Origin: an uncultured Alistipes sp.
GTDB taxonomy: Bacteria; Bacteroidota; Bacteroidia; Bacteroidales; Rikenellaceae
NCBI GenBank assembly: GCA_944323075.1
Contig: CALURC010000001.1
Location: 1 to 64,000 of the forward strand
Reading direction: 5' to 3'
DNA length: 64,000 nt
Of the stretch, positions 1-64,000 are shown one piece after another; the stretch's first letter is position 1; each line of letters begins with the position of its first letter. The notes under the pieces are model-generated. The model had not been told where the DNA came from. It made no database searches and saw only the letters and a program-made list of their open reading frames with translations. A program made the translations under genes and the position numbers.

Positions 1-1148
1 GCCGCTATCATCTGGATCTGGTGATGATGACACACGGATGGAGACGGTTCCCCTCCGACAACCTGTTCCGTCCCGCACCATTCACCCCCAAGCACTTTAT
101 CGAACGGGGACAATATATCTCCGGACGGGTGAAGAGCATGTTGGGACGCGATGCCAAATCAGCAACTGTAACCGCCATATCGTTAAATCAGGAGGGTGTG
201 TCGGGATTTACCGAGACGGACCGTTCGGGACGGTACCTTTTGGAGGGGTTGGACTATAAGGATACGGTAGTCTTTCTGGTCTCGGCCCGGAGCAAGAGGA
301 ACAGGCCGGTACAGTCGGTCGAGGTAGACAAGCTCTACCCTAAACCTGCCTTCAAGAAACTTGCTCCCTATCCGGTGTATAATGAGACGGAGCAGGCGGC
401 GATGGACTCCTGTATGAGGGTTCCGATCGACCGCTATTCGGGTATGACCGGATACGAACTGAACGAGGTAACGGTGAAAGCCATTAATCCAAGGAAGCCG
501 AAAACCACCGGAGTCGACATCCTCTACGATACGACAAGACTCGCAGAGTTCAAACCTCTCCCGTTAGGTAGGTACATCGGATATTACATGCTCGAGGTAA
601 CAACTATTGCTGACTTAAAACCTCGACCAGGTGATGCACAAGCTCCCCTTAAACGAGGACTTTATATAAAAAACATGTTTCAAAGAGGTTATGCCCCTGC
701 TGGTGTTACTGTTAACGGTCGAGCTTGTTCTGATTTGAAAGTGTTGAATGCCTATACCGTTAAAGATGTTGAGTATATAAACCTTAATAGGACGACAATA
801 CCTTATCAAGTAGAAGTATATCTGAAGCCGGGAGTAGAACCAGGAGGAAGAGATTTTGCGATTTGTAAAATGTTGGGGTACTCGGATGGTATAGAGTTCT
901 ACTCGCCGATATACGATACTCCGGAACGAGCAGACAATCCCCACCCGGATCACAGAACAACCCTGTACTGGAATCCATACGTACAAACCGACACGACCGG
1001 TAAAGGTTTTGTAGAGTTCTATACCGATGATCGGGAAGATACCGAACTTGAGATCTCAATTGAAGGTGTTAGATATGATGGCATGCCAGTATTACATAGA
1101 ACAGAATTATTGAACATTTCCAAACAGTATAAAATTTACCCTAAATAA
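1..1148 (+). CDS. Plug-domain envelope protein with carboxypeptidase-regulatory-like domain, 3' part only
   Basis: The frame is already open at base 3 and reads into THGWRRF, so the gene starts left of the window and the GTG at 21 is not a real start. The visible part matches the C-terminal half of the 60156-62828 protein segment by segment: THGWRRF, a small regulatory-like beta domain (visible residues about 30-95, with DRSGRYLLEG), a plug-like region, then a TTLYWNP motif and a final IEGVRYDGMP segment. Family knowledge: these Bacteroidota proteins of about 900 residues combine an MG2-like N-terminus, a CarboxypepD_reg-like domain and a TonB-receptor-type plug without a full barrel; their role is not established. 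The C-terminal plug part (about residues 185-290) is less like the paralogue than the rest. Membership is clear, function is not. Confidence 0.75.
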   Translation, partial: RYHLDLVMMTHGWRRFPSDNLFRPAPFTPKHFIERGQYISGRVKSMLGRDAKSATVTAISLNQEGVSGFTETDRSGRYLLEGLDYKDTVVFLVSARSKRNRPVQSVEVDKLYPKPAFKKLAPYPVYNETEQAAMDSCMRVPIDRYSGMTGYELNEVTVKAINPRKPKTTGVDILYDTTRLAEFKPLPLGRYIGYYMLEVTTIADLKPRPGDAQAPLKRGLYIKNMFQRGYAPAGVTVNGRACSDLKVLNAYTVKDVEYINLNRTTIPYQVEVYLKPGVEPGGRDFAICKMLGYSDGIEFYSPIYDTPERADNPHPDHRTTLYWNPYVQTDTTGKGFVEFYTDDREDTELEISIEGVRYDGMPVLHRTELLNISKQYKIYPK

Positions 1149-1494
1149 AACACTCAACATAAAACTCTTTTACACTTTATTTTTTAATAAAAAACTCTAC
1201 TTTTTGATTACAACACTTAGACACCACAAGCAACTAATAAATATAGTTAAAACTAAAATTCACATTCCGTAAATTTATTGTTTCAAAATACGCCCTACAC
1301 CTCACACTTATAAACGCGCCACTATATTTAAAATTTATTTACCAAGAAACAAAATAAGCAAACTTTGTTTTATTTATAAATTATATTTAATTTTATTGCA
1401 CCAAAACACAGACCATACACCTGTATTTTAAATTACACAAAATAACACACTAATACCTCAAACTAATTTTGAATACCATAAATATATTAACAAT
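1149..1494. other. AT-rich intergenic region before the RiPP locus
   Basis: About 345 bases, strongly AT-rich, with no credible open reading frame. The only signal I see is a -7-type box near the right end (1464-1471), listed separately. It separates the plug-domain gene from the natural-product locus and may mark a boundary of foreign DNA. Confidence 0.6.
1464..1471 (+). promoter_or_regulatory. Candidate -7 box (TAATTTTG) for the RiPP operon
   Basis: Matches the Bacteroidota -7 consensus TAnnTTTG and lies 23 bases before the ATG at 1495. No good TTTG -33 element sits at the usual distance, so this is a weak call in very AT-rich DNA. Confidence 0.35.
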
Positions 1495-2187
1495 ATGAAT
1501 CCATTGTTAAATCGATTAATTCCACACTTACTCTTAAATTTCCATTTTGCACCCAATGAAGGCCTACTCAACGGGAAAATGGGAGGCGTTATTTTTTTTG
1601 GATATTACGCCCAATATACAGGAAAGACCTATTTCCGTGAATACGCAGAAGAATTATTGGATGACATATTTGATAGAGTACACGAAAATATACCGATTAA
1701 CTTTATCGATGGTCTCTGCGGTATTGGTTGGGGTATCGAATACTTAATCCAACATTCGCTTATGGACGGTGATGCAGACGAAGTCCTCGAAGACATCGAT
1801 AAAAAAATCATTGAACGTGATCCAATGTATATAAACGACCTATCTTTATATACTGGATTACAAGGTATACTAATGTACATTAATGCTCGTTTATCCCATT
1901 TTCGTACTAATAATTACCAACCTTTCCCAGATGAATATCTCCAGCGTGTAAATAAACATATAACCTCTATACTCGCATCTACCAATGTTGAAACATCCGC
2001 TGAATTCAATAACATAGCTAACTATTTCACCTCCAGAACCAACAACAAAACAGCCCCTGACTATTCATTAGAAATAACAAATGAATTCTATGGAACTCTC
2101 CCTTCTAATTTTCAAAATCTACACTCCTCTCCAATAGGTATTTATCAAGGTTTAACAGGTTTTGCATTCAAATCAATTCTATCATGA
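1495..2187 (+). CDS. LanC-like half protein lacking the zinc site (RiPP locus)
   Basis: A 230-residue protein resembling the N-terminal half of LanC-like (lanthionine synthetase C) proteins: GKMGGVIFFGYYAQYTG (about residues 28-44), NFIDGLCGIGWGIEYLI (about 68-84) and a SLYTGLQGIL segment, i.e. the GxxG helical repeats of the alpha-toroid fold. LanC proteins are usually about 400 residues; this one stops before the WCYG and CHG zinc-ligand motifs, which are absent. The end is not ragged and its stop overlaps the next ATG by 4 bases, so it looks like an evolved short form, not a frameshift product. Inference: a substrate-binding or scaffold partner of the full LanC-like enzyme two genes downstream. 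It starts an operon with the glycosyltransferase and the second LanC-like gene. Base composition is AT-rich like the whole locus. Confidence 0.75.
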   Translation: MNPLLNRLIPHLLLNFHFAPNEGLLNGKMGGVIFFGYYAQYTGKTYFREYAEELLDDIFDRVHENIPINFIDGLCGIGWGIEYLIQHSLMDGDADEVLEDIDKKIIERDPMYINDLSLYTGLQGILMYINARLSHFRTNNYQPFPDEYLQRVNKHITSILASTNVETSAEFNNIANYFTSRTNNKTAPDYSLEITNEFYGTLPSNFQNLHSSPIGIYQGLTGFAFKSILS

Positions 2188-3416
2188 AAAATATTTATAT
2201 TTTCAACATTACATCCCGAAGTATTCGCTATGGCATTGGAACTTATATCCAACATCTAATTCGATGTGCTCAGCATGCAGGATTTATGGTGCATTATATA
2301 TTAATCTCAGATGAAATCAAAGAACTTGAAATTATTAAGAAGAAGAGTATTTGGCAATTTAAAGTCCCCTTAAATCATTATGGGAACACTATGAATGCAC
2401 TGACTAAAACCGAACAGAGTCTCGCTTACTTATTAAAAGAGTATATTACAGATAACAAAAACAATATATTCCATTTCAACATTACAAGACAGGATGCATT
2501 AATCTCCAGAATAAAAAAACAATTCAATGGAAAATTTGTCATAACACTTCATTACACAGATTGGAGTTTCGAACTATTAGGAGACAAAAAAGAATTAAAA
2601 AGAATTCTACACACATCTCCCCAAAAAATGAATGCAAAAGAAAATTTCATTTACAAAAGCTTTATCAGAGATCAACAAGTTTTGAATGAATATGCAGATC
2701 ACATAATTGCCATAGCCAAACACTCTTATATGGATATCACCAAAATGTATAATGTCCCTCCAGATAAAGTCACTCTGATAAACAATGCCTTACCCGACAA
2801 ATACAAACATCTTTCAGAACAAGAGCGAAATGAATTAAGAACTCAATACAAAATATCCCCTACAGAGAATATCATAATTTTTGCAGGTAGGCTGGATGAG
2901 GTAAAAGGTATTGCCATATTAATCCGCGCTTTCCGGATATTATTGGAACGACACCCGAATTCACGGCTGATCATTGCTGGAGAAGGTGATTATCAAATTC
3001 TATTCCCTCTAGCTTTCAAAGATTGGAGCAAAGTAACATTTACTGGCTACATTAAGCAAAAAACATTATATGAACTTTATTCCATTGCAGACATAGGTGT
3101 AGTCCCCTCTCTTCACGAAGAATTCGGCTACGTTGCAATTGAAATGATGATGCATCGTCTTCCTGTTATTGTCAACGCCACAACAAGTCTAGCTGAAATT
3201 ATCGATCACGAAAAAAATGGGTTACACGTAATGCTGAAAAGAGGGAAACAAAATCTACTCAAATCTGCAAAAGAATTATCTTCAGCTTTAGTACGATTAT
3301 CTGAATCTCCACAACTAAGAATCCATTTAGGTAAAAATGCACGAAAAAAATATTTATCTCATTACGCAATTCGACTCTTTAATCAACGAATGAAATCACT
3401 ATACCAAACTTTATAA
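2184..3416 (+). CDS. GT4-type glycosyltransferase of a GG-Bacteroidales peptide (RiPP) system
   Basis: A 410-residue GT-B glycosyltransferase. The C-terminal half has the GT4 (group 1) pattern: FAGRLDEVKG (about residues 233-242), IIAGEGDY, a TGYI segment, and EEFGYVAIEM (about 312-321), the E-x7-E nucleotide-sugar-binding motif. The N-terminus (FNITSRSIRYGIGTYI) is, from memory, typical of a glycosyltransferase subfamily found next to GG-leader peptides in Bacteroidetes (TIGR04157-like); I cannot run that model here. It has no signal peptide or membrane segment, so it should act in the cytosol. It overlaps the upstream LanC-like gene by 4 bases and ends 3 bases before the next ATG, so the three are translationally coupled. 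Inference: it glycosylates the Thr/Ser/Cys-rich precursor peptide encoded at 4780-5061. Donor sugar unknown. Confidence 0.85.
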   Translation: MKNIYIFNITSRSIRYGIGTYIQHLIRCAQHAGFMVHYILISDEIKELEIIKKKSIWQFKVPLNHYGNTMNALTKTEQSLAYLLKEYITDNKNNIFHFNITRQDALISRIKKQFNGKFVITLHYTDWSFELLGDKKELKRILHTSPQKMNAKENFIYKSFIRDQQVLNEYADHIIAIAKHSYMDITKMYNVPPDKVTLINNALPDKYKHLSEQERNELRTQYKISPTENIIIFAGRLDEVKGIAILIRAFRILLERHPNSRLIIAGEGDYQILFPLAFKDWSKVTFTGYIKQKTLYELYSIADIGVVPSLHEEFGYVAIEMMMHRLPVIVNATTSLAEIIDHEKNGLHVMLKRGKQNLLKSAKELSSALVRLSESPQLRIHLGKNARKKYLSHYAIRLFNQRMKSLYQTL

Positions 3417-3419
3417 ATC

Positions 3420-4613
3420 ATGACCAATATTGATAAAGAAGCAAAAGTGCACGAGATTGCCCAAATATTAGCAACAAATTTAGAAACACCAGACATTAAG
3501 AACTCCGGCATTGGATTATACACCGGCAAGTTAGGTATTTTATTGTTTTTGGCCCATTATGCAAAATATTTTCCAACCAAACAAAACCATCAAATACTCA
3601 ATCAATGTCTGGAAGAGTGTTGCAACAACCTCTGTAACGACGTGATATATATGCATACTTTTTGTTCCGGATTGGCAGGAGCAATGAGTTCCCTTCGGCT
3701 CATGAACGAAAATTCACTGATTGATCTTGATATGTCAGAAATAGAAATCCAATACAAACCAATCATGCTGCAACAAATGAAAATATTCCTGCATAAAAAT
3801 CCTGGGAATTACGACTTTATGCACGGTGCATTAGGTATTGCATTACATTACAAAACAGACCCTGATTTCATAGAAACACTTGTTACATGGTTAAATGAGA
3901 ACGCAAATCGAGACAAAGGATTCACAAAATGGCCATCTATCCTAAACGACAAAGGTAAAATTGGATACAATATTGCTCTTTCTCATGGAATGTCAAGTAT
4001 CATTCTTGTTTTAAATCGTTTATACAAATCGGGCATCCAACAAAAACAAATCAAAAAACTTGTTTCTAGCACAATCGACTATATTTTATCACAAGAACTA
4101 AATCGTTCAATTTATGGATGTTGTTTTCCTTCGCAATCAACAGAAAATGGCGACGAAATTTATAAAAGTCGACTAGGTTGGTGTTACGGTGATCTAGGAA
4201 TAGCTGTTGCTTTATGGCAGGCAGGAAAAATTTTCAATCGTCAAGATTGGCAAGACAAAGCAGTAGACATCATGTTATTCACTACTCAACGCCGAGACCC
4301 AAAAGACAACAATATTATTGATGCAGGTCTGTGCCATGGAAGTTCAGGCGTAGCCATGATATTTAAATATATGTACAACGAAACCGAAGACGAGCGTTTT
4401 GCAGAAACAGCCCAATATTGGACTGATGTCACCCTTGATTTGGCATATCACCAAGACGGACTTGCTGGATATAAAAAATTCACTTTAGAAGTTACCCCAC
4501 CATGGAAAACATCATACACTCTCTTAGAAGGAATTTCAGGTATCGGATTAAACCTTTTATCCCTGTTAGATATAAAACAAAGAAGCAAATGGATGGAGCT
4601 TTTCTTACTATAA
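3420..4613 (+). CDS. LanC-like cyclase with complete zinc site (RiPP locus)
   Basis: A 397-residue full-length LanC-like protein. All key motifs of the family are visible: a His-Gly motif (H189, in LSHGM), WCYG with zinc ligand C255, and CHG with zinc ligands C305 and H306; spacing agrees with LanC enzymes such as NisC. GxxG toroid repeats begin at GIGLYTGKLGILLFL (about residues 23-37). Family role: LanC enzymes use Zn to activate Cys thiols for Michael addition to dehydro-residues, forming lanthionine rings. The odd point is that no LanB/LanM dehydratase lies nearby, so either a distant gene provides it or this enzyme does different thiol chemistry. Cytosolic, third gene of the operon, 166 bases before the precursor gene. 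Family call is firm; the reaction here is unproven. Confidence 0.88.
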   Translation: MTNIDKEAKVHEIAQILATNLETPDIKNSGIGLYTGKLGILLFLAHYAKYFPTKQNHQILNQCLEECCNNLCNDVIYMHTFCSGLAGAMSSLRLMNENSLIDLDMSEIEIQYKPIMLQQMKIFLHKNPGNYDFMHGALGIALHYKTDPDFIETLVTWLNENANRDKGFTKWPSILNDKGKIGYNIALSHGMSSIILVLNRLYKSGIQQKQIKKLVSSTIDYILSQELNRSIYGCCFPSQSTENGDEIYKSRLGWCYGDLGIAVALWQAGKIFNRQDWQDKAVDIMLFTTQRRDPKDNNIIDAGLCHGSSGVAMIFKYMYNETEDERFAETAQYWTDVTLDLAYHQDGLAGYKKFTLEVTPPWKTSYTLLEGISGIGLNLLSLLDIKQRSKWMELFLL

Positions 4614-4715
4614 ATCCACAAAATTTAATTCTCATAAACATACATGACAGTAGGTAGTTATTCATTAAACTAATGACTACATTTTATACATAAAACACAG
4701 ACTAAGCAATTATAC

Positions 4716-4726
4716 AAAAGGAGGTT
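4716..4726 (+). promoter_or_regulatory. Orphan perfect Shine-Dalgarno-like sequence (AAAAGGAGGTT)
   Basis: A long match to the anti-Shine-Dalgarno of 16S rRNA, which is unusual in Bacteroidota. No ATG, GTG or TTG follows within normal reach; the precursor-peptide ATG is 53 bases away. It may be chance, or a leftover of a lost small ORF. Confidence 0.3.
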
Positions 4727-4779
4727 CCCAAAAATCCATATAACAGAGTAGGGGTTAATCAATTTAGTTTTTATCAGTT

Positions 4780-5061
4780 ATGAAAAAATTAGTGCTAAAA
4801 AAAGAAATCGTAACACGTCTAACTCATGATGCAATGAATAGCTTAAGAGGTGGTGGTAATTACACATCAGACACGTACATAACAATGGACAACACATGCG
4901 CTTTAAACACATGCGAACTCACATGTGCAAATACTTGTGCAAATACTTGCAATGACACATGTAACGATACTTGTGCATATAGCTGCGGATGTCCCCAGAC
5001 GAACATTTTAGGTGATTGCCTAACCCAAGATTACGAAATATGTAGAACTAAAAGAATATAA
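4780..5061 (+). CDS. RiPP precursor peptide with GG leader and Thr-Cys repeat core
   Basis: A 93-residue peptide. The N-terminus reads MKKLVLKKEIVTRL then MNSLRGGG, which is the leader pattern of Bacteroidales GG-type natural-product precursors (charged helix, LxxxxMxxLxGG, cleavage expected after G25 or G26). The core holds 11 Cys (40, 45, 49, 53, 57, 61, 65, 69, 71, 80, 88). Eight [Thr/Ser]-Cys dipeptides start at T39, T44, T48, T52, T56, T60, T64 and S68, giving a four-residue period from T44 on. The DNA shows a matching 12-base tandem repeat, with 4924-4935 and 4936-4947 identical. It follows two LanC-like genes and a glycosyltransferase, so it is the obvious substrate. No peptidase-exporter is present in the window. 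A hairpin terminator follows at 5117-5148. The product class (lanthipeptide, glycopeptide or other thiol-modified peptide) is undetermined. Confidence 0.85.
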   Translation: MKKLVLKKEIVTRLTHDAMNSLRGGGNYTSDTYITMDNTCALNTCELTCANTCANTCNDTCNDTCAYSCGCPQTNILGDCLTQDYEICRTKRI

Positions 5062-5116
5062 ACCCTAAAAATATTTTGTGTACATAAAAATAGAATTCAA
5101 GAATGGATTTAATAAT

Positions 5117-5150
5117 AAAAACCGCATTCTATTTATAATGCGGTTTTTAT
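5117..5150 (+). terminator. Rho-independent terminator after the precursor peptide gene
   Basis: A perfect 12-base stem (5117-5128 with 5137-5148) around an 8-base loop; the right arm ends in a T run. The stem begins with an A run, so it could also work for the other strand. Confidence 0.85.
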
Positions 5151-5299
5151 TTTACAATACTAACACTCACATTTTACAACAAAAGCGCTAATATCTCATA
5201 CAACTCTAAACGAGAGAAAACAAAAAACAAAGACTAAACATCGTAAATAAAGGACTCTAAAAGCTGTTATAAATTGTACTGATATTGAATATTTTTCAC

Positions 5300-5307
5300 T
5301 ATATTTG
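5300..5307 (+). promoter_or_regulatory. Candidate -7 box (TATATTTG) of the exopolysaccharide operon
   Basis: Exact TAnnTTTG match 75 bases before the ATG at 5383. A TTG at 5274-5276 lies 23 bases upstream, slightly longer than the usual 19-21 spacing. Confidence 0.45.
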
Positions 5308-5382
5308 ATAAAATAATCTCGAACTAAAAAAAAGAAGATTGAGTTTCCGAAATTGAATTTTTTATCCTTGACAAATATTTAG

Positions 5383-6693
5383 ATGAAACTAAAAATCAAC
5401 AAACGCATAATCCTGGGAATATCGATTCCTCTATTGGTCATTTTTATTGTGGCAGGGCTAAACATTACCTATCGCTCCGGAACCATGCATGGAGAAAAAA
5501 ATGACAAAATTATGCCTTGGGAAAACCATATAAACCTAGAAGGAACTGACTACATCCGTTATTTTTACAATACGGTCAAAGGTGCCTATGCCAAATATCC
5601 CTGGGTAGTGCAAATCTCCTATATAATCGTACTTTTATGCATATTATTGGTTTTTATCGTGTCCATTATCATGGCATGGGATATATACGTACGAAAGAAA
5701 AACGCAAGAATGTTCAATGAAATCAAACAGAAATACTATGGAACTTTGAGTGAAATAGCAAAACAGGATAGAATATTGGCTCGCTCGGAAATATACTCTA
5801 TGATTATGCCGGACCGTATCACGGAATCGAGTTACACATACCGAATGAGATGGATCGAATTATTTATCCTATTACGAGCAGATACCGATCTGAAGGAGCC
5901 CTCAATCACCAATATTCGCAATACAATGGAAATACTCGGATTGAGTGAGTTCATGGAAAACAGATTGATTTACGGTAAAGACAAAGAGAAACTAAGGGTT
6001 ATCCAGGCCGCCAGATTACTGGATATGCAGCTATCGGACAGCGTCATGACCGGTATCGTAAACAATCGCGACATCAGATTACACAAAGCCGCTCGATTCT
6101 ATTATATGCTAATCAACAAGGATGACCCATACCTGTTTTTCGAAAATGACAAAATGAACGATCAATTCTCGGTGTGGGACAAACTGGAACTGCATCAACT
6201 GTTTGCCGATTGTCATGAAGCAGGTAAAAAACTACCTTCATTCATTCCCCTTATCCGTCAATTATCCAATCCGAAAATCGCTGCCTTTTTCATCAAAGAG
6301 ACTGCATATTGGGGCAACGATATCGAAGTCGGATATTTGGAAGAGTATTTCGATTCTCCAAATCAAAGTTTTAGAAGAGCTGCATTCGAAGGTATGGGAT
6401 TACGTCGATTCGCCCAAGCCGAAGAAAAAATGAAAGAGTGTTTTTTCAACCAATCGGAATCGTTGAAAAGGGTCATACTGGAGAGTCTTCTCGCTATTAA
6501 ATCAGGCAATTCGATTGACTTCATAAAGGAGGCTTTTTATACATCTGCCTCCAGATTCACCAAACGTACGGCTTTGTATTGTCTTTGGCATTACAACAAA
6601 CATGGACAAACGATATTTACGGAGATGAAGAAACTTGCATCTCCAGATGAACTTGTGCTGTTCGATCAGATTGACAAAACCAATATTCAATAA
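5383..6693 (+). CDS. Membrane protein with HEAT-like repeats, first gene of exopolysaccharide operon
   Basis: A 436-residue protein with an N-terminal membrane segment (about residues 7-27), a roughly 50-residue periplasmic-looking stretch and a second strong membrane helix (about 75-98), followed by a large cytosolic alpha-helical region. From about residue 290 the helices repeat in HEAT-like pairs (FRRAAFEGMGLRRF, LKRVILESLLAIKSG, FTKRTALYCLWHY). HEAT repeats bind proteins, so this is likely an inner-membrane scaffold or regulator for the synthase encoded next, 23 bases downstream. I recall no characterised homologue. Start: the ATG at 5383 follows a -7 box and precedes the hydrophobic helix. 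The specific role is inferred only from position. Confidence 0.7.
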   Translation: MKLKINKRIILGISIPLLVIFIVAGLNITYRSGTMHGEKNDKIMPWENHINLEGTDYIRYFYNTVKGAYAKYPWVVQISYIIVLLCILLVFIVSIIMAWDIYVRKKNARMFNEIKQKYYGTLSEIAKQDRILARSEIYSMIMPDRITESSYTYRMRWIELFILLRADTDLKEPSITNIRNTMEILGLSEFMENRLIYGKDKEKLRVIQAARLLDMQLSDSVMTGIVNNRDIRLHKAARFYYMLINKDDPYLFFENDKMNDQFSVWDKLELHQLFADCHEAGKKLPSFIPLIRQLSNPKIAAFFIKETAYWGNDIEVGYLEEYFDSPNQSFRRAAFEGMGLRRFAQAEEKMKECFFNQSESLKRVILESLLAIKSGNSIDFIKEAFYTSASRFTKRTALYCLWHYNKHGQTIFTEMKKLASPDELVLFDQIDKTNIQ

Positions 6694-6716
6694 TTTGTAA
6701 ACCCACTCCGACCTGT

Positions 6717-8144
6717 ATGAATGAATACTTTATAGAATTTTATGGATTTACCATATTCGCCTATTCCATCGCATTGATCATCTCGTACGTCATCCTGATG
6801 TGGTTGGCTGAGATATCTATCATACGGAGCAAAACCTCTTTCGTCGAATCGTACGCAAAGAAAGTTATCGACAAAAGCCCATATACACCCGGAGTATCTA
6901 TTGTCGCCCCTGCCTATAATGAAGAGCGGACTATTGTAGATAATGTCACTTCTCTTTTAGGACAAGACTATCCTAAATTCGAAGTGGTCATTGTAAACGA
7001 CGGAAGTAAAGATTCAACGTTAGAAAAGCTGATCGACAACTTTAAGCTGGTAGAGGTCCCGTACGATTATGTAGAACTAATCAAAACAAAACCCTTCAAA
7101 CGACTATTCAAATCCACCGATCCAAAATTTGAAAAGTTAATCGTAGTAGACAAAGTCAACGGAGGAACAAAAGCCGATGCTGTCAATGCCGGGTTAAATG
7201 TTGCCTCCTATCCCTATTTTGTCAATACGGATGTAGACTGCATCCTGACAAAAGATGCTATTTACCAGTGTATATTACCGGTCTTGGATAAGGACCATGT
7301 AATCGCTGTAAGCGGTGCTATGGCTATGTCCAACGGATGCAAAATGAGTAATGGACAAATTGAAGAAGCCTTTCCGCCTCATTCATTAGTCCCCCTTTTC
7401 CAGACACTTGAATACATGAGATCATTCCTCATCGGTAAAATGGGTTGGTCCGCCATCAACTCCATGCCCAATGTATCGGGAGGATACGGCCTGTTTAATC
7501 GGAAAATCGTTATTGCTGCCGGAGGATATAGTTCGGATTCCTTTGCAGAAGACATGGATATGTTGATTCGGATGGTAGGGTATTGCTGCGATTTTTCTCA
7601 AAAATATAAAGTTATACAGATCCCTCAAACCTGCTGCTGGACGGAAGGTCCGCCGAATATCAAAGTCCTCGCTCGTCAACGAATCAGGTGGGGAAGGGGA
7701 CTCATACAAACCTTCTCACAACACAAACGTTTTATATTCAATAAAAAATACAAACAGCTGGGACTTGTCACCTTACCCTATCTGCTGATCTTCGAGTTTA
7801 TCGCACCTGTGATCGAATTCATCGGAGTGGTGACGCTTATCTTCCTTGCCGTTACAGGAGCTGTCAACTGGAACACAGCTCTGGTTATTTTTCTCGCCAT
7901 CTATGCCTTCTGCATTACACTATCCGTTGTGGTCATTTTCTACGATTATACGCTTGGCGGATCGTACAAAAAAATCAAGGACTATCTATGGATATTGTTG
8001 GCAGCCATGTTAGAACCATTTATATATCATCCAATGGTCGTATTCTTCTCTTTGAAAGGTTATTGGAACTATTTTATCAATAAGAAAGCCGTATGGGGAG
8101 AGATGACCCGCAAAGGCTTTTCACCTGAAACTAAAAATGCCTGA
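6717..8144 (+). CDS. Processive GT2 polysaccharide synthase (PgaC/cellulose-synthase-like)
   Basis: A 475-residue inner-membrane glycosyltransferase family 2 enzyme. Motifs in order: VNDGS (N94-D95-G96), DxD in NTDVDC (D172, D174), a GGYGLF acceptor-site segment (255-260), ED (E278-D279, catalytic base region) and QRIRW (321-325), the QxxRW motif that marks processive synthases such as PgaC, hyaluronan and cellulose synthases. One membrane helix precedes the catalytic domain (about 10-32) and about four follow (about 345-450), as expected for coupled synthesis and transport of a beta-linked polymer. It sits between a HEAT-repeat membrane protein and a TPR/YaiO outer-membrane protein, and a DUF4838 protein follows, i.e. 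the parts of a synthase-dependent exopolysaccharide machine. The sugar (GlcNAc or other) cannot be read from sequence. No PilZ domain or Bcs subunit is seen. Confidence 0.9.
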   Translation: MNEYFIEFYGFTIFAYSIALIISYVILMWLAEISIIRSKTSFVESYAKKVIDKSPYTPGVSIVAPAYNEERTIVDNVTSLLGQDYPKFEVVIVNDGSKDSTLEKLIDNFKLVEVPYDYVELIKTKPFKRLFKSTDPKFEKLIVVDKVNGGTKADAVNAGLNVASYPYFVNTDVDCILTKDAIYQCILPVLDKDHVIAVSGAMAMSNGCKMSNGQIEEAFPPHSLVPLFQTLEYMRSFLIGKMGWSAINSMPNVSGGYGLFNRKIVIAAGGYSSDSFAEDMDMLIRMVGYCCDFSQKYKVIQIPQTCCWTEGPPNIKVLARQRIRWGRGLIQTFSQHKRFIFNKKYKQLGLVTLPYLLIFEFIAPVIEFIGVVTLIFLAVTGAVNWNTALVIFLAIYAFCITLSVVVIFYDYTLGGSYKKIKDYLWILLAAMLEPFIYHPMVVFFSLKGYWNYFINKKAVWGEMTRKGFSPETKNA

Positions 8145-8146
8145 TT

Positions 8147-11131
8147 ATGAAAAAAAAGACAAATATGCCTTTCCGCAAAATGTGGACACGGAACAAATAT
8201 ATTGCGTGGTCGCTATTGTTGACCTGTATGTTCTGTGCCAACACCGGCTATGGAATTGGCAAAAAAGAAAAAGTTGAATATTACGAAAAGTCCGTTAAGG
8301 ATCTTTTTGTAGATGACAAATGGGAAGAGGGTAGAGCCATCCTAATGGAAGGATTGAAGCTATATCCCGAATCTTCTGAACTGAACGAACTGGCCGGAAG
8401 CTACTACTACCAGTTAAAAGATTATGACAACGCCAGATATTTCCTCGTCAGAGCCGTCAAAGAGACACCCGACAACGTAACAGCCAAAAATCTCTTGATA
8501 AATGTTGAAGAAGAGACCGGCAACTATTCCAGTGCGATCTGTTACGTCAACGAACTTTTGGAAATCACCCCTTATTGGCAAGGTCTATGGAAGAAAAAAA
8601 TAGCTCTGTACAGACTTCAGGGCAACGATATCGAAGCCGATCGGTTATTGAAACGATTGTTTCAAATATACCCCAATGACACGGCTGTCAGACAAGATTA
8701 TATCTCCCGCCTCGAAGAGAACTATTTGAAAGAGCGGAAAAAGGGTGATAAAGTTGCCGCAATACAAGCACTCCGCGAATTATTGGAAAAAGATAAATCG
8801 CAAGAAGTGTACTACCTGGATCTGGCAAATTTGTTTTTACAGCAAGGTACCCCAGAGTCTGCATTAGAAACCGTTTCCGAAGGGGTTATTTCGTTTCCCA
8901 GTTCGATCTCCTTGATCTCTAAAAAAGCCGAAATATTGTCCGGACTGCGCCGCTATCCGGAATCATTGGCTTTCCTGGAAGACCGAATGAATTTTTGTAA
9001 AAACACAGATTCTCTACAACCCCTATACAATTCGGTCCTGGAAGAGTATGCCAGATCACAACAGGAATCCGACCCCTACCGGATATATGGCAAACTGTAT
9101 ACCCTCAGAAGAGATAAAGATGTACTGAATTACCTGATCGACGAATCAATAAGAAGTGCACGGGAAGAAGACATGAAAAAATATATCGATGAAGCACGGA
9201 AAACCTATGGCGATACCCCTGAATTAAGATATAAAGAGTATGAATTCTATAAACGACAGGGAAGTCCGAAGGCTATTGTTTTGCTCGATGAATTGTATAA
9301 ACAATATCCTAATAATTATGATATCGCTGAAGATGTATGCGCCTTGAAATATACACAAGCCGAAACATTGCGTGAAGACGGTGCGTACAAAGAGGCAGCC
9401 AGACTATTTGATTTTGTCGCGGGAACAACCCAAGATATTGATTTAAGAACATCTGCATTACAAAAACTATATTCGGTCTATATATATTCAAAGCAATACG
9501 ACGCAGCCGAAAAGGTTCTTGAATCATTGCGGGAACATATCGATCCGGAAGAATACGTAGGACGGGAAGCTGAAATAATGAACAAAAAAGGGGAGGTAGA
9601 ATCTGCACTCGAATACCTGTACGATTATTTCAAAAATACGAACTCAGAATCGAATACGACTTATATACCTGACCTGTATGAAGAATATGCTCTACCTCAC
9701 ATCAAAAAACTCATTGAATCGGGCGATTTAAAACGAGCCTGCAGCGAAAGCAACAGACTTATCGAGATATGTCCGTACTCTGAGCAGGGCATACAGTATG
9801 CTATTTCATGTTTCTCTCTGGCTGGCGACAAAGAAGAGTCTGAAAAATATATAGAATACGGACTGCAGACCTTTCCTGGAAATACGTCTTTTATAGAGAA
9901 AAAAGCATCTCTATTATACGCCGACAAAAAGTACGATGAAGCCATCGCTTTGTTACTTCCCGTTGTCGACTCCTTACCTGGAAACAGCTCCATCATCGCG
10001 TCATTATCTGCCAGTGGCGAAGCCAGTGCATACGAACTCATAAAATCGAAACAATATGATAAGGCCATGGCAATTATCGACACGACTCTCGCATTCGACA
10101 ACAACAACCAAAGGCTGAACTACACAAAAGGTATGATATACGAAAAATTAGGTCAATATGATTCCGCATATGTATATCAAGTACTTTACAAACCGGATGC
10201 AAGCGACGCGAGAGAATTCAAACGCCATCTGGCAAACTTGGAACGCCGCAATATGAGAAACGAACTCTCCATGGGCGTGATCTTCGGTGGATATATGAAC
10301 GGCAGATCGATTGCTCCTGTAATGGATATTTCTTATGCATACACCCATAAGAAAAACCGATTTTTCTTTAGTCCGGCATACACGGCACGGGAAGACGTGA
10401 CAGATGACGATGGTATAAATGTTCTGGGAGGGCAGGCCATAAGACTTACAACAGGATGGGAACATCGATTCTCGCCAAGATGGTCTTCTTCCATATCTGT
10501 AGGGTGGGCAAATGATTTTTTCCCAAAGCTTTCTGCCAATGCAGCCGTTGCATACGACTTCAACAAAGATTGGAGTCTGAGTCTAAACATAGGATACAGA
10601 AGTTTAAATAGAGATCTGATAGATTACAGCTGGGTGGAAACGACCGATGCAGAATCGGGTGTAACCGAAGGCGTATGGAAACCCGAAAAATATGTCCGTA
10701 CCAAAGAGTCTCTGCTCAATGCCGGTCTGACTGCAACCAAATCTTTTGAATATCTGGTCTTAACCTTAAAAGGCGATTTTTTCATCATGGGAGGCAGCCC
10801 ATATTTCAATAGTTCTGCACAACTTAAATATATACCCGGTAGCGACGGAACGTCGTTTGTCCGAGGAACGTTTGGGATTGGCTCAGCCCCCGAGCTGGAC
10901 GTAATAGACTGTGCAATGCCCGGAAGCTTCAGCAAAATTAATGTTTTTGCCGGATTAGGAGGAGGATACATGATCGGCAAACACATGTTGATAGGCCTGG
11001 ATTTTTCATACAGCACGCTGTATACCCAAAGCAGCAAACGTATAGGGACCTACGACGATTATATCAACGACATCCAGACAAAATACAAAAACATGTTTAA
11101 TGTCTACACGTATATCAGCTTCTATTTTTAA
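8147..11131 (+). CDS. TPR protein with C-terminal YaiO-type outer-membrane beta-barrel
   Basis: A 994-residue exported protein with a signal sequence (hydrophobic segment about residues 19-36), many TPR-like helical repeats (about 45-690, e.g. ELNELAGSYYYQLKDYDNA and RLNYTKGMIYEKLGQYDSA), and a C-terminal beta-barrel (about 700-994) of YaiO type that ends in an aromatic residue (SFYF), as outer-membrane proteins do. This is the architecture of polysaccharide exporters such as PgaA, AlgK/AlgE and BcsC: periplasmic TPR superhelix plus barrel. It begins 2 bases after the GT2 synthase stop, so the two are surely co-expressed. Inference: it guides the polymer across the periplasm and outer membrane. 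The YaiO barrel assignment is from pattern memory; the barrel as such is clear. Confidence 0.85.
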   Translation: MKKKTNMPFRKMWTRNKYIAWSLLLTCMFCANTGYGIGKKEKVEYYEKSVKDLFVDDKWEEGRAILMEGLKLYPESSELNELAGSYYYQLKDYDNARYFLVRAVKETPDNVTAKNLLINVEEETGNYSSAICYVNELLEITPYWQGLWKKKIALYRLQGNDIEADRLLKRLFQIYPNDTAVRQDYISRLEENYLKERKKGDKVAAIQALRELLEKDKSQEVYYLDLANLFLQQGTPESALETVSEGVISFPSSISLISKKAEILSGLRRYPESLAFLEDRMNFCKNTDSLQPLYNSVLEEYARSQQESDPYRIYGKLYTLRRDKDVLNYLIDESIRSAREEDMKKYIDEARKTYGDTPELRYKEYEFYKRQGSPKAIVLLDELYKQYPNNYDIAEDVCALKYTQAETLREDGAYKEAARLFDFVAGTTQDIDLRTSALQKLYSVYIYSKQYDAAEKVLESLREHIDPEEYVGREAEIMNKKGEVESALEYLYDYFKNTNSESNTTYIPDLYEEYALPHIKKLIESGDLKRACSESNRLIEICPYSEQGIQYAISCFSLAGDKEESEKYIEYGLQTFPGNTSFIEKKASLLYADKKYDEAIALLLPVVDSLPGNSSIIASLSASGEASAYELIKSKQYDKAMAIIDTTLAFDNNNQRLNYTKGMIYEKLGQYDSAYVYQVLYKPDASDAREFKRHLANLERRNMRNELSMGVIFGGYMNGRSIAPVMDISYAYTHKKNRFFFSPAYTAREDVTDDDGINVLGGQAIRLTTGWEHRFSPRWSSSISVGWANDFFPKLSANAAVAYDFNKDWSLSLNIGYRSLNRDLIDYSWVETTDAESGVTEGVWKPEKYVRTKESLLNAGLTATKSFEYLVLTLKGDFFIMGGSPYFNSSAQLKYIPGSDGTSFVRGTFGIGSAPELDVIDCAMPGSFSKINVFAGLGGGYMIGKHMLIGLDFSYSTLYTQSSKRIGTYDDYINDIQTKYKNMFNVYTYISFYF

Positions 11132-11191
11132 TTATTGAGCTTATAGGATGATTACCCAAAGTATCGTCGATTCACCCCAAAAATAACATGT

Positions 11192-13315
11192 ATGAAAAAA
11201 CATAAACATATAGCCGTTGTTTTGCTTTGCGTCTTTTTAACGACCTGTTTTTGTCATGCTCAACCGCAGAAACAGAGATATGATGCATACGAAATAGCCG
11301 CCACAGACGAAGATGCTCACGATACGAAATGGGCTGAATATCTTCGTACACAACTGAACAACAGAGGTATCGTTGTCCAGAACCAACAAAATTCCACCCC
11401 AAACCAACATATTCTTCAAATTGCAATAGACCTAAATCCTTCGTTACAACACGATTACGCTGTACTAAGAGACAATGAACATCTGACACTATGCGCAAAA
11501 AACGAGAATTCCATGCTATGGATATTATACCAATTCATTTCGTGGATTTCGCAGTATGATGATCGAGTAGATGCCTCCGATCTTACCCCTCCGTTATTGG
11601 ACATGAGCCAAACCTGTGAAGGATCATTCACGTTCGATTACAGAGGTATTTATTCTCCCACTAATTGCGACCCCGATTTCATGGCAGTTAATGCCTCCCA
11701 TAATGTCGACTACGACTGGGGATTATGGGGACACAATTTGAGAAAAGTTGTTAAAGAGACTAATGACGACAGCATATTTGCATGGCATGAAGGCAAAAGA
11801 GATCAACAACAACTTTGCTTTTCATCGAAAACACTGTATGAATGTATTGTTAGGTACATTACCGATAATTATGGGGAAGGCAAGACGACAGCCGAAAGGG
11901 GAAACGAGGTTATCAGATTTTGTATCATGCCGGACGATAATGATGTTGTCTGCCTATGCGAACTGTGTCGGCAAGCCGGCAACAACAGTCAATCTGCAAC
12001 ACCATCCGTGATGAATCTATTAAAAAAGATTGCCCAACGTTTTCCGAATCATCTTTTTTATACCACTGCCTATCGTACAACCGAAAACCCTCCTTCATCG
12101 CCTATGCCCACCAATAGCGGTGTCATAATAAGCGCCATAGATATGCCATTGGCAGCAGATGGATTCAATGCGGGCGATGCAGCGGAAAAATTTGAGAAAA
12201 AAATAGACAAATGGAAAAGTATAACACCACACATATATGTGTGGGATTACATGAGAAACTTCGATGATTATCTAACACCATTCCCTGTAATGGGTATTCT
12301 CAAAGAACGGTTGGCTCTCTTCAAACGTCTGGGAGTAACAGGTGTCTTTTATAACGGAAGCGGTTACGATTATGCTTCTTTGGATGATGTGCAAACATAC
12401 GTTCTTGCATCCATGCTAAAAATGGACAATATCGATCCGGACTCATTAACAAAAAGATATCTCCATAAATTCTATCCCCAGTCGGGAGATATCATATACA
12501 AATACTATGGAGGAATAGAACAGAAAGTTATTCAAAATCACTCGAAACTCGAGTACTACGGCGGAATAACTGATGCTGTCGACTCTTATCTTAATCCCGT
12601 TGAGTTCGAATCTTTCTATAAAGACCTGGATGCAAAATCAAAAAACATTTCCGGGGAAGAACGACTCAGGCTCAATAAATTATTAACCGCTCTTAATTTT
12701 ACCATGTTGGAACTTTCAAGGATTCCTCAAGGCATTCCATACGACACATCAAGGATCGGAGATTGGCTGTACAATCTGCAAGGACACGATGCTTTTCCCG
12801 AAATGAAAAACTATAAAGAAGCAAACGGAGCAATCGATACGTATATAGAGTTATGGAACAAATATGGAGTCCATTCTGCTGTAAACAAAAATAATTCAAA
12901 CCGTTATGACTTCAAGTTTTATCAAAAGGGTAATGAGTCCCGAGAAATAAAAATGCTTTCTGACTGTTTCTATGGATTACCTTCGGATTACCATACCGGA
13001 TGGTACCAATTTAAAGATACGGAGATATCGGCAGAGAGTGTGATCGATAGAAATTGTATTGTCGTAATCGACGGAGGTTTTCTGTACGCTCCAAAATGGA
13101 AAATAGATTTACCGGAACGTGTCTCTATCCTGATTAATGATACGCCATACCACGAAATTGAAATTCCTTCAGACCCAGCTCCATATACGAAGCAATACGT
13201 ACGCTTCGAAACAAAGGTTGCATCTAGAGATCGTTTAAAAATAGTTGTAAAACCACGCGAAACATCTAACTCATTTGTTGCTTGCGATGAAATCGAAGTA
13301 TATGAAAAAAAATAA
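11192..13315 (+). CDS. DUF4838 domain protein of the exopolysaccharide operon
   Basis: A 707-residue secreted protein with a signal peptide (about residues 1-24, ending CHAQ). The middle part (about 165-440) resembles DUF4838: a CLCELCRQAG Cys-x2-Cys segment, then a P-rich TIM-barrel-like stretch with HIYVWDYMRNFDDY and VTGVFYNGSGYDY. DUF4838 proteins are thought to be related to glycoside hydrolases of alpha-glucuronidase/hexosaminidase type, but no reaction is established. The C-terminal part looks like a beta-sandwich. In synthase-dependent polysaccharide systems a periplasmic hydrolase or deacetylase (PgaB, AlgL, BcsZ) modifies the chain; this protein is in the right place to be that factor, which is inference. 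It overlaps the DUF1573 lipoprotein gene by 14 bases. Confidence 0.7.
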   Translation: MKKHKHIAVVLLCVFLTTCFCHAQPQKQRYDAYEIAATDEDAHDTKWAEYLRTQLNNRGIVVQNQQNSTPNQHILQIAIDLNPSLQHDYAVLRDNEHLTLCAKNENSMLWILYQFISWISQYDDRVDASDLTPPLLDMSQTCEGSFTFDYRGIYSPTNCDPDFMAVNASHNVDYDWGLWGHNLRKVVKETNDDSIFAWHEGKRDQQQLCFSSKTLYECIVRYITDNYGEGKTTAERGNEVIRFCIMPDDNDVVCLCELCRQAGNNSQSATPSVMNLLKKIAQRFPNHLFYTTAYRTTENPPSSPMPTNSGVIISAIDMPLAADGFNAGDAAEKFEKKIDKWKSITPHIYVWDYMRNFDDYLTPFPVMGILKERLALFKRLGVTGVFYNGSGYDYASLDDVQTYVLASMLKMDNIDPDSLTKRYLHKFYPQSGDIIYKYYGGIEQKVIQNHSKLEYYGGITDAVDSYLNPVEFESFYKDLDAKSKNISGEERLRLNKLLTALNFTMLELSRIPQGIPYDTSRIGDWLYNLQGHDAFPEMKNYKEANGAIDTYIELWNKYGVHSAVNKNNSNRYDFKFYQKGNESREIKMLSDCFYGLPSDYHTGWYQFKDTEISAESVIDRNCIVVIDGGFLYAPKWKIDLPERVSILINDTPYHEIEIPSDPAPYTKQYVRFETKVASRDRLKIVVKPRETSNSFVACDEIEVYEKK

Positions 13316-13817
13316 CCTATCTAAGCTGCTATATATGAGCAGTCTTCTCATATTTGCTGCATGTTCCGGGAAAGTCAATCCCACATCGGTTGTCATAGAA
13401 GATCCCATACGGCACTATTATCCTATTTTATCGGGAGATGAGCTATGGATTTCATACGAACTCACCAATACAGGAAAAGATCCTCTGATTATAAGCGAAA
13501 TCCAAACTTCCTGCGGATGCATTTTGTACGATGATTCAAAACGGATCATCCCGCCCGGAAATAAAGAACATTTACTCTTCAAATACGACAGCTTCAAAAA
13601 TACAGGGTATGTCTGTCATCAGATCAGGTTATACGGAAATTTTGAGTCAAGCAATGTGATGTTACTTGAATTCGATGTAAACGTAGTCCCGTCGTCCGAT
13701 CACATACGAGACTACGAAGAAGTATACGCCAAAAGAACTCAAGGCAAGAAAAAAAACACTATTACAAAATCTGAAACAGACAACAAAGATTTATACTACA
13801 TCGATAGCGATTATTAA
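13302..13817 (+). CDS. DUF1573 lipoprotein, last gene of exopolysaccharide operon
   Basis: Starting at the ATG at 13302 (not the upstream ATG at 13275), the protein has a short charged N-terminus, a hydrophobic stretch and a lipobox ending FAAC (C21), i.e. a lipoprotein of 171 residues. The mature part carries the DUF1573 immunoglobulin-like pattern: YELTNTGKDPLIISEIQTSC then CGC and IPPG, and YDSFKNTGYV. DUF1573 domains are ASPM/SPD-2/Hydin-like beta sandwiches of unknown function, frequent in Bacteroidota. The start codon lies inside the end of the DUF4838 gene, so the two are coupled. A short hairpin (13865-13879, 6-base stem) follows but is too weak to call as a terminator. A role as a small accessory of the polymer machine is inferred from position. 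Confidence 0.75.
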   Translation: MKKNNLSKLLYMSSLLIFAACSGKVNPTSVVIEDPIRHYYPILSGDELWISYELTNTGKDPLIISEIQTSCGCILYDDSKRIIPPGNKEHLLFKYDSFKNTGYVCHQIRLYGNFESSNVMLLEFDVNVVPSSDHIRDYEEVYAKRTQGKKKNTITKSETDNKDLYYIDSDY

Positions 13818-13890
13818 TATCTCCCTGAACGATTGGAATGATAACAGATGCCTATTGATCGATCGACAAAGCGTTTGTCAAGTTGATTTA

Positions 13891-14520
13891 TTACATCAAA
13901 TCCGATATACTCTGTTTCTTACGTCCTTTTTGGTCGCGTTTCTCTTGCTTCTCCATCTTTTTCCTAAGTCCGGGCGAATTAGGCTTTTTGCCTGTGTAAA
14001 TGATGTATGTATATGTATTATATGATTCATCTTTTGTTTTGGCTAATGCAGACGTGTTGGTAGTCGTTGTTTGTATAATATTGGCCTGCATATTCAACTC
14101 AAAACTATATCCACCATAATTATATTGCAACTTGTTAAGCTTTCCTAAATTGGTTTCCAAGATATCGACACCATTATCCCGTGCAAAAGTCATCAAATCA
14201 TGATAAGTCGCGTCTTTATAGAATTTTACAATAACCTTGGCTATCCCTTCATCTCCATATTGGATAACCACTGTATAATCGTCTTCATGGGGCTTGATAT
14301 CGGCTGTTGTCCCACTCAAAGCATTTAAAACGTTTTCTGCCACCTTAAGCCCATTTGATTTTCTTAGGACATATTGATTCCATTCATGATCATACTTAAA
14401 CTTTGCCTCCTTCAACTCTTCTTGCGTCATACTTAGCATTTTAGAATAGGGAAACTCGGATTGAGCCAATAAAGAAAGAGAAAAACACATAAGCAATCCC
14501 GATAAAAAAAACCTCTTCAT
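13891..14520 (-). CDS. Secreted hypothetical protein
   Basis: A 209-residue protein with a clear signal peptide (about residues 1-20, ending SLLAQS). I do not recognise a family. The mature part has mixed alpha/beta character, a DDYTVVIQYGDEGIAKVIVKFY segment shortened here to its core VVIQYGDEG, a Thr-rich stretch (QTTTTNTS), and a very basic C-terminal tail (about 185-205, KKMEKQEKRDQKGRKK). The tail could bind nucleic acid or acidic polymer, but that is speculation. It converges with the exopolysaccharide operon and lies left of the recombinase remnant, so it may be island cargo. Confidence 0.6.
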   Translation of the reverse strand: MKRFFLSGLLMCFSLSLLAQSEFPYSKMLSMTQEELKEAKFKYDHEWNQYVLRKSNGLKVAENVLNALSGTTADIKPHEDDYTVVIQYGDEGIAKVIVKFYKDATYHDLMTFARDNGVDILETNLGKLNKLQYNYGGYSFELNMQANIIQTTTTNTSALAKTKDESYNTYTYIIYTGKKPNSPGLRKKMEKQEKRDQKGRKKQSISDLM

Positions 14521-14825
14521 TTCAATGACTGATTTATTAGTTATACCAATATTTTAGGGTTACAGATAGCAATCAAACACACATTATCTCCTACACAATT
14601 GAATATTACGTAAACACATATCGAACATTATGACGAGGGACTATTTTACTATCCTCTTTTTTGTAGAATCATTTTATTTTAGTAATACTGATTGTCTAGA
14701 CTTATCGGCTCTAAAATCAGAATAAATCCTGTCATTTTTAACAAGCATTTTACAATATTCGTTACAAAAATAAAAACAAACGGCAAAAAAAGATAACCCG
14801 TGGACTAATCTTATAACAAATGTTT

Positions 14826-15077
14826 CATTACCTAATTGATCTGACTGTTCTCGAATGAGTCCAGATAAATTCGGGGCGTTTTAATATTGGATGTATTTTC
14901 GATTTGGGCATTTGTTTTTAGGTTCGTTTCAATCAAAGTCCCAGTAGTCGGGAAGAACCGCTATGCCCAGACTTTTATGGTCTATTTGCGGTCTTTGGTG
15001 ATGCGTAACATTAAAGGATGTTCTCCGTTTGCGAGGGTTTTGCTCTTAAAGCAGATGACTGAAATGGTGGCATCCAT
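14826..15077 (-). pseudogene. Tyrosine recombinase (integrase) N-terminal fragment, frameshifted
   Basis: Reading down the minus strand from an ATG at 15077 gives MDATISVICFKSKTLANGEH then PLMLRITKDRK and a stop; shifting frame at 14985 continues as HKSLGIAVLPDYWDFD, stop, NEPKNKCPNRKYIQ, stop, and SGLIREQSDQL. This is the standard start of Bacteroidota site-specific tyrosine recombinases (arm-type DNA-binding domain). One frameshift and two further in-frame stops plus loss of the whole core and catalytic part make it a pseudogene. Its 5' end lies about 140 bases from the 3' end of tRNA-Pro, the usual place for an integrase of an element inserted at a tRNA gene. Upstream repeats (GGTTTACACC twice) resemble arm-type sites. 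The call rests on translation read by eye, but the match is long and collinear. Confidence 0.85.
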
Positions 15078-15170
15078 AGCTGTTTTGGTTTACACCACGG
15101 TTTACACACCTCGTTTAAAACGCCTTCTGAGAGGGGATGGTGATAGTTCGATTCTAAAATCCCCAACAAA

Positions 15171-15206
15171 GAAAAAGCCTCATCAATCGTTTGATTGATA
15201 AGACTT
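15171..15206 (-). terminator. Terminator of the tRNA-Pro gene
   Basis: A 14-base stem with two G-U pairs (15175-15188 with 15193-15206) and a GTTT loop region; on the minus strand the stem is followed by a T run (A run at 15172-15176 on the plus strand). It lies directly behind the tRNA 3' end. Confidence 0.8.
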
Positions 15207-15214
15207 TCTTGGTG

Positions 15215-15289
15215 TCGGGGTGACTGGATTCGAACCAGCGACCACACGCCCCCCAGACGTATACTCTAACCGGGCTGAGCTACACCCCG
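15215..15289 (-). tRNA. tRNA-Pro, anticodon GGG
   Basis: The minus strand folds into a full cloverleaf: acceptor CGGGGTG/CACCCCG, D arm GCTC, anticodon arm TACGT-CTGGGGG-GCGTG with anticodon GGG, T arm with GGTTCGAATCC. Discriminator base is A; CCA is not encoded. It decodes CCC and CCU. A -7/-33 promoter lies just upstream (15305-15335) and a hairpin terminator just downstream. The 3' end borders an integrase remnant, so it probably served as an attachment site. Confidence 0.96.
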
Positions 15290-15304
15290 AGCTCTAAAGC
15301 AGTA

Positions 15305-15335
15305 CAAATGTAGAACAAAAAATGTTTCCTGCAAA
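15305..15335 (-). promoter_or_regulatory. Promoter of tRNA-Pro
   Basis: On the minus strand: TTTG (15332-15335), 19-base spacer, TACATTTG (15305-15312). This is a full match to the Bacteroidota sigma consensus, with the tRNA 5' end 15 bases downstream. Confidence 0.85.
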
Positions 15336-15361
15336 ATTTAAACTGATATTTTTCGAAATAT

Positions 15362-17614
15362 TTACACCACTTGCTGCGTCCGCTGGATCACCATATCCTG
15401 CCACTCCTTACACAACGTCGTAAAGCGTGCTGACCAACCCGCTACACGAACCGGTAAATTCGGATAACGGTCCGGATGCATCTGCGCATCGATCAACGTC
15501 GCCGTATCCACCACATCCACATGCATATAGAAGCCTCCCTTGTCGCGGAACGTCTTCATCAATCCAACTAAAGCCACCACGCCGTTCTCATCTTTCACCG
15601 AATCCGGCAACACCTTCAGCTCGATCGTCGCTCCGTTCGGACAGCGCGTGAAATCCAACTTGCAGTATGAGTTCAGCACCGCAGTCGGTCCTTTTCGGTC
15701 GCTTCCGGGAGTAGGGGAGCAGTTCGTCGCCAGAATGTCTCCCACACGACTGCCTTCCGGTGTAGCCCGACGCATCATACGCCAGTCTATTTCACGTCCG
15801 AACGTGCTGATTCCACAAGGACGTTTCACTCCATTACGCTCTTTTACTTGTGCAACGATATTCGAATAATCATTGAATACCCGAACCATCATCTCGTCGC
15901 TCTCGGCGTTGTCGTTGCCATAAAATTCGAACCGGTTTTGCACCAAACGGCGCAAACCTTCGTTGCCCTCCCAATTTTTCCGAAGAATATCGATAAAATC
16001 GTTCAACTCAATGTACCGCTCCTCGAACACCAACTTTTTAAGGACCTGAAGGCTATTGGCCGTATCGCTGACTCCTCCGTAGTGAATGCCGTTCACCGTA
16101 TACTTCGGTCCGCGTTCGGCATACCCCAACCCTTTTTCAATACACCCTTCGACAAACATCGAGACCAGCGGATTCGGCGTCACATGATCCTGCCAGCTAT
16201 TATCGAGAGCCGTCTGCAGATTATTGACATCCTTATCCAATTCGACCACGAAAGATTTGTAGAGCGATTCGAAATCGGTATAGGCCAACGGTTCGTTCCG
16301 ATCGAGCTTCAAGGCCCGGAACAGGGGTTGCATCATATCGGTCGGGGAGTAGATAAACGCCGTTTTTCCGGGAATGATTGCCTCCCAACATCCGTCGTTG
16401 GTAAATTCGCGAGCCTCCTCTTCGGGGTATCCGAACTTAATCAAACCGTCGATCACCACATTTTCGTTGTACACCGACACGATTCCTCCTCCGAAACGCT
16501 GCACCTCGGCAATCCGCCGATAGAGCTTTTCCGGTGTCTTGTCGCCAATACGTACGGCAATGGGGTAGTCGCTGATATGCAACTCCTCAACCACATCCAA
16601 CACCAAATAGGTCAGTGCATTGGTCACCTCTTTCCCGTTTCGGTCAATTCCGCCGAGTATGATATTCTGATAGAACTGAGCGTCTCCCGTAGCGTTGTGT
16701 TCCCCAATCCATTCGGTTCCCTTGATCCAGAAATGGGCCACCAATTCACGGGCTTCGTCCATCGTAAGCGTTCCGTCATTCAAATCCCGTTCCAGATAGG
16801 GATAGAGCATCCGGTCAAAACGTCCGATTCCCGACCAGTTGCCCATCAACCGGAAAAAGGCATACATCGACCACAACGATTGAATTGCCTCCCGGAAATT
16901 ACGCGGCGGATTCTCCGGCACATGTTCCAACGTCTCGATGATATTTCCATAGAACTTTTGCTCCTCGGCCGATGCCTTTTGCTGCATCTCCTTGAGCAAC
17001 TCAACATTCCGTTTCTGCCAAACAGCAGCCGCATCCAATGTCAGCAACATCGATTGCAGCAGGTCGGTCCCGTGATCATCCAGTCCGCCCCGGTTCAGCC
17101 GTTCGTCTATCTCTGCCCGCAGGCCTTTGTACCCCGTGTTCAACACCTTTTCGAAACCAACGGTCGTATGGCTGATCGAGCTCATCTTGAGCAGAGGAGT
17201 TATGTGTTGAGCCCCCTCGCGGAGTGTAGCCGAACCCACGATCAGCTCTCCGGGCAGAATCCGCAACGGAGCATTTTGAGCAATACTCATCGCTGCATAC
17301 CCATACTTCATGTTGTTCGACAGAGAGGCATCCCCTCCTTCGGGAAAGTCCCAGTTGGCATAACTCAGATTCCGTCCATGCTCTCCGGAAAGACCGATTT
17401 GGGCCAAGTGGTGGGTAATGTCGCTCAATCTTCGGGGAGATTCCGGATGCCATGCACGGCCCCAGTTATACAAAGGGTCACACGCACTCTTCACATCTGT
17501 ATTTGCGGTACTCTCAGCAAAGAGATTTTTATTCAAGCCTACAAACAGGGCACACAACCCGAGTGAAGATCTTTTCAAGAATTCGGCACGTGAAATTCGT
17601 TCTTTCTGGTTCAT
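15362..17614 (-). CDS. Glycyl radical enzyme (PFL-like) with Tat-like N-terminal leader
   Basis: A 750-residue glycyl radical enzyme. The active-site cysteine lies in NDGCWE (C409) with E411 two residues on, the Cys-x-Glu pattern of the eliminase branch (glycerol, propanediol, choline or similar lyases) and unlike the CC of pyruvate formate-lyase. The radical site is RVAGW (G726), 24 residues from the C-terminus, as in the family. The N-terminus is odd: SRAEFLKRS followed by a hydrophobic stretch and FAES looks like a Tat-type signal with the second Arg replaced by Ala. Known family members are oxygen-sensitive cytosolic enzymes activated by a radical SAM activase, and no activase gene lies within the window. 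The next internal Met is about 80 residues in, so the leader is probably translated. An iron alcohol dehydrogenase lies upstream, but a terminator separates them. Substrate unknown. Confidence 0.85.
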   Translation of the reverse strand: MNQKERISRAEFLKRSSLGLCALFVGLNKNLFAESTANTDVKSACDPLYNWGRAWHPESPRRLSDITHHLAQIGLSGEHGRNLSYANWDFPEGGDASLSNNMKYGYAAMSIAQNAPLRILPGELIVGSATLREGAQHITPLLKMSSISHTTVGFEKVLNTGYKGLRAEIDERLNRGGLDDHGTDLLQSMLLTLDAAAVWQKRNVELLKEMQQKASAEEQKFYGNIIETLEHVPENPPRNFREAIQSLWSMYAFFRLMGNWSGIGRFDRMLYPYLERDLNDGTLTMDEARELVAHFWIKGTEWIGEHNATGDAQFYQNIILGGIDRNGKEVTNALTYLVLDVVEELHISDYPIAVRIGDKTPEKLYRRIAEVQRFGGGIVSVYNENVVIDGLIKFGYPEEEAREFTNDGCWEAIIPGKTAFIYSPTDMMQPLFRALKLDRNEPLAYTDFESLYKSFVVELDKDVNNLQTALDNSWQDHVTPNPLVSMFVEGCIEKGLGYAERGPKYTVNGIHYGGVSDTANSLQVLKKLVFEERYIELNDFIDILRKNWEGNEGLRRLVQNRFEFYGNDNAESDEMMVRVFNDYSNIVAQVKERNGVKRPCGISTFGREIDWRMMRRATPEGSRVGDILATNCSPTPGSDRKGPTAVLNSYCKLDFTRCPNGATIELKVLPDSVKDENGVVALVGLMKTFRDKGGFYMHVDVVDTATLIDAQMHPDRYPNLPVRVAGWSARFTTLCKEWQDMVIQRTQQVV

Positions 17615-17709
17615 TTCGGATAAGTTTTAGGTCGATCGAAAACGATACTTACGCACACTTTTCTCTACCACGGCAATGCACGCAAGCTCTTGTGGCGAAT
17701 ATACAAAAA

Positions 17710-17750
17710 AATTATCGGTAAACCAAACAACGCGAGAGATTTACCGATAA
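17710..17750 (-). terminator. Terminator after the alcohol dehydrogenase gene
   Basis: A perfect 12-base inverted repeat (17710-17721 with 17739-17750). On the minus strand it runs into a T stretch (A run from 17704 on the plus strand). It implies that the glycyl radical enzyme downstream has its own promoter. Confidence 0.8.
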
Positions 17751-17771
17751 TTCCCTATTTAGTTTACCATA

Positions 17772-18950
17772 TTACAACGCCAGTCTGTAGATGTTATATA
17801 TATCTTCAACCTGAAGGTGCTGGAAATTACCCAAACCATTCCGTCCATCGCGTTCAGCCAAACACCTTTCCGCCATCAGACGCAAATGTTCTTCACCGAT
17901 TCCCACGTCACTCAACCGAGTCGGCAATCCCATTTTTTTGTACCAACCCTCGAGCCGGTCGATCATTTCGAAAACAATCCGTTCCTTGTCATCGAATGCC
18001 AGCGACACGTCGAATACCCGTACAGCAAACTGCACAAACTTATCAATATCCGTTTTATAGACATACTTCATCCACGCCGGGAAAACAATCGACAATCCGG
18101 CACCGTGTGCAATGTCGTACTGAGCACTCAATTCATGCTCAATATCGTGGCTGGCCCAATCGCCGATCCGCCCCATATTGAGCAGATTGTTGTGAGCAAC
18201 GGTTCCGGTCCACATAATCTCAGCCCGAATGTCGTAATCGGTCGGGTGGGCCAAAGCCATCGGACCGTAATAAAGAATCGTACGAATCGATCCTTCGATC
18301 AACCGGTCTGTAAAATCAACATGTTTCACCGTCGTGAAATAACGCTCCATCAGGTGAGCCACAATGTCCGAACAACCGTTGGCAATCTGGTTAGCCGGCA
18401 TCGAAAAAGTCACTTCTGGATTCATGAAAGCAAATTTCGGAGTCAGACATTCACTTCCGATATACCGTTTGTAATTCCCCTCCTCATTGGTAATTACAGA
18501 ACTGTCGGACGACTCGGAACCGGCCGCCGGAATCGTCAACACGACCCCCACGGGAAGCGCACCTTCAATCGGCTTGTCATCATAAAGATAGTATTCCCAA
18601 ATATCGTCCTTACAACATACACCGGCTGCAATCGCTTTCGACGAATCGATCGTACTGCCACCTCCGACAGCCAGAATAAAATCTAAATCATTCTCCTTGC
18701 ACAACTCTATCCCTTTACGCACGAGAGACAAACGCGGATTGGGTTGCACACCACCCAATTCAACAAAGAAAAGACCTTCGGCCTGTAACGAAGCCACCAC
18801 GCGATCATATAATCCGTTACGTTTGATCGATCCTCCGCCATAATGCAGTAAAATCCGCTTTCCGTATCGAGCAACCTCTTTCCCCACACTATTCTCTACA
18901 CCCTTACCAAAAATAATCCGGGCCGGGTTATAATATTCAAAGTTTATCAT
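17772..18950 (-). CDS. Iron-containing alcohol dehydrogenase (YqhD/butanol dehydrogenase type)
   Basis: A 392-residue group III (iron-type) alcohol dehydrogenase. It starts NFEYYNPARIIFGKG, typical for the YqhD/BDH subgroup, has GGGS (AVGGGSTIDSSKAI, about residues 96-109) for dinucleotide binding, and the metal-ligand region with HNNLLNMGRIGDWASHDIEH (about 252-271) and AHGAGLSIVFPAW (about 280-292). Length is as expected. YqhD-type enzymes reduce aldehydes to alcohols, preferably with NADPH. It acts in the cytosol. Its neighbour is a glycyl radical enzyme of the eliminase type; such enzymes often make aldehydes, so joint action (for example reducing an aldehyde product) is plausible, but the genes are separated by a terminator. 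Confidence 0.93.
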   Translation of the reverse strand: MINFEYYNPARIIFGKGVENSVGKEVARYGKRILLHYGGGSIKRNGLYDRVVASLQAEGLFFVELGGVQPNPRLSLVRKGIELCKENDLDFILAVGGGSTIDSSKAIAAGVCCKDDIWEYYLYDDKPIEGALPVGVVLTIPAAGSESSDSSVITNEEGNYKRYIGSECLTPKFAFMNPEVTFSMPANQIANGCSDIVAHLMERYFTTVKHVDFTDRLIEGSIRTILYYGPMALAHPTDYDIRAEIMWTGTVAHNNLLNMGRIGDWASHDIEHELSAQYDIAHGAGLSIVFPAWMKYVYKTDIDKFVQFAVRVFDVSLAFDDKERIVFEMIDRLEGWYKKMGLPTRLSDVGIGEEHLRLMAERCLAERDGRNGLGNFQHLQVEDIYNIYRLAL

Positions 18951-19010
18951 AATTCCCTGTCTTTTTGATTTATAACAATCATTATTTAAATTTATTCAGT
19001 CCGCTGTCAA

Positions 19011-19679
19011 TCACTCTTCGACCAATGTCAACGTCGGTCCGTCCGTAACAGTCAGAACCGCCTCCGATCCTTTACCCCGTAAATCCATCATCTGATTACC
19101 GTAACCATAACCGCTTCCTGTTACATACTGGGGCAGATCAAAGGTCGTACCGTCAAATGTTACACGAGCCAACCCCCGTTCGAAAACGACCTCGACACGA
19201 TATGCCTGTTCGGTCTTACCATCCGACCCGACGAAACTCACCTCTATCGGGTATATGTCTTCGATATAAAGTGTCTTTCCCCGTTGTTCAACAATCCATT
19301 TACCATCGACCATTCGCACATTCTTCGTATCGTCATCCTCTATATTCCATGCACTTCCTCCGCCAGGCAAAGCTCTACGGTCCAGCACATCGTTTTTTTC
19401 CTGACCGGGCAAAAAAAGTTCAACCCGTGAAGAGTCGGAACTAAAAACCATATAAGCCGCATATACCGCTCCGCTATCGGCCGGTTCAACAGACATCAAT
19501 TTAACCCCTTGCTCAAAAGGTCGTATACAGTCCTGCCTCACCTCCGACCACTGATATCCGGCCGAAGCGATACACCCGTGCTCATCACGGTCGTTTCCCG
19601 TTTTCGTTTCGTTTTTTCCCGAATTTCCGGCACATCCACACAGCAGACACGCCACTGTCAATAAACATTCAATTTTCAT
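19011..19679 (-). CDS. Lipoprotein with MliC-like (lysozyme-inhibitor-like) C-terminal domain
   Basis: A 222-residue lipoprotein: hydrophobic N-terminus with lipobox LCGC (C16). Then comes a short conserved motif HGCIASAGYQWSEVRQDCIR (about residues 34-53) with two Cys that probably form a disulfide, a central beta domain, and a C-terminal region (about 155-222) reading FERGLARVTFDGTTFDLP, SGSGYGYG and LRGKGSEAVLTV, which resembles the MliC fold of membrane-bound C-type lysozyme inhibitors. The Cys pair usual in MliC is missing in that part. The likely role is periplasmic protection from lysozyme, but similarity is judged by eye. It begins 331 bases downstream of the divergent-looking yccF start and is transcribed in the same direction. 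Confidence 0.6.
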   Translation of the reverse strand: MKIECLLTVACLLCGCAGNSGKNETKTGNDRDEHGCIASAGYQWSEVRQDCIRPFEQGVKLMSVEPADSGAVYAAYMVFSSDSSRVELFLPGQEKNDVLDRRALPGGGSAWNIEDDDTKNVRMVDGKWIVEQRGKTLYIEDIYPIEVSFVGSDGKTEQAYRVEVVFERGLARVTFDGTTFDLPQYVTGSGYGYGNQMMDLRGKGSEAVLTVTDGPTLTLVEE

Positions 19680-19708
19680 CCCGCACTATTTTTATGGTTA
19701 AGTTAAGT

Positions 19709-20083
19709 TCAACAGCTGATAATATCCCTGCCAAAGGGAGTAAACGCCAGCGACATCAACTTGAAGTGTTGTCGGCCAAATGGAATCCCGATAATCGTAA
19801 TACACAACAATACGCCGAATACCAGATGGGTAAGTGCAATCCATATTCCTCCAAAAATCAGCCACAGAAGATTCATAATAGTCGACAGACATCCCGATCC
19901 CTGTTCGGTGACAACAGTACGCTGTCCAAAAGGGAATAACGCAAGCACCCCCAATTTAAAAGCCTGAATGCCGAAAGGAATACCTATAATCGTAATACAT
20001 AACATAATTCCTCCAACGATATACTCTATAGAGACGAGTAACCCGCCGAACAAAATCCAAATAATATTACCCAGTATATTCAT
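19709..20083 (-). CDS. yccF: YccF domain inner-membrane protein
   Basis: A 124-residue protein made of two internal repeats, each with the motif CITIIGIPFG (about residues 28-37 and 92-101), the signature of the YccF family, and each with membrane-spanning helices. Size and architecture are complete. The family has no established function. A promoter (TATCTTTG at 20120-20127 on the minus strand with CAAA-complement at 20146-20149) lies 37 bases before the start. It is divergent from grpE and upstream of the MliC-like lipoprotein gene. Confidence 0.9.
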   Translation of the reverse strand: MNILGNIIWILFGGLLVSIEYIVGGIMLCITIIGIPFGIQAFKLGVLALFPFGQRTVVTEQGSGCLSTIMNLLWLIFGGIWIALTHLVFGVLLCITIIGIPFGRQHFKLMSLAFTPFGRDIISC

Positions 20084-20119
20084 ACCAATCCTCCTCTGTT
20101 TTTAAATTCGACTTATGTA

Positions 20120-20149
20120 CAAAGATAGCACTATTTGCTTCCGTTCAAA
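20120..20149 (-). promoter_or_regulatory. Promoter of yccF
   Basis: Minus strand TTTG (20146-20149), 18-base spacer, TATCTTTG (20120-20127), fitting the Bacteroidota consensus. Confidence 0.7.
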
Positions 20150-20235
20150 ATCCATAGCAAAAGATTGTCCAAACATTTCGAGAGATCCTCCGGAAATATA
20201 TCGTATTCCGAATTCATTTGTTGGGATATTTTGAT

Positions 20236-20243
20236 TTACTTTG
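20236..20243 (+). promoter_or_regulatory. Candidate -7 box (TTACTTTG) of the grpE-dnaJ-mutL operon
   Basis: One mismatch to TAnnTTTG. It lies 71 bases before the grpE ATG at 20314 and argues against the in-frame codon at 20218 being the start, because that would be upstream of the transcript. Confidence 0.4.
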
Positions 20244-20313
20244 TGTTTTGTTCCGTTCGCTTCGTTGGTATACTATTTGTGATACCTATCGGAGGATAAA
20301 AAAGTCTAAACGA

Positions 20314-20904
20314 ATGACACATACGAAAATGAAAGAAAAAAACACTGATAAAGAATCTGTTAAAGAAGAACAAAAGATTCAAAACGAGAACATTGAAGAA
20401 CAAGGAAACGAATCGACCGCTGACAATATGTCAGAAGAAAATTCCGACGAGGATGCCAAATCGTCAGATATGACAGACGAAGCAAGCGAATGGAAAGACA
20501 AATATTTGCGTCTGGTTGCCGAATTCGACAACTACCGCAAACGTACGCTAAGAGAAAAGATGGATTTGATCGCTTCCGGAGGCGAAGATGTGATCAAATC
20601 CTTACTGGCAATCATGGACGACATCGATCGTGCACTCGATGCCATGACCAAATCGGATGACATCGAAGCGATCCGTCAGGGTATCGTGCTGATCCACCAA
20701 AAACTGATAGACACCCTACATGCCAAAGGCGTGGAAGAGATTTCAGCAATCGGACAAGAGCTCGACACGGATCTGCATGAAGCCGTAGCCAAATTCCCCG
20801 TAGCGGAAGAGGAGAAAAAAGGCAAAGTAATCGATGTGGTCCAGAAAGGCTACAAGCTCAAGGACAAAGTGGTTCGATTCGCAAAAGTTGTAGTGGGAGA
20901 ATAA
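20314..20904 (+). CDS. grpE: Nucleotide exchange factor GrpE
   Basis: From the ATG at 20314 the protein has 196 residues: a very acidic, disordered N-terminus (about residues 1-65), a long coiled-coil helix with [19 protein letters not shown] (about 66-84), the signature of GrpE, and the C-terminal beta wing with [20 protein letters not shown] (about 146-165). It is the exchange factor for DnaK, working with DnaJ, whose gene starts 4 bases after the grpE stop. The frame is open further upstream to 20218, but that stretch contains the putative promoter and does not look like GrpE. A second possible start is the ATG at 20329. Its place with dnaJ supports the call. Confidence 0.95.
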
Positions 20905-20908
20905 TACG

Positions 20909-22072
20909 ATGGCAAAGAGAGATTACTACGAAGTACTCGGTGTGGATAAAAACGCCAGTGCCGATGAGATCAAAAAGGCTTATCGGAAGGCTGCACTGAA
21001 GTACCACCCAGACAAAAATCCGGGAAACAAAGAGGCTGAAGAGAAATTCAAAGAGGCAGCCGAAGCATACGACGTATTGAGCAATCCGGACAAAAAAGCC
21101 CGGTACGATCAGTTCGGACACGAAGGAATGAATGCCGGAGGTTTCGGAGGCAGCGGCGGCGGTTTCAGCGGCGGTTTCTCTATGGAGGATATTTTCAGCA
21201 ATTTCGGAGATATCTTCGGAGGTCATTTCGGTGGTGGTTTCAGTGGCTTCGGAGGCGGCGGAAGCGGACGAGCCCGGGTCAACCGAGGTTCGGATCTGAG
21301 GATCAAAGTCAAGTTGACGCTGAAAGAGGTAGTCAATGGCACGACTAAGAAGTTAAAGATCAACAAGCAAATCGCATGTGACCAATGCGGTGGAACAGGA
21401 GCCAAAGACAAAAATGCCTATACGACTTGCTCGACCTGCCATGGATCAGGATATGTTACCCAGGTGGTCAACACATTCTTCGGCAGAACCCAGACCACAC
21501 AGCCTTGTCCAACCTGTCACGGCGAAGGAAAGGTTATTACATCTCCATGCCCAAAGTGTAATGGAGAAGGTATTGTACGCGGTGAAGAGGTGATCGAAAT
21601 CCGGATTCCGGCCGGAGTAGGCGAGGGCATGCAACTCACCGTCAGCGGAAAAGGAAATGCAGCCCGTCATGGAGGCATCAACGGCGACCTGCTCGTATTG
21701 ATCGAAGAGGAACCCGACAAAAACCTGATCCGGGACGGGAACGATTTGATATACAACCTGAATATTACGATTCCACAAGCCGTATTAGGTGCTTCGGTGG
21801 AAATACCGACCGTAGATGCGAAAGCGAAGATCAAGATCGAACCCGGAACACAAGCCGGAAAGGTGTTACGCCTGCGGGGTAAGGGAATCCCCGAAGTAAA
21901 CGGACACGGTCGCGGAGATCTGCTGGTTGTAGTTAACATCCACGTACCGACATCGGTGAACTCAACGGAAAAACAGTTGCTCGAACAACTGGCCGGAAAC
22001 GAACATTTCAAACAGGCCGAACAGAACCGTGACGCCAATATTTTCGACCGGATGCGCAGCTTTTTCCGCTAA
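20909..22072 (+). CDS. dnaJ: Chaperone DnaJ
   Basis: A 387-residue type I DnaJ with all domains: J domain (about residues 1-70, HPD in KYHPDKNPG), Gly/Phe-rich linker (about 75-130), four CxxCxGxG zinc repeats ([32 protein letters not shown], about 155-230) and the C-terminal substrate-binding domains. It delivers clients to DnaK and stimulates its ATPase. It is translated just behind grpE and 22 bases ahead of mutL, on one operon. Confidence 0.98.
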
Positions 22073-22094
22073 TCGATAGACTGCAGACGACACG

Positions 22095-24008
22095 ATGGAA
22101 TTGGACCGTATCAACATACTACCCGATAGAGTCGCCAATCAGATTGCCGCCGGTGAGGTCGTCGAACGTCCCGCATCGGTAGTCAAGGAGTTAATGGAGA
22201 ATGCGGTCGACGCAGGAAGCCATTCGATTACAGTCAACTACCGTGACGGAGGCAAAACCCTGATTCAGGTGGCGGACGACGGATGTGGCATGAGCGAAAC
22301 GGATGCCCGCTTGGCATTCGAACGTCACGCTACATCGAAAATCCGTGCATTGGAGGATATATATCACCTCGTCTCGTTCGGATTTCGTGGCGAGGCGTTA
22401 CCTTCGATCGCTTCGATCGCAGAAGTCGAGGTGCGGACTCGTATGCACGATCAGGATTTGGGTACACAAGTCATTATACACGGTGGACATTTTCTTTCGC
22501 AGGAACCCGTCCAAACTCCGTTCGGAACCCAATTTTTGATAAAAAATCTGTTTTACAACACGCCCGCCCGAAGGAATTTTTTAAAAGAGACCTCAACGGA
22601 AAGCAAGAGAATCCGCGACGAATTCCTTCGAGTTGCCTTATGTAATCCAGACATCGCATTCTCGCTTTATGACAATGATGTGTTGATTGCCAATCTGCCG
22701 GCAACCAACCTGCGTCAACGGATCGTTTCGGCCATCGGAGGAAAAAAAATCGCCCAAAATCTATTGGAGGTATCAGTCGATACATCACTCGTCCGCATCG
22801 AAGGATTCGTCGGACAACCCAATTATGCAAAGAAGAACAACCCGGAACAATATCTGTTTGTTAACGGGCGCTTTTTCCGGTCGAACTATCTGCGGAAAGC
22901 AATCCTCCAGGCCTATGAAAAACTAATTGCACCAGAAACGCAACCCTCCTATTTTTTATACCTTACGATAGATCCCCAGCGGATCGACGTAAACGTACAT
23001 CCGCAAAAAACAGAGGTGAAATTCGAAAACGAAAGTGCAATATGGCAATTCATCAACGCAGCGGTACGGGAAACTTTGGGGAAACAGGGGGTTGTTCCGT
23101 TGATGGACTTCGATATGGACCAGTCGATCGAGATTCCCGTATATCGGGATAACGGCAATCTGCGTATTCCCGATCCCGATTTCCGACCCGATTTCAATCC
23201 ATTCGAAGAAGAGGCTCGCAGCTTCAATCCCTCCAAAGGAAGCGAATGGGCGCCAACAAGTACACACAAACAAGCATCAGCTCCCCAATATTGGGAACGA
23301 CTATACGAAATTCCGACTGAAAAAATCATCGATTCCTCAGCAGTCCATAATGCGGTCAACGAATTCGATGAATTCGACAGCTCGGTCAAAGAGTTTATCG
23401 ACGGCGACGAAGAGCCTGTCCAGAGCCGCATCGAATGGAACGACGAAAACACACTTCATCGAACATTCGTACCGTTCGGTGAGCGTTATTGTGCCGTACC
23501 GGTAGAGCACGGACTCGCGTTGATCGATCTGAGAAGAGCGCGCGAACAGGTGCTTTACGAACAATATATGCGAATGATGCATAACGGTTCTTCGGCAAGC
23601 CAACAGATGCTCTTCCCGGAACATATCGACCTGAGCCGCGAAGAAGCGACGGCATTAAAAGAGATACTTCCGGAACTCGAAGCAGCCGGCTTTGAATTGA
23701 CAGTCGGTGAAGACTGTGCCGACATCTCCGGTATACCGGGTACACTGCCTGCCGGTTCGCTGGAAAAAACCTTGCACGAACTGACCGATACATTTCTCGA
23801 GACAGGGAAACTACCGCTGCAACAGCAACAGGAACGGATGGCTGCAATCATGGCACACAATGGAGCGGCAACTGCAAACGACGAAAAAAGTATACGACGA
23901 TTACTGAACGAACTGTCCGAATGTGACAACTGCAACTACACACCGAACGGAAAACCGATTTCGATCTTTCTGTCTGATGACGAAATGGACCGCCGTTTCA
24001 ACCCTTAA
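22095..24008 (+). CDS. mutL: DNA mismatch repair protein MutL
   Basis: A 637-residue MutL. The N-terminal GHKL ATPase is complete: E in MENAVDAGS, DDGCGM (about residues 58-63), GFRGEALPSIAS (about 95-106) and NTPARRNFLK (about 153-162). A low-complexity linker (about 340-450) leads to the C-terminal dimerisation domain. There the usual endonuclease metal motif DQHAxxExxxxE reads DLRRAREQVLYE (D478 on), so the His ligand is Arg, and the later ACxxA and CPHGRP motifs read AHNGAA and TPNGKP. The nicking site therefore looks degenerate, as in E. coli-type MutL. It acts with MutS in mismatch repair. It follows dnaJ and precedes a rhomboid protease gene in the same operon, a common Bacteroidales order as far as I remember. 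Confidence 0.96.
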   Translation: MELDRINILPDRVANQIAAGEVVERPASVVKELMENAVDAGSHSITVNYRDGGKTLIQVADDGCGMSETDARLAFERHATSKIRALEDIYHLVSFGFRGEALPSIASIAEVEVRTRMHDQDLGTQVIIHGGHFLSQEPVQTPFGTQFLIKNLFYNTPARRNFLKETSTESKRIRDEFLRVALCNPDIAFSLYDNDVLIANLPATNLRQRIVSAIGGKKIAQNLLEVSVDTSLVRIEGFVGQPNYAKKNNPEQYLFVNGRFFRSNYLRKAILQAYEKLIAPETQPSYFLYLTIDPQRIDVNVHPQKTEVKFENESAIWQFINAAVRETLGKQGVVPLMDFDMDQSIEIPVYRDNGNLRIPDPDFRPDFNPFEEEARSFNPSKGSEWAPTSTHKQASAPQYWERLYEIPTEKIIDSSAVHNAVNEFDEFDSSVKEFIDGDEEPVQSRIEWNDENTLHRTFVPFGERYCAVPVEHGLALIDLRRAREQVLYEQYMRMMHNGSSASQQMLFPEHIDLSREEATALKEILPELEAAGFELTVGEDCADISGIPGTLPAGSLEKTLHELTDTFLETGKLPLQQQQERMAAIMAHNGAATANDEKSIRRLLNELSECDNCNYTPNGKPISIFLSDDEMDRRFNP

Positions 24009-24032
24009 AAACACTTCTAACACACGCACAAA

Positions 24033-24701
24033 ATGAGATTTCAAGGAGCAATTTCAACACCCCCTGTGGTCCAAAACATAATTATTCTGAATGTCCTGTT
24101 CTTCATGGCTGAGACTATCCTTCCGGCACGTATGGGAGATTGGATGTTCACAAATCTCGGACTCTATTTCTGGGAGAGCGGAAACTTTCATCTCCACCAA
24201 CTGGTGACACACATGTTCATGCACGCCAATCTGACTCACCTGTTCATGAATATGTTTGCACTGTGGATGTTCGGCCGCACGTTGGAATACGAATTGGGGA
24301 GCAAACGTTTTCTGATCTACTATATGGTAACCGGAGTGGGTGCCGCCCTGATCCAGTTAGGCGTTACATGGCTACAAGTCGACTCGATGAGCAGTGCTAT
24401 ATTCGTCGATCAAGCCAAACTTCAAAGCCTCATTTATGCACCTATGATCGGTGCTTCAGGTGCCGTCTTCGGTGTATTGCTGGCTTTCGGCATGATGCAT
24501 CCCAATGCCATATTGATGCTGTTGTTCCCTCCGATTCCGATCAAGGCAAAGTACATCGTGATCGGATACGGTGTACTCGAACTCTTTCTGGGAACGACCG
24601 GACTGCAAAGCGGAGTCGCCCATTTCGCCCATTTGGGAGGTATGCTGTGGGGATTTTTCCTGCTCCGATACTGGAAGAAAAAAGGAGACATCTACTATTA
24701 A
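24033..24701 (+). CDS. Rhomboid family intramembrane serine protease
   Basis: A 222-residue polytopic membrane protein with the rhomboid signatures: HMFMHANLTHLFMNMFALWM (about residues 66-85, HxxxN type), catalytic Ser in GASGAVFG (S142) and catalytic His in AHLGG (H200). About six membrane helices are expected. Rhomboids cut membrane-anchored proteins within the bilayer. The substrate is unknown. It is the fourth gene of the grpE operon, 24 bases behind mutL. Confidence 0.95.
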   Translation: MRFQGAISTPPVVQNIIILNVLFFMAETILPARMGDWMFTNLGLYFWESGNFHLHQLVTHMFMHANLTHLFMNMFALWMFGRTLEYELGSKRFLIYYMVTGVGAALIQLGVTWLQVDSMSSAIFVDQAKLQSLIYAPMIGASGAVFGVLLAFGMMHPNAILMLLFPPIPIKAKYIVIGYGVLELFLGTTGLQSGVAHFAHLGGMLWGFFLLRYWKKKGDIYY

Positions 24702-24731
24702 CCGTTAACTGGAAAAATTAATACGGACCTG

Positions 24732-25868
24732 ATGGAATCGGAAAATCGGAAAATTGGTGGAATAGGCAGAATCGCATGGAGCGTTGTCGATATTGTTGTT
24801 TTCGTGGCATCGATCGTTGTCGCCATACTCCTGCTGATGGCTTATATTGCTCCGCACATCAATCCGAACCAGTCGCTGTGGTTTGCCTATATCGGCTTGG
24901 GTGCTCCATTTCTGTACATTACCAATCTGGTTCTATTTCTTTATTGGGCCATTCGTTGGCGCAGAACCGCTATCGGACTCGGTATCGTTGCCTTACTTGG
25001 CATCGGCCACGTATCCAAATTTTTCAAGCCCCCGATCGAAAGGGTATACGAACATACCCGTACGCCGGGGTCAATTCGAATCTTGAGTTATAATGTCGAA
25101 GGTTTTTTCGGCCGCGATTCGCTCGGAAAGAGAGACAACCAACTCGACGAAATCGCTGCGTTTATCCAGGAAATAGATCCTGACATCATCTGCCTGCAAG
25201 AGTTTGAGTTGAATAAAATCAATTCACGGATCCGTGTCGATTCACTATTCGGTTCGTGGCCCCACAACATCTTCTTTTTCTCTGTCGGCGATGGAAATCC
25301 TTCAGGACACGGTTTGGCCATATTCAGCAAATACCGAATCTTTAAAAGGGGAGGTATTCATTATCCTGAATCAAGCAATGCTTCGATGTGGGCAGATATT
25401 GCAGTCCATCGGGACACCCTCCGTATCTACAACAACCATTTGCAAACCACACAAGTCAACGAACAGGATAAAGCCTATCTGGGAACAGGACAACTTCTTT
25501 CCGATTCGACCCGGGAAGAACGTTTTCGAGACATATTGGGTAAATTGGGACGCAATTTTAAAATTCGGGCCGATCAAGTGGACTCCATTTCACAAATTAT
25601 CCACGACGGAACCCCTCGTGTCGTTGTTTGCGGCGACTTCAACGACACCCCCATGTCGTACACCTACCGGAAAATGCGAGGAAACTTCGATGACTCTTTC
25701 TGCGAAAAAGGACGCGGAGTAATCGCCACATATCGGGGATTACTCGGTGTATTCAGAATCGACTATCTTTTCCTTTCCGATGATTTGGTTACCCTACACT
25801 ACAATGCCGAACAACCCCGGTGGAGCGACCACAATCCAGTCGTTGTCGATCTAAAATTCCGTCAATAA
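24732..25868 (+). CDS. Endonuclease/exonuclease/phosphatase (EEP) family membrane-anchored hydrolase
   Basis: A 378-residue protein with three membrane helices at the N-terminus (about residues 12-100) and a periplasm-facing EEP fold: SYNVEGFFGRD (N118 region), CLQEF (about 155-159, the metal-binding Glu), NNHLQTT (about 237-243), GDFNDTPMS (about 301-309) and the terminal SDHNPVV (about 366-372). All catalytic motifs of the DNase I-like family are present. Substrates may be nucleic acid, lipid phosphate or phosphodiester; sequence does not tell. It ends the grpE-dnaJ-mutL-rhomboid operon. Confidence 0.92.
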   Translation: MESENRKIGGIGRIAWSVVDIVVFVASIVVAILLLMAYIAPHINPNQSLWFAYIGLGAPFLYITNLVLFLYWAIRWRRTAIGLGIVALLGIGHVSKFFKPPIERVYEHTRTPGSIRILSYNVEGFFGRDSLGKRDNQLDEIAAFIQEIDPDIICLQEFELNKINSRIRVDSLFGSWPHNIFFFSVGDGNPSGHGLAIFSKYRIFKRGGIHYPESSNASMWADIAVHRDTLRIYNNHLQTTQVNEQDKAYLGTGQLLSDSTREERFRDILGKLGRNFKIRADQVDSISQIIHDGTPRVVVCGDFNDTPMSYTYRKMRGNFDDSFCEKGRGVIATYRGLLGVFRIDYLFLSDDLVTLHYNAEQPRWSDHNPVVVDLKFRQ

Positions 25869-25963
25869 TCCGCACATGCCTCATACGTTTGGCGTCTTCC
25901 GGCAAATGGAACAAGTCAACAAATCCGAAACACACTTCACGGCTGTCGAGCGACGTAAAAAAA

Positions 25964-25998
25964 CTAAAAAGTCCTCGCGATAGGGGTACGCGAGGACT
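25964..25998 (-). terminator. Hairpin, terminator-like for the minus strand
   Basis: A perfect 10-base stem (25970-25979 with 25989-25998) with a 9-base loop. On the minus strand it is followed by a T run interrupted once. No T run follows on the plus strand, so for the EEP operon it would be a weak terminator. Confidence 0.5.
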
Positions 25999-26303
25999 CT
26001 CTCACTTTACTTGTTGGCTTACAAAAATGGGGATCGAAACCTTGTTTGTTTCTGATGCAAAGATGCGGCTAAAACCTCACGTCGACAATACCGAATTATA
26101 GTGAAAAACAAGCCTTCCGACTCACTGCTTTTCGGGAGATTACCACAAATCTCAAATAAAATCCAACCATTTATAGATTCTTCTTCTCTGAAAACAGGAA
26201 CCCCTATCAAACACGACTCGAATTCATTGAGATGACATACCATTACATTCGGTTTTAAGATCAGCTAAAACACAAATAAATCCATACAAAAACAGACAAA
26301 AGA

Positions 26304-26338
26304 AAGAGGGGACTGAAAATAAACAGTCCCCCTCTTTT
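26304..26338 (-). terminator. Terminator after the GH106-type gene
   Basis: Inverted repeat AGAGGGGACTG / CAGTCCCCCTCT with one bulged base, an AT-only loop, and T runs on the minus strand side; the plus strand side also has TTTT, so it may work both ways between the convergent operons. Confidence 0.7.
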
Positions 26339-26358
26339 CTATACCTTCGGGTCCGGTT

Positions 26359-29300
26359 CTACTTGGAACGTAAAATCCGAACCGGTCCCATCAGACCAGA
26401 AGGCAAAAACTCGAAATCGGCTTTCAGTTTATCTCCGGCCTTCAGATTGTTGTAGGTCGAGAAAGTAACCCGCTCGGATTCATCGACAAGCAGATCGCCG
26501 GCCATACGATTCGGCCATTCGTTCGCCACTGAGATCTGAAGCCTGTTCTCACCGGCTTTCACATACGGCGTGATATCGCACCGATAGGGCGCTTTCCACA
26601 ACTCGGTCACCGTCTCTCCGTTTACGACCACACGCGCCATAACCGATACATCTCCCAAATCGATATACCACTTCGTCTGTGCATTCTCCGCAGCCGGAAG
26701 TTCAAACGAAGTGTCGTAATCGGCGATTCCGCTGAAATACCGGATTCTGGGATCCGTGTGCTTGCTCCAGTCGATCAAACGATCGAACCGGGCGGAGTCG
26801 GGAGCTCCGCGGTGCTCCTGGAAAGCCACCTTCCACGGACCTTGTACCTCAACTGCCGGTTCCAGATCGGGTTGCAACGTCTCGGTATTGCAGATCGAAT
26901 CCATCGGCTCGTCGGCAAAAATAACAAACAACGAACCGTGAGGCTCCAAATTCAGATTCAACGTAGTGGTAACCTCATCCGACTGATCTGCAACAGCAGG
27001 CGCGATCTTTCCCTGAACGGCATCCCAAAGTGTCACCTGTTTTCCGGAAACACGGAACGTACATGACGGAGCGATGGAATCTCCGGTCGGATTGGAGATC
27101 ATGTAAATATCCATTCCGCCGCTCTTCCGGTGGATGTAGCGCAACGGTACGGAACTCTCGAAGTCGGGTCGTACACCAAGCTGCTTCAGTACATTCGTAG
27201 CTACACCGTAACGTACATAGGGTGGAATGTATCCACGATCGGAAGGCTCGAGATTAACCGAATCCTCGGCGGCCGGAGCGAACAGACGCCCTTTGCCGAT
27301 GGCTTTCTCTCCGGAAGTATTTTTCAGTTCGCCCCACAATTTATCGGCTTTCGCCGCAATCCGTTCGTCACAAGCCGGATAATCCGTCAATCCGAGTGAT
27401 TTGACCGGTGCATAACCCAGTACGACCGCCCCCGCCTCGATCAACGATTCCACCTTTTCCAACAGACGGAGTGTCATCGCCCGCGTATTCGGCAACACCA
27501 GTACACTGTACTCAACACCGCCCGGGAAGACTATCTTTCCATCACGGACCGAAGCCTTCTCGATCAGGGTTTCCGGATCGCATCCGTCAAATCCGTATCC
27601 GCGTTTAAACGGCATCCGTTGGGTTCCGTCGAGTGCCGTAGTCGGGGCTGCAAAGGCAAAAGGAGCCTCCTCGGGTGTCAAATAGAGAATGTCCGCAACG
27701 GGAACACCCTGTCGAAGCATATATTGGCAGCGGGCCAAATAGGTATGCCAAGCACCGGATAGTTTCCACCACGTCTGGGTCCGTTCATAATGTACACCGT
27801 ACGGGCCCATCGTCATGCCCGGAAAACGATCCAGCCACGGCTGATGTGCATAACGGTGGAAAACGAAACGGTTGATTCCGATACAGTAGGCCCAATCGGC
27901 CTGATCCTTCATGTTGCCCGGATTCATCCGCCACGACTTGTTATCGTTGGGTGTAGTCCCGATTCCGCTGGTAAACGCCTCGGCTCCGACGATCGGACGG
28001 TTGTTGATGTGAGCCGCAGAGGTAGCCTCGATGCAGCTGAACGCCGAATTGAATACGTCGTCCTTCTCCCAGAATTCACACATCGGCACATCGGCAATCG
28101 ATCCCAAAGCGATGTCGTTGTTTGGGCTCATATCGTAGGGCTCGATCGAAAGTCCCATACCGTATCGGTGAGCCACCCGTTTCAGGTGTCGGGCGTGATT
28201 TTCGAGCACCAACTCCTGTGCCGTCATCCGGTAATCCCACAGAAAACGCTCCGAAATTTCCCGATTGCCGACAACTCCCCCGGATATCACAGCCATATAG
28301 GGTAGCGGGTCGTATCCCCTGCGTTTTTCGAACTGCTCTCTGAAATCATCGCACCAATTCTGAGGTCCCATCTCCCAACTGTCGATATGAAGCATGTTCC
28401 AACCGGCTTTACGCTCACCAGGCTTCAGACCAACGGCATCGGCCAAACGTCCGACAAAAGCCTCCAAATGGTGGTTGAATGCCGTCGTATCCATCTTGCT
28501 GCACTCAAATCCCACTCCGGGCAGAGGAGCTGGACGGGTATTGGATCCCGTTAGTGTACGTCCAAAACGATAGACAATCCAATCCCCTTCAGGAGCATCC
28601 CATTGCAACACGCCATTTTCATCGACATACTCGGTCAAATCAATACACTGTTTCGGATCAAGCGCATGATCGGAGGAAACAACAGGAAAGTCGACCGGCA
28701 TCTCTACGGACGGCATCGTATTTGGCCGAGAAGTATAGGGATGACGGATGTACAAAGCTTTTTCGTCGATATCGGGAATCTGTGCCAGCTGCTGCGGACG
28801 CGGATAGGCCAACACAAAAAGGTCCGAATAAAATGCATCGTACTGCTGTTTCATTTCAGGAGTGAAATTACCCTCTCCAAAATAGGGTGGACGAGGCTTG
28901 GGACGCGGCAACTGTACCGTTACCTTCTGTCCTCCGCTCACCGATATGGAGTCCGTTACAACAAAATGCATGGCATCTTCGGGTTTCACCCATGGTCCAC
29001 CACTTCCGGTCCATCCCGGGCCAGAGATCAATGTCAACTCTATTCCCAGACGTTCCGCCTCTTGCGAAGCATACTTAAACATTTCGATCCATTCGTCGCT
29101 CATGAAGTCCACATTGCCTCTTGGGACCCCGACATTCACTTCCAGGAAAATGGCACCACCGATTCCGGCCCGTTTCATAGCCTCAAGATCGGCTTTGATT
29201 CCTTCTCGGGTTAAGTTCCCATCCATGACGAACCAATAAACCCAAGCCCGTGCACTCTCCGGGGGCGTAAGAAAACCTTTCGACAACTGAACCGGATCGG

Positions 29301-29436
29301 CTGCCGACTCTACCCGACATTGAACGGGCAGTTCATCCTCAGGATTACCGGCACCGGCCGTAGTTCCGCAACCGGAAATGAGAGCCGATCCCATAAGCAA
29401 CCCGCCAATTCGATAAAACAACGTATTTCTCCTCAT
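26359..29436 (-). CDS. GH106-type alpha-L-rhamnosidase, lipoprotein
   Basis: A 1025-residue lipoprotein (lipobox ISGC, C23). The catalytic region begins with PPESARAWVYWFVMDGNLTR (about residues 57-76), then a GIKADLEAMKRAGIGGAIFL segment and WTGSGGPWV, the standard opening of GH106 alpha-L-rhamnosidases, and spans some 700 residues. The C-terminus (about 870-1025) is a galactose-binding-like beta-sandwich ending FLPSGLMGPVRIL. GH106 enzymes cut alpha-L-rhamnose from plant polysaccharides such as rhamnogalacturonan. Anchoring by lipid places it in the periplasm or on the surface. The divergent neighbour is a GH78-type rhamnosidase, so the pair probably works on one rhamnose-containing glycan. 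No SusC/SusD pair lies in the window. Confidence 0.88.
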   Translation of the reverse strand: MRRNTLFYRIGGLLMGSALISGCGTTAGAGNPEDELPVQCRVESAADPVQLSKGFLTPPESARAWVYWFVMDGNLTREGIKADLEAMKRAGIGGAIFLEVNVGVPRGNVDFMSDEWIEMFKYASQEAERLGIELTLISGPGWTGSGGPWVKPEDAMHFVVTDSISVSGGQKVTVQLPRPKPRPPYFGEGNFTPEMKQQYDAFYSDLFVLAYPRPQQLAQIPDIDEKALYIRHPYTSRPNTMPSVEMPVDFPVVSSDHALDPKQCIDLTEYVDENGVLQWDAPEGDWIVYRFGRTLTGSNTRPAPLPGVGFECSKMDTTAFNHHLEAFVGRLADAVGLKPGERKAGWNMLHIDSWEMGPQNWCDDFREQFEKRRGYDPLPYMAVISGGVVGNREISERFLWDYRMTAQELVLENHARHLKRVAHRYGMGLSIEPYDMSPNNDIALGSIADVPMCEFWEKDDVFNSAFSCIEATSAAHINNRPIVGAEAFTSGIGTTPNDNKSWRMNPGNMKDQADWAYCIGINRFVFHRYAHQPWLDRFPGMTMGPYGVHYERTQTWWKLSGAWHTYLARCQYMLRQGVPVADILYLTPEEAPFAFAAPTTALDGTQRMPFKRGYGFDGCDPETLIEKASVRDGKIVFPGGVEYSVLVLPNTRAMTLRLLEKVESLIEAGAVVLGYAPVKSLGLTDYPACDERIAAKADKLWGELKNTSGEKAIGKGRLFAPAAEDSVNLEPSDRGYIPPYVRYGVATNVLKQLGVRPDFESSVPLRYIHRKSGGMDIYMISNPTGDSIAPSCTFRVSGKQVTLWDAVQGKIAPAVADQSDEVTTTLNLNLEPHGSLFVIFADEPMDSICNTETLQPDLEPAVEVQGPWKVAFQEHRGAPDSARFDRLIDWSKHTDPRIRYFSGIADYDTSFELPAAENAQTKWYIDLGDVSVMARVVVNGETVTELWKAPYRCDITPYVKAGENRLQISVANEWPNRMAGDLLVDESERVTFSTYNNLKAGDKLKADFEFLPSGLMGPVRILRSK

Positions 29437-29467
29437 TATATCAAAGTTTATTTAGGTTTGTATCAGA

Positions 29468-29475
29468 CAAATATA
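29468..29475 (-). promoter_or_regulatory. Candidate -7 box (TATATTTG) of the GH106-type gene
   Basis: Exact TAnnTTTG on the minus strand, 32 bases before the start. No clear -33 element at the expected distance, which fits a promoter that needs an activator. Confidence 0.55.
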
Positions 29476-29503
29476 ATACGTTATGAGAAAGCTACATGAC
29501 CAC

Positions 29504-29537
29504 TTTTTGACATTTACCCCCTTTTTTTTGACATTTA
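29504..29537. promoter_or_regulatory. Direct repeat TTTTTGACATTTA, 21-bp period, between divergent rhamnosidase genes
   Basis: Two copies of the 13-mer at 29504-29516 and 29525-29537. A period of two helical turns places both on the same face of the DNA, the layout of AraC-type or hybrid two-component regulator sites. It sits between the two outward-facing promoters. Confidence 0.55.
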
Positions 29538-29561
29538 TCCAACCGCAAGACATAACAGTTA

Positions 29562-29592
29562 TTGCAAAAACGGAGTGTCACTTTTATATTTG
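29562..29592 (+). promoter_or_regulatory. Promoter of the GH78-type gene
   Basis: TTG at 29562-29564, 20-base spacer, TATATTTG at 29585-29592, 24 bases before the ATG at 29616. Confidence 0.7.
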
Positions 29593-29615
29593 CGTAAACC
29601 ATAATTCAATCTGAA

Positions 29616-32081
29616 ATGAAACCTTATTTTCCGCTTTTAGGAACAGCTCTTTTTCTGCTTTTAACTGCATCCGGAAATCCGTCAAAAAAAATATCTACGG
29701 AGCTCAAAATCCAAGAACCCTATCCGCCGATCAGCGGTTCGTTTTCGGGTAAAACGGTCGATGAGTCTCCCGACCCGCTGGTAGCCTACCGATGGGAAAA
29801 TCCACAAGCGGACGACGATATGCAAACCTATATCCTCTATCCCGAAACCGTAACCCATGAAGCCACCGGAAAAGTTTCGAAAAATGCCCACGGAGCGATC
29901 AAAATTACCGAACCCGTATCGCTGCGGTTCGATTTCGGGCAGGTCAATGCCGGATGGCTCGAATTCGATTCGAAAGATCTGGCGGGAAAGGTGACAATGA
30001 GTATCAGCGAATACACCGAACCGGCCATCCTCAATGCGGGAGCCCAGCATCCGGTCAAAACGGCCGAACCCGTCCGCTACGGAGACACCTATCGGCTGGA
30101 ACTGAATAAGGATCTGTACGAAGGTGTGCGCTACGGATGGATTCATGTTACATCAGTAGAACACCCCTTTACGATCGACGAAGTGCGGCTCGTCTGCCAG
30201 ATCAAACCGACCAACTACGAAGGTAGTTTCTCCTGCAACGATCCCGAACTGACCCGCATCTGGTACACCGGTGCCTACACCGTCAAAATGAACCTGTTGA
30301 AGGACTATTTCGGTGCCATACTCATGGAACGCAGCGACCGGCACTCATGGACCGGAGACGCCCACCCCTCGCAGGCCACATCGATGGTCGCCTTCGGCAA
30401 CTTCGATTTCGTCAAGAAAAACCTGTTCTATACCTCGACCCAATTCAACGGCATTGCGAGTTATTCACTCTACTGGGTCCTCAGTCTGATTGATTACTAC
30501 AACTATACGGGCGATCAGAAGACCTTCGACGAGCTCTTCGACAACGCCTGCCAGAAACTGGATGTCGCTTATGCCCATTACGGAAAAAATCCCGACCTGC
30601 AATTCCACGGCTGGGACGAACGTTTGGGGGCCGGTTTCGAGAATCCAAACTGCACGGAGGCCCAAAACACTTACAAAATGCTGTCGATCCGGGCATGGAA
30701 CGAGTTCAGTCAGGCTGCCCATCATGCAGGCCGACTCGACGCTGCCGAGAAATATGCCGGCTATGTCTCCGAAAAGAGCGATGAGCTGCGGGCCTCGACC
30801 GCCCCGTTCGACGGGTTCGGAATCTTTGCAGCATCCGATGCCGTGAATGCCGGTTTCACTTCCGCCTCCGAAAACGACCGGTTGTGGGAGAGCGCCTTTT
30901 CCGACCGGATACAAAGATTGTCCTACTCACCGTTCAACCAATACTTCATCATTCAGGCGATGGCCCGGATGGGCCGATACAGCGAAGCCCTGCAGACCAT
31001 CGACGACTGCTGGGGCGGACAGCTCCGATACGGCGGTACAACCTTTTTCGAGGTATTCCGTCCCTCGTGGGTACCCGAACTGGCCCCGAACGGAGCTCCG
31101 GTCAACAACCAGTGCGGCTACACGAGTATGACCCATCCGTGGAGCGGGGGAGTGACCAAATGGCTGTCGGAAGAGGTTCTCGGAATCAAACCGACCGAAC
31201 CGGGATTTACACGTTTCCAAGTCGTTCCACACCTTGATGCAAACATCTATTCCGTAGACGGCAGCGTTCCCACTCCGCTCGGCACGATTCATTTTGCCTT
31301 CGATCTGAAAAGCGGGAAAGGCTCTCTTGTCGTACCCGAAGGGGCATACGCGACAATCGGAATTCCCAAAGCCGGCCGTACACTAAAAGAGGTTCTGATC
31401 AACGGACAAGCGGCCTCACGGTTCGCTGCGAAGTCAGCCGAAAACACCAAATTCGTCTACTACCGCGACCTCCGTCCCGGAACCTACTCGATACAGGTCG
31501 ATTATACGGGAAATATCCCCGCCGTTCAAAAAGAGGCTTTCGAGTACGCAAACATGCAGGTCGTTGAACAGGACACTACGACACAGGGTAACTGGAAAGA
31601 GCACTACGGCAGTAACGGATATGTTCTGTTCAACTACGACTCCGTCGGAGGACACCGCATCGAACTGCCCGACTACATCGACTCAATCCATTTTGCCAAA
31701 ACCGGCGATCTGCACATCGTTTCAGGAACGAACGATTCTCGCGCCCCGATGCCAGCAGACGGAAATACCAAACGTAACATGGGCTCGGTCATTACACTCG
31801 ACCCGATTCCCTGTAACCAGACCTTTACCATTGACCTGCCCAACTCGAAAAATGCGCCGTACCGCATCGCCCTCTATTTTGTCGACTGGGAGAAAGAGGG
31901 GCGTCGCTCGGCCATCGAAGTGTTCGATCTGGCAAGCAAACAACTGCTCATGCCTGTCGAGATCGTGAGGGACTACCAAGAGGGGAAATACGTTGTTTTC
32001 TCGGTCGACCGACCGGTACGGTTGAGAATCAACCAGGTCAGAGGAACGAACGCTGCGTTGTGCGCACTATTTTTCGATTAA
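29616..32081 (+). CDS. GH78-type alpha-L-rhamnosidase
   Basis: An 821-residue exported enzyme with a signal peptide (about residues 1-20, no lipobox). The N-terminal beta domains include the carbohydrate-binding stretch with RFDFGQVNAGWLEFD. The (alpha/alpha)6 catalytic region opens with MERSDRHSWTGDAHPSQAT (E238, W245, D248), matching the ER..W.GD active-site pattern of GH78, and continues to about residue 530. A C-terminal galactose-binding-like part (about 640-821) ends RINQVRGTNAALCALFFD. GH78 enzymes release alpha-L-rhamnose. It is divergent from a GH106-type gene across a shared regulatory region; together they point to use of a rhamnose-rich plant or host-diet glycan. Confidence 0.88.
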   Translation: MKPYFPLLGTALFLLLTASGNPSKKISTELKIQEPYPPISGSFSGKTVDESPDPLVAYRWENPQADDDMQTYILYPETVTHEATGKVSKNAHGAIKITEPVSLRFDFGQVNAGWLEFDSKDLAGKVTMSISEYTEPAILNAGAQHPVKTAEPVRYGDTYRLELNKDLYEGVRYGWIHVTSVEHPFTIDEVRLVCQIKPTNYEGSFSCNDPELTRIWYTGAYTVKMNLLKDYFGAILMERSDRHSWTGDAHPSQATSMVAFGNFDFVKKNLFYTSTQFNGIASYSLYWVLSLIDYYNYTGDQKTFDELFDNACQKLDVAYAHYGKNPDLQFHGWDERLGAGFENPNCTEAQNTYKMLSIRAWNEFSQAAHHAGRLDAAEKYAGYVSEKSDELRASTAPFDGFGIFAASDAVNAGFTSASENDRLWESAFSDRIQRLSYSPFNQYFIIQAMARMGRYSEALQTIDDCWGGQLRYGGTTFFEVFRPSWVPELAPNGAPVNNQCGYTSMTHPWSGGVTKWLSEEVLGIKPTEPGFTRFQVVPHLDANIYSVDGSVPTPLGTIHFAFDLKSGKGSLVVPEGAYATIGIPKAGRTLKEVLINGQAASRFAAKSAENTKFVYYRDLRPGTYSIQVDYTGNIPAVQKEAFEYANMQVVEQDTTTQGNWKEHYGSNGYVLFNYDSVGGHRIELPDYIDSIHFAKTGDLHIVSGTNDSRAPMPADGNTKRNMGSVITLDPIPCNQTFTIDLPNSKNAPYRIALYFVDWEKEGRRSAIEVFDLASKQLLMPVEIVRDYQEGKYVVFSVDRPVRLRINQVRGTNAALCALFFD

Positions 32082-32089
32082 TTTTATAT

Positions 32090-32097
32090 ACCTTTGC
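32090..32097 (+). promoter_or_regulatory. -7 box (TACCTTTG) upstream of the GNAT gene
   Basis: Exact consensus, directly after the GH78 stop. It implies a leader of about 180 bases before the ATG at 32285. Confidence 0.6.
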
Positions 32098-32193
32098 GGC
32101 GTCTGTTGCTCTTAATTCCGAAACTCGGAAGAAAAAGGGCACGGTTTGATCGACTCCGAGCACGCAGAGTTTTCAGCACACAAAAGAAACATT

Positions 32194-32255
32194 TGTTTGC
32201 AGGAAACTCGGGATACGGCAAACTCTTTGATAGGAAAGAGTAGAAGGTATCCGAC
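32194..32255 (+). ncRNA. Structured leader or small RNA candidate upstream of the GNAT gene
   Basis: Nested inverted repeats: GGATAC at about 32210 pairs with GTATCC at about 32248, and inside it ACTCTTT pairs with AAAGAGT. A further small hairpin (CCGAAACTCGG) lies upstream near 32119. No open frame of note. I cannot match it to a known riboswitch or RNA family, so this is only a candidate. Confidence 0.35.
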
Positions 32256-32284
32256 ATGCTCCGGACTAAAACAAAGGTAAGCAC

Positions 32285-32770
32285 ATGGCACACATTCGTT
32301 TCGCCACCGAGTCAGACATTCCGCTCATATACGGGTTCATCCTGAAGATGGCCCGATACGAAAAGCTGGAAAACGAAGTCGACACCTCAGAAGAGGCTCT
32401 ACACCGAGCTATCTTTCTCGAAAAACAAGCCGAAGTAATTCTGTGCGAAGCCGAAGGAAAAACCGTCGGTTTCGCACTCTTTTTTCATAACTTTTCCACG
32501 TTTAAAGGCCAACATGGCTTATACTTGGAAGACATTTATGTCGATCAGGAATTTCGGGGACGAGGCTACGGGAAAGCCCTTTTCCTGAAACTGGTAGCGA
32601 TTGCCATGGAGCGTCGATGCCGACGGATGGAGTGGACCGCACTGAACTGGAACCGCCCGGCTATCGCTTTCTATGAATCGCTGGGGGCCGTTCGCATGAG
32701 CGAATGGAGTACCTTCCGGCTCGACGAAGAGCATCTCCGAATCCTCAATGCAGCACAACAAACACATTAA
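32285..32770 (+). CDS. GNAT family N-acetyltransferase
   Basis: A 161-residue single-domain GNAT protein. It has the acetyl-CoA loop in YVDQEFRGRGYGKAL (about residues 90-104, R/Q-x-x-G-x-G/A pattern), the preceding beta strand GLYLEDI, and the C-terminal WTALNWNRPAIAFYESLGAV (about 137-156 region), typical of the diamine acetyltransferase-like subgroup (spermidine/spermine or thialysine type). It transfers an acetyl group to an amine; the substrate is not known. It is the first gene of a tight three-gene operon with a DUF2148 protein and an M24 peptidase. Confidence 0.92.
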   Translation: MAHIRFATESDIPLIYGFILKMARYEKLENEVDTSEEALHRAIFLEKQAEVILCEAEGKTVGFALFFHNFSTFKGQHGLYLEDIYVDQEFRGRGYGKALFLKLVAIAMERRCRRMEWTALNWNRPAIAFYESLGAVRMSEWSTFRLDEEHLRILNAAQQTH

Positions 32771-32782
32771 ACGATACTGGAT

Positions 32783-33319
32783 ATGATTATCGACGAAAGA
32801 ACCAGTCGCAAAGAGACGTTAATCGAATGCGCCCGTCAAATCATGACCGCCGGACGTACTGCTCCGAAAGGGAAGGGCATCGACCTGATTGAAATCGTCA
32901 CAATAACAGACGAAAAAATCGAAGCCTTGTCGCAAACCATGCAACACATCGCCCAAGAGACCGAGATGCACTTCTTCCAGCGCGATGCAGAGAACATCCT
33001 GCAAGCCAAAGCCGTCATTCTGGTCGGTTCTCGTATCAAAGAGATGGCCTTGAATTGTGGCTACTGCGGTTTCCCGACCTGTGTAGAAAAACAGAAACAC
33101 CCAGAAGCCCCATGTGCGATCAATATGGTCGATTTAGGCATCGCAATCGGCTCGATGACAGCAAAAGCCGCTGATCTGAGAATCGACTGCCGGGTAATGT
33201 TTTCAGCCGGTCTGGCCGCCAAACGGATGGAGCTTATGCCCGAATGCCATTCGATTTATGCCATTCCTCTCAGTGCTTCTTCTAAAAATCCTTTCTTTGA
33301 CAGACAACCGAAACAATAA
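32783..33319 (+). CDS. DUF2148 (ferredoxin-like) domain protein
   Basis: A 178-residue cytosolic protein matching DUF2148: N-terminal ARQIMTAGRTAPKGKGID (about residues 16-33) and a Cys cluster NCGYCGFPTC (about 92-101) followed by a further Cys in APCAIN, which could hold an iron-sulfur centre, then GSMTAKAADL and a C-terminal half with little Cys. The family is common in anaerobes and has no defined role. It lies 12 bases after the GNAT gene and directly abuts the M24 peptidase gene. Confidence 0.88.
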   Translation: MIIDERTSRKETLIECARQIMTAGRTAPKGKGIDLIEIVTITDEKIEALSQTMQHIAQETEMHFFQRDAENILQAKAVILVGSRIKEMALNCGYCGFPTCVEKQKHPEAPCAINMVDLGIAIGSMTAKAADLRIDCRVMFSAGLAAKRMELMPECHSIYAIPLSASSKNPFFDRQPKQ

Positions 33320-34504
33320 ATGCAAGTCATGTATAACGAACAGCTGAAACACGAATTAAGCAAACGTTGGAACACCCTCCAAACTGCATTGCAACGTGAA
33401 AACGGTGACGCGCTATTGGTTACAAGCAATGTAAACCTGTTTTATGTCTCCGGACGCATTTTCAGCGGAACGGCTTATATCGTTCCCGACCAGGAATCCC
33501 TCTTCTTCGTCCGCCGACCGACCGGCCTGAAGGGCGAAAACATCATCTATATCCGCAAGCCGGAAGAGATTCCCGGCCATCTTCAAGAACGAGGACTACC
33601 ATTGCCCAAATACTTGTTCATGGAGAGCGATTCGCTATCGTACAACGAGTATGTACGCTACGAAAAGACCTTCTCGCCCGAACGAATCGGCAATGGCTCG
33701 CGTCTCTTAAGAGAAGCTCGCAGCATCAAAACCATCTACGAAATCGGCCGCATCATGCGCTCAGGAGTGCTGCATGCACAACTCTATGAACGGATTCCGT
33801 CCCTGTTCCGTCCGGGCATGACCGATCTGGACCTGTCAATCGAAATTGAACGCGAATGCCGCCGGCTCGGATCACTCGGACTGTTCCGCATTTTCGGACA
33901 GAGCATGGAGATCTTCATGGGAAGCCTTTTAGCCGGAGACAATGCAGACGCTCCTTCACCATACGACTTTGCATTGGGCGGTGCAGGACAAGACCTCTCA
34001 TTACCCATCGGCAGTAACGGAACGCCACTGAAAGGAAACATCAGTATCATGGTCGATATGGGTGGAAACTTTACCGGTTATACAACCGACATGAGCCGCG
34101 TCTTTTCGGTCGGGAAACTGCCTGACCTTGCCCTTAAGGCCCACGACACCTCCCTGAAGATCCAACAGGAGATCATCCGTACGGCTCATCCCGGAGTTCC
34201 CGCTGCCGAGCTCTACAATCTGGCAGCCCGGATGGCCGAAGAGGCCGGACTCTCGGCCTATTTCATGGGACACCGCCAACAGGCCGGATTCGTAGGACAC
34301 GGAATCGGTATCGAGATCAACGAATCGCCCGTACTCGCCCCACGTTCAAAAGAGGTACTGAAAGCGGGTATGGTATTTGCCCTGGAACCCAAGTTTGTCA
34401 TTCCAGAGGTTGGAGCCGTCGGTGTGGAAAACAGTTTTCTGGTTACGGACAACGGACTCGAACAACTGACCCTCTGCGAAGAGACGATCATTCCGCTCGA
34501 CTAA
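33320..34504 (+). CDS. M24 family Xaa-Pro aminopeptidase
   Basis: A 394-residue creatinase/prolidase-type protein. The N-terminal domain (about residues 1-135) includes the TSNVNLFYVSG segment. The C-terminal pita-bread fold shows all five metal ligands: D in MVDMGGNFTGYT and D in TDMSRVF (about 251-265), H in GHGIGIEI (about 329), E in ALEPKF (about 354-356) and E in GVENSFLV (about 373). It removes N-terminal residues before proline or cuts Xaa-Pro dipeptides in the cytosol. The ATG at 33329 is an alternative start. It closes the GNAT-DUF2148-M24 operon and is followed by a strong terminator. Confidence 0.93.
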   Translation: MQVMYNEQLKHELSKRWNTLQTALQRENGDALLVTSNVNLFYVSGRIFSGTAYIVPDQESLFFVRRPTGLKGENIIYIRKPEEIPGHLQERGLPLPKYLFMESDSLSYNEYVRYEKTFSPERIGNGSRLLREARSIKTIYEIGRIMRSGVLHAQLYERIPSLFRPGMTDLDLSIEIERECRRLGSLGLFRIFGQSMEIFMGSLLAGDNADAPSPYDFALGGAGQDLSLPIGSNGTPLKGNISIMVDMGGNFTGYTTDMSRVFSVGKLPDLALKAHDTSLKIQQEIIRTAHPGVPAAELYNLAARMAEEAGLSAYFMGHRQQAGFVGHGIGIEINESPVLAPRSKEVLKAGMVFALEPKFVIPEVGAVGVENSFLVTDNGLEQLTLCEETIIPLD

Positions 34505-34536
34505 AACAATTGATCATTTGATCTGTCACGACATTC

Positions 34537-34580
34537 AAAGAGGCCGGGATTCTACATATCCAAGAATCCCGGCCTCTTTT
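34537..34580. terminator. Strong bidirectional terminator between M24 peptidase and Cys-rich gene
   Basis: A perfect 17-base stem (34537-34553 with 34563-34579), 9-base loop, A run before and T run after, serving both convergent genes. Confidence 0.9.
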
Positions 34581-34596
34581 ATGTAATACAGTCTCT

Positions 34597-34926
34597 CTAT
34601 CTGCGACAACATCCATCCGGTCTGCCTTTACCACACCGCTCCTGCTGCCGCTCTCCGACACAAGCCTTACGACAGCTGTCCGGACATGCCGGACAAACCT
34701 GCAGGTCACATTGTTTCGCCTTGCAGGGTTTCACACATTGTCTCTTGCAACAAGTCGTATCACAAGACCGATCTGCTGCATAAGGACACTTCTGCGCCTC
34801 TTCACACACAGCTGCACAACGAGCCTGTGCACACTTTTGTCTCAATCCGCAGGGCGAAGAGGTCCAAGCCACAGCTACCAATGCCACTGCGCATAAAGCT
34901 ACCACAAATCCAATCTTCCGTTTCAT
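34597..34926 (-). CDS. Small secreted cysteine-rich protein
   Basis: A 109-residue protein with a signal peptide (about residues 1-22, AVALVAVAWTS). The mature part is short, basic and very rich in Cys (about 18), with spacing such as CDTTCCKRQCVKPCKAKQC, CPACPDSC and a final CC. Nothing in the pattern matches a known metal cluster precisely; it could be a disulfide-knotted structural protein or a metal-binding protein like a periplasmic metallothionein. I do not recognise the family. It is monocistronic, convergent with the M24 operon and divergent from the thioesterase gene. The reading frame is supported by the signal peptide and the adjacent terminator. Confidence 0.65.
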   Translation of the reverse strand: MKRKIGFVVALCAVALVAVAWTSSPCGLRQKCAQARCAAVCEEAQKCPYAADRSCDTTCCKRQCVKPCKAKQCDLQVCPACPDSCRKACVGERQQERCGKGRPDGCCRR

Positions 34927-35085
34927 AAGACAAGCCTTTTATATAAACCTATTTTTCTTCTATCCATACAGTCCGTCCGGGAACAAAACAAACGGACCTA
35001 TATGGGCAAAGTTAAAAATAATTTTCAGAACCGAACGAGAATTTCTACCTTCGTAGGCAGATTATCGAACCGAACTTCATCTTTA

Positions 35086-35832
35086 ATGTCTATGTCGCAC
35101 GATTCCATCACTTTCTATCCATATCAGGTTCATCCGCGTGAGGTGGATTTCACCAAACGGGCCACCCTTTTTTCTCTCGGCGACAGCATTCTCCACACAG
35201 CCGGAGAGGATGCCGACCGCACAGGATTCGGTGTCAGAAACTTACAACAACACAACACGACATGGGTCCTCTCCCGCATGGCCATCGAAATAGAGCGCTA
35301 TCCCGACGAATACGAGCACTACGAAATCGGAACATGGATCAGTGAAATCGGACGTATGATGACCACCCGGAACTTTATCGTCCGGGACAACAACGGTAAC
35401 CGTATTGCAGCCGCATCGACCAACTGGGCGATCATCGACATGCAGAGCCGCCGGCCACTCGATCTGCGGGCAAACGTATCTTCCTACTCGGAAACGCCGA
35501 TCCACGAGTGTCCGATCGAGGCCCCCCGACGTATAGCCGGTTTTACAGGAGAAATGGCAGACGACCGATACGTCCGGTATAGTGAAATCGATTTCAACCA
35601 ACACACCAATACGATGAAATACATCCAATGGATGATGGACACACTACCGCTCTCCCGGCTGCAAGACACCTCCATCCACAGGATGGACATCAACTTCATA
35701 CACGAAACCCGCTACGGAGAACATCTGCGAATCTACCACAATACGCTTGCCACAGAGGAACGTTTCGAAATCCGACGGGCATCGGACGAACTCTCCGTAT
35801 GCCGTGCATCTTTTCAGTGGAAAGAACAGTAA
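35086..35832 (+). CDS. Acyl-ACP thioesterase (FatA/FatB type)
   Basis: A thioesterase of about 249 residues from the ATG at 35086; the frame is open back to 35002, but that part contains a promoter-like TACCTTCG (35047-35054) and does not resemble the family. Two hotdog domains are visible: the N-terminal one with RATLFSLGDSILHTAGEDAD and TWVLSRMAIEIERYP, the C-terminal one with SEIDFNQHTNTMKYIQWMMD (N and H as in plant acyl-ACP thioesterases). It releases free fatty acids from acyl-ACP in the cytosol and so sets chain length or membrane lipid supply. It appears to be transcribed with, or just before, the DUF1080 gene 27 bases downstream. Confidence 0.9.
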   Translation: MSMSHDSITFYPYQVHPREVDFTKRATLFSLGDSILHTAGEDADRTGFGVRNLQQHNTTWVLSRMAIEIERYPDEYEHYEIGTWISEIGRMMTTRNFIVRDNNGNRIAAASTNWAIIDMQSRRPLDLRANVSSYSETPIHECPIEAPRRIAGFTGEMADDRYVRYSEIDFNQHTNTMKYIQWMMDTLPLSRLQDTSIHRMDINFIHETRYGEHLRIYHNTLATEERFEIRRASDELSVCRASFQWKEQ

Positions 35833-35859
35833 CCTATCATTTTTAAAAAACATAATGCT

Positions 35860-36501
35860 ATGAGAATTTTCAACACGCTTTTAATCACGGCTGCCGCATG
35901 CTCCGTTGTAGCCTGTACCCAAGGGCCTCAGCAACAACAACCCGAACCCATCCGACTGTTCAACGGAACAGACCTGAACGGATGGACCTACTATATTGAA
36001 GATTCGACGAAGAATCCGCAAGAGGAGTTTGTCGTTCGCGACAGCGTTATCGCCCTTTCGGGAACATTCGGCTACATCCGGACCGATTCCACATACAGCA
36101 ACTACAAACTGAACGTCGAATGGCGTTGGCCCGATTCGGCAACCAACAGCGGAATTTTCGTACAGATCGCCGAAGACGGCATATGGCCGGATTGTTATGA
36201 GTGTCAACTTTGGACGGGTAGAGCAGGGGATCTGATCAATTCGGGAGGCAGTGACTGTGCCGAATACCGCAACGACACATCCCTAATGGTTGTTCCGAAG
36301 AGAGTTTCGTCAAACGAAAAACCTGTTTCCGAATGGAATGCCGCCGAAATCATCTGTACGGACAGCACTGTAACCGTATCGATCAACGGAACGGAACAAA
36401 ACCAGATTACAGGAATCTCAAACAAAAGCGGTTACATCGGTCTGCAAAGCGAAGGCGGACCCATCGAATTCCGGAATGTAACGTTAACTCCGTTAAAATA
36501 G
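35860..36501 (+). CDS. DUF1080 (3-keto-disaccharide hydrolase-like) lipoprotein
   Basis: A 213-residue lipoprotein (lipobox VVAC, C19). It shows the DUF1080 pattern: RLFNGTDLNGWTYY (about residues 28-41), NYKLNVEWRWPDSATNSGIF (about 83-102), and a C-terminal GYIGLQSEGGPIEFRNVTL (about 191-209), a concanavalin-like jelly roll. Members bind or cut glycosides, some as 3-keto-glycoside hydrolases together with Gfo/Idh oxidoreductases; such a partner is encoded at 63090 but far away. Envelope location. The gene lies close behind the thioesterase gene and has a hairpin after it. Confidence 0.9.
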   Translation: MRIFNTLLITAAACSVVACTQGPQQQQPEPIRLFNGTDLNGWTYYIEDSTKNPQEEFVVRDSVIALSGTFGYIRTDSTYSNYKLNVEWRWPDSATNSGIFVQIAEDGIWPDCYECQLWTGRAGDLINSGGSDCAEYRNDTSLMVVPKRVSSNEKPVSEWNAAEIICTDSTVTVSINGTEQNQITGISNKSGYIGLQSEGGPIEFRNVTLTPLK

Positions 36502-36524
36502 ATTTTACCCCCCAAATGAGTCCC

Positions 36525-36557
36525 AAAGGATGCAAGAAATAAATCTTAGCATCCTTT
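36525..36557 (+). terminator. Terminator-like hairpin after the DUF1080 gene
   Basis: AAAGGATGC (36525-36533) pairs with GCATCCTTT (36549-36557); a weak T-rich stretch follows. Confidence 0.55.
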
Positions 36558-36594
36558 CGTTGTTTTATTAAACGCCCTAACGGTGGTGTAATTA

Positions 36595-36625
36595 TTGGAA
36601 TAACTCTGCGGAAATCGTACCTTTG
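36595..36625 (+). promoter_or_regulatory. Promoter of the ABC-F operon
   Basis: TTG at 36595-36597, 20-base spacer, TACCTTTG at 36618-36625, 39 bases before the ATG at 36665. Confidence 0.8.
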
Positions 36626-36655
36626 CACGAATTTTATTTAAACGGAAAACAATAA

Positions 36656-38281
<1,626 letters not shown>

Positions 38282-38288
38282 CAAAGCA

Positions 38289-39122
38289 ATGAACTCATTT
38301 CGCAGAATCCTGTTAACCGCTGCGTTCGGTCTTCTTGTCGGTACTGTTTCAGCCCAATCGCCGGAAGACTCGGTCACGTTTGCGCACAGCCGATGGAACG
38401 AAGTATTTCGGGAAGAGGGCATAACCGTCCGCAAATGTGCTGTCCGGCTGTTCAACTCCGACCAGCAGATCGTCTGCATGGAGATCGACCCGCAGCTCTA
38501 TCGGTTTGACGTTGTACAGGATTCGTTACGCGAAAAAGTGTCAAAATTAGCTAAGAAATACGAGGCCGATGCGGCGATCAACGGAGGTTTTTTCAAGGTA
38601 CGTACCCCGTTGGCCATTGCCGTCGGTTATATCCAGATCGATTGCGACAGTGTGCCCCAGCTGGCCGGGAACTACAACGGAGCCGTAGCGATTGATACGG
38701 AGGGTCGGATTTCGGTCATTCCGTGGAACAAAAAAATGAAAACCGATCCCGCTTACGTGGATCTGTTTCCCGACATTCTGACCGCCGGACCGCTGTTGAT
38801 CGATCAAGGTCACGTCCTGCCGAAATGGGATGAGACGGAACCCCGACATCCTCGCTCCTGCATCGGCTCCCGAACCGACGGGAGTATAATATTGCTCGTG
38901 GTCGATGGACGACAAAAGGATGCAGATGGTATGGCGCTGTGCGAACTGGCACGAGTTGCCCGCTGGATGGGAATGACACAGGCACTGAATCTGGATGGGG
39001 GAGGTTCCTCCGCCCTCTGGAGCAGACAAAAAGGAGTGGTCAATTCCCCGTGCGACAGGGGACTGTTCTCCCGGAAAGAGAGAAAGGTTTGCAACGCCAT
39101 CATCGTTACCAAAAAAGAATAA
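38289..39122 (+). CDS. Phosphodiester glycosidase family protein (NAGPA-like)
   Basis: A 277-residue exported protein with a signal peptide (about residues 1-22, ending VSAQ). It matches the NAGPA/phosphodiester glycosidase domain: AAINGGFFKV (about 94-103), RHPRSCIGSRTDGSIILLVV (about 193-212) and ALNLDGGGSSAL (about 236-247), the conserved catalytic-site core. The human homologue removes GlcNAc from phosphodiester-linked mannose; bacterial members may trim sugar phosphodiesters of cell-wall polymers. The substrate here is unknown. Second gene of the ABC-F operon. Confidence 0.9.
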   Translation: MNSFRRILLTAAFGLLVGTVSAQSPEDSVTFAHSRWNEVFREEGITVRKCAVRLFNSDQQIVCMEIDPQLYRFDVVQDSLREKVSKLAKKYEADAAINGGFFKVRTPLAIAVGYIQIDCDSVPQLAGNYNGAVAIDTEGRISVIPWNKKMKTDPAYVDLFPDILTAGPLLIDQGHVLPKWDETEPRHPRSCIGSRTDGSIILLVVDGRQKDADGMALCELARVARWMGMTQALNLDGGGSSALWSRQKGVVNSPCDRGLFSRKERKVCNAIIVTKKE

Positions 39123-39134
39123 ATTTCGATTGCC

Positions 39135-40358
39135 ATGATCCTCGCTTTCATTGCCCTGTTAAGCCTGCTTTCGATAGCCGTCGACCTGATTCTGCTACGC
39201 AAAGTACGAAAAACATATTCCGGACTACCTTGGATCGGATGGCTCTATTTGGCCCATTTTCTGATCATCGACCTGATTATCGTCACAGCCATTTCGCTCT
39301 ATCGCGAATCATCCGATGCAGGCAGCGAGGGCTCTATGCGCACCATTCTCTGGGCTTTCTTTCTATTCTTCATCAGCTTTTTCCCGAAGTTCGTCTATCT
39401 GATTTTTGTCGTATTAGGACAGCTTTTCAATCTGATCCGACGAACGAGGACGAAGATCTTTTCCCGTATCGGTATAGTCGCCGCTCTCGCCCTGTTCTGT
39501 CTTATGCTCTGGAGTGCCACCGTCGGCCGCAACCGGATTGTCACCGAACATGTGACCATCGCATCAGACAAAATACCGGCCGCTTTCGACGGATATAAAA
39601 TAGCTCTGTTTACCGACCTGCATATCGGTAACGAACCGGCCAATAACCGGTTTATCCGCCATCTGGTTGAACGAATCAACAACGAACAGCCCGATTTGGT
39701 CGTAAACGCAGGAGATTTGATCAATGTACAAGTCAACGAGTTGAACGACAGCGTCACCTCAATATTAGGTTCCATACAGGCAACCGATAGGGTCTGTTCG
39801 GTCTTCGGCAACCACGATCTGGGGATCTACATGAACCGCCACAGCAGCCTGACGCCTGCAGAAAATACCCGCCAGCTGGCTGAAAAACAACGTGAGATGG
39901 GATGGACCGTATTGGACAACGAAACGGTCTTTATACAAAGGGGAAATAACAGCATCTCGGTCACCGGGGTCAATTTTCCGGCAAACCATAAACTCAACAA
40001 CCGCCACACGGCCGATTTTGCCCGATGCGATTTCGCAACGGCCTATCAAGGAGTTCCCGATTCGCTGTTCAACGTACTGATCGCGCACACCCCCGAGGTA
40101 TGGGATGCGGCTCGGGCCTCCGGTCCGGCCGATCTGACGCTTTCAGGACATGTACACGCCATGCAGTTCAAAATCCGTATCGGTAATTGGGCATGGTCGC
40201 CGGCACGATGGATGTACACCCGATGGAGCGGACTATACGAAGAAGAGGGAAAAAAACTGTTCATCAACGATGGATTGGGATACGTCATGTATCCGATGCG
40301 TATCGGGACCTATCCGTCGATCACGGTATTTACTTTACGCTCTACCGTCAAGCCGTAA
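39135..40358 (+). CDS. Membrane-anchored metallophosphoesterase (YkuE-like)
   Basis: A 407-residue protein with four N-terminal membrane helices (about residues 1-135) and a calcineurin-like phosphoesterase domain facing outward: FTDLHIGN (about 155-162), NAGDLINV (about 194-201), FGNHDLG (about 223-229), a His in IAHTPEVWD and SGHVHAMQ (about 337-344). All metal-binding motifs are present. Members of this membrane-bound type act on phospholipid-like or UDP-sugar-lipid substrates, not known here. It ends the ABC-F operon; its last 11 bases overlap the convergent SMR gene. Confidence 0.92.
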   Translation: MILAFIALLSLLSIAVDLILLRKVRKTYSGLPWIGWLYLAHFLIIDLIIVTAISLYRESSDAGSEGSMRTILWAFFLFFISFFPKFVYLIFVVLGQLFNLIRRTRTKIFSRIGIVAALALFCLMLWSATVGRNRIVTEHVTIASDKIPAAFDGYKIALFTDLHIGNEPANNRFIRHLVERINNEQPDLVVNAGDLINVQVNELNDSVTSILGSIQATDRVCSVFGNHDLGIYMNRHSSLTPAENTRQLAEKQREMGWTVLDNETVFIQRGNNSISVTGVNFPANHKLNNRHTADFARCDFATAYQGVPDSLFNVLIAHTPEVWDAARASGPADLTLSGHVHAMQFKIRIGNWAWSPARWMYTRWSGLYEEEGKKLFINDGLGYVMYPMRIGTYPSITVFTLRSTVKP

Positions 40359-40665
40359 TTTTCAATCCTATCACACCTGTTATAATCAAAGCCGCTGAAA
40401 ACAGACGCCAAAAACCGGCAGAGTCACCAAAGAAGAAGATCCCGACCAAAAGGGTGCCGACTGCTCCTATACCTGTCCAAATGACATAAGCCGTTCCGAT
40501 CGCAATCGTACGTTGTGCCAAGTACAACAAAAACATACTCAATGACATCGAAACGACAGCCATCAATATTCCCCATATTTTTACAGACATGAGTTGCGAC
40601 AACTTCAATCCGACAGCCCAACCCATTTCAAAAATTCCACCCAATATTAGATAGAACCAAGCCAT
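40348..40665 (-). CDS. SMR family small multidrug exporter (SugE/EmrE-like)
   Basis: A 105-residue protein with four membrane helices, MAWFYLILGGIFEMGWAVGL at the start (catalytic Glu13 within GGIFE) and YVIWTGIGAVGTLLVGI (about residues 59-75), diagnostic for the small multidrug resistance family. The GGIFEMGWAVGLK pattern is closer to SugE/Gdx guanidinium exporters than to EmrE. It works as an antiparallel dimer, exchanging protons for cationic guanidine-like compounds. No guanidine riboswitch is visible upstream. It overlaps the metallophosphoesterase gene tail to tail and is divergent from the metal-efflux locus. Confidence 0.93.
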   Translation of the reverse strand: MAWFYLILGGIFEMGWAVGLKLSQLMSVKIWGILMAVVSMSLSMFLLYLAQRTIAIGTAYVIWTGIGAVGTLLVGIFFFGDSAGFWRLFSAALIITGVIGLKITA

Positions 40666-40749
40666 TCTCTTCTTATAAATTTAGGTTATATTTTACGCCC
40701 CAAAACTATATAAAATTTTTTTGGGATACTATTTTTATAAAAAATTCCG

Positions 40750-40757
40750 TACTTTTG
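40750..40757 (+). promoter_or_regulatory. -7 box (TACTTTTG) of the metal-efflux operon
   Basis: Exact TAnnTTTG match 24 bases before the ATG at 40781. It shows that the longer frame from 40721 is not translated in full. No good -33 element at the usual distance. Confidence 0.6.
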
Positions 40758-40780
40758 GCAGACGGCAAACGGCCCAAACA

Positions 40781-41203
40781 ATGAAAAAACGAATTTCATA
40801 TACATTCGTTCTACTTGCAGGGTTTACACTTCTGCTGCTCTCCGTATTGCCGCACCATCACCATCACGGATGCGTCTGTTTCTGTCGAACCGAATGCATC
40901 GAAGAAGAACAGACATCTGACGATCCGTGCTCGACCCATGAACACGATGGAACATCTGTCGCCTATTGTGAACTGAGTCATCTTTTCGTCACCTCATCGC
41001 GTGAAGATCATACGACCGATGCCGATCCTGTTGGAGATAACGATTTCCATCTTTCCATCTATGCCCTGTATATATCGACTATCGTTGTGGAGCGTCACGA
41101 TACAGAGGCTCAATCCATCTACCCCCCATACAACGAACGATATACGCTTCCCGAAATCCATATCGTTCGATCCCTCCGGGCGCCACCCGCATTCATTGCC
41201 TGA
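40781..41203 (+). CDS. Small His-rich membrane-anchored protein of metal-efflux locus (DUF6769-like)
   Basis: A 140-residue protein from the ATG at 40781: one N-terminal hydrophobic helix (about residues 8-23), then HHHHHG and a Cys-rich stretch CVCFCRTEC, several His-Glu/Asp clusters (STHEHDGTS, REDHTTD) and a plain C-terminus. I recall such proteins (DUF6769) as constant partners of Bacteroidota CusCBA-type pumps. The His/Cys content suggests binding of zinc, copper or a similar ion, perhaps as sensor or chaperone at the envelope. It is the first gene of the efflux operon, 91 bases before the adaptor gene. Confidence 0.7.
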   Translation: MKKRISYTFVLLAGFTLLLLSVLPHHHHHGCVCFCRTECIEEEQTSDDPCSTHEHDGTSVAYCELSHLFVTSSREDHTTDADPVGDNDFHLSIYALYISTIVVERHDTEAQSIYPPYNERYTLPEIHIVRSLRAPPAFIA

Positions 41204-41294
41204 TACCCTGAGTTTCACCACTCGGGAACCTAACATTTAGACACTTCCTGATGACGGAAGCGCTATATTATGGTACCTAACAAATCATCAAGCA

Positions 41295-42527
41295 ATGAAA
41301 AAAACATTTATTATCAGTCTGCTGACAGCGGCTATTGCTGTCGGTTGTAACAATCCGCATACACACTCCCATCCCGAAGAGGAGGAACACATTCATGCAG
41401 CCGAGCATGAAGACCCATCGGCCGAGGCCGATGCACATGATCTGCACGACCACGACGAACACAGCGAAGAGGAGCATGCCGCGGAAAGTCCCGATCACAG
41501 CGGGGAGATCATTTTTACTAAAGAACAGGCGGCCCGCACCGATTTCGAGCTCTACAAGGTCGAACCGTCGGCATTTCACGAAGTGATCGCTACGAGTGGA
41601 CGTATCATGCCGGCACAAGGAGACGAAGCTACGGTATCGGCACCGGTAAGCGGCATCGTCTCATTTTCCGGGAAAAAACTCTCGGACGGTGCAACTGTCC
41701 AGAAAGGAGAAACTCTCTTTACGATCTCCTCGAAAGAGATCGCCGACGGAGATTACATTACCCGAGTGCGTACCACCTACGAACAAGCCAAAACCGCCTA
41801 CGAACGAGCCGAGAAACTCGTTGCGGACAAAATCGTAACACAATCGGAATACGAACAGGCCAAGACAGCCTACGAACAGGCCAAAACCGCCTATGAGGCC
41901 GTGAAAGACAAATCGTCGGACCGTGGGGTACAGGTTTCCTCTCCGATCCGAGGTTTCATCAAAAACACGACAGTCACCGAGGGCGCTTTCGTCGAGACGG
42001 GTCAACCACTGGCTACTGTTTCGCAAAACCGGAAACTGCAACTCCGGGCTGAAGTCTCTCAAAAATACCTGAACGCATTACAAACCGTCACGGATGCCAA
42101 CTTCAAACTCCCGTACGACGACCGACTTTACTCTCTGAGCGAAATGAACGGCCGGCTGCTCTCGATCGGCCGCAGTACCGATGCAAATGCTACATATCTT
42201 CCGGTCGTCTTCGAGTTCGACAACAGCGGTAACGTAATACCGGGCTCATTCGCGGAGATTTACCTGCTCTCCACTCCACAGCAAAACGTACTGACCGTTC
42301 CGATCAGTGCCGTTACGGAGGATCAAGGCATATACTACGTTTTCGTACAGCTCGATGAAGAGGGCTACGTGAAACGAGAAGTAGAGATCGGAGCATCGGA
42401 CGGAAAGAACATCCGCATCCTGACGGGACTCTCTGCCGGAGAGACCATCGTCAGTAGGGGAGCTGTACAGGTCAAAATGGCCTCTTTCTCCGGAGCCATT
42501 CCTCACGGTCATTCACACGCCCACTAA
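41295..42527 (+). CDS. RND efflux periplasmic adaptor (CusB/CzcB-like) with His-rich N-terminus
   Basis: A 410-residue lipoprotein (lipobox AVGC, C18). Right after the lipid anchor comes a very His/Asp/Glu-rich stretch (about residues 20-73, with HTHSHPEEEEHIH and HDLHDHDEH), a likely metal trap. Then follows the adaptor fold: barrel-sandwich GRIMPAQGDEATVSAPVSG (about 103-121), an alpha-hairpin with YEQAKTAYE repeats (about 163-198), and beta-barrel and membrane-proximal domains ending ETIVSRGAVQVKM. It couples the inner-membrane pump to the outer-membrane channel. It precedes the pump gene by 12 bases. Confidence 0.93.
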   Translation: MKKTFIISLLTAAIAVGCNNPHTHSHPEEEEHIHAAEHEDPSAEADAHDLHDHDEHSEEEHAAESPDHSGEIIFTKEQAARTDFELYKVEPSAFHEVIATSGRIMPAQGDEATVSAPVSGIVSFSGKKLSDGATVQKGETLFTISSKEIADGDYITRVRTTYEQAKTAYERAEKLVADKIVTQSEYEQAKTAYEQAKTAYEAVKDKSSDRGVQVSSPIRGFIKNTTVTEGAFVETGQPLATVSQNRKLQLRAEVSQKYLNALQTVTDANFKLPYDDRLYSLSEMNGRLLSIGRSTDANATYLPVVFEFDNSGNVIPGSFAEIYLLSTPQQNVLTVPISAVTEDQGIYYVFVQLDEEGYVKREVEIGASDGKNIRILTGLSAGETIVSRGAVQVKMASFSGAIPHGHSHAH

Positions 42528-42539
42528 TCCGTTGCAGCC

Positions 42540-45500
42540 ATGTTGAATAAAATTATCGACTTTTCACTACGCAACAGGCTGTTGATAGTGATCATAGGCG
42601 TGGTCGTCATGGTGGTAGGCGCCTTTACGGCCCGCAACGCGGAAGTTGACGTCTTTCCCGACCTGAACGCCCCGACAGTCGTCGTCATGACCGAAGCCAG
42701 CGGCATGGCCGCCGAAGAGGTGGAACGTACGGTTACCTTCCCGATCGAAACGGCCGTCAACGGCGCGACCGATGTCCGGCGTGTCCGCTCCTCCTCGACG
42801 ACGGGATTTTCAGTCGTCTGGGTCGAATTCGACTGGGGAACGGACATCTACCGGGCCCGTCAGATCGTATCCGAGAAGCTGGCAACGCTGAACGAGACGC
42901 TTCCCCAAAACGTCGGGACCCCGACTCTAGGCCCTCAATCCTCCATCCTCGGCGAGCTGCTGATCGTCGGGCTGACGGCCGACAGCACCTCCCTGCAAGA
43001 ATTGCGGACACTGGCTGACTGGACGATCCGTCCCCGACTGCTGTCGACCGGAGGTGTCGCTCAGGTAACCGTTATCGGCGGCGACATCAAGGAGTATCAG
43101 ATTCTGATCGACCCGGCCCGAATGCGCCACTACAATGTTTCATTAGATGAAATCATGACGGTTGTAGAGGAGATGAGCCGCAATGCGAACGGCGGAATCC
43201 TGAACCAATACGGCAACGAATACATCGTACGGGGTATCCTCTCGACCACCGATCCGAAACAGATGGGTAAGGCCGTCATCCGTACATCGCCCGAAGGTAT
43301 TCCCGTCCTGCTCGAGGATGTGGCCGAGGTCCGCATCGGGGCCAAATTCCCGCGCTTGGGAATCGCCTCCGAACGGGGAAAGGCCGCCGTACTGATGACC
43401 GTGACCAAGCAGCCCAACACGAATTCGCTGGAACTCACCGAAAACCTCGACAAAACACTCGATGAAATCCGGGAGAGCCTTCCGTCGGACATCCACGTCT
43501 CGACCGACATCTTCCGCCAATCGCGGTTCATCGAGAGCTCGATCGACAACATCCAGAAATCGCTGATCGAAGGGGCGATATTCGTCATCATCATTCTGTT
43601 CATCTTCCTGATGAACTTCCGCACGACGGTCATCTCACTGATCGCACTCCCGTTGTCGCTCCTCGTTTCCGTTTTGGTGCTCGAGGCATTGGGACTGACA
43701 ATTAACACGATGAGCCTCGGAGGTATGGCCATCGCCATCGGTTCGCTGGTGGATGACGCCATCATCGACGTCGAAAATGTATTCAAACGGCTTCGCGAGA
43801 ACCACGCCAAACTACCCGAAGAACGTCTGCCGGCACTGAAGGTCGTGTTCGAAGCTTCGAAAGAGATCCGTACGTCGGTCGTCAACGCAACCATCATCAC
43901 GATCGTCGCCTTCATTCCGCTCTTCTTCCTCGACGGTATGGAGGGTCGGATGTTGCGTCCGCTGGGTATATCGTTCATCGTCGCCCTGTTCGCCTCGATG
44001 GTAGTAGCCGTTACACTGACCCCCGTTTTATGCAGTTACCTGCTGACCGGAGACAAAATCCTGAAACGCAACGAAAAAGAGCCTGTCGTCTCCCGTTCGC
44101 TGAAAAAGGTCTATCGCCGGGCATTGGAATGGGTACTTGTCCATAAACGGCTCATATTGGGATCGACCTTCGTGCTGTTGGTTGGGGCTCTTGTCGTATT
44201 TTTCAGCTTGGGGCGTAACTTCCTGCCGCCGTTCAACGAAGGTTCACTGACAATCAACGCATCGACCATGCCGGGCATCTCGCTCGAAGAGTCGGACAAA
44301 ATCGGTCGGGAAGTGGAACGAATCCTGATGGAAATTCCCGAGATACAGACCGTCGCCCGGAAAACTGGCCGTGCCGAACTGGACGAACACGCGCTGGGGG
44401 TCAACGTCTCCGAGCTCGAAGCTCCGTTCGAACTGACCGACCGTTCGCGCGATGAGTTCATGGCCGACGTCCGGACCCGCCTCAGTGTACTCAGAGGAGT
44501 CAACATCGAAATCGGACAGCCTATTGCTCACCGAATCGACGCCATGCTCTCCGGGACACAGGCCAACATCGCGATCAAGCTCTTCGGACCCGATCTTAAC
44601 CGACTTTTCTCGCTCGGTACACAAATCAAAAATGCCGTGGCACCGATCGAAGGCATCGCCGACCTGAACCTCGAACAACAGATCGAACGGCCGCAACTTC
44701 AGATTCGGCCCAAACGTGAGATGCTCGCCAAATACGGAATCTCGCTGCCCGAATTCTCCCGATTCGTCGAAACCGGATTGGGCGGTACGGTCGTCTCCCA
44801 AGTCTACGATCGGGGGCGTTCGTTCGACGTAACGGTCAAGATCGACGATAAGGACCGGGAGGGAATGAAGGCGATCGAAAACCTGATGATCGACGGCGCA
44901 AACGGTAAAATTCCGCTCAGCTATGTCGCCGATGTGGTCTCCACTTCCGGACCGAACACCATCAGCCGCGAAAATGCCCAACGCAAGATCGTCATTTCGG
45001 CCAACGTCGCAGGACGTGATCTGCACAGCGTAATAAACGACATCCAGCAAAACATCAAAACACAGGTCGACCTGCCCGAAGAGTACCACGTCGAATACGG
45101 CGGTCAATTCGAAAGCGAACAGGCCGCATCGCGGATTCTGCTGCTGACCTCGATCATTTCGCTGCTGATCATCTTCATGCTGCTGTTCCATGAGTTCAAA
45201 AATCTTTCGGTATCGGGAGTCATCATGCTCAACCTGCCGCTGGCCCTGATCGGTGGAGTGATCAGCATCTGGCTCACCTCCGGAGAGATCAGTATTCCGG
45301 CCATCATCGGATTCATTTCGCTCTTCGGTATTGCCACCCGAAACGGCATCCTGCTGGTTTCGCACTACAACCAGCTGCGCAGTACGGGAATGTCGCTACA
45401 CGACAGCGTCGTCTACGGATCGCTCGACCGACTGAATCCGATCCTGATGACTGCACTCACTTCGGCTCTGGCCCTCATTCCACTGGCGGTCGGAGGCGAC

Positions 45501-45632
45501 CTGCCCGGCAATGAAATTCAGAGCCCTATGGCCAAAGTCATTTTGGGCGGTCTGCTGAGTTCCACGCTACTGAACGGATTCATCATCCCTTCAGTCTATA
45601 TGATTATCAACCGAAACAAGAGCAACGCATGA
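42540..45632 (+). CDS. Heavy-metal efflux RND pump (CusA/CzcA family)
   Basis: A 1030-residue inner-membrane RND transporter with twelve predicted membrane helices and two large periplasmic loops. The N-terminus NKIIDFSLRNRLLIVIIGVV and the helix-4 motif GSLVDDAIIDVENVFKRLRE (about residues 401-420) place it in the heavy-metal (HME) branch. It exports monovalent (Cu, Ag) or divalent (Zn, Co, Cd) ions by proton antiport; the ion cannot be decided by eye, though the His-rich adaptor would suit Zn or Cu. Its stop overlaps the outer-membrane factor start by 4 bases. Confidence 0.95.
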   Translation: MLNKIIDFSLRNRLLIVIIGVVVMVVGAFTARNAEVDVFPDLNAPTVVVMTEASGMAAEEVERTVTFPIETAVNGATDVRRVRSSSTTGFSVVWVEFDWGTDIYRARQIVSEKLATLNETLPQNVGTPTLGPQSSILGELLIVGLTADSTSLQELRTLADWTIRPRLLSTGGVAQVTVIGGDIKEYQILIDPARMRHYNVSLDEIMTVVEEMSRNANGGILNQYGNEYIVRGILSTTDPKQMGKAVIRTSPEGIPVLLEDVAEVRIGAKFPRLGIASERGKAAVLMTVTKQPNTNSLELTENLDKTLDEIRESLPSDIHVSTDIFRQSRFIESSIDNIQKSLIEGAIFVIIILFIFLMNFRTTVISLIALPLSLLVSVLVLEALGLTINTMSLGGMAIAIGSLVDDAIIDVENVFKRLRENHAKLPEERLPALKVVFEASKEIRTSVVNATIITIVAFIPLFFLDGMEGRMLRPLGISFIVALFASMVVAVTLTPVLCSYLLTGDKILKRNEKEPVVSRSLKKVYRRALEWVLVHKRLILGSTFVLLVGALVVFFSLGRNFLPPFNEGSLTINASTMPGISLEESDKIGREVERILMEIPEIQTVARKTGRAELDEHALGVNVSELEAPFELTDRSRDEFMADVRTRLSVLRGVNIEIGQPIAHRIDAMLSGTQANIAIKLFGPDLNRLFSLGTQIKNAVAPIEGIADLNLEQQIERPQLQIRPKREMLAKYGISLPEFSRFVETGLGGTVVSQVYDRGRSFDVTVKIDDKDREGMKAIENLMIDGANGKIPLSYVADVVSTSGPNTISRENAQRKIVISANVAGRDLHSVINDIQQNIKTQVDLPEEYHVEYGGQFESEQAASRILLLTSIISLLIIFMLLFHEFKNLSVSGVIMLNLPLALIGGVISIWLTSGEISIPAIIGFISLFGIATRNGILLVSHYNQLRSTGMSLHDSVVYGSLDRLNPILMTALTSALALIPLAVGGDLPGNEIQSPMAKVILGGLLSSTLLNGFIIPSVYMIINRNKSNA

Positions 45633-46807
45633 AACAGATAGCAATCACACTCCTGTGTGCCGCATCGATCGCGACGACAGGAACCGCACAACGCAGCATT
45701 GACGATATCTTGCATCAGATCGAAAGTGCAAGCCCCGAAATGCAAGCCCAACGAGAGCTGACTACTGCATTGAAAACCGAAACGAAGACAGGTAAGTTTC
45801 TATCTAATCCGACGGTCGAAATGGAAAACATGTGGGGAGGGGCGGACAAAGTCCACAATGCGGAACTAACCGTAGCTCAGGCTTTCGATTTTCCGACGGT
45901 TTACGCTTCGCGCAACAAGATTGCCCGCATGCAGTCCTCACTTTATGACAAACAAGAGGCTACATTCCGCCAGCAGTTTCTACTCGATGCCGAACTGTTA
46001 TGTATCGACATCATACACCTGACCCGTTTGGACGAACTCTATCGCCATCGGCTGGACCGTGCTCTACAAATGGACGAGATCTACCGTAAAAAGATGGAGT
46101 CGGGCGGAGCCAGTGTGCTGGAGTATAACAAAACGAAACTCGAACTGATCGACGCGCAGACCCAATTCGACATGAACGCAGCGGAACTGCAAGCCAAACG
46201 CCGACAACTGGGGACCCTTACGGGTAATCCGGACGACACTTTTGCTGACTTACAATACCCGCAACGCGAAAGCTTGACCGATTTCGAACAGATCAGTCGG
46301 AATTATTTGGAAGATAATCCTCAAATTGCAGGATTGAAAAACGAGATTGATATCAACCAACAAACCGTCACGTTGAATCGGGGTCTATCCCTACCGCAAT
46401 TCGAAGTAGGCTACCGCCACGATTTCGGAGGCGAAGGACGGTACAAAGGGTTCCTGTTCGGCATGTCGATTCCGTTGTTCGAAAACAAAAATACGGTGAA
46501 AGCGGCCAAGGCAAAGGTTGCTTCATCAAACGTTCAACTGGAAAGTACGCGCAAAAACCTCACATCGGAAGTCCGGCGACTCTACGACCAGACCCTTTCG
46601 CTACAACAATCGATCGAAGCGATCCGTGAACTCATTGCCAATCAAAAGGTCCTCGACACATTGGACAAAGCTTTAGAAGCAGGACAAATCAATATCGTCG
46701 ACTATATTACTGAAAACGAGGTGATCTTACAAAGCAAAGAGCGTCTATTCCAAATGGAACGCGATTATCACGCAGCAGCTGCACAGTTGTTCCGTTACGA
46801 ATTATAA
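45629..46807 (+). CDS. TolC-like outer-membrane factor of the metal efflux system (CusC-like)
   Basis: A 392-residue outer-membrane efflux protein with a signal peptide (about residues 1-20, ending TAQR) and two long coiled helical regions (about 25-230 and 250-385) with RELTTALKTETKTG, MQSSLYDKQEATF and ALEAGQINIVDYITE, typical of the OEP family. It completes the tripartite pump with the adaptor and the RND protein. Somewhat shorter than TolC (about 470) but usual for the metal branch in Bacteroidota. A terminator follows. Confidence 0.92.
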   Translation: MKQIAITLLCAASIATTGTAQRSIDDILHQIESASPEMQAQRELTTALKTETKTGKFLSNPTVEMENMWGGADKVHNAELTVAQAFDFPTVYASRNKIARMQSSLYDKQEATFRQQFLLDAELLCIDIIHLTRLDELYRHRLDRALQMDEIYRKKMESGGASVLEYNKTKLELIDAQTQFDMNAAELQAKRRQLGTLTGNPDDTFADLQYPQRESLTDFEQISRNYLEDNPQIAGLKNEIDINQQTVTLNRGLSLPQFEVGYRHDFGGEGRYKGFLFGMSIPLFENKNTVKAAKAKVASSNVQLESTRKNLTSEVRRLYDQTLSLQQSIEAIRELIANQKVLDTLDKALEAGQINIVDYITENEVILQSKERLFQMERDYHAAAAQLFRYEL

Positions 46808-46831
46808 CAAATCGTGTTTTCCTATTTATAG

Positions 46832-46866
46832 ACAAGTTCGGAGAAGATTCCGAACTTGTTTTATTT
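46832..46866 (+). terminator. Terminator of the metal-efflux operon
   Basis: A perfect 11-base stem (46832-46842 with 46849-46859), 6-base loop, then a T-rich tract. Confidence 0.85.
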
Positions 46867-46939
46867 TACCAACCGATGTGTATTTTTACACATAAAAAAT
46901 ATTTTTTTAACACATATTCCAAATGTAAATTAAAATACC

Positions 46940-46947
46940 TATCTTTG
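46940..46947 (+). promoter_or_regulatory. -7 box (TATCTTTG) upstream of the giant gene
   Basis: Exact consensus 110 bases before the ATG at 47058. No clear -33 element. Confidence 0.55.
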
Positions 46948-47057
46948 CATGAATCAAAGTGTGTAAAAACAGATACATCAATCGCACATTTTATTTATAA
47001 TCAAATGATTGCAGTTCGTCCGGACAACCGGAAATAACAAAAATAGACTCTGAAAGA

Positions 47058-50000
47058 ATGAAAATTGTAGGCGAACCGAAAGCATTTTTGAGCAACGAGG
47101 CTCTGCAGCTTCTGAATCTGTACGAATCGCTGGGACCGAGAGCGGAAATCTTCTTGCCGCGCCACATCTTCGACAACCTGACGAATTTCGTAACCCTCTG
47201 CATGGAGGAACCCGACGATCCGGCTAAACAACAAGCCGAAATCAACCGTTATTTGCTGAAATTCCGGGAAGACATTCCGGGATACACCGATGTATCCCTG
47301 ATGCTGATCCCGCACAGCAACTCCAAAGCGTTTGAACTCAGCAACCGCAGGAGTAAATTCGTCAAAAAGATCAACGCACTGCTCGATACCGACGGTACTA
47401 CAACCGACGTAAAAAACATCTTGCAAAATATACGCGACACGCACGATGTTTCGGTGGGAACGCCTCCAATCAACAGTTTCCACATCGATTTCATGGCTCA
47501 GGTACAGTTAGGCGGACACATCCGCGACCTGCGTAAATACCGCGACGTGATCGGTGTAACCGGCGACATCAACGAAGCCCACTGGAACTACCTGATGGAT
47601 ACGCTCGAACAGATGATCAGCCAGAGTACGCACTACACTACAAAGGCAGAAACCAACGACTTCCTGCACCGCAGCCAGTGGGCCGTCAACTTCAAGGGAA
47701 TGAACGGTATGATCCGTACAGTCGTTTCGGGCAATGCAGACAAGGCCGTATCGTTGCTCAAGGGCGACGTGTTCAACAAGGATGCCGTAGTCGTTCTCGA
47801 AAGCCCGACTCCGGAAGACCTCTACGAACAGATGACCACCGATACTACCTCTATCTTTGTAGTTAAGGTAAAACATGCCCGGATCAACCACTACTCGGGT
47901 GCCAAATGGTTCCCGTTGCTGACCCGTCTGGTGATCGTCGACGATTCAAAAGAATCCCGCAGCTCGAACACTTCATTGGTATTCTGTTTCCACAACGGAA
48001 TCATCAATACCTTGAATAAGGTACATACGAAGAAGTTGGGTTCTCCGGCCAATACGCAGTTAAATCTCCGGCTGATTCTCGAAAACGTCAATCCGACCTA
48101 CCTGAAAGAGTTCCGCGAAAAACTCGAAATTCAGATCGAAGAGTATGCCCGCGAAATCAAATCGCTGCTGATCGAACAGACTGGCGACGACACGGATATC
48201 AAAAAACGGATCACACTCTTCAAGTTGGATGCCTTCTCGCGCCAAGTGGTTCAGGACAAATATTCTCTCGAAAAGCTGCGTGACTTCATCTTCTTCCTCG
48301 AGAACTGCCACAAGCAGGAGAACAAGAAGATCCAGACCCAAGAGCTGATCGACGAGTTCGAAAACCGCATACGGAACTACTTCTATGCAGGCAACAAGCT
48401 GATCGACGTCATCACGATCCTTGAGGGCGGAGGACGTCACCAGATCAAAACGTTCGGCGACTACCTGCGCAGCCGTACGTTCAACAACTTGAACAGCAAA
48501 ATTCGCTATGCCTGCCAGTTAATTCTGGACATCATCCCGAGCTGCTACGAACGGACACTGAAGAATCACTTCCACAAAAACTTCGGTATCAATCTGTTCC
48601 TCGAGAAATATCAGGAGTTCCTGACCAAAGTGGGCAAAGATGCTGATAACAAAGGCCGGTTCGAAAAATTCCTGATCGACCTCGGCATCCGCGACAAATA
48701 TTTTGCACTGAACGATGAGGACAAAGATATTGTAAAGAACTTCCTCTCGGCATTGGGCAATCTGGATCAAACCTCTGTTTCGGATTCGGTACAGATGATC
48801 ATTCGCGACCTATTGTTCAACCCGAACGGCCGGCCCAAACCTTATATTATCTATAATGGAGTCCAGGCATGGGAGTACAAAGACCTGCTGCCCGATGATT
48901 GTTTCGACGTCAATCCGTTCGATCTTGAAATCGAAAACGACGAAAACGGAAGACTTGCTTACGACCGTTTGATCGATAAATTACAACGCATCAAATCGAC
49001 ATTGGCACTGTTCGACGACAGCGGCAGCCTCTGGGATCTGTTCTGCGAAAATACGACTATCATCATCAATGACCCGAACAACCCGACCGGTTATACGGAC
49101 TTCAATTCGGAGAGCGTCAATAATTTCCTCCGCTTCCTGAACAGTTGCAAAATCACGTTGTTCCTGGATGAAGCTTATGCAGAAAGTGTCAAGATCGAAG
49201 ACCAATCGATGCCCAAATGGAGAACGATTTCGCGCTACATCATGAACAACATCGGTTCTCAGTCGCGGATCAAGGCCGTATCGTCGTTGTCGACAACGAA
49301 AAATCTTGCTGCGACAGGTGAGCGTCTCGGAGCTGTAGCCCTCACGCCACAGGCTGCCGATTTCGCAAAATATGCCCGCAGCTGCAACAGTGCGGTACAC
49401 GGTAACAACATGTCGTTGCTGATGCTGAACAATACACTCGAGACAGCTCAGGTTGCCAAAAGCATCAAAGACCGGATCGAGTCGGAACTGCCCAAGAATG
49501 CTTCTCGTTCGAAGATCAAAAAGGCTCTTGAACAGTTCATCATCGATCAGATCGGGAAAACGGCTCAAAACAATGAGATCAGCAAGACCAACCGCCAACT
49601 CCACAAAACAGCCGGATTCGAAGGATCTCCGCTGTATCTGTTCCTATTGAATGAACTGGTATCACTCGACAAACTGGATGTATTGGGCTTGCCGGATGAC
49701 TTCAAATACAAGGACGAACCCTTCTTTACATATTATCAGACACGGCTGGTCGAAAACCTGAACAAATTCAGAGTCAACAAGAATTTCCGCAAAGAGTCAC
49801 TGACCCGACTGAAAATGGCCACTTCGATCGCATCGCGATTATTGGACGGCACTCCTGCCGGAGAACAGATCGGTTACATCAAGTCTGACGGATCTTATCT
49901 GTTCAACTTCCGAATTCGCGGTGGTTTTGCCTATGCCGATATTCTGCTCTTCTGTCAAGCCTTGGCTCGTTATCGGGGTATTGCTACCGTTCCCTATCCG

Positions 50001-53000
50001 ACGGGAGTGGTACGTTTTTCGCTGGGCGGTTATATCTCCGCAACAAAAGAGGGCATGAAGACCTTCTCTGCTGAGATAGAAGATGCATTTTCGATTTTCA
50101 TCAAATATTGGCTCCGTTTTGCCGAAGCACGTAACAACCCTGAAAACAAGGGAGTCGAAACAAAAGATTTGCTCGACCAGATTTTCGGCTTTGCCAAAGA
50201 TCAGGACTTTATCGACTGTATCATTGAAGATTACAAACTGTCAGGTAAATATAAAAAAGATAAAGCTCCGTCATTGCAGATCCGCGATGTCCGTTCACTG
50301 TACCACACCTCACCGGAAAAGAGCGGTGTGACTATTACGACAATCGGACGTTCGGCCAACTCGGTGATCGAATTGCACGGCGATATCGTCGGAAGTTGCA
50401 AGAACGTTTTCGAATTCATCGAAAGTTCAGCCTTTACCAAAGTCTATGAAAACTTGCTGGCCCAAGTATACAAACGGGTTCCGGCATTGGCCGATATGGA
50501 CTTCAATACGGTAAGCGCTCGCTACAGCAAAGCTGTGATTCTGAAGTATATCACCAACAAACGTACCTTCCAGCCCAACCACCACGTGTTGGATAATCCG
50601 GAAGAGATGAACGTGATGCGTGAGGTATTGATCGAGATGGAAAACCTGCTCTTCTCGGACAGCAAGATGAAGATTCTGGCCATCAACGCAACAGGCAATC
50701 CGGAACTGGACAAGGCCAAACTCGAAGGACTGAACGCTATTATTAAAAAGTACATCCGCGAGATTCTGTTACACTTCAATCTGCCGTTCGAAAAGGAGAG
50801 CCTCGAACCGAGCCGCAAGGAGATCGTCCGTGTGGCAGGAGAGTGTTTCGAATCAATCACGGGTCTGAAACTCGAAAGCCTGAATCTCAACATCTGGGTA
50901 GACGAATTCATGCGAAATTTGAGAGATCTGCCTGAATTCAAATCACTGTCGATTTCACAGAAATGTATCGGATATATCAGCGATTGTGTAGCAGATGGCA
51001 TTGCCCGCTCGCCTGAAATTACGGACAAGATCCTTTACCTCTATCTGCTCAACAACGACAATTCGTTCTACAAACTGGTATGTAAGAAGTTGGGCTACTT
51101 CGACGATAAAATCAAGAATTGCGACGACTCGGAAATCAGAATGTTTACCGAAGAGTTCGTCTCGAATATTCTGCCGATGGAGCTCGAAGAGCTGAGCAAC
51201 TACATCATGCGCAAAAAAGACATCAAGATCGCCGAAAGCGAAATTTATGCCGTGTCTCGTCGTGTGGTTCGCTTCTACATCAGCATGATCAAACGGACCC
51301 GCGGTACGGATTATTACAGCCGTTATGCGCACACGATGGTCCGCATCGTCGAAACTGCATTCAAGAAACAGAACTCGAGTGTCAACGAGATGGTTCAACA
51401 CGGAATCTCGCTCTACAAAGGATTTACGATGGAGAACAAGGCCCTCGAAACCTTTGAAAACGGCAAGATCAGCTGGATCAACGATTTCATGATCAAATGT
51501 GGAGTCATCTCGTCTGAACAACCTGTTCAGGAACACACTCGTATCGTAACGGATGCAAAAAAACGAGAATATCCATTCCACAAGGTCGATCGTGTCGACG
51601 CAGGGAAAGAACGTCCTGCTGAAAACCAATCGGAAAACCCGATGGAATATATCAAACATATCGATACGCGTCCTGACTCTTCGTTCTTTACCAATCGTCT
51701 GGCCCGTTTCGTTGCGAACATGGATTCGGACGACTACCGGTGTAAGATCGTAAAACACGGTGTGGTCAAAGAGCTGGTTATCTTCCAGAAAGGATATATG
51801 AAATACCTGACCGATAACTATCGGTTGAACTATACGGAAGATATCAGCCTGAAGGATATCAGGAACTTCGTACCTGATGTGATCTCGCTCTTGGGTGCCC
51901 CCGAAAAGTTGATCTCATTCCCGCAGATCGGATATTTCGATATCAAAGGTCCGTCGGGTAACATCAAGACGATCGTTACGCCACTCAAGTCGGAAGCCGA
52001 CTACTTTGGCGATGTCAAGAAACCTCGTCTGACGGTTATCAACGAAAAGGTCAAAGAGATCGGAGGTGTTCCTCGTCACGGTTCTCTGTTTATGGTCGAA
52101 GAGAACGACGGTAGTGTATTCGTAGTCGAGATCGACGGCGACAGTGGAGTGGGCAAGAGCGAAATGATTGCAGCCTTCCTGTTGAAGTGGCTCAGAAACA
52201 ACCTCGAAGGAATCCGTTCGATCAAGATGATCGCCGGTGACATGTTCCATGAATTCCAGGATGCGGAAGGAAACCTGTACGGAATCGGTACGGAGGTAGG
52301 TGACTTCTCACGAACAACCGACTTCGACCCGGACTACATCCGTTACTACAAATACCTCTTCGAAAGCAGTGCCGACAGCAACGTCGACGACCGCAATGCC
52401 CGCAGTACGGTAGGCGGTATGTGCGACATCACCATGCCGTTCAAGATCGACATCATGCTGAGTGCCAGCAACTATTCGAAAGAGGAGGGTGGTATCACGC
52501 GTGCCGACAATCCGGAAACGTTCTTGCTCTACACCGACGCCCATGGCGAACGAAAAGAGAAAGCGACCAGCAGCGACGGTCCGAACTTCCAACGTACGCT
52601 GAAACGTTACACGGCAGATAAGAACATTGTCGACGTGATCTCACGTCACGGTAACTATCTGGACGACATTCTCGACTGGGAATACAACCCTGCCGACAAA
52701 CAATATTATCTGGCTTCGTCGTATAAACTGCTCGACAAGATCGACATCACCGAGATCGTCAATAAGATCTTCGTCAACAAGACCTTCGAGCGTGACGGCA
52801 TCCGTTATACGATCGAAAACGTAACGTTCGACATGATCCAGAACCGTTTCATCGCTGCTGCAGTATACGAGGAAGATCATGAAAAGGTTTACTCCGATAT
52901 ATTGATCGACCGCAAGATTTTCAGCTCGATATTCGACTCTCTGGCCAGTACACCGGGCGGACAGCCGTTCATCGCCGAAGAGAATCAGGTCGACTGCGTC

Positions 53001-53792
53001 GAACATCTGATCTGCTGCATGCGTGGCGGTAAAGACGGTAAGGGTAAGGCTCGGAACATCCAATGCGGTGTTCTCTCGACTGAGATCGGCAAGAAAGGAC
53101 GCGAAATCACCGGTCCTCAGAAAGCCGCAGCCGCATTGAAGCAGTTGATTCAGGAGGTTCGCGTCAACAAACCCGAAATCAACGAGGGTAAGATCAAGGT
53201 AAAACGTTTGATCAACGAGAAGTATTACCACATCTTCGGAGGAGAGATGAACAGTTCCGAACTGTGGCGCTACAACTTCTACCTCTACCAGTTGGAGAAT
53301 ATGCGTAAGGCCGACCTCCGCCGGATGGACAACAAGAACAAGAAGGTGGATATCAGCAATTTGGTTGATTTCCATCCGATCGACCGCGACAAAGAGTTCA
53401 GTCCGCTACTCGTCAATCCGAACCTGAACATCGAGCTGTCGAGCTTCAGCGAAACGTACGAAGAGCTGATGAGCTTCCCGAACTATCCGGATTTTGCCGA
53501 GGAGTTCGCCGCCAAGATCGACAAGCTCTACATTGCCGAAGGATACAGCGAGGAGACCAACATCAACAACATGATCGTTCAGTTGTTGATTCTGGAGGGC
53601 TATATCAACAGCGACGACATCGTTCGCGGAAACGTTATCGAGAAGGTCAACCGCGAGACCATCGCTGCTGCAAAACATGCCGTTGTTCGCTTCCTGAACA
53701 ATCGGGCTCAAAGCCAACAGGCCGAAGCCGAAAAAGCTCAGAAAATTGCACAGCCTTCTACGCAGGAAAAGAGTGAACAAAAAAAGAAGTAG
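47058..53792 (+). CDS. Giant protein with PLP aminotransferase core and HPr-kinase-like P-loop domain
   Basis: A single uninterrupted frame of 2244 residues, with no signal peptide or membrane helix, so cytosolic. Residues 1 to about 580 are helical and of no family I know. About 590-1010 is a fold-type I aminotransferase: NDPNNPTG (671-678), FLDEAY (702-707), the PLP lysine in STTKNLAATGERLG (K748, phosphate-binding R756) and the carboxylate-binding Arg in VVRFSLGG (R986); all expected residues are present. About 1010-1600 is again unknown and helical. About 1640-2000 contains a Walker A-type loop DGDSGVGKSE (1693-1702, K1700), closest to HPr kinase/phosphorylase or PEPCK-type kinases, with conserved-looking SRTTDFDPDY and RSTVGGMCDI after it. 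I recall similar giant aminotransferase-annotated proteins in other Bacteroidales. It is monocistronic with its own promoter and terminator. Reaction unknown. Confidence 0.8.
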   Translation: MKIVGEPKAFLSNEALQLLNLYESLGPRAEIFLPRHIFDNLTNFVTLCMEEPDDPAKQQAEINRYLLKFREDIPGYTDVSLMLIPHSNSKAFELSNRRSKFVKKINALLDTDGTTTDVKNILQNIRDTHDVSVGTPPINSFHIDFMAQVQLGGHIRDLRKYRDVIGVTGDINEAHWNYLMDTLEQMISQSTHYTTKAETNDFLHRSQWAVNFKGMNGMIRTVVSGNADKAVSLLKGDVFNKDAVVVLESPTPEDLYEQMTTDTTSIFVVKVKHARINHYSGAKWFPLLTRLVIVDDSKESRSSNTSLVFCFHNGIINTLNKVHTKKLGSPANTQLNLRLILENVNPTYLKEFREKLEIQIEEYAREIKSLLIEQTGDDTDIKKRITLFKLDAFSRQVVQDKYSLEKLRDFIFFLENCHKQENKKIQTQELIDEFENRIRNYFYAGNKLIDVITILEGGGRHQIKTFGDYLRSRTFNNLNSKIRYACQLILDIIPSCYERTLKNHFHKNFGINLFLEKYQEFLTKVGKDADNKGRFEKFLIDLGIRDKYFALNDEDKDIVKNFLSALGNLDQTSVSDSVQMIIRDLLFNPNGRPKPYIIYNGVQAWEYKDLLPDDCFDVNPFDLEIENDENGRLAYDRLIDKLQRIKSTLALFDDSGSLWDLFCENTTIIINDPNNPTGYTDFNSESVNNFLRFLNSCKITLFLDEAYAESVKIEDQSMPKWRTISRYIMNNIGSQSRIKAVSSLSTTKNLAATGERLGAVALTPQAADFAKYARSCNSAVHGNNMSLLMLNNTLETAQVAKSIKDRIESELPKNASRSKIKKALEQFIIDQIGKTAQNNEISKTNRQLHKTAGFEGSPLYLFLLNELVSLDKLDVLGLPDDFKYKDEPFFTYYQTRLVENLNKFRVNKNFRKESLTRLKMATSIASRLLDGTPAGEQIGYIKSDGSYLFNFRIRGGFAYADILLFCQALARYRGIATVPYPTGVVRFSLGGYISATKEGMKTFSAEIEDAFSIFIKYWLRFAEARNNPENKGVETKDLLDQIFGFAKDQDFIDCIIEDYKLSGKYKKDKAPSLQIRDVRSLYHTSPEKSGVTITTIGRSANSVIELHGDIVGSCKNVFEFIESSAFTKVYENLLAQVYKRVPALADMDFNTVSARYSKAVILKYITNKRTFQPNHHVLDNPEEMNVMREVLIEMENLLFSDSKMKILAINATGNPELDKAKLEGLNAIIKKYIREILLHFNLPFEKESLEPSRKEIVRVAGECFESITGLKLESLNLNIWVDEFMRNLRDLPEFKSLSISQKCIGYISDCVADGIARSPEITDKILYLYLLNNDNSFYKLVCKKLGYFDDKIKNCDDSEIRMFTEEFVSNILPMELEELSNYIMRKKDIKIAESEIYAVSRRVVRFYISMIKRTRGTDYYSRYAHTMVRIVETAFKKQNSSVNEMVQHGISLYKGFTMENKALETFENGKISWINDFMIKCGVISSEQPVQEHTRIVTDAKKREYPFHKVDRVDAGKERPAENQSENPMEYIKHIDTRPDSSFFTNRLARFVANMDSDDYRCKIVKHGVVKELVIFQKGYMKYLTDNYRLNYTEDISLKDIRNFVPDVISLLGAPEKLISFPQIGYFDIKGPSGNIKTIVTPLKSEADYFGDVKKPRLTVINEKVKEIGGVPRHGSLFMVEENDGSVFVVEIDGDSGVGKSEMIAAFLLKWLRNNLEGIRSIKMIAGDMFHEFQDAEGNLYGIGTEVGDFSRTTDFDPDYIRYYKYLFESSADSNVDDRNARSTVGGMCDITMPFKIDIMLSASNYSKEEGGITRADNPETFLLYTDAHGERKEKATSSDGPNFQRTLKRYTADKNIVDVISRHGNYLDDILDWEYNPADKQYYLASSYKLLDKIDITEIVNKIFVNKTFERDGIRYTIENVTFDMIQNRFIAAAVYEEDHEKVYSDILIDRKIFSSIFDSLASTPGGQPFIAEENQVDCVEHLICCMRGGKDGKGKARNIQCGVLSTEIGKKGREITGPQKAAAALKQLIQEVRVNKPEINEGKIKVKRLINEKYYHIFGGEMNSSELWRYNFYLYQLENMRKADLRRMDNKNKKVDISNLVDFHPIDRDKEFSPLLVNPNLNIELSSFSETYEELMSFPNYPDFAEEFAAKIDKLYIAEGYSEETNINNMIVQLLILEGYINSDDIVRGNVIEKVNRETIAAAKHAVVRFLNNRAQSQQAEAEKAQKIAQPSTQEKSEQKKK

Positions 53793-54202
53793 ATAAATCC
53801 TTCGACGTATTTCTTAAATAAACGTCGCCGAATCTGATAAAAACAGGTTAGATAAATTTCTAACCTGTTTTTTTATAACGTCTTACAAACTTATTCGTTC
53901 TGAAGTTCGTTTGAAGATCATCATATGATAAGGAGCAAAAGAGCTACTATAACACAAAACCTGTCCGGAACATTAACACAAGGAGATGCACTTATTACGA
54001 TAAGCCACATTTACAATACACTCAGATAAAAGTCCGCTTGACAAAAAAAACTACAATACACGAATAAATATATTTTGAAAATAAGAAAAGTATAACTATA
54101 TTTAACAAAAATAAACCATCATCATTATCACACACACTCATTTTTCAATATACAATACACAAAGTAGTATACATAGCCGAACGTTTATTTATTAATTGAT
54201 TT
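53793..54202. other. Gene-free region after the giant gene
   Basis: About 410 bases. It contains the terminator at 53840-53877; the remainder is AT-rich and shows no clear promoter, repeat or small gene. Confidence 0.6.
53840..53877 (+). terminator. Terminator of the giant gene
   Basis: A perfect 13-base stem (53840-53852 with 53859-53871), 6-base loop, followed by a T run. Confidence 0.9.
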
Positions 54203-54208
54203 GTGATT

Positions 54209-54934
54209 ATGAAAACTCAAAAAACATCTCTGTATTGTTTCTACGGACTCATTTTTGCGTTCGTATTCAACTGTGTATCTCCGTTATATGGACAACAATC
54301 ACGCCCCGGCATGCAAAAACCGGATGAGGAACTTCCCGTATCTCGATCGACCCCCTTTCTCTCGAACGATTGGATCTATTGGGAGAGTCAAAAACCTGTC
54401 GATTATTACGTCATCAACCAAACTCCACTCAAAAACCTACCGGGATACGATACGTTGTATCCACAAAGTGTATCTTCAACCCTCCCGACGGAAAAGGGTT
54501 ATGCAGTCACATGGGAAATCGTTGACAGCCAACTGTACCTATGTAATATAGATTTTAATATTTTGAGAGGATGGGGAAGTTCCGGCTCTTTGGAAATAGA
54601 AAACGAAGAGCTTAAAGCAGCCTATGAAAAGATGGAAGACGAATACTATCCGGACGGACAGAAATACAGAATCATGGAGCAGTTTACCGGAGAAAAATTT
54701 CAAAAAAATCGGGAAAATACGGCATGGCCCCCGAAACCGCAGGGTGCCATTCCTGCTGTCTGGGTCGATGGTACTTTTTTATTGAAAAAAAACGTAGACA
54801 AAAAAACGATACATATCAAACCCGATCCATCCAATCTGGGCACTCCGAAGGAATATATCCGTGCATTCAACAATGCACCGACCTTCAAAATAACTTTTTC
54901 GAAGGGTCGTATCGTCTCTGTGAATCGTCTGTAA
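54209..54934 (+). CDS. Secreted protein of unknown family, tandem copy 1
   Basis: About 241 residues from the ATG at 54209 (an in-frame GTG at 54203 is the alternative). Signal peptide about residues 1-28, ending LYGQQS. The mature part shares an ordered set of motifs with the next gene: DWIYWESQKPVDYYVINQTP, LPGYDTLY, TWEIVDSQLYLC, RGWG, KYRIMEQFTGEKFQKNR, TAWPPKPQG, IPAVWVDGTFLLKK, and a terminal FSKGRIVSV. I know no family for it. One Cys in the mature part is conserved between the copies. The two genes arose by tandem duplication. Likely periplasmic or surface. The DNA is more AT-rich than that of the giant gene. Confidence 0.7.
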   Translation: MKTQKTSLYCFYGLIFAFVFNCVSPLYGQQSRPGMQKPDEELPVSRSTPFLSNDWIYWESQKPVDYYVINQTPLKNLPGYDTLYPQSVSSTLPTEKGYAVTWEIVDSQLYLCNIDFNILRGWGSSGSLEIENEELKAAYEKMEDEYYPDGQKYRIMEQFTGEKFQKNRENTAWPPKPQGAIPAVWVDGTFLLKKNVDKKTIHIKPDPSNLGTPKEYIRAFNNAPTFKITFSKGRIVSVNRL

Positions 54935-55108
54935 GAAAGGAATAAACCACGTAGCAAGCCGCCTTAAAGCATATATATATCCCTTTATTGCTCAGTTATC
55001 AATAAGATTTCCGTGTTTTGACTGGAATGTATAATTTTTCTATTTTATGCACTCTTTCACAATATACACAATAATTGACACAATAATAACAACCTTATTA
55101 ACTAAGTT

Positions 55109-55834
55109 ATGATTATGAAAATAAAAAAGGTATCTCAATACTGTTTTTCAGTACTTATTCTTACTATTACACTCTGTTATGTACTTCCTGCATATGGACA
55201 ACAATCACTTTCTGATACGCCAGAACAGAAAAAGGAGGATTATGACATATTCATCTCATGCGATGTGATTTATTGGAAAAGCCGAAAACCGGACGCATTC
55301 TATGCTGTCGACCAGACCCCACTCAAAACTATACCGGGTTATGATACGTTGTACAAGAAAGCTACACCAACATTTTGCCCGCCAGACTTGATTCCCTCGC
55401 CGGAGAAACCATATAGTATCACATGGGAAATTATTGACAAACAGCTATATTTATGTGATATAGTCTTTGATGTTTTAAGAGGATGGGGAGAGATTGACCT
55501 CCCTACCAAAGACACGAAAGAGATGAGAAAATATACGGACGACGCTTTCTTTCCGAACGGAGCAAAATACAAAATCATGGAACAGTTCACCGGTATCAAG
55601 TTTCAGAAAGACCGGATACATACCGCATGGCCCATTAAACCTCAGGGTGTCATTCCTGCAGTATGGGTCAACGGTTCTTTTTTGTTGAAAAAAAACGAAA
55701 CGAAGATACCTGTCATTCTTGAACCGGAGCTGACTACCGGATATAGACTCGCTATCAATAACGCCCCGACCATCAAAGTAACCTTTTCCAAAGGACGCAT
55801 TGTGTCTGTAGAACATTTGAAAAAGAGTAAATAA
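55109..55834 (+). CDS. Secreted protein of unknown family, tandem copy 2
   Basis: A 241-residue paralogue of the preceding gene. Signal peptide about residues 1-28, ending AYGQQS. Shared motifs: VIYWKSRKPDAFYAVDQTPL, IPGYDTLY, TWEIIDKQLYLC, FDVLRGWG, KYKIMEQFTGIKFQKDR, TAWPIKPQG, IPAVWVNGSFLLKK and FSKGRIVSV. Divergence is strongest just after the signal peptide and in the middle acidic part. The 174-base gap between copies has no terminator I can see, so they may form one transcript. Function unknown. The ATG at 55115 is an alternative start. Confidence 0.7.
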   Translation: MIMKIKKVSQYCFSVLILTITLCYVLPAYGQQSLSDTPEQKKEDYDIFISCDVIYWKSRKPDAFYAVDQTPLKTIPGYDTLYKKATPTFCPPDLIPSPEKPYSITWEIIDKQLYLCDIVFDVLRGWGEIDLPTKDTKEMRKYTDDAFFPNGAKYKIMEQFTGIKFQKDRIHTAWPIKPQGVIPAVWVNGSFLLKKNETKIPVILEPELTTGYRLAINNAPTIKVTFSKGRIVSVEHLKKSK

Positions 55835-55930
55835 TGATAGCCCGTTGCATATATTACTCGATTCCTGCTTTGTTTCAATCTGTTGGTCAATAAATTTTCA
55901 ACTGGAATAACAGACTGACTACAATACATA

Positions 55931-55962
55931 GACAAAGGACAGGAATTTTCCTGTCCTTTGTC
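55931..55962. terminator. Inverted repeat after the tandem genes, terminator-like
   Basis: A near-perfect 15-base inverted repeat (55931-55945 with 55948-55962); with a realistic loop this is a 13-base stem. No T run follows on either strand. It lies between the convergent tandem pair and the NigD-like gene, so a bidirectional terminator is likely. Confidence 0.55.
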
Positions 55963-56038
55963 TGCATTGGGTCGAGAATTGTTCCCAATTTAACCAAATA
56001 ACTTATTTTAGAGAATCTGATACTCTAATAAATAAAAG

Positions 56039-56809
56039 CTATTCCACCGAAACTGAAGTCTTCGCATCATTTATCGTACCCTTACGTAACAAAGTATAAG
56101 TAATCGGCGTCGTATCATCTGCTTTAACCTGTCGGAAGATACCCGAAATAGTCTGAGGTAGTTGAGCATAATTTGTCCACTCCATAACAACTACAATCTG
56201 ATCTTTTCCTTCGGGAATCAAATCTGCAATATCGAAGCTTACACGTCCATACCCCTCATACATTCTCTCATTATCACCAAATGCATTATGTGTCAACTTC
56301 ACATACACTCGTTCATCTGTTGAACGCTCATCATCAACCACTAGATTCAACATATGAGCTTTCTGCAAATCAGAAAAATAGATTCCAAACTCAATATTTA
56401 AATATTGACCGTTCCCAAACCATGCATATAAAGCTTCAATCGGATCACGTCCCACACTATCAACCTGTTGTTCGTCCAACTGTGATGCATACAACGGATC
56501 TTTAGTCAACAATTCACGTATGGCATTAATTCGTATGTCATACACATTCTCATCTTTTTGTCCTAATTCAGTAAACGTAGCTACAACTCGCATACTATCT
56601 TTGACCTGAAAAGACGGATTGTCATTTTCAACAACCAACAACGTATTACCCAAATCCGTAACGATCTTAAACTCATCTTGAGTTCCGATTACTGTACCCC
56701 AACACTCCTTCATATGGAGCCATTCATGTTTATCGTCATCCAGACATGAAGTCAAACCGACAACCGATAACAACACTGCAAACAATGCAAATCTTGAAAT
56801 TCGACTCAT
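56039..56809 (-). CDS. NigD-like lipoprotein
   Basis: A 256-residue lipoprotein (lipobox LTSC, C22). The residues after the lipidated Cys, LDDDK, resemble the acidic export signal that sends Bacteroidota lipoproteins to the cell surface. The body matches NigD-like proteins: an OB-fold-like first half with WGTVIGTQDEFKIVTDLGNT and a beta-rich second half with LNLVVDDERSTDERVYVKLT. NigD-like proteins are widespread and little understood. It is the third gene behind an ECF sigma factor and a dual-membrane anti-sigma protein; in B. thetaiotaomicron a NigD protein in the same setting is linked to outer-membrane vesicle formation, from memory of published work. The 133-base gap to the middle gene allows its own promoter. 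Confidence 0.85.
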   Translation of the reverse strand: MSRISRFALFAVLLSVVGLTSCLDDDKHEWLHMKECWGTVIGTQDEFKIVTDLGNTLLVVENDNPSFQVKDSMRVVATFTELGQKDENVYDIRINAIRELLTKDPLYASQLDEQQVDSVGRDPIEALYAWFGNGQYLNIEFGIYFSDLQKAHMLNLVVDDERSTDERVYVKLTHNAFGDNERMYEGYGRVSFDIADLIPEGKDQIVVVMEWTNYAQLPQTISGIFRQVKADDTTPITYTLLRKGTINDAKTSVSVE

Positions 56810-56942
56810 AATTGCTAATAATTTTTAGATTTTATACTTTTTAATCGATCTCATCCAAAGAATGAAATTCACCTACACATGAAAGATGCGAGGTGAAAGC
56901 AAAACGTTGCGCGTATAGGCACCGCAAAAAGTATTATTTTGA

Positions 56943-58280
56943 TTAAAAATTATATCGCAACCCCATTCGGATATTAATATTCCATCGATTTGCAGTACGA
57001 TAGGTTATTGGCTGATCATCGTTGCGGAAATAATAATTCACACTGGGTTCGACATAAAGTCCCATTCGATCGATAAAATTATACCCAAAACCTGTTCCCA
57101 CATGTACGGATCCTAATATTCCATTTGCAGACAACCGATGTGTTGCAGAGGAGACTTGTGATGAACCATTGAAAACATCCACTTGTCCTGTGGCTGAAAT
57201 AGCTTTCTCTATCATTCCGCCCCCTATAAAATAAATATCGAGACGCTTTCTATCCAATATAGAGTAGGTAAGAGACAACGGAATACCCAAATAATGAACC
57301 TTCTGCGTATATTTATATCCGAACGCACCTTCTAACTGCGACTGAGATCGTAAGTAAGAATAAACCAAACCTGTCTCAATTCCCAAACGAGGAGTCAGGT
57401 ATTTTCTGACATTCAATCCGACAGAAACAGGCAACCGATGATCCATTGCCCCGGCTGTAAAATCAATCGGATAATCACCTTTTGTCGCTGTCATATCCAT
57501 AATATGAGACGACATCAAAAACGAAGAGAGTCGCGGTACTGTTCCACCACTGGGAGAAACAGAAGAGAAAGTAGATGCGTCGGCAAAAGCTCCTACCATC
57601 CACTTACGTACAGGTCGTCCCTTGTATGGCTTCTTCCGGCTTTCAAAATACCGATTGTAAATTTCAGAGTCATATGTTCTAACTTCCGCCGGCAAATTTG
57701 TTTTCTCCGATTTTTTCTGATCCGGAACCGAATTTTCTTGTTCGTGTCCCGAAGAAGCGGAAACTACAGTAGGGCTATCCGCAGATGGCATTTCCTGACT
57801 ATTTGCTGCCTGACTCGGACTCGAATAGGCATCTGCTGATTCGTTTTTCTCATTTTCAGTCCACAATGTTTCGGGTCGCTGTACTGATTGAGGATCTATT
57901 ACTTCAACCTTTTTTGCAGCACGCAACACATCTGTCAAAGCCGAATTCTCGGAACGGCTTTTCATTGCTGTTTGTAACGTACTCTGCAACTTATCCGAAT
58001 GATCTGCAGAGGGTAAAAGTGCCGTTTCGCTCGGCTCAGAATAAAAGACCGAACTATGACTCAACTTATATCCTCCCAGACCAACTGCGGCAAATAACAA
58101 AACTGCAGCTGCTGCATACATGATTCGTTTACGAAGCGGATTTCGAGGTTTAAGTTCAGGATGTGCATTAGCATACAGCTCCATCCTCCGCTGCATTTGC
58201 TGCCACGACGGCACACCTTCAGACGGTTGATAATTCTGTAATTTTCTTTTTAATATTTCCTCAAACGAATCCTCTCTCAT
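56943..58280 (-). CDS. Dual membrane-spanning anti-sigma factor with outer-membrane beta-barrel (Dma-like)
   Basis: A 445-residue protein with a rare layout. Residues 1-49 form a cytosolic anti-sigma-like peptide (FEEILKRKLQNYQPSEGVPS). Residues about 50-67 are one inner-membrane helix (IMYAAAAVLLFAAVGLGGY). About 75-215 is a Ser/Glu-rich, probably disordered periplasmic linker, and about 225-445 is an outer-membrane beta-barrel ending in NIRMGLRYNF. So one chain spans both membranes. The gene lies 13 bases behind the ECF sigma gene, the usual place for its anti-sigma factor. Family knowledge: Dma proteins of Bacteroides thetaiotaomicron have this design and control vesiculation with their sigma partner Das. 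The layout is seen in the sequence; regulation here is inferred. Confidence 0.85.
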   Translation of the reverse strand: MREDSFEEILKRKLQNYQPSEGVPSWQQMQRRMELYANAHPELKPRNPLRKRIMYAAAAVLLFAAVGLGGYKLSHSSVFYSEPSETALLPSADHSDKLQSTLQTAMKSRSENSALTDVLRAAKKVEVIDPQSVQRPETLWTENEKNESADAYSSPSQAANSQEMPSADSPTVVSASSGHEQENSVPDQKKSEKTNLPAEVRTYDSEIYNRYFESRKKPYKGRPVRKWMVGAFADASTFSSVSPSGGTVPRLSSFLMSSHIMDMTATKGDYPIDFTAGAMDHRLPVSVGLNVRKYLTPRLGIETGLVYSYLRSQSQLEGAFGYKYTQKVHYLGIPLSLTYSILDRKRLDIYFIGGGMIEKAISATGQVDVFNGSSQVSSATHRLSANGILGSVHVGTGFGYNFIDRMGLYVEPSVNYYFRNDDQPITYRTANRWNINIRMGLRYNF

Positions 58281-58293
58281 AGTTTGAACCGGA

Positions 58294-58824
58294 TCAGCCC
58301 TCTTGTTTTTGAAGTAAATTCTTCAAATATTGTTTAGCCCTCAAATACTGCGACCGAGAAGTTCCTTCACTGATATGCAACATTTCGGCAATCTCTTTGT
58401 GCGAATAACCCTCAATAGCAAAAAGGTTCAATACAGCCCGATAGCCTTCTGGAAGTTGCCCTATACAATGTAACAATTCGGCCTCAGCCATTTTATCGAT
58501 AGCCGATGCTTCGTCATTTCCCAGACGAAACAAACCGTCCATCGGTTCGGAATCTTGTAAAACATCGTTTTTCCGCAAATAGGCTAAAACCGTATTGACA
58601 AAAATACGTCGCATCCAACCTTCGAATGATCCTTCATGACGGAATCCCCCGATCTTCATAAAGACCGTAATGAATCCGTCATGCAACAGATCCTGAGCCA
58701 CCTCTCGATTGCACACGTATCGGAAACACACACCATACATTTTCGGTGCGTATTTCTCATACAACTCTTGCTGTGCTCGCGGATCATTCTTACAGCAGCG
58801 TTTTATTAACTCTTTCTCGGTCAC
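58294..58824 (-). CDS. ECF-type RNA polymerase sigma factor (Das-like)
   Basis: A 176-residue sigma-70 family factor with only regions 2 and 4: region 2 with AQDLLHDGFITVFMKIGGF (about residues 39-57) and GWMRRIFVNTVLAYLRK (about 68-84), region 4 with LPEGYRAVLNLFAIEGYSHK (about 122-141) and SEGTSRSQYLRAKQYLKNLL (about 152-171). It directs transcription of an envelope regulon. The next gene in the operon encodes its probable trans-envelope anti-sigma partner, followed by a NigD-like lipoprotein. A -7 box (TAACTTTG, 58951-58958 on the minus strand) precedes it by about 130 bases. Confidence 0.95.
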   Translation of the reverse strand: MTEKELIKRCCKNDPRAQQELYEKYAPKMYGVCFRYVCNREVAQDLLHDGFITVFMKIGGFRHEGSFEGWMRRIFVNTVLAYLRKNDVLQDSEPMDGLFRLGNDEASAIDKMAEAELLHCIGQLPEGYRAVLNLFAIEGYSHKEIAEMLHISEGTSRSQYLRAKQYLKNLLQKQEG

Positions 58825-58950
58825 CTATTTACTGGCTTATGATGCTCCGAACACTATTATAGATGTACGAAGAGGGGATTTCGTTGCATGAATAACGTAT
58901 TTTCCAATACTTTATTTTCCATTTTTCCGACATTTTACCATTCGGTTCTG

Positions 58951-58958
58951 CAAAGTTA
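58951..58958 (-). promoter_or_regulatory. Candidate -7 box (TAACTTTG) of the sigma factor operon
   Basis: Exact TAnnTTTG on the minus strand, about 127 bases before the sigma ATG. No clear -33 element; the operon may also be read from a sigma-specific promoter that I cannot define. Confidence 0.5.
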
Positions 58959-59029
58959 CACGCATTTGTTATTTAAAAAAATTAATTACATATTTGTTCT
59001 CCGTTTAACCCGATAAAACACAGTTTATC

Positions 59030-60142
59030 ATGCTGACCCAACTTTCGGCAGCCGTATCTGCAGATGGATACCTGGACGATTGTTCCAGCGAACGTTTAGT
59101 ACTGTCCCATCCGGACGATTGGAGCGAGGTATACCGATTACGGGCCGAATACGATGCGATATTGGTCGGAGCTGAGACAGTCCGTCGTGATAATCCGTCG
59201 CTCCGTCTCAAGGACGAGACCTTACAACAACACCGTATCCAGCAAGGAAAGACACCCGAACCGACAAAAATCGTTCTCAGCCGAAGTGGAAACCTGGATC
59301 CGAAGAGCCGTTTTTTTACAACAGGATCTGGAGATAAAATTGTTATTGTCGAAAGTGGAGCAAATCCTCAATATATCGCATCGCTAAAAAGTGTAGCCTC
59401 CGTATATGTCATAGAACCTCCTGTTACCGTACATTCTGTAACGAGTATTCTTACACAAAAAGGTATCAACTCTCTATTTGTTGAAGGAGGAAGTCGGACG
59501 TTGACCTTTTTTCTAAAAAACGGAGAAGCCGATCTGCTGCGGATCGCCGTCGCACCCTTTTTTGTCGGAGAATCGCAAGCTCCCCGTTTGACCTATGGTT
59601 CAACAGGAGGTTTCCTGTTCGACAAAAACAGACGCATGAACGTACTTCAAGTCCGACAAGTAGGGGATATGAGTGTAACCGACTATGCCCTAAGCCAAAC
59701 AGGTATCGATTATTTTCGATTGCGACAAGCTATCCACGAAGCTGCAAAATGTCCACAATCCGATTCTGCATATTCGGTCGGAGCAGTAATTATTGCCTCG
59801 AACGGGAATATATATACCGGTTTCAGTAGAGAAACTGCTCCAAACAACCACGCTGAAGAGGAAGCGATTCTCAAAGCAGAAAAGGCCGGAGTCTCTTTAC
59901 AAGATGCCGTGTTATACAGTTCGATGGAACCATGTTCCACACGGAAATCCAAACCGCTGTCCTGTTCAGAGCTGATCATCCGCCATAAAATGAAACGGGT
60001 CGTGTTCGCAGCATACGAACCCGACCGTTTCGTTCAGTGTTGCGGAGCCGACCGACTTCGACAAGCAGGAATAGACGTTTCGGTTCTCTCCGACTTGGCT
60101 TCCGAAGCACTCGCTCCAAACTCACATATTCTTACCCGATAA
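59030..60142 (+). CDS. RibD-like bifunctional protein with reversed domain order (reductase-deaminase)
   Basis: A 370-residue protein. Residues 1 to about 225 are a RibD_C/dihydrofolate-reductase-like domain: LSAAVSADGYLDD at the start, AILVGAETVRRDNPSL (about 44-59), FVEGGSRTLTFFL (about 150-162). Residues about 232-370 are a zinc-dependent deaminase: HAEEEA (H274, E276) and PCSTRKSKPLSC (C302, C312), the same 8-residue Cys spacing as RibD deaminases. In ordinary RibD the deaminase comes first and the reductase second. Both active sites look complete. The natural assumption is riboflavin pathway steps two and three, but the swapped order and no other rib gene nearby leave room for a different pteridine- or nucleotide-like substrate. 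Convergent with the plug-domain gene. Confidence 0.85.
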   Translation: MLTQLSAAVSADGYLDDCSSERLVLSHPDDWSEVYRLRAEYDAILVGAETVRRDNPSLRLKDETLQQHRIQQGKTPEPTKIVLSRSGNLDPKSRFFTTGSGDKIVIVESGANPQYIASLKSVASVYVIEPPVTVHSVTSILTQKGINSLFVEGGSRTLTFFLKNGEADLLRIAVAPFFVGESQAPRLTYGSTGGFLFDKNRRMNVLQVRQVGDMSVTDYALSQTGIDYFRLRQAIHEAAKCPQSDSAYSVGAVIIASNGNIYTGFSRETAPNNHAEEEAILKAEKAGVSLQDAVLYSSMEPCSTRKSKPLSCSELIIRHKMKRVVFAAYEPDRFVQCCGADRLRQAGIDVSVLSDLASEALAPNSHILTR

Positions 60143-60155
60143 CAGAATCTCGATT

Positions 60156-62828
60156 CTACTTGTTGATATCTTCCGAATAGTGAATCGGATACCCTTCTTG
60201 TGTCACACCCTCTATCGTAACCCGACATGAGCGAGGATCATCCGGCATATAAAATTCTGTCTGCGCCACACCCGTAGAATCGATTTGCAACGCAGGATTC
60301 CAATATATGGTGGTTCTTCTATCAGCAGTCGCAGCGTTTTTCTTTTCGGGAGTTTCATAAGTCGGCGCATAAAAATCCTTCACAATATGATACCCGAGAC
60401 GATTAACAGAAACGACTCCCGGTGTCGGCATATCCAGTATAGGTTGATTAGTTCCATCTATACGTGTAACACATATTACGCCACCGCCTCCACGTGTACC
60501 GAAAAATGCCGCTTGAGCTCCTTTTATAAGACTTATAGAAGCAACATCTCTCATATGAACCTGTTTTAACGCTTCATTACTCGTATAGGGAACTTCATCA
60601 ATCAAAGTCAAAGGCTCAGCGTCACTTCCACGAATGCTCAAATACGATTTCCCATCTTTAAAACGCAATGTTATTCCATTCAAGGTCCGCACATAGTCGA
60701 AAACAGAATACCCCATAGCGAAAGTAGGCATATTTTCACGATCGATTGTCACATCAGCCATCGAACGGTATACATTTTTCTGTTTCTCTTGTACACCTTT
60801 AACCACAACCTCTTTCAATCTATAGACCTGCATTCCCCCTTCAATGTAATATTGATCGCGCACGTCTGATAAATAATCATTTAATTTTTGGGGCATAAAT
60901 TCTGAATATGGCCTCAAATTGAACGATTCTGGAAAAGTCTCATCATCCACTTCTACCGTCACATTCGATTTACCCCGTGCATTTTGTGCCTGCACAATGA
61001 TTTGAGTAACACTATCGCTGAACTGAATTCCTTCTGCCAAAAAACGGCCGTTCTGATCCGTCGTACACATAGTAAAACATTCAGGAGAGTAAACAGTCAC
61101 CGATGCTCCTTCAACTCCTTTTCCAAAACCATTTTGCACTTCACCCGATACTGTTTGGCCCACCTCAAGGTAATGCTGTCCTTCGAACTGGGGCAGTTGT
61201 CTAAAATTCTCTATTCGGAACCTCCGCCACCCATGTGTCAACATAACCAAGTCTGCCCGATGTTGCAGCAAAAGATCTGACGGATCTCCGAAATAATAAT
61301 TCGGATTTTCGATATAACCCTTCAAGTCTGAAGTTAACAGCAGTGAAGATACAATATGCTCAACCGTAGAATCTATCTCAACGACTCGATTATCGGTTAC
61401 ACTCATAGAAAAAGTGCCTCCGATCGGATTACCTCCGACATCAGCCAACGATATCCGCATTTTGACTGGATCTCGTCTCGTATAATTCAAACGATCCGTT
61501 TCGACCTTCATTTGTATTGCTTCCGGATGCCGAATAAACAATAATCTCTCACTAACAGGAATACCTGTTCCGCTGACAAGTAAAAAATGAGAAACACCAT
61601 CAGGCAATATTTCAGCATTGATTTTCCCGGCCGCTTTATCTTGACTCAGCGGCACAAAAAAACGAAGATCACCGCGTAAATGAGCCACTAAATAGAGTGT
61701 GTCTGGCCACACAACTGAAGGAGATGTTTGAACCTGATAAAATATCGAACCATCACGAAATTTCATACTCAAACCTATTCCTTCCTTGACTTCGGGTAGT
61801 GAAAATCGTTTAACGACACCCTTTTCTGATCGAGTCTCCGCCGTATAACTTACACCCATTTCCGGAGTAAAAGAAAATACCCCCATACCATCGTGTTCCG
61901 TTGCAAATGTCGATACCGTATCTCCCATATTATTCATCAACACGCCACTTACAGGTAATGAGAAACCGGTAGCTGCTTGAGCTTTAAATGCGACCTGCTG
62001 AAAAACTCCCGACAACAAATCACCGCCCTCGGGAAAGAACGAAACCGAATATTCATCTTTCGAAACATTATCGAAATAGAATGAGGTTTCATACTCCATG
62101 CTTTCGTCATCAAATTTTACATCGACCCGCACAAGATCGCCCGAAAAATCGCGATTAGCCACTTCCAATACGCCCTCAGCGTCAGTAACCCCTTGTCCTT
62201 CAATAACTCTATCACCAGAATGAATCGTATAGACAATCTTTGTTTCGTCATAAGGAGTACCTCCACCTTGATAGAAACGGACTTTCATCGTCCCGTTTTC
62301 ATTCGCATCGGGTCGTTCAATTACTTCAGATAGAATATCGTTCGCTATTGAATTTCCAATTTTGATATTTCTATAATAGAAAAAATCCGGATCCCAATTT
62401 TTCATCCAAGAAGAGTACCCCCTCAGATAATAGTCTCCAGCAGGAAGTGTTGCTGGTAATGGAAAGACGCCCCGAAATCCGACAATCGTATCACGTTTAT
62501 ATTTATACCGATACAATACCGAATCTCCTCGATCTACCAGCTCCAGATAGATATAATTGCTTGGACTATTGTCTCGATGGGTAATAGCATTTAACAGATA
62601 ACCTTTGAACCAGATATTTTCTCCTGCTCCATAATAAGATTTATCCAAATGCAAATAGAGTTTCTCCTGAGGTGTTTTTCCCACTTCCTCAAAATAGTCT
62701 GAAAACACCTTTCCAATAGAATCCTGAGACGCACCTTTAGAAAACAAACAAAAAAACAAGAATGTACTTGTACATAATAAAAATTTCCCTGCTGTTCTAA
62801 AAAAGAACTTTATTTTAACTGTATCCAT
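60156..62828 (-). CDS. Large plug-domain envelope protein with MG2-like N-terminus
   Basis: About 890 residues from the ATG at 62828; the frame is open to 62891, but a full promoter (62861-62892) lies there, and the shorter form starts directly before a signal peptide (about residues 1-35, FLFFCLFSKGASQ). Then come macroglobulin-like MG2 repeats (LHLDKSYYGAGENIWFKGYL, about 57-76), a middle region with SMSVTDNRVVEID, a carboxypeptidase-regulatory-like domain after THGWRRF, and a TonB-receptor plug (GYSVFDYVRTLNGITLRF and AAFFGTRGGGGVICVTR). No 22-strand barrel follows. The family is common in Bacteroidota, of unclear function, probably envelope-bound. It is a paralogue of the gene at 1-1148. 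Confidence 0.82.
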   Translation of the reverse strand: MDTVKIKFFFRTAGKFLLCTSTFLFFCLFSKGASQDSIGKVFSDYFEEVGKTPQEKLYLHLDKSYYGAGENIWFKGYLLNAITHRDNSPSNYIYLELVDRGDSVLYRYKYKRDTIVGFRGVFPLPATLPAGDYYLRGYSSWMKNWDPDFFYYRNIKIGNSIANDILSEVIERPDANENGTMKVRFYQGGGTPYDETKIVYTIHSGDRVIEGQGVTDAEGVLEVANRDFSGDLVRVDVKFDDESMEYETSFYFDNVSKDEYSVSFFPEGGDLLSGVFQQVAFKAQAATGFSLPVSGVLMNNMGDTVSTFATEHDGMGVFSFTPEMGVSYTAETRSEKGVVKRFSLPEVKEGIGLSMKFRDGSIFYQVQTSPSVVWPDTLYLVAHLRGDLRFFVPLSQDKAAGKINAEILPDGVSHFLLVSGTGIPVSERLLFIRHPEAIQMKVETDRLNYTRRDPVKMRISLADVGGNPIGGTFSMSVTDNRVVEIDSTVEHIVSSLLLTSDLKGYIENPNYYFGDPSDLLLQHRADLVMLTHGWRRFRIENFRQLPQFEGQHYLEVGQTVSGEVQNGFGKGVEGASVTVYSPECFTMCTTDQNGRFLAEGIQFSDSVTQIIVQAQNARGKSNVTVEVDDETFPESFNLRPYSEFMPQKLNDYLSDVRDQYYIEGGMQVYRLKEVVVKGVQEKQKNVYRSMADVTIDRENMPTFAMGYSVFDYVRTLNGITLRFKDGKSYLSIRGSDAEPLTLIDEVPYTSNEALKQVHMRDVASISLIKGAQAAFFGTRGGGGVICVTRIDGTNQPILDMPTPGVVSVNRLGYHIVKDFYAPTYETPEKKNAATADRRTTIYWNPALQIDSTGVAQTEFYMPDDPRSCRVTIEGVTQEGYPIHYSEDINK

Positions 62829-62860
62829 AAGCAGCACTCTTATTTGATTTACATTTATTA

Positions 62861-62892
62861 CAAATTTAATTTTTTTATTACATAAAAACAAA
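62861..62892 (-). promoter_or_regulatory. Promoter of the plug-domain gene
   Basis: Minus strand TTTG (62889-62892), 20-base spacer, TAAATTTG (62861-62868), 33 bases before the ATG at 62828. It decides the start codon of that gene. Confidence 0.75.
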
Positions 62893-63039
62893 TTCTTTCT
62901 TCAAATAAATCCAAAAAACACAAATTGTCATTTTACACAAAATATTAAAATTACAAAAAACACAACTAAAGAACAGACTATAGCTGTAAAAAACAGCAAC
63001 CATAAACTTGTAGAAATCAGAATTAACGTATATTTAGGA

Positions 63040-63047
63040 TAATTTTG
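63040..63047 (+). promoter_or_regulatory. Candidate -7 box (TAATTTTG) of the oxidoreductase gene
   Basis: Exact TAnnTTTG match 43 bases before the ATG at 63090; no -33 element recognised. Confidence 0.5.
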
Positions 63048-63089
63048 TCTGACATTTCATTGAACAACTATAACAAAAAACAGATACTT

Positions 63090-64000
63090 ATGCCCATCAA
63101 AACAGGAATTGCCGCATACGGCCTGTCGGGACAGGTCTTTCATGCACCGTTTATATCTGCCCATCCTGGGTTCGAGCTGACCGCAGCCGTAGAACGCCAC
63201 AACAAACGCATCGAAACCGATTACCCCGGAGTCCGCTCGGTCGAATCGTTCGAGGAGATGCTACGAATGGACGAAATCGAACTGATCGTCGTCAATACGC
63301 CAGACGCTACCCACTTCGACATGTGCCGACGAGCACTCGAGGCCGGAAAACACGTCATCGTCGAAAAACCGTTTGTCGCCTCCACATCCGAAGCCGAAAC
63401 CTTGATCGAAATAGCCGAAAAACGTGGCCTGTTGCTTACTGTTTATCAGAACCGCCGCTGGGATAACGATTTTCTGACCGTCCGCAAAATAATCGACAGC
63501 GGCGAACTCGGACGTGTCGTCGAATTTCAGTCGTCCTTTCAGCGTTTTCGCTCTGCATTGGCCCAGTCAGCATGGAAAGAGGAGCCCGGACCAAGTCGGG
63601 TAGGGATCACCAGAAATTTAGTCTCACACCTCTGCGACCAAGCCGTAGTTCTGTTCGGGATGCCTCAGAAGCTATGGGCGACATTAGGTCATCTGCGTGA
63701 CGGAAGCCGAATCGACGATTACAGTTTAGCCGTTTTGCTGTACCCCCAACTGAAAGTCATGTTGCGAGCCAGCATGCTGGTCCGCGAAGAGGCCCCGCGA
63801 TTCGCCGTACATGGAACAAAGGGCTCGTATGTCAAATTCGGAACCGACCCGCAGGAACATCTGTTGCGGTACGAAAAAGCCACTCCGTCCTGTTCCGTAT
63901 GGTGCACTGAGCAAGAATCGGAGTGGGGAATTCTGAACACTGAATCGGGGAGAGCTCCCTATCCATCCGTAGCCGGAAACTACATGCATTTCTACGACAA
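63090..64000 (+). CDS. Gfo/Idh/MocA family oxidoreductase, 5' part
   Basis: The frame is open from the ATG at 63090 to the window end, about 303 residues. The N-terminal Rossmann part has AAYGLSGQVFHAPFI (about residues 8-22; GxxGxxxHAPF as in YdgJ-type members), VNTPDATHFDMCRRALEAGK (about 70-89) and VEKPF (about 92-96, the EKP motif of the family). The C-terminal substrate domain starts near residue 125 and contains SHLCDQAVVLFG, where family members usually have H-x-x-D-Q. These enzymes oxidise or reduce sugars or inositols with NAD(P). The remaining C-terminus lies outside the window. Substrate not known. Confidence 0.92.
   Translation, partial: MPIKTGIAAYGLSGQVFHAPFISAHPGFELTAAVERHNKRIETDYPGVRSVESFEEMLRMDEIELIVVNTPDATHFDMCRRALEAGKHVIVEKPFVASTSEAETLIEIAEKRGLLLTVYQNRRWDNDFLTVRKIIDSGELGRVVEFQSSFQRFRSALAQSAWKEEPGPSRVGITRNLVSHLCDQAVVLFGMPQKLWATLGHLRDGSRIDDYSLAVLLYPQLKVMLRASMLVREEAPRFAVHGTKGSYVKFGTDPQEHLLRYEKATPSCSVWCTEQESEWGILNTESGRAPYPSVAGNYMHFYD

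Follow-up and report, generated by a model that had tools for sequence, protein, structure and literature searches.

Ribosomal peptides that carry sugars, such as the glycocins and the glycosylated lanthipeptides NAI-112 and cacaoidin, combine a peptide with a glycosyltransferase, which in the SunS type of glycocins is a GT2 S-glycosyltransferase. The locus considered here, found in a 64,000-nucleotide stretch of DNA from an uncultured Alistipes sp. (the window), differs from these in having a TIGR04157 GT4 with a LanC-like partner; the enzyme coupled to this partner, which we call half-LanC, matches Glycos_transf_1/GT4 models and not the SunS-type GT2.

For class I lanthipeptides of Bacteroidota, PMC7268733 describes leaders of the form LxLxKx5L that end in GG, C39, and a split LanB as in pinensin. 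These clusters share split LanB, LanC, GG leader and C39 exporter with the present system, whereas here the genes are divided between two sites, there is an additional half-LanC/GT4 pair and the LanC of the LanB operon is zinc-less. Bacteroidales areas combining radical SAM and LanC, in part with GlyS (BGC3-5), are described in PMC10352776, which notes LanCs near CAZymes, likens zinc-less LanC-likes to endoglucanases and reports LanB as completely absent from 1,136 Bacteroidales genomes screened. BGC3-5 resemble our locus in having GG-type precursors and LanC-likes that lack the zinc motif, and BGC3 has a glycosyltransferase as well; the window locus differs in its zinc-type LanC, and no radical SAM was found in the window. 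Lastly, a lanthipeptide with a repeated bridging motif has been predicted in Tannerella forsythia (PMC11251773), the species of one related gene set below; the two peptides may be the same, and the main text of that paper contains no word beginning with 'glycosyl'.

Results

The genes of the locus and their signals, all on the plus strand, are as follows.

3..1148, +, C-terminal part of a repeated surface-type gene, running off the window start
1495..2187, +, half-LanC, a 230-aa LanC-like protein without zinc ligands (PF05147, 33.8 bits, cut-off 23.2; alignment, model and fold search)
2184..3416, +, GT4 glycosyltransferase, TIGR04157 family (407.6 bits, curated cut-off 400)
3420..4613, +, LanC cyclase (PF05147, 154.5 bits; H189, C255, C305, H306)
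4727..4801, +, precursor start region, before and into the precursor, with ATAACAGAGTAGGG and the leader start; 80% identical over 75 bp to its counterpart on contig C14
4740-4753, +, ATAACAGAGTAGGG, inside the 75-bp region common to both precursor genes
4780..5061, +, precursor, 93 aa, GG leader of class I lanthipeptide type (NF038153, 27.5 bits, cut-off 22)
5117..5148, +, terminator-like hairpin ending in a T-run, 3' of the precursor, recognised by eye

The zinc-less half-length LanC-like protein, the GT4 and the LanC with its four residues are thus where the first-pass annotation had placed them, and the reading frames of these three genes and the precursor are all open. Its description of the genes as overlapping holds for half-LanC and GT4, which share 4 bases, but not for GT4 and LanC, which are 3 bases apart. 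The LanC has profile relatives in 8byk (MadC) and 2g02 (NisC); its H189, C255, C305 and H306 are invariant in a six-sequence alignment that includes it, and C255, C305 and H306 form the zinc triad. In half-LanC, by contrast with NisC and MadC, the zinc-binding part is missing, the alignment showing it to lack the sites of the C, C and H ligands of LanC cyclases. The GT4 carries EEFGYVAIE from residue 312, which fits an EX7E motif. A scan of viral contigs found no relatives of the window LanC, and the gene at 3..1148 matches MG2 and carboxypeptidase-regulatory-like models, both below the Pfam cut-offs.

The precursor, rightly recognised from its GG leader and Thr-Cys repeats, has a core of 68 residues with 11 Cys, 13 Thr and 2 Ser, arranged in part as eight [S/T]C pairs, the last seven of which are spaced by 4 residues. 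The TIGR04149 leader was not among its matches to E 0.1; the lanthipeptide precursor of a related Tannerellaceae locus (L174) matches both NF038153 and TIGR04149. We rejected AACAGAGTAGGG as a genome-wide motif: with at most one mismatch it occurs at the two precursor sites only, and with at most two mismatches a genome scan gave 14 sites, the reversed control 12. The promoter scan stayed at chance level (25 found, 21.3 expected), and the hairpin is not on the terminator scan list, its loop of 10 exceeding the scan's loop limit of 8.

The window begins at base 1 of contig C1, inside the repeated gene. Because the first 130 bp of the left ends of C1 and C14, another contig of the same genome, are 99% identical, a single repeated gene is where the two contigs break off, and the 'LanB-less' appearance of the locus is an artefact of a window that starts at such a contig end. 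LanB is indeed missing from the window, the single PF04738 match of the genome (466.6 bits) lying on C14 and none on C1. The absence of radical SAM and C39 peptidase genes from the window was likewise borne out, within the reach of small purpose-built models applied to ORFs of at least 60 aa: radical SAM gave no model match and no ORF above 250 aa with CxxxCxxC, and the sole C39-model match, at 36665-38281, looks by sequence like an ABC ATPase. The search for LanB and C39 elsewhere in the genome, proposed in the first-pass annotation, found both on C14.

C14 1598-3781, split LanB, large part (PF04738)
C14 3824-4702, split LanB, small C-terminal subunit (PF14028, 227 bits)

The C14 operon has a precursor-like gene and the split LanB, its large part being followed by the PF14028 subunit, the C39-ABC exporter, HlyD and an OEP/TolC-type protein. 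Its LanC lacks the zinc triad that the window LanC has, and by sequence the two gene sets are complementary. The C14 precursor scores 20.2 bits against NF038153, below the cut-off of 22, and in the assembly its core is out of frame with the leader ATG; given this frame split, the operon may be decaying, or the sequence may be in error. If the contigs are taken at face value, LanB lies about 120 kb from the window locus. We dropped the idea that C14 is a circle, as its prfA- and pyrF-like genes are ones that a chromosome would be expected to carry (the names prfA, pyrF, adh, grpE and dnaJ, and HlyD of L232 below, were read from the sequences).

Half-LanC, GT4, precursor, LanC and LanB occur together in T. 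forsythia (L232) and in a Tannerellaceae MAG (L174), and LanB adjoins LanC and precursor in both and in a Prevotellaceae locus (L178); at L119 (genome G251) LanB is on the same contig and no zinc-type LanC was seen in 19 kb. Among 22 genomes picked by hand rather than at random, 13 of the 14 with a zinc-type LanC (one broken) and no LanB within 10 kb have LanB elsewhere, in several cases next to another LanC; in G392, where a zinc-type LanC is present, LanB gave no match, and LanB was not found in 6 of the 8 genomes chosen for zinc-less LanC/glycosyltransferase loci, the completeness of which is not established.

The sister genome G004 has only a scar of the half-LanC/LanC pair near the same syntenic genes as the window, so that the locus can evidently be lost. 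In G005, the closest sister, neither gene set is present at the corresponding site. The genes pyrF and adh are close together in G005 and far apart in G004, and for that reason G004 does not settle the join of C1 and C14. The HEAT gene at 5383-6693, sought as a means of tracing both contigs, matched nothing in the 8 remaining genomes of the genus.

The early suspicion about half-LanC and the glycosyltransferase repaid attention: the pairing recurs, mostly without LanB nearby. Among 141 related proteins, a glycosyltransferase lies within 2 kb of, or is fused to, 81 of 100 zinc-less LanC-likes, as against 3 of 41 zinc-type LanCs (background: within 2 kb of 15 of 211 ORFs), and it lies on the same strand within 30 bp in 60 of 100 against 0 of 41; zinc-less rows are over-sampled here, the search queries having been half-LanC-like. 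Counted per locus, the figures are 67 of 79 and 3 of 35. Of the 19 zinc-less proteins with no glycosyltransferase within 2 kb, 11 lie well inside their contig or stretch. A C39 model match lies within 10 kb of 60 of 100 zinc-less and 17 of 41 zinc-type proteins, and GG-leader precursors adjoin zinc-less LanC-likes at many loci. Neither LanB nor radical SAM models matched within 10 kb at 52 of the 79 zinc-less loci, many of which are on short contigs; the glycosyltransferase, LanB, C39 and radical SAM models were all derived from proteins of these loci, and other families may have escaped them. The input comprised the window, L005, L041-L049, L112-L132, L135-L154 and L155-L227, with L040 and L050 (remnants) and L133 and L134 (repeat, flank) kept out. 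Row sets of 65 and 93 gave 144 rows, fragments below 180 aa (10) being skipped and identical copies (11) dropped; leaving out two window rows and the broken LanC L042 gave the 141. Zinc classes were assigned by regular expression, two rows being moved from zinc-less to zinc-type by alignment.

Short forms of at most 260 aa make up 33 of the 86 unfused zinc-less relatives, 26 of them with a glycosyltransferase nearby, and we have dropped the notion that half-LanC is a lone truncated gene. Fusion partners of zinc-less LanC-likes include GT2, GT4, GT8, GT6+GT11, radical SAM and methyltransferase domains. The LanC-like part exceeds the Pfam cut-off in L047, L127, L165, L182 and L207 only; it falls below in L119, L163 and L166, and in L115, L170, L180, L187 and L214 it is recognised by the purpose-built model alone, with no Pfam match (L172, L173, L177 and L181 stood outside this comparison). 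A modelled fusion had pTM 0.60 and no fixed domain arrangement.

Discussion

From the contig-end artefact, the complementary halves and the one-place sets of T. forsythia and Tannerellaceae, we therefore consider it likely that the window locus makes up half of a class I lanthipeptide system of the Bacteroidota split-LanB type, divided between two chromosomal places, with LanB acting in trans. What the sequence shows is which genes are present, the families they belong to, the catalytic residues they carry, how the two sets complement each other and what stands beside their relatives. The genome has a LanB, and the locus a zinc-triad LanC and a class I leader; LanB does not stand beside LanC and precursor, C1 being broken at the repeat. 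The earlier proposal that modification enzymes act in trans agrees with the gene content, as LanB, its subunit, C39, HlyD and OEP are on C14 and a zinc-type LanC is not; the trans action itself we infer, as we do each enzymatic step below. A LanB in a co-regulated cluster had been named as what would make this a standard class I locus, and this applies in part: LanB is in the genome, and as to co-regulation the analysis covered the 75-bp start region common to both precursor genes.

We propose that the leader of the precursor (4780-5061) is recognised and that the split LanB pair of C14 dehydrates its Thr and Ser in trans. The zinc-type window LanC would then add Cys thiols to form (methyl)lanthionines, half-LanC, as an adaptor, might present the peptide to the coupled GT4, which would add a sugar, and the C14 C39 transporter would cut at GG and export the product through HlyD and the OEP/TolC-type protein. 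The GT4 could instead act on a lipid or glycan rather than on the peptide.

The alternative that fares best, though we think it unlikely, is that there are two separate lanthipeptide systems and that the window set is a non-working remnant which has lost its own LanB and exporter. The scar in G004, the lack of either set in G005 and the rarity of LanB in the family (5 of 200 genomes) would fit such a history, but all four window genes are open, the LanC has kept its catalytic residues, and the LanB operon is itself without a zinc-type LanC.

For half-LanC only, and compatibly with the other readings, one might follow PMC10352776 and regard zinc-less LanC-likes as carbohydrate-active and unrelated to peptide modification. 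Their adjoining glycosyltransferases and a weak fold match to GH105 hydrolases agree with this, yet the fold search ranks LanCL1, MadC and LanCL2 highest, GG-leader precursors and C39 exporters stand beside many, and fusions to radical SAM and methyltransferase domains also occur; we consider the idea improbable.

Equally doubtful, and here unsupported, is the new RiPP type first suspected, in which LanC and GT4 would modify undehydrated Thr-Cys repeats by other thiol or sugar chemistry independently of LanB: C1 without LanB, G392, the six chosen genomes of unestablished completeness and the 52 zinc-less loci, many on short contigs, speak for it, but the locus combines a zinc-type LanC with a class I leader in a genome that has LanB, 13 of the 14 genomes picked for such a LanC possess LanB, and related gene sets adjoin it.

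Returning to the split system, half-LanC would be, as we see it, a retired cyclase that has found new use as a partner presenting substrates to tailoring enzymes. More tentatively, zinc-less LanC-likes in general may form a new class of RiPP adaptors that bind GG-leader peptides and pass them on to paired or fused GT2, GT4, GT7C-type, GT8, GT6+GT11, radical SAM or methyltransferase enzymes; they would then mark a large Bacteroidota family of exported glycopeptides, a large part of which has neither LanB nor radical SAM close by, and the Alistipes locus would be its lanthipeptide-hybrid version. We found no published description of the LanC/glycosyltransferase pairing as such in the one open-access library searched. 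The zinc-less LanC-likes that Bacteroidota of the gut and mouth possess, hitherto put down as carbohydrate enzymes, become candidate partners of glycosyltransferases on secreted peptides, and if this is true, these bacteria would commonly make glycosylated ribosomal peptides, a class that has rarely been noticed.

An apparently LanB-free lanthipeptide locus is thus corrected to a split one. LanB was found in the present genome and also in T. forsythia ATCC 43037, B. fragilis Q1F2 and further genomes of the order for which the 1,136-genome survey (PMC10352776) reported none.

Genes of the window locus

The four genes picked out by the first-pass annotation are all confirmed, by family models and coordinates, as open reading frames in the window:

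1495-2187: half-LanC, a zinc-less LanC-like protein of 230 residues; 4-base overlap with the next gene
2184-3416: GT4 glycosyltransferase (GT) of the TIGR04157 family
3420-4613: full LanC, 3 bases after the GT4 gene
4780-5061: precursor of 93 residues, after LanC

Residues H189, C255, C305 and H306 of this LanC do not vary across six aligned sequences, its own included, and its best solved relatives by profile search are 8byk (MadC) and NisC. The precursor scores 27.5 bits (cut-off 22) with the NCBIfam class I lanthipeptide leader model and has eight [S/T]C pairs within its core. The window locus is most likely a class I lanthipeptide system in a novel variant form. Next to it (5383-11131), genes for a HEAT-like protein (no match in the other eight genomes of the genus), a PgaC-like GT2 below the model cut-off and a TPR protein with a YaiO-like end are consecutive and resemble an exopolysaccharide unit.

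A complementary LanB operon on a second contig

The earlier description of the locus as LanB-less holds for the window, from which dehydratase and exporter are absent, but fails for the genome; LanB lies on a second contig, C14, and was not seen because the window (bases 1-64000 of contig C1) starts at a broken contig end in an assembly of 19 contigs. The C14 operon runs precursor-like gene, LanB, LanB C-terminal subunit (LanBs), C39 ABC exporter, HlyD, GT2, DUF5722 protein, LanC-like protein and outer-membrane efflux protein. The two sides are complementary: C14 has the dehydratase and exporter, of which the window has none, whereas the zinc triad is present in the window LanC and absent from that of C14. 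Both precursors match one leader family (C14 at 20.2 bits, under the cut-off), and their genes share, at 80% identity, a 75-bp region that takes in the upstream element and the start of the leader. The start codon and core of the C14 precursor (C14 1224-1519) stand in different frames in the assembly; a sequence error could account for this, as could decay. We infer dehydration in trans, glycosylation of the peptide and an adaptor role for the half-LanC.

C1 and C14 both break within a repeated, MG2-like gene family, and the first 130 bp of C1 recur at the start of C14 with 99% identity; taken whole, the protein ends of the two repeat copies are ~49% identical. On a single contig of the closest sister genome, G005 (95% on pyrF), the order is prfA-pyrF-repeat gene-repeat gene-...-adh-...-dnaJ, with none of these peptide genes in between. 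The right end of C14 reads prfA-pyrF-start of a repeat gene, and the window contains adh (17772-18950) and dnaJ (20909-22072). Taken together, these gene orders indicate that the right end of C14 most likely joins the left end of C1, which would place LanB ~120 kb upstream of the window locus. The proposed join leaves unexplained that the repeat gene adjoining LanB is an 86% relative of the gene after pyrF in G005. Because of this relative and the breaks within the repeat, the arrangement is provisional, and LanB may be nearer than ~120 kb. Copies of this multi-copy MG2/carboxypeptidase-regulatory-like family, which is in tandem in G005, flank peptide genes and break the assembly:

Window: 3-1148 and 60156-62891
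C14: 3-1154
Other locus stretches: L052, 2694-5726; L039, 12165-12489; L104, 5332-10769

Relatives and the distribution of LanB

In several relatives, comparable gene sets stand beside LanB in one place:

L232, T. forsythia ATCC 43037: half-LanC, GT4, precursor, zinc-type LanC, two further genes, LanB, LanBs, C39, HlyD-like, half-LanC, GT7C-type GT; a C39 fragment and a radical SAM model match beyond the first half-LanC
L174, Tannerellaceae MI.5_5: half-LanC, GT4, precursor, LanC, then LanB and LanBs as two pieces each
L178, Prevotellaceae Gx485_bin110: LanC, precursor, LanB, LanBs, half-LanC, GT4
L119, genome G251: GT2-half-LanC fusion, GT4, precursor, LanB, LanBs, C39; the stretch shows no zinc-type LanC
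L233, B. fragilis Q1F2: two half-LanC/GT pairs and a GT2-half-LanC-GT7C triple fusion, with LanB, LanBs and zinc-type LanC nearby

A second T. forsythia ATCC 43037 contig (L164) also has half-LanC, GT4 and zinc-type LanC; its exact 60-mers in common with L232 look like the result of a partial duplication of the cluster. LanB adjoins one of the two only. A lanthipeptide has been predicted in T. forsythia (PMC11251773). Our finding of LanB in several Bacteroidales differs from PMC10352776, which reports LanB to be completely absent from the Bacteroidales screened and describes the BGC3-5 LanCs as having no zinc motif.

Within the family LanB is rare (5 of 200 genomes, the window genome included; four above the cut-off). 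Alistipes sp. dk3624 (NZ_CP045651.1), of the same genus, has no LanB match and carries, beside a repeat gene, a scar (L040:9848-10341) of half-LanC and the last 46 residues of LanC, a copy of the window locus that has decayed. G005 has neither a LanC nor a LanB match. In the sister G002, one 10-kb contig combines the C14-type operon, HlyD through TolC, with a methyltransferase-half-LanC fusion and a TIGR04157-like GT that scores 362 bits where the cut-off is 400; LanB was not found in this genome, which is 79% complete.

Zinc-less LanC-like proteins and glycosyltransferases

LanC-like proteins were collected by a search of 393 genomes of the order, from a genome collection (73 loci) and by a LanC search, leaving 141 after drops, 100 zinc-less and 41 zinc-type.

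Neighbours of LanC-like proteins (zinc-less; zinc-type)
GT fused or within 2 kb: 81/100; 3/41 (Fisher 1e-16, relatedness ignored)
The same, order-search and LanC-search loci alone: 25/30; 0/29
The same, genome-collection loci: 56/70; 3/12
GT on the same strand within 30 bp: 60/100; 0/41
LanB within 10 kb: 13/100; 25/41
C39: 60/100; 17/41 (p 0.06)
Radical SAM: 22/100; 0/41

The background frequency of a GT within 2 kb is 15 of 211 ORFs. Zinc-less LanC-like proteins are thus linked to GTs, and fusions occur: in 14 of the 100 the ORF also matches another model (GT4 follows the LanC part in five and precedes it in two, six have GT2 and one has radical SAM), and Pfam adds GT8 (two), a methyltransferase (one) and GT6 with GT11 (one), the last being a 763-residue protein of GT6, GT11 and zinc-less LanC-like domains (L182:8357-10648). 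The 19 zinc-less exceptions with no nearby GT include the C14 LanC, and eight of them have the end of a contig or stretch no more than 2 kb away.

Among 14 genomes chosen for a zinc-type LanC with no LanB within 10 kb (the LanC broken in one, G153), 13 have LanB elsewhere, G392 having none in the genome, vs two of eight genomes chosen for zinc-less loci. Zinc-type LanC thus accompanies LanB somewhere in the genome; for the zinc-less LanC/GT module, LanB does not appear to be required. This module is the part that could prove a new kind. In one locus, L048 in G078, three LanC-like genes, all zinc-less, accompany two GTs of the GT7C type and two GG-leader precursors whose starts are nearly identical; in the 18-kb stretch covered, no LanB, C39 or radical SAM model match lies within 10 kb of the LanC-likes. 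Elsewhere, a 15-kb contig of G247 (L142, C186) carries four zinc-type LanC genes.

The predicted model of a LanC-GT4 fusion (pTM 0.60) does not fix the domain arrangement. That of the half-LanC (pLDDT 74.3, pTM 0.76) has LanCL1, MadC and LanCL2 as best PDB matches (probability 0.99-1.0, but TM 0.42-0.44 and E >0.01), as would be expected of part of a LanC toroid.
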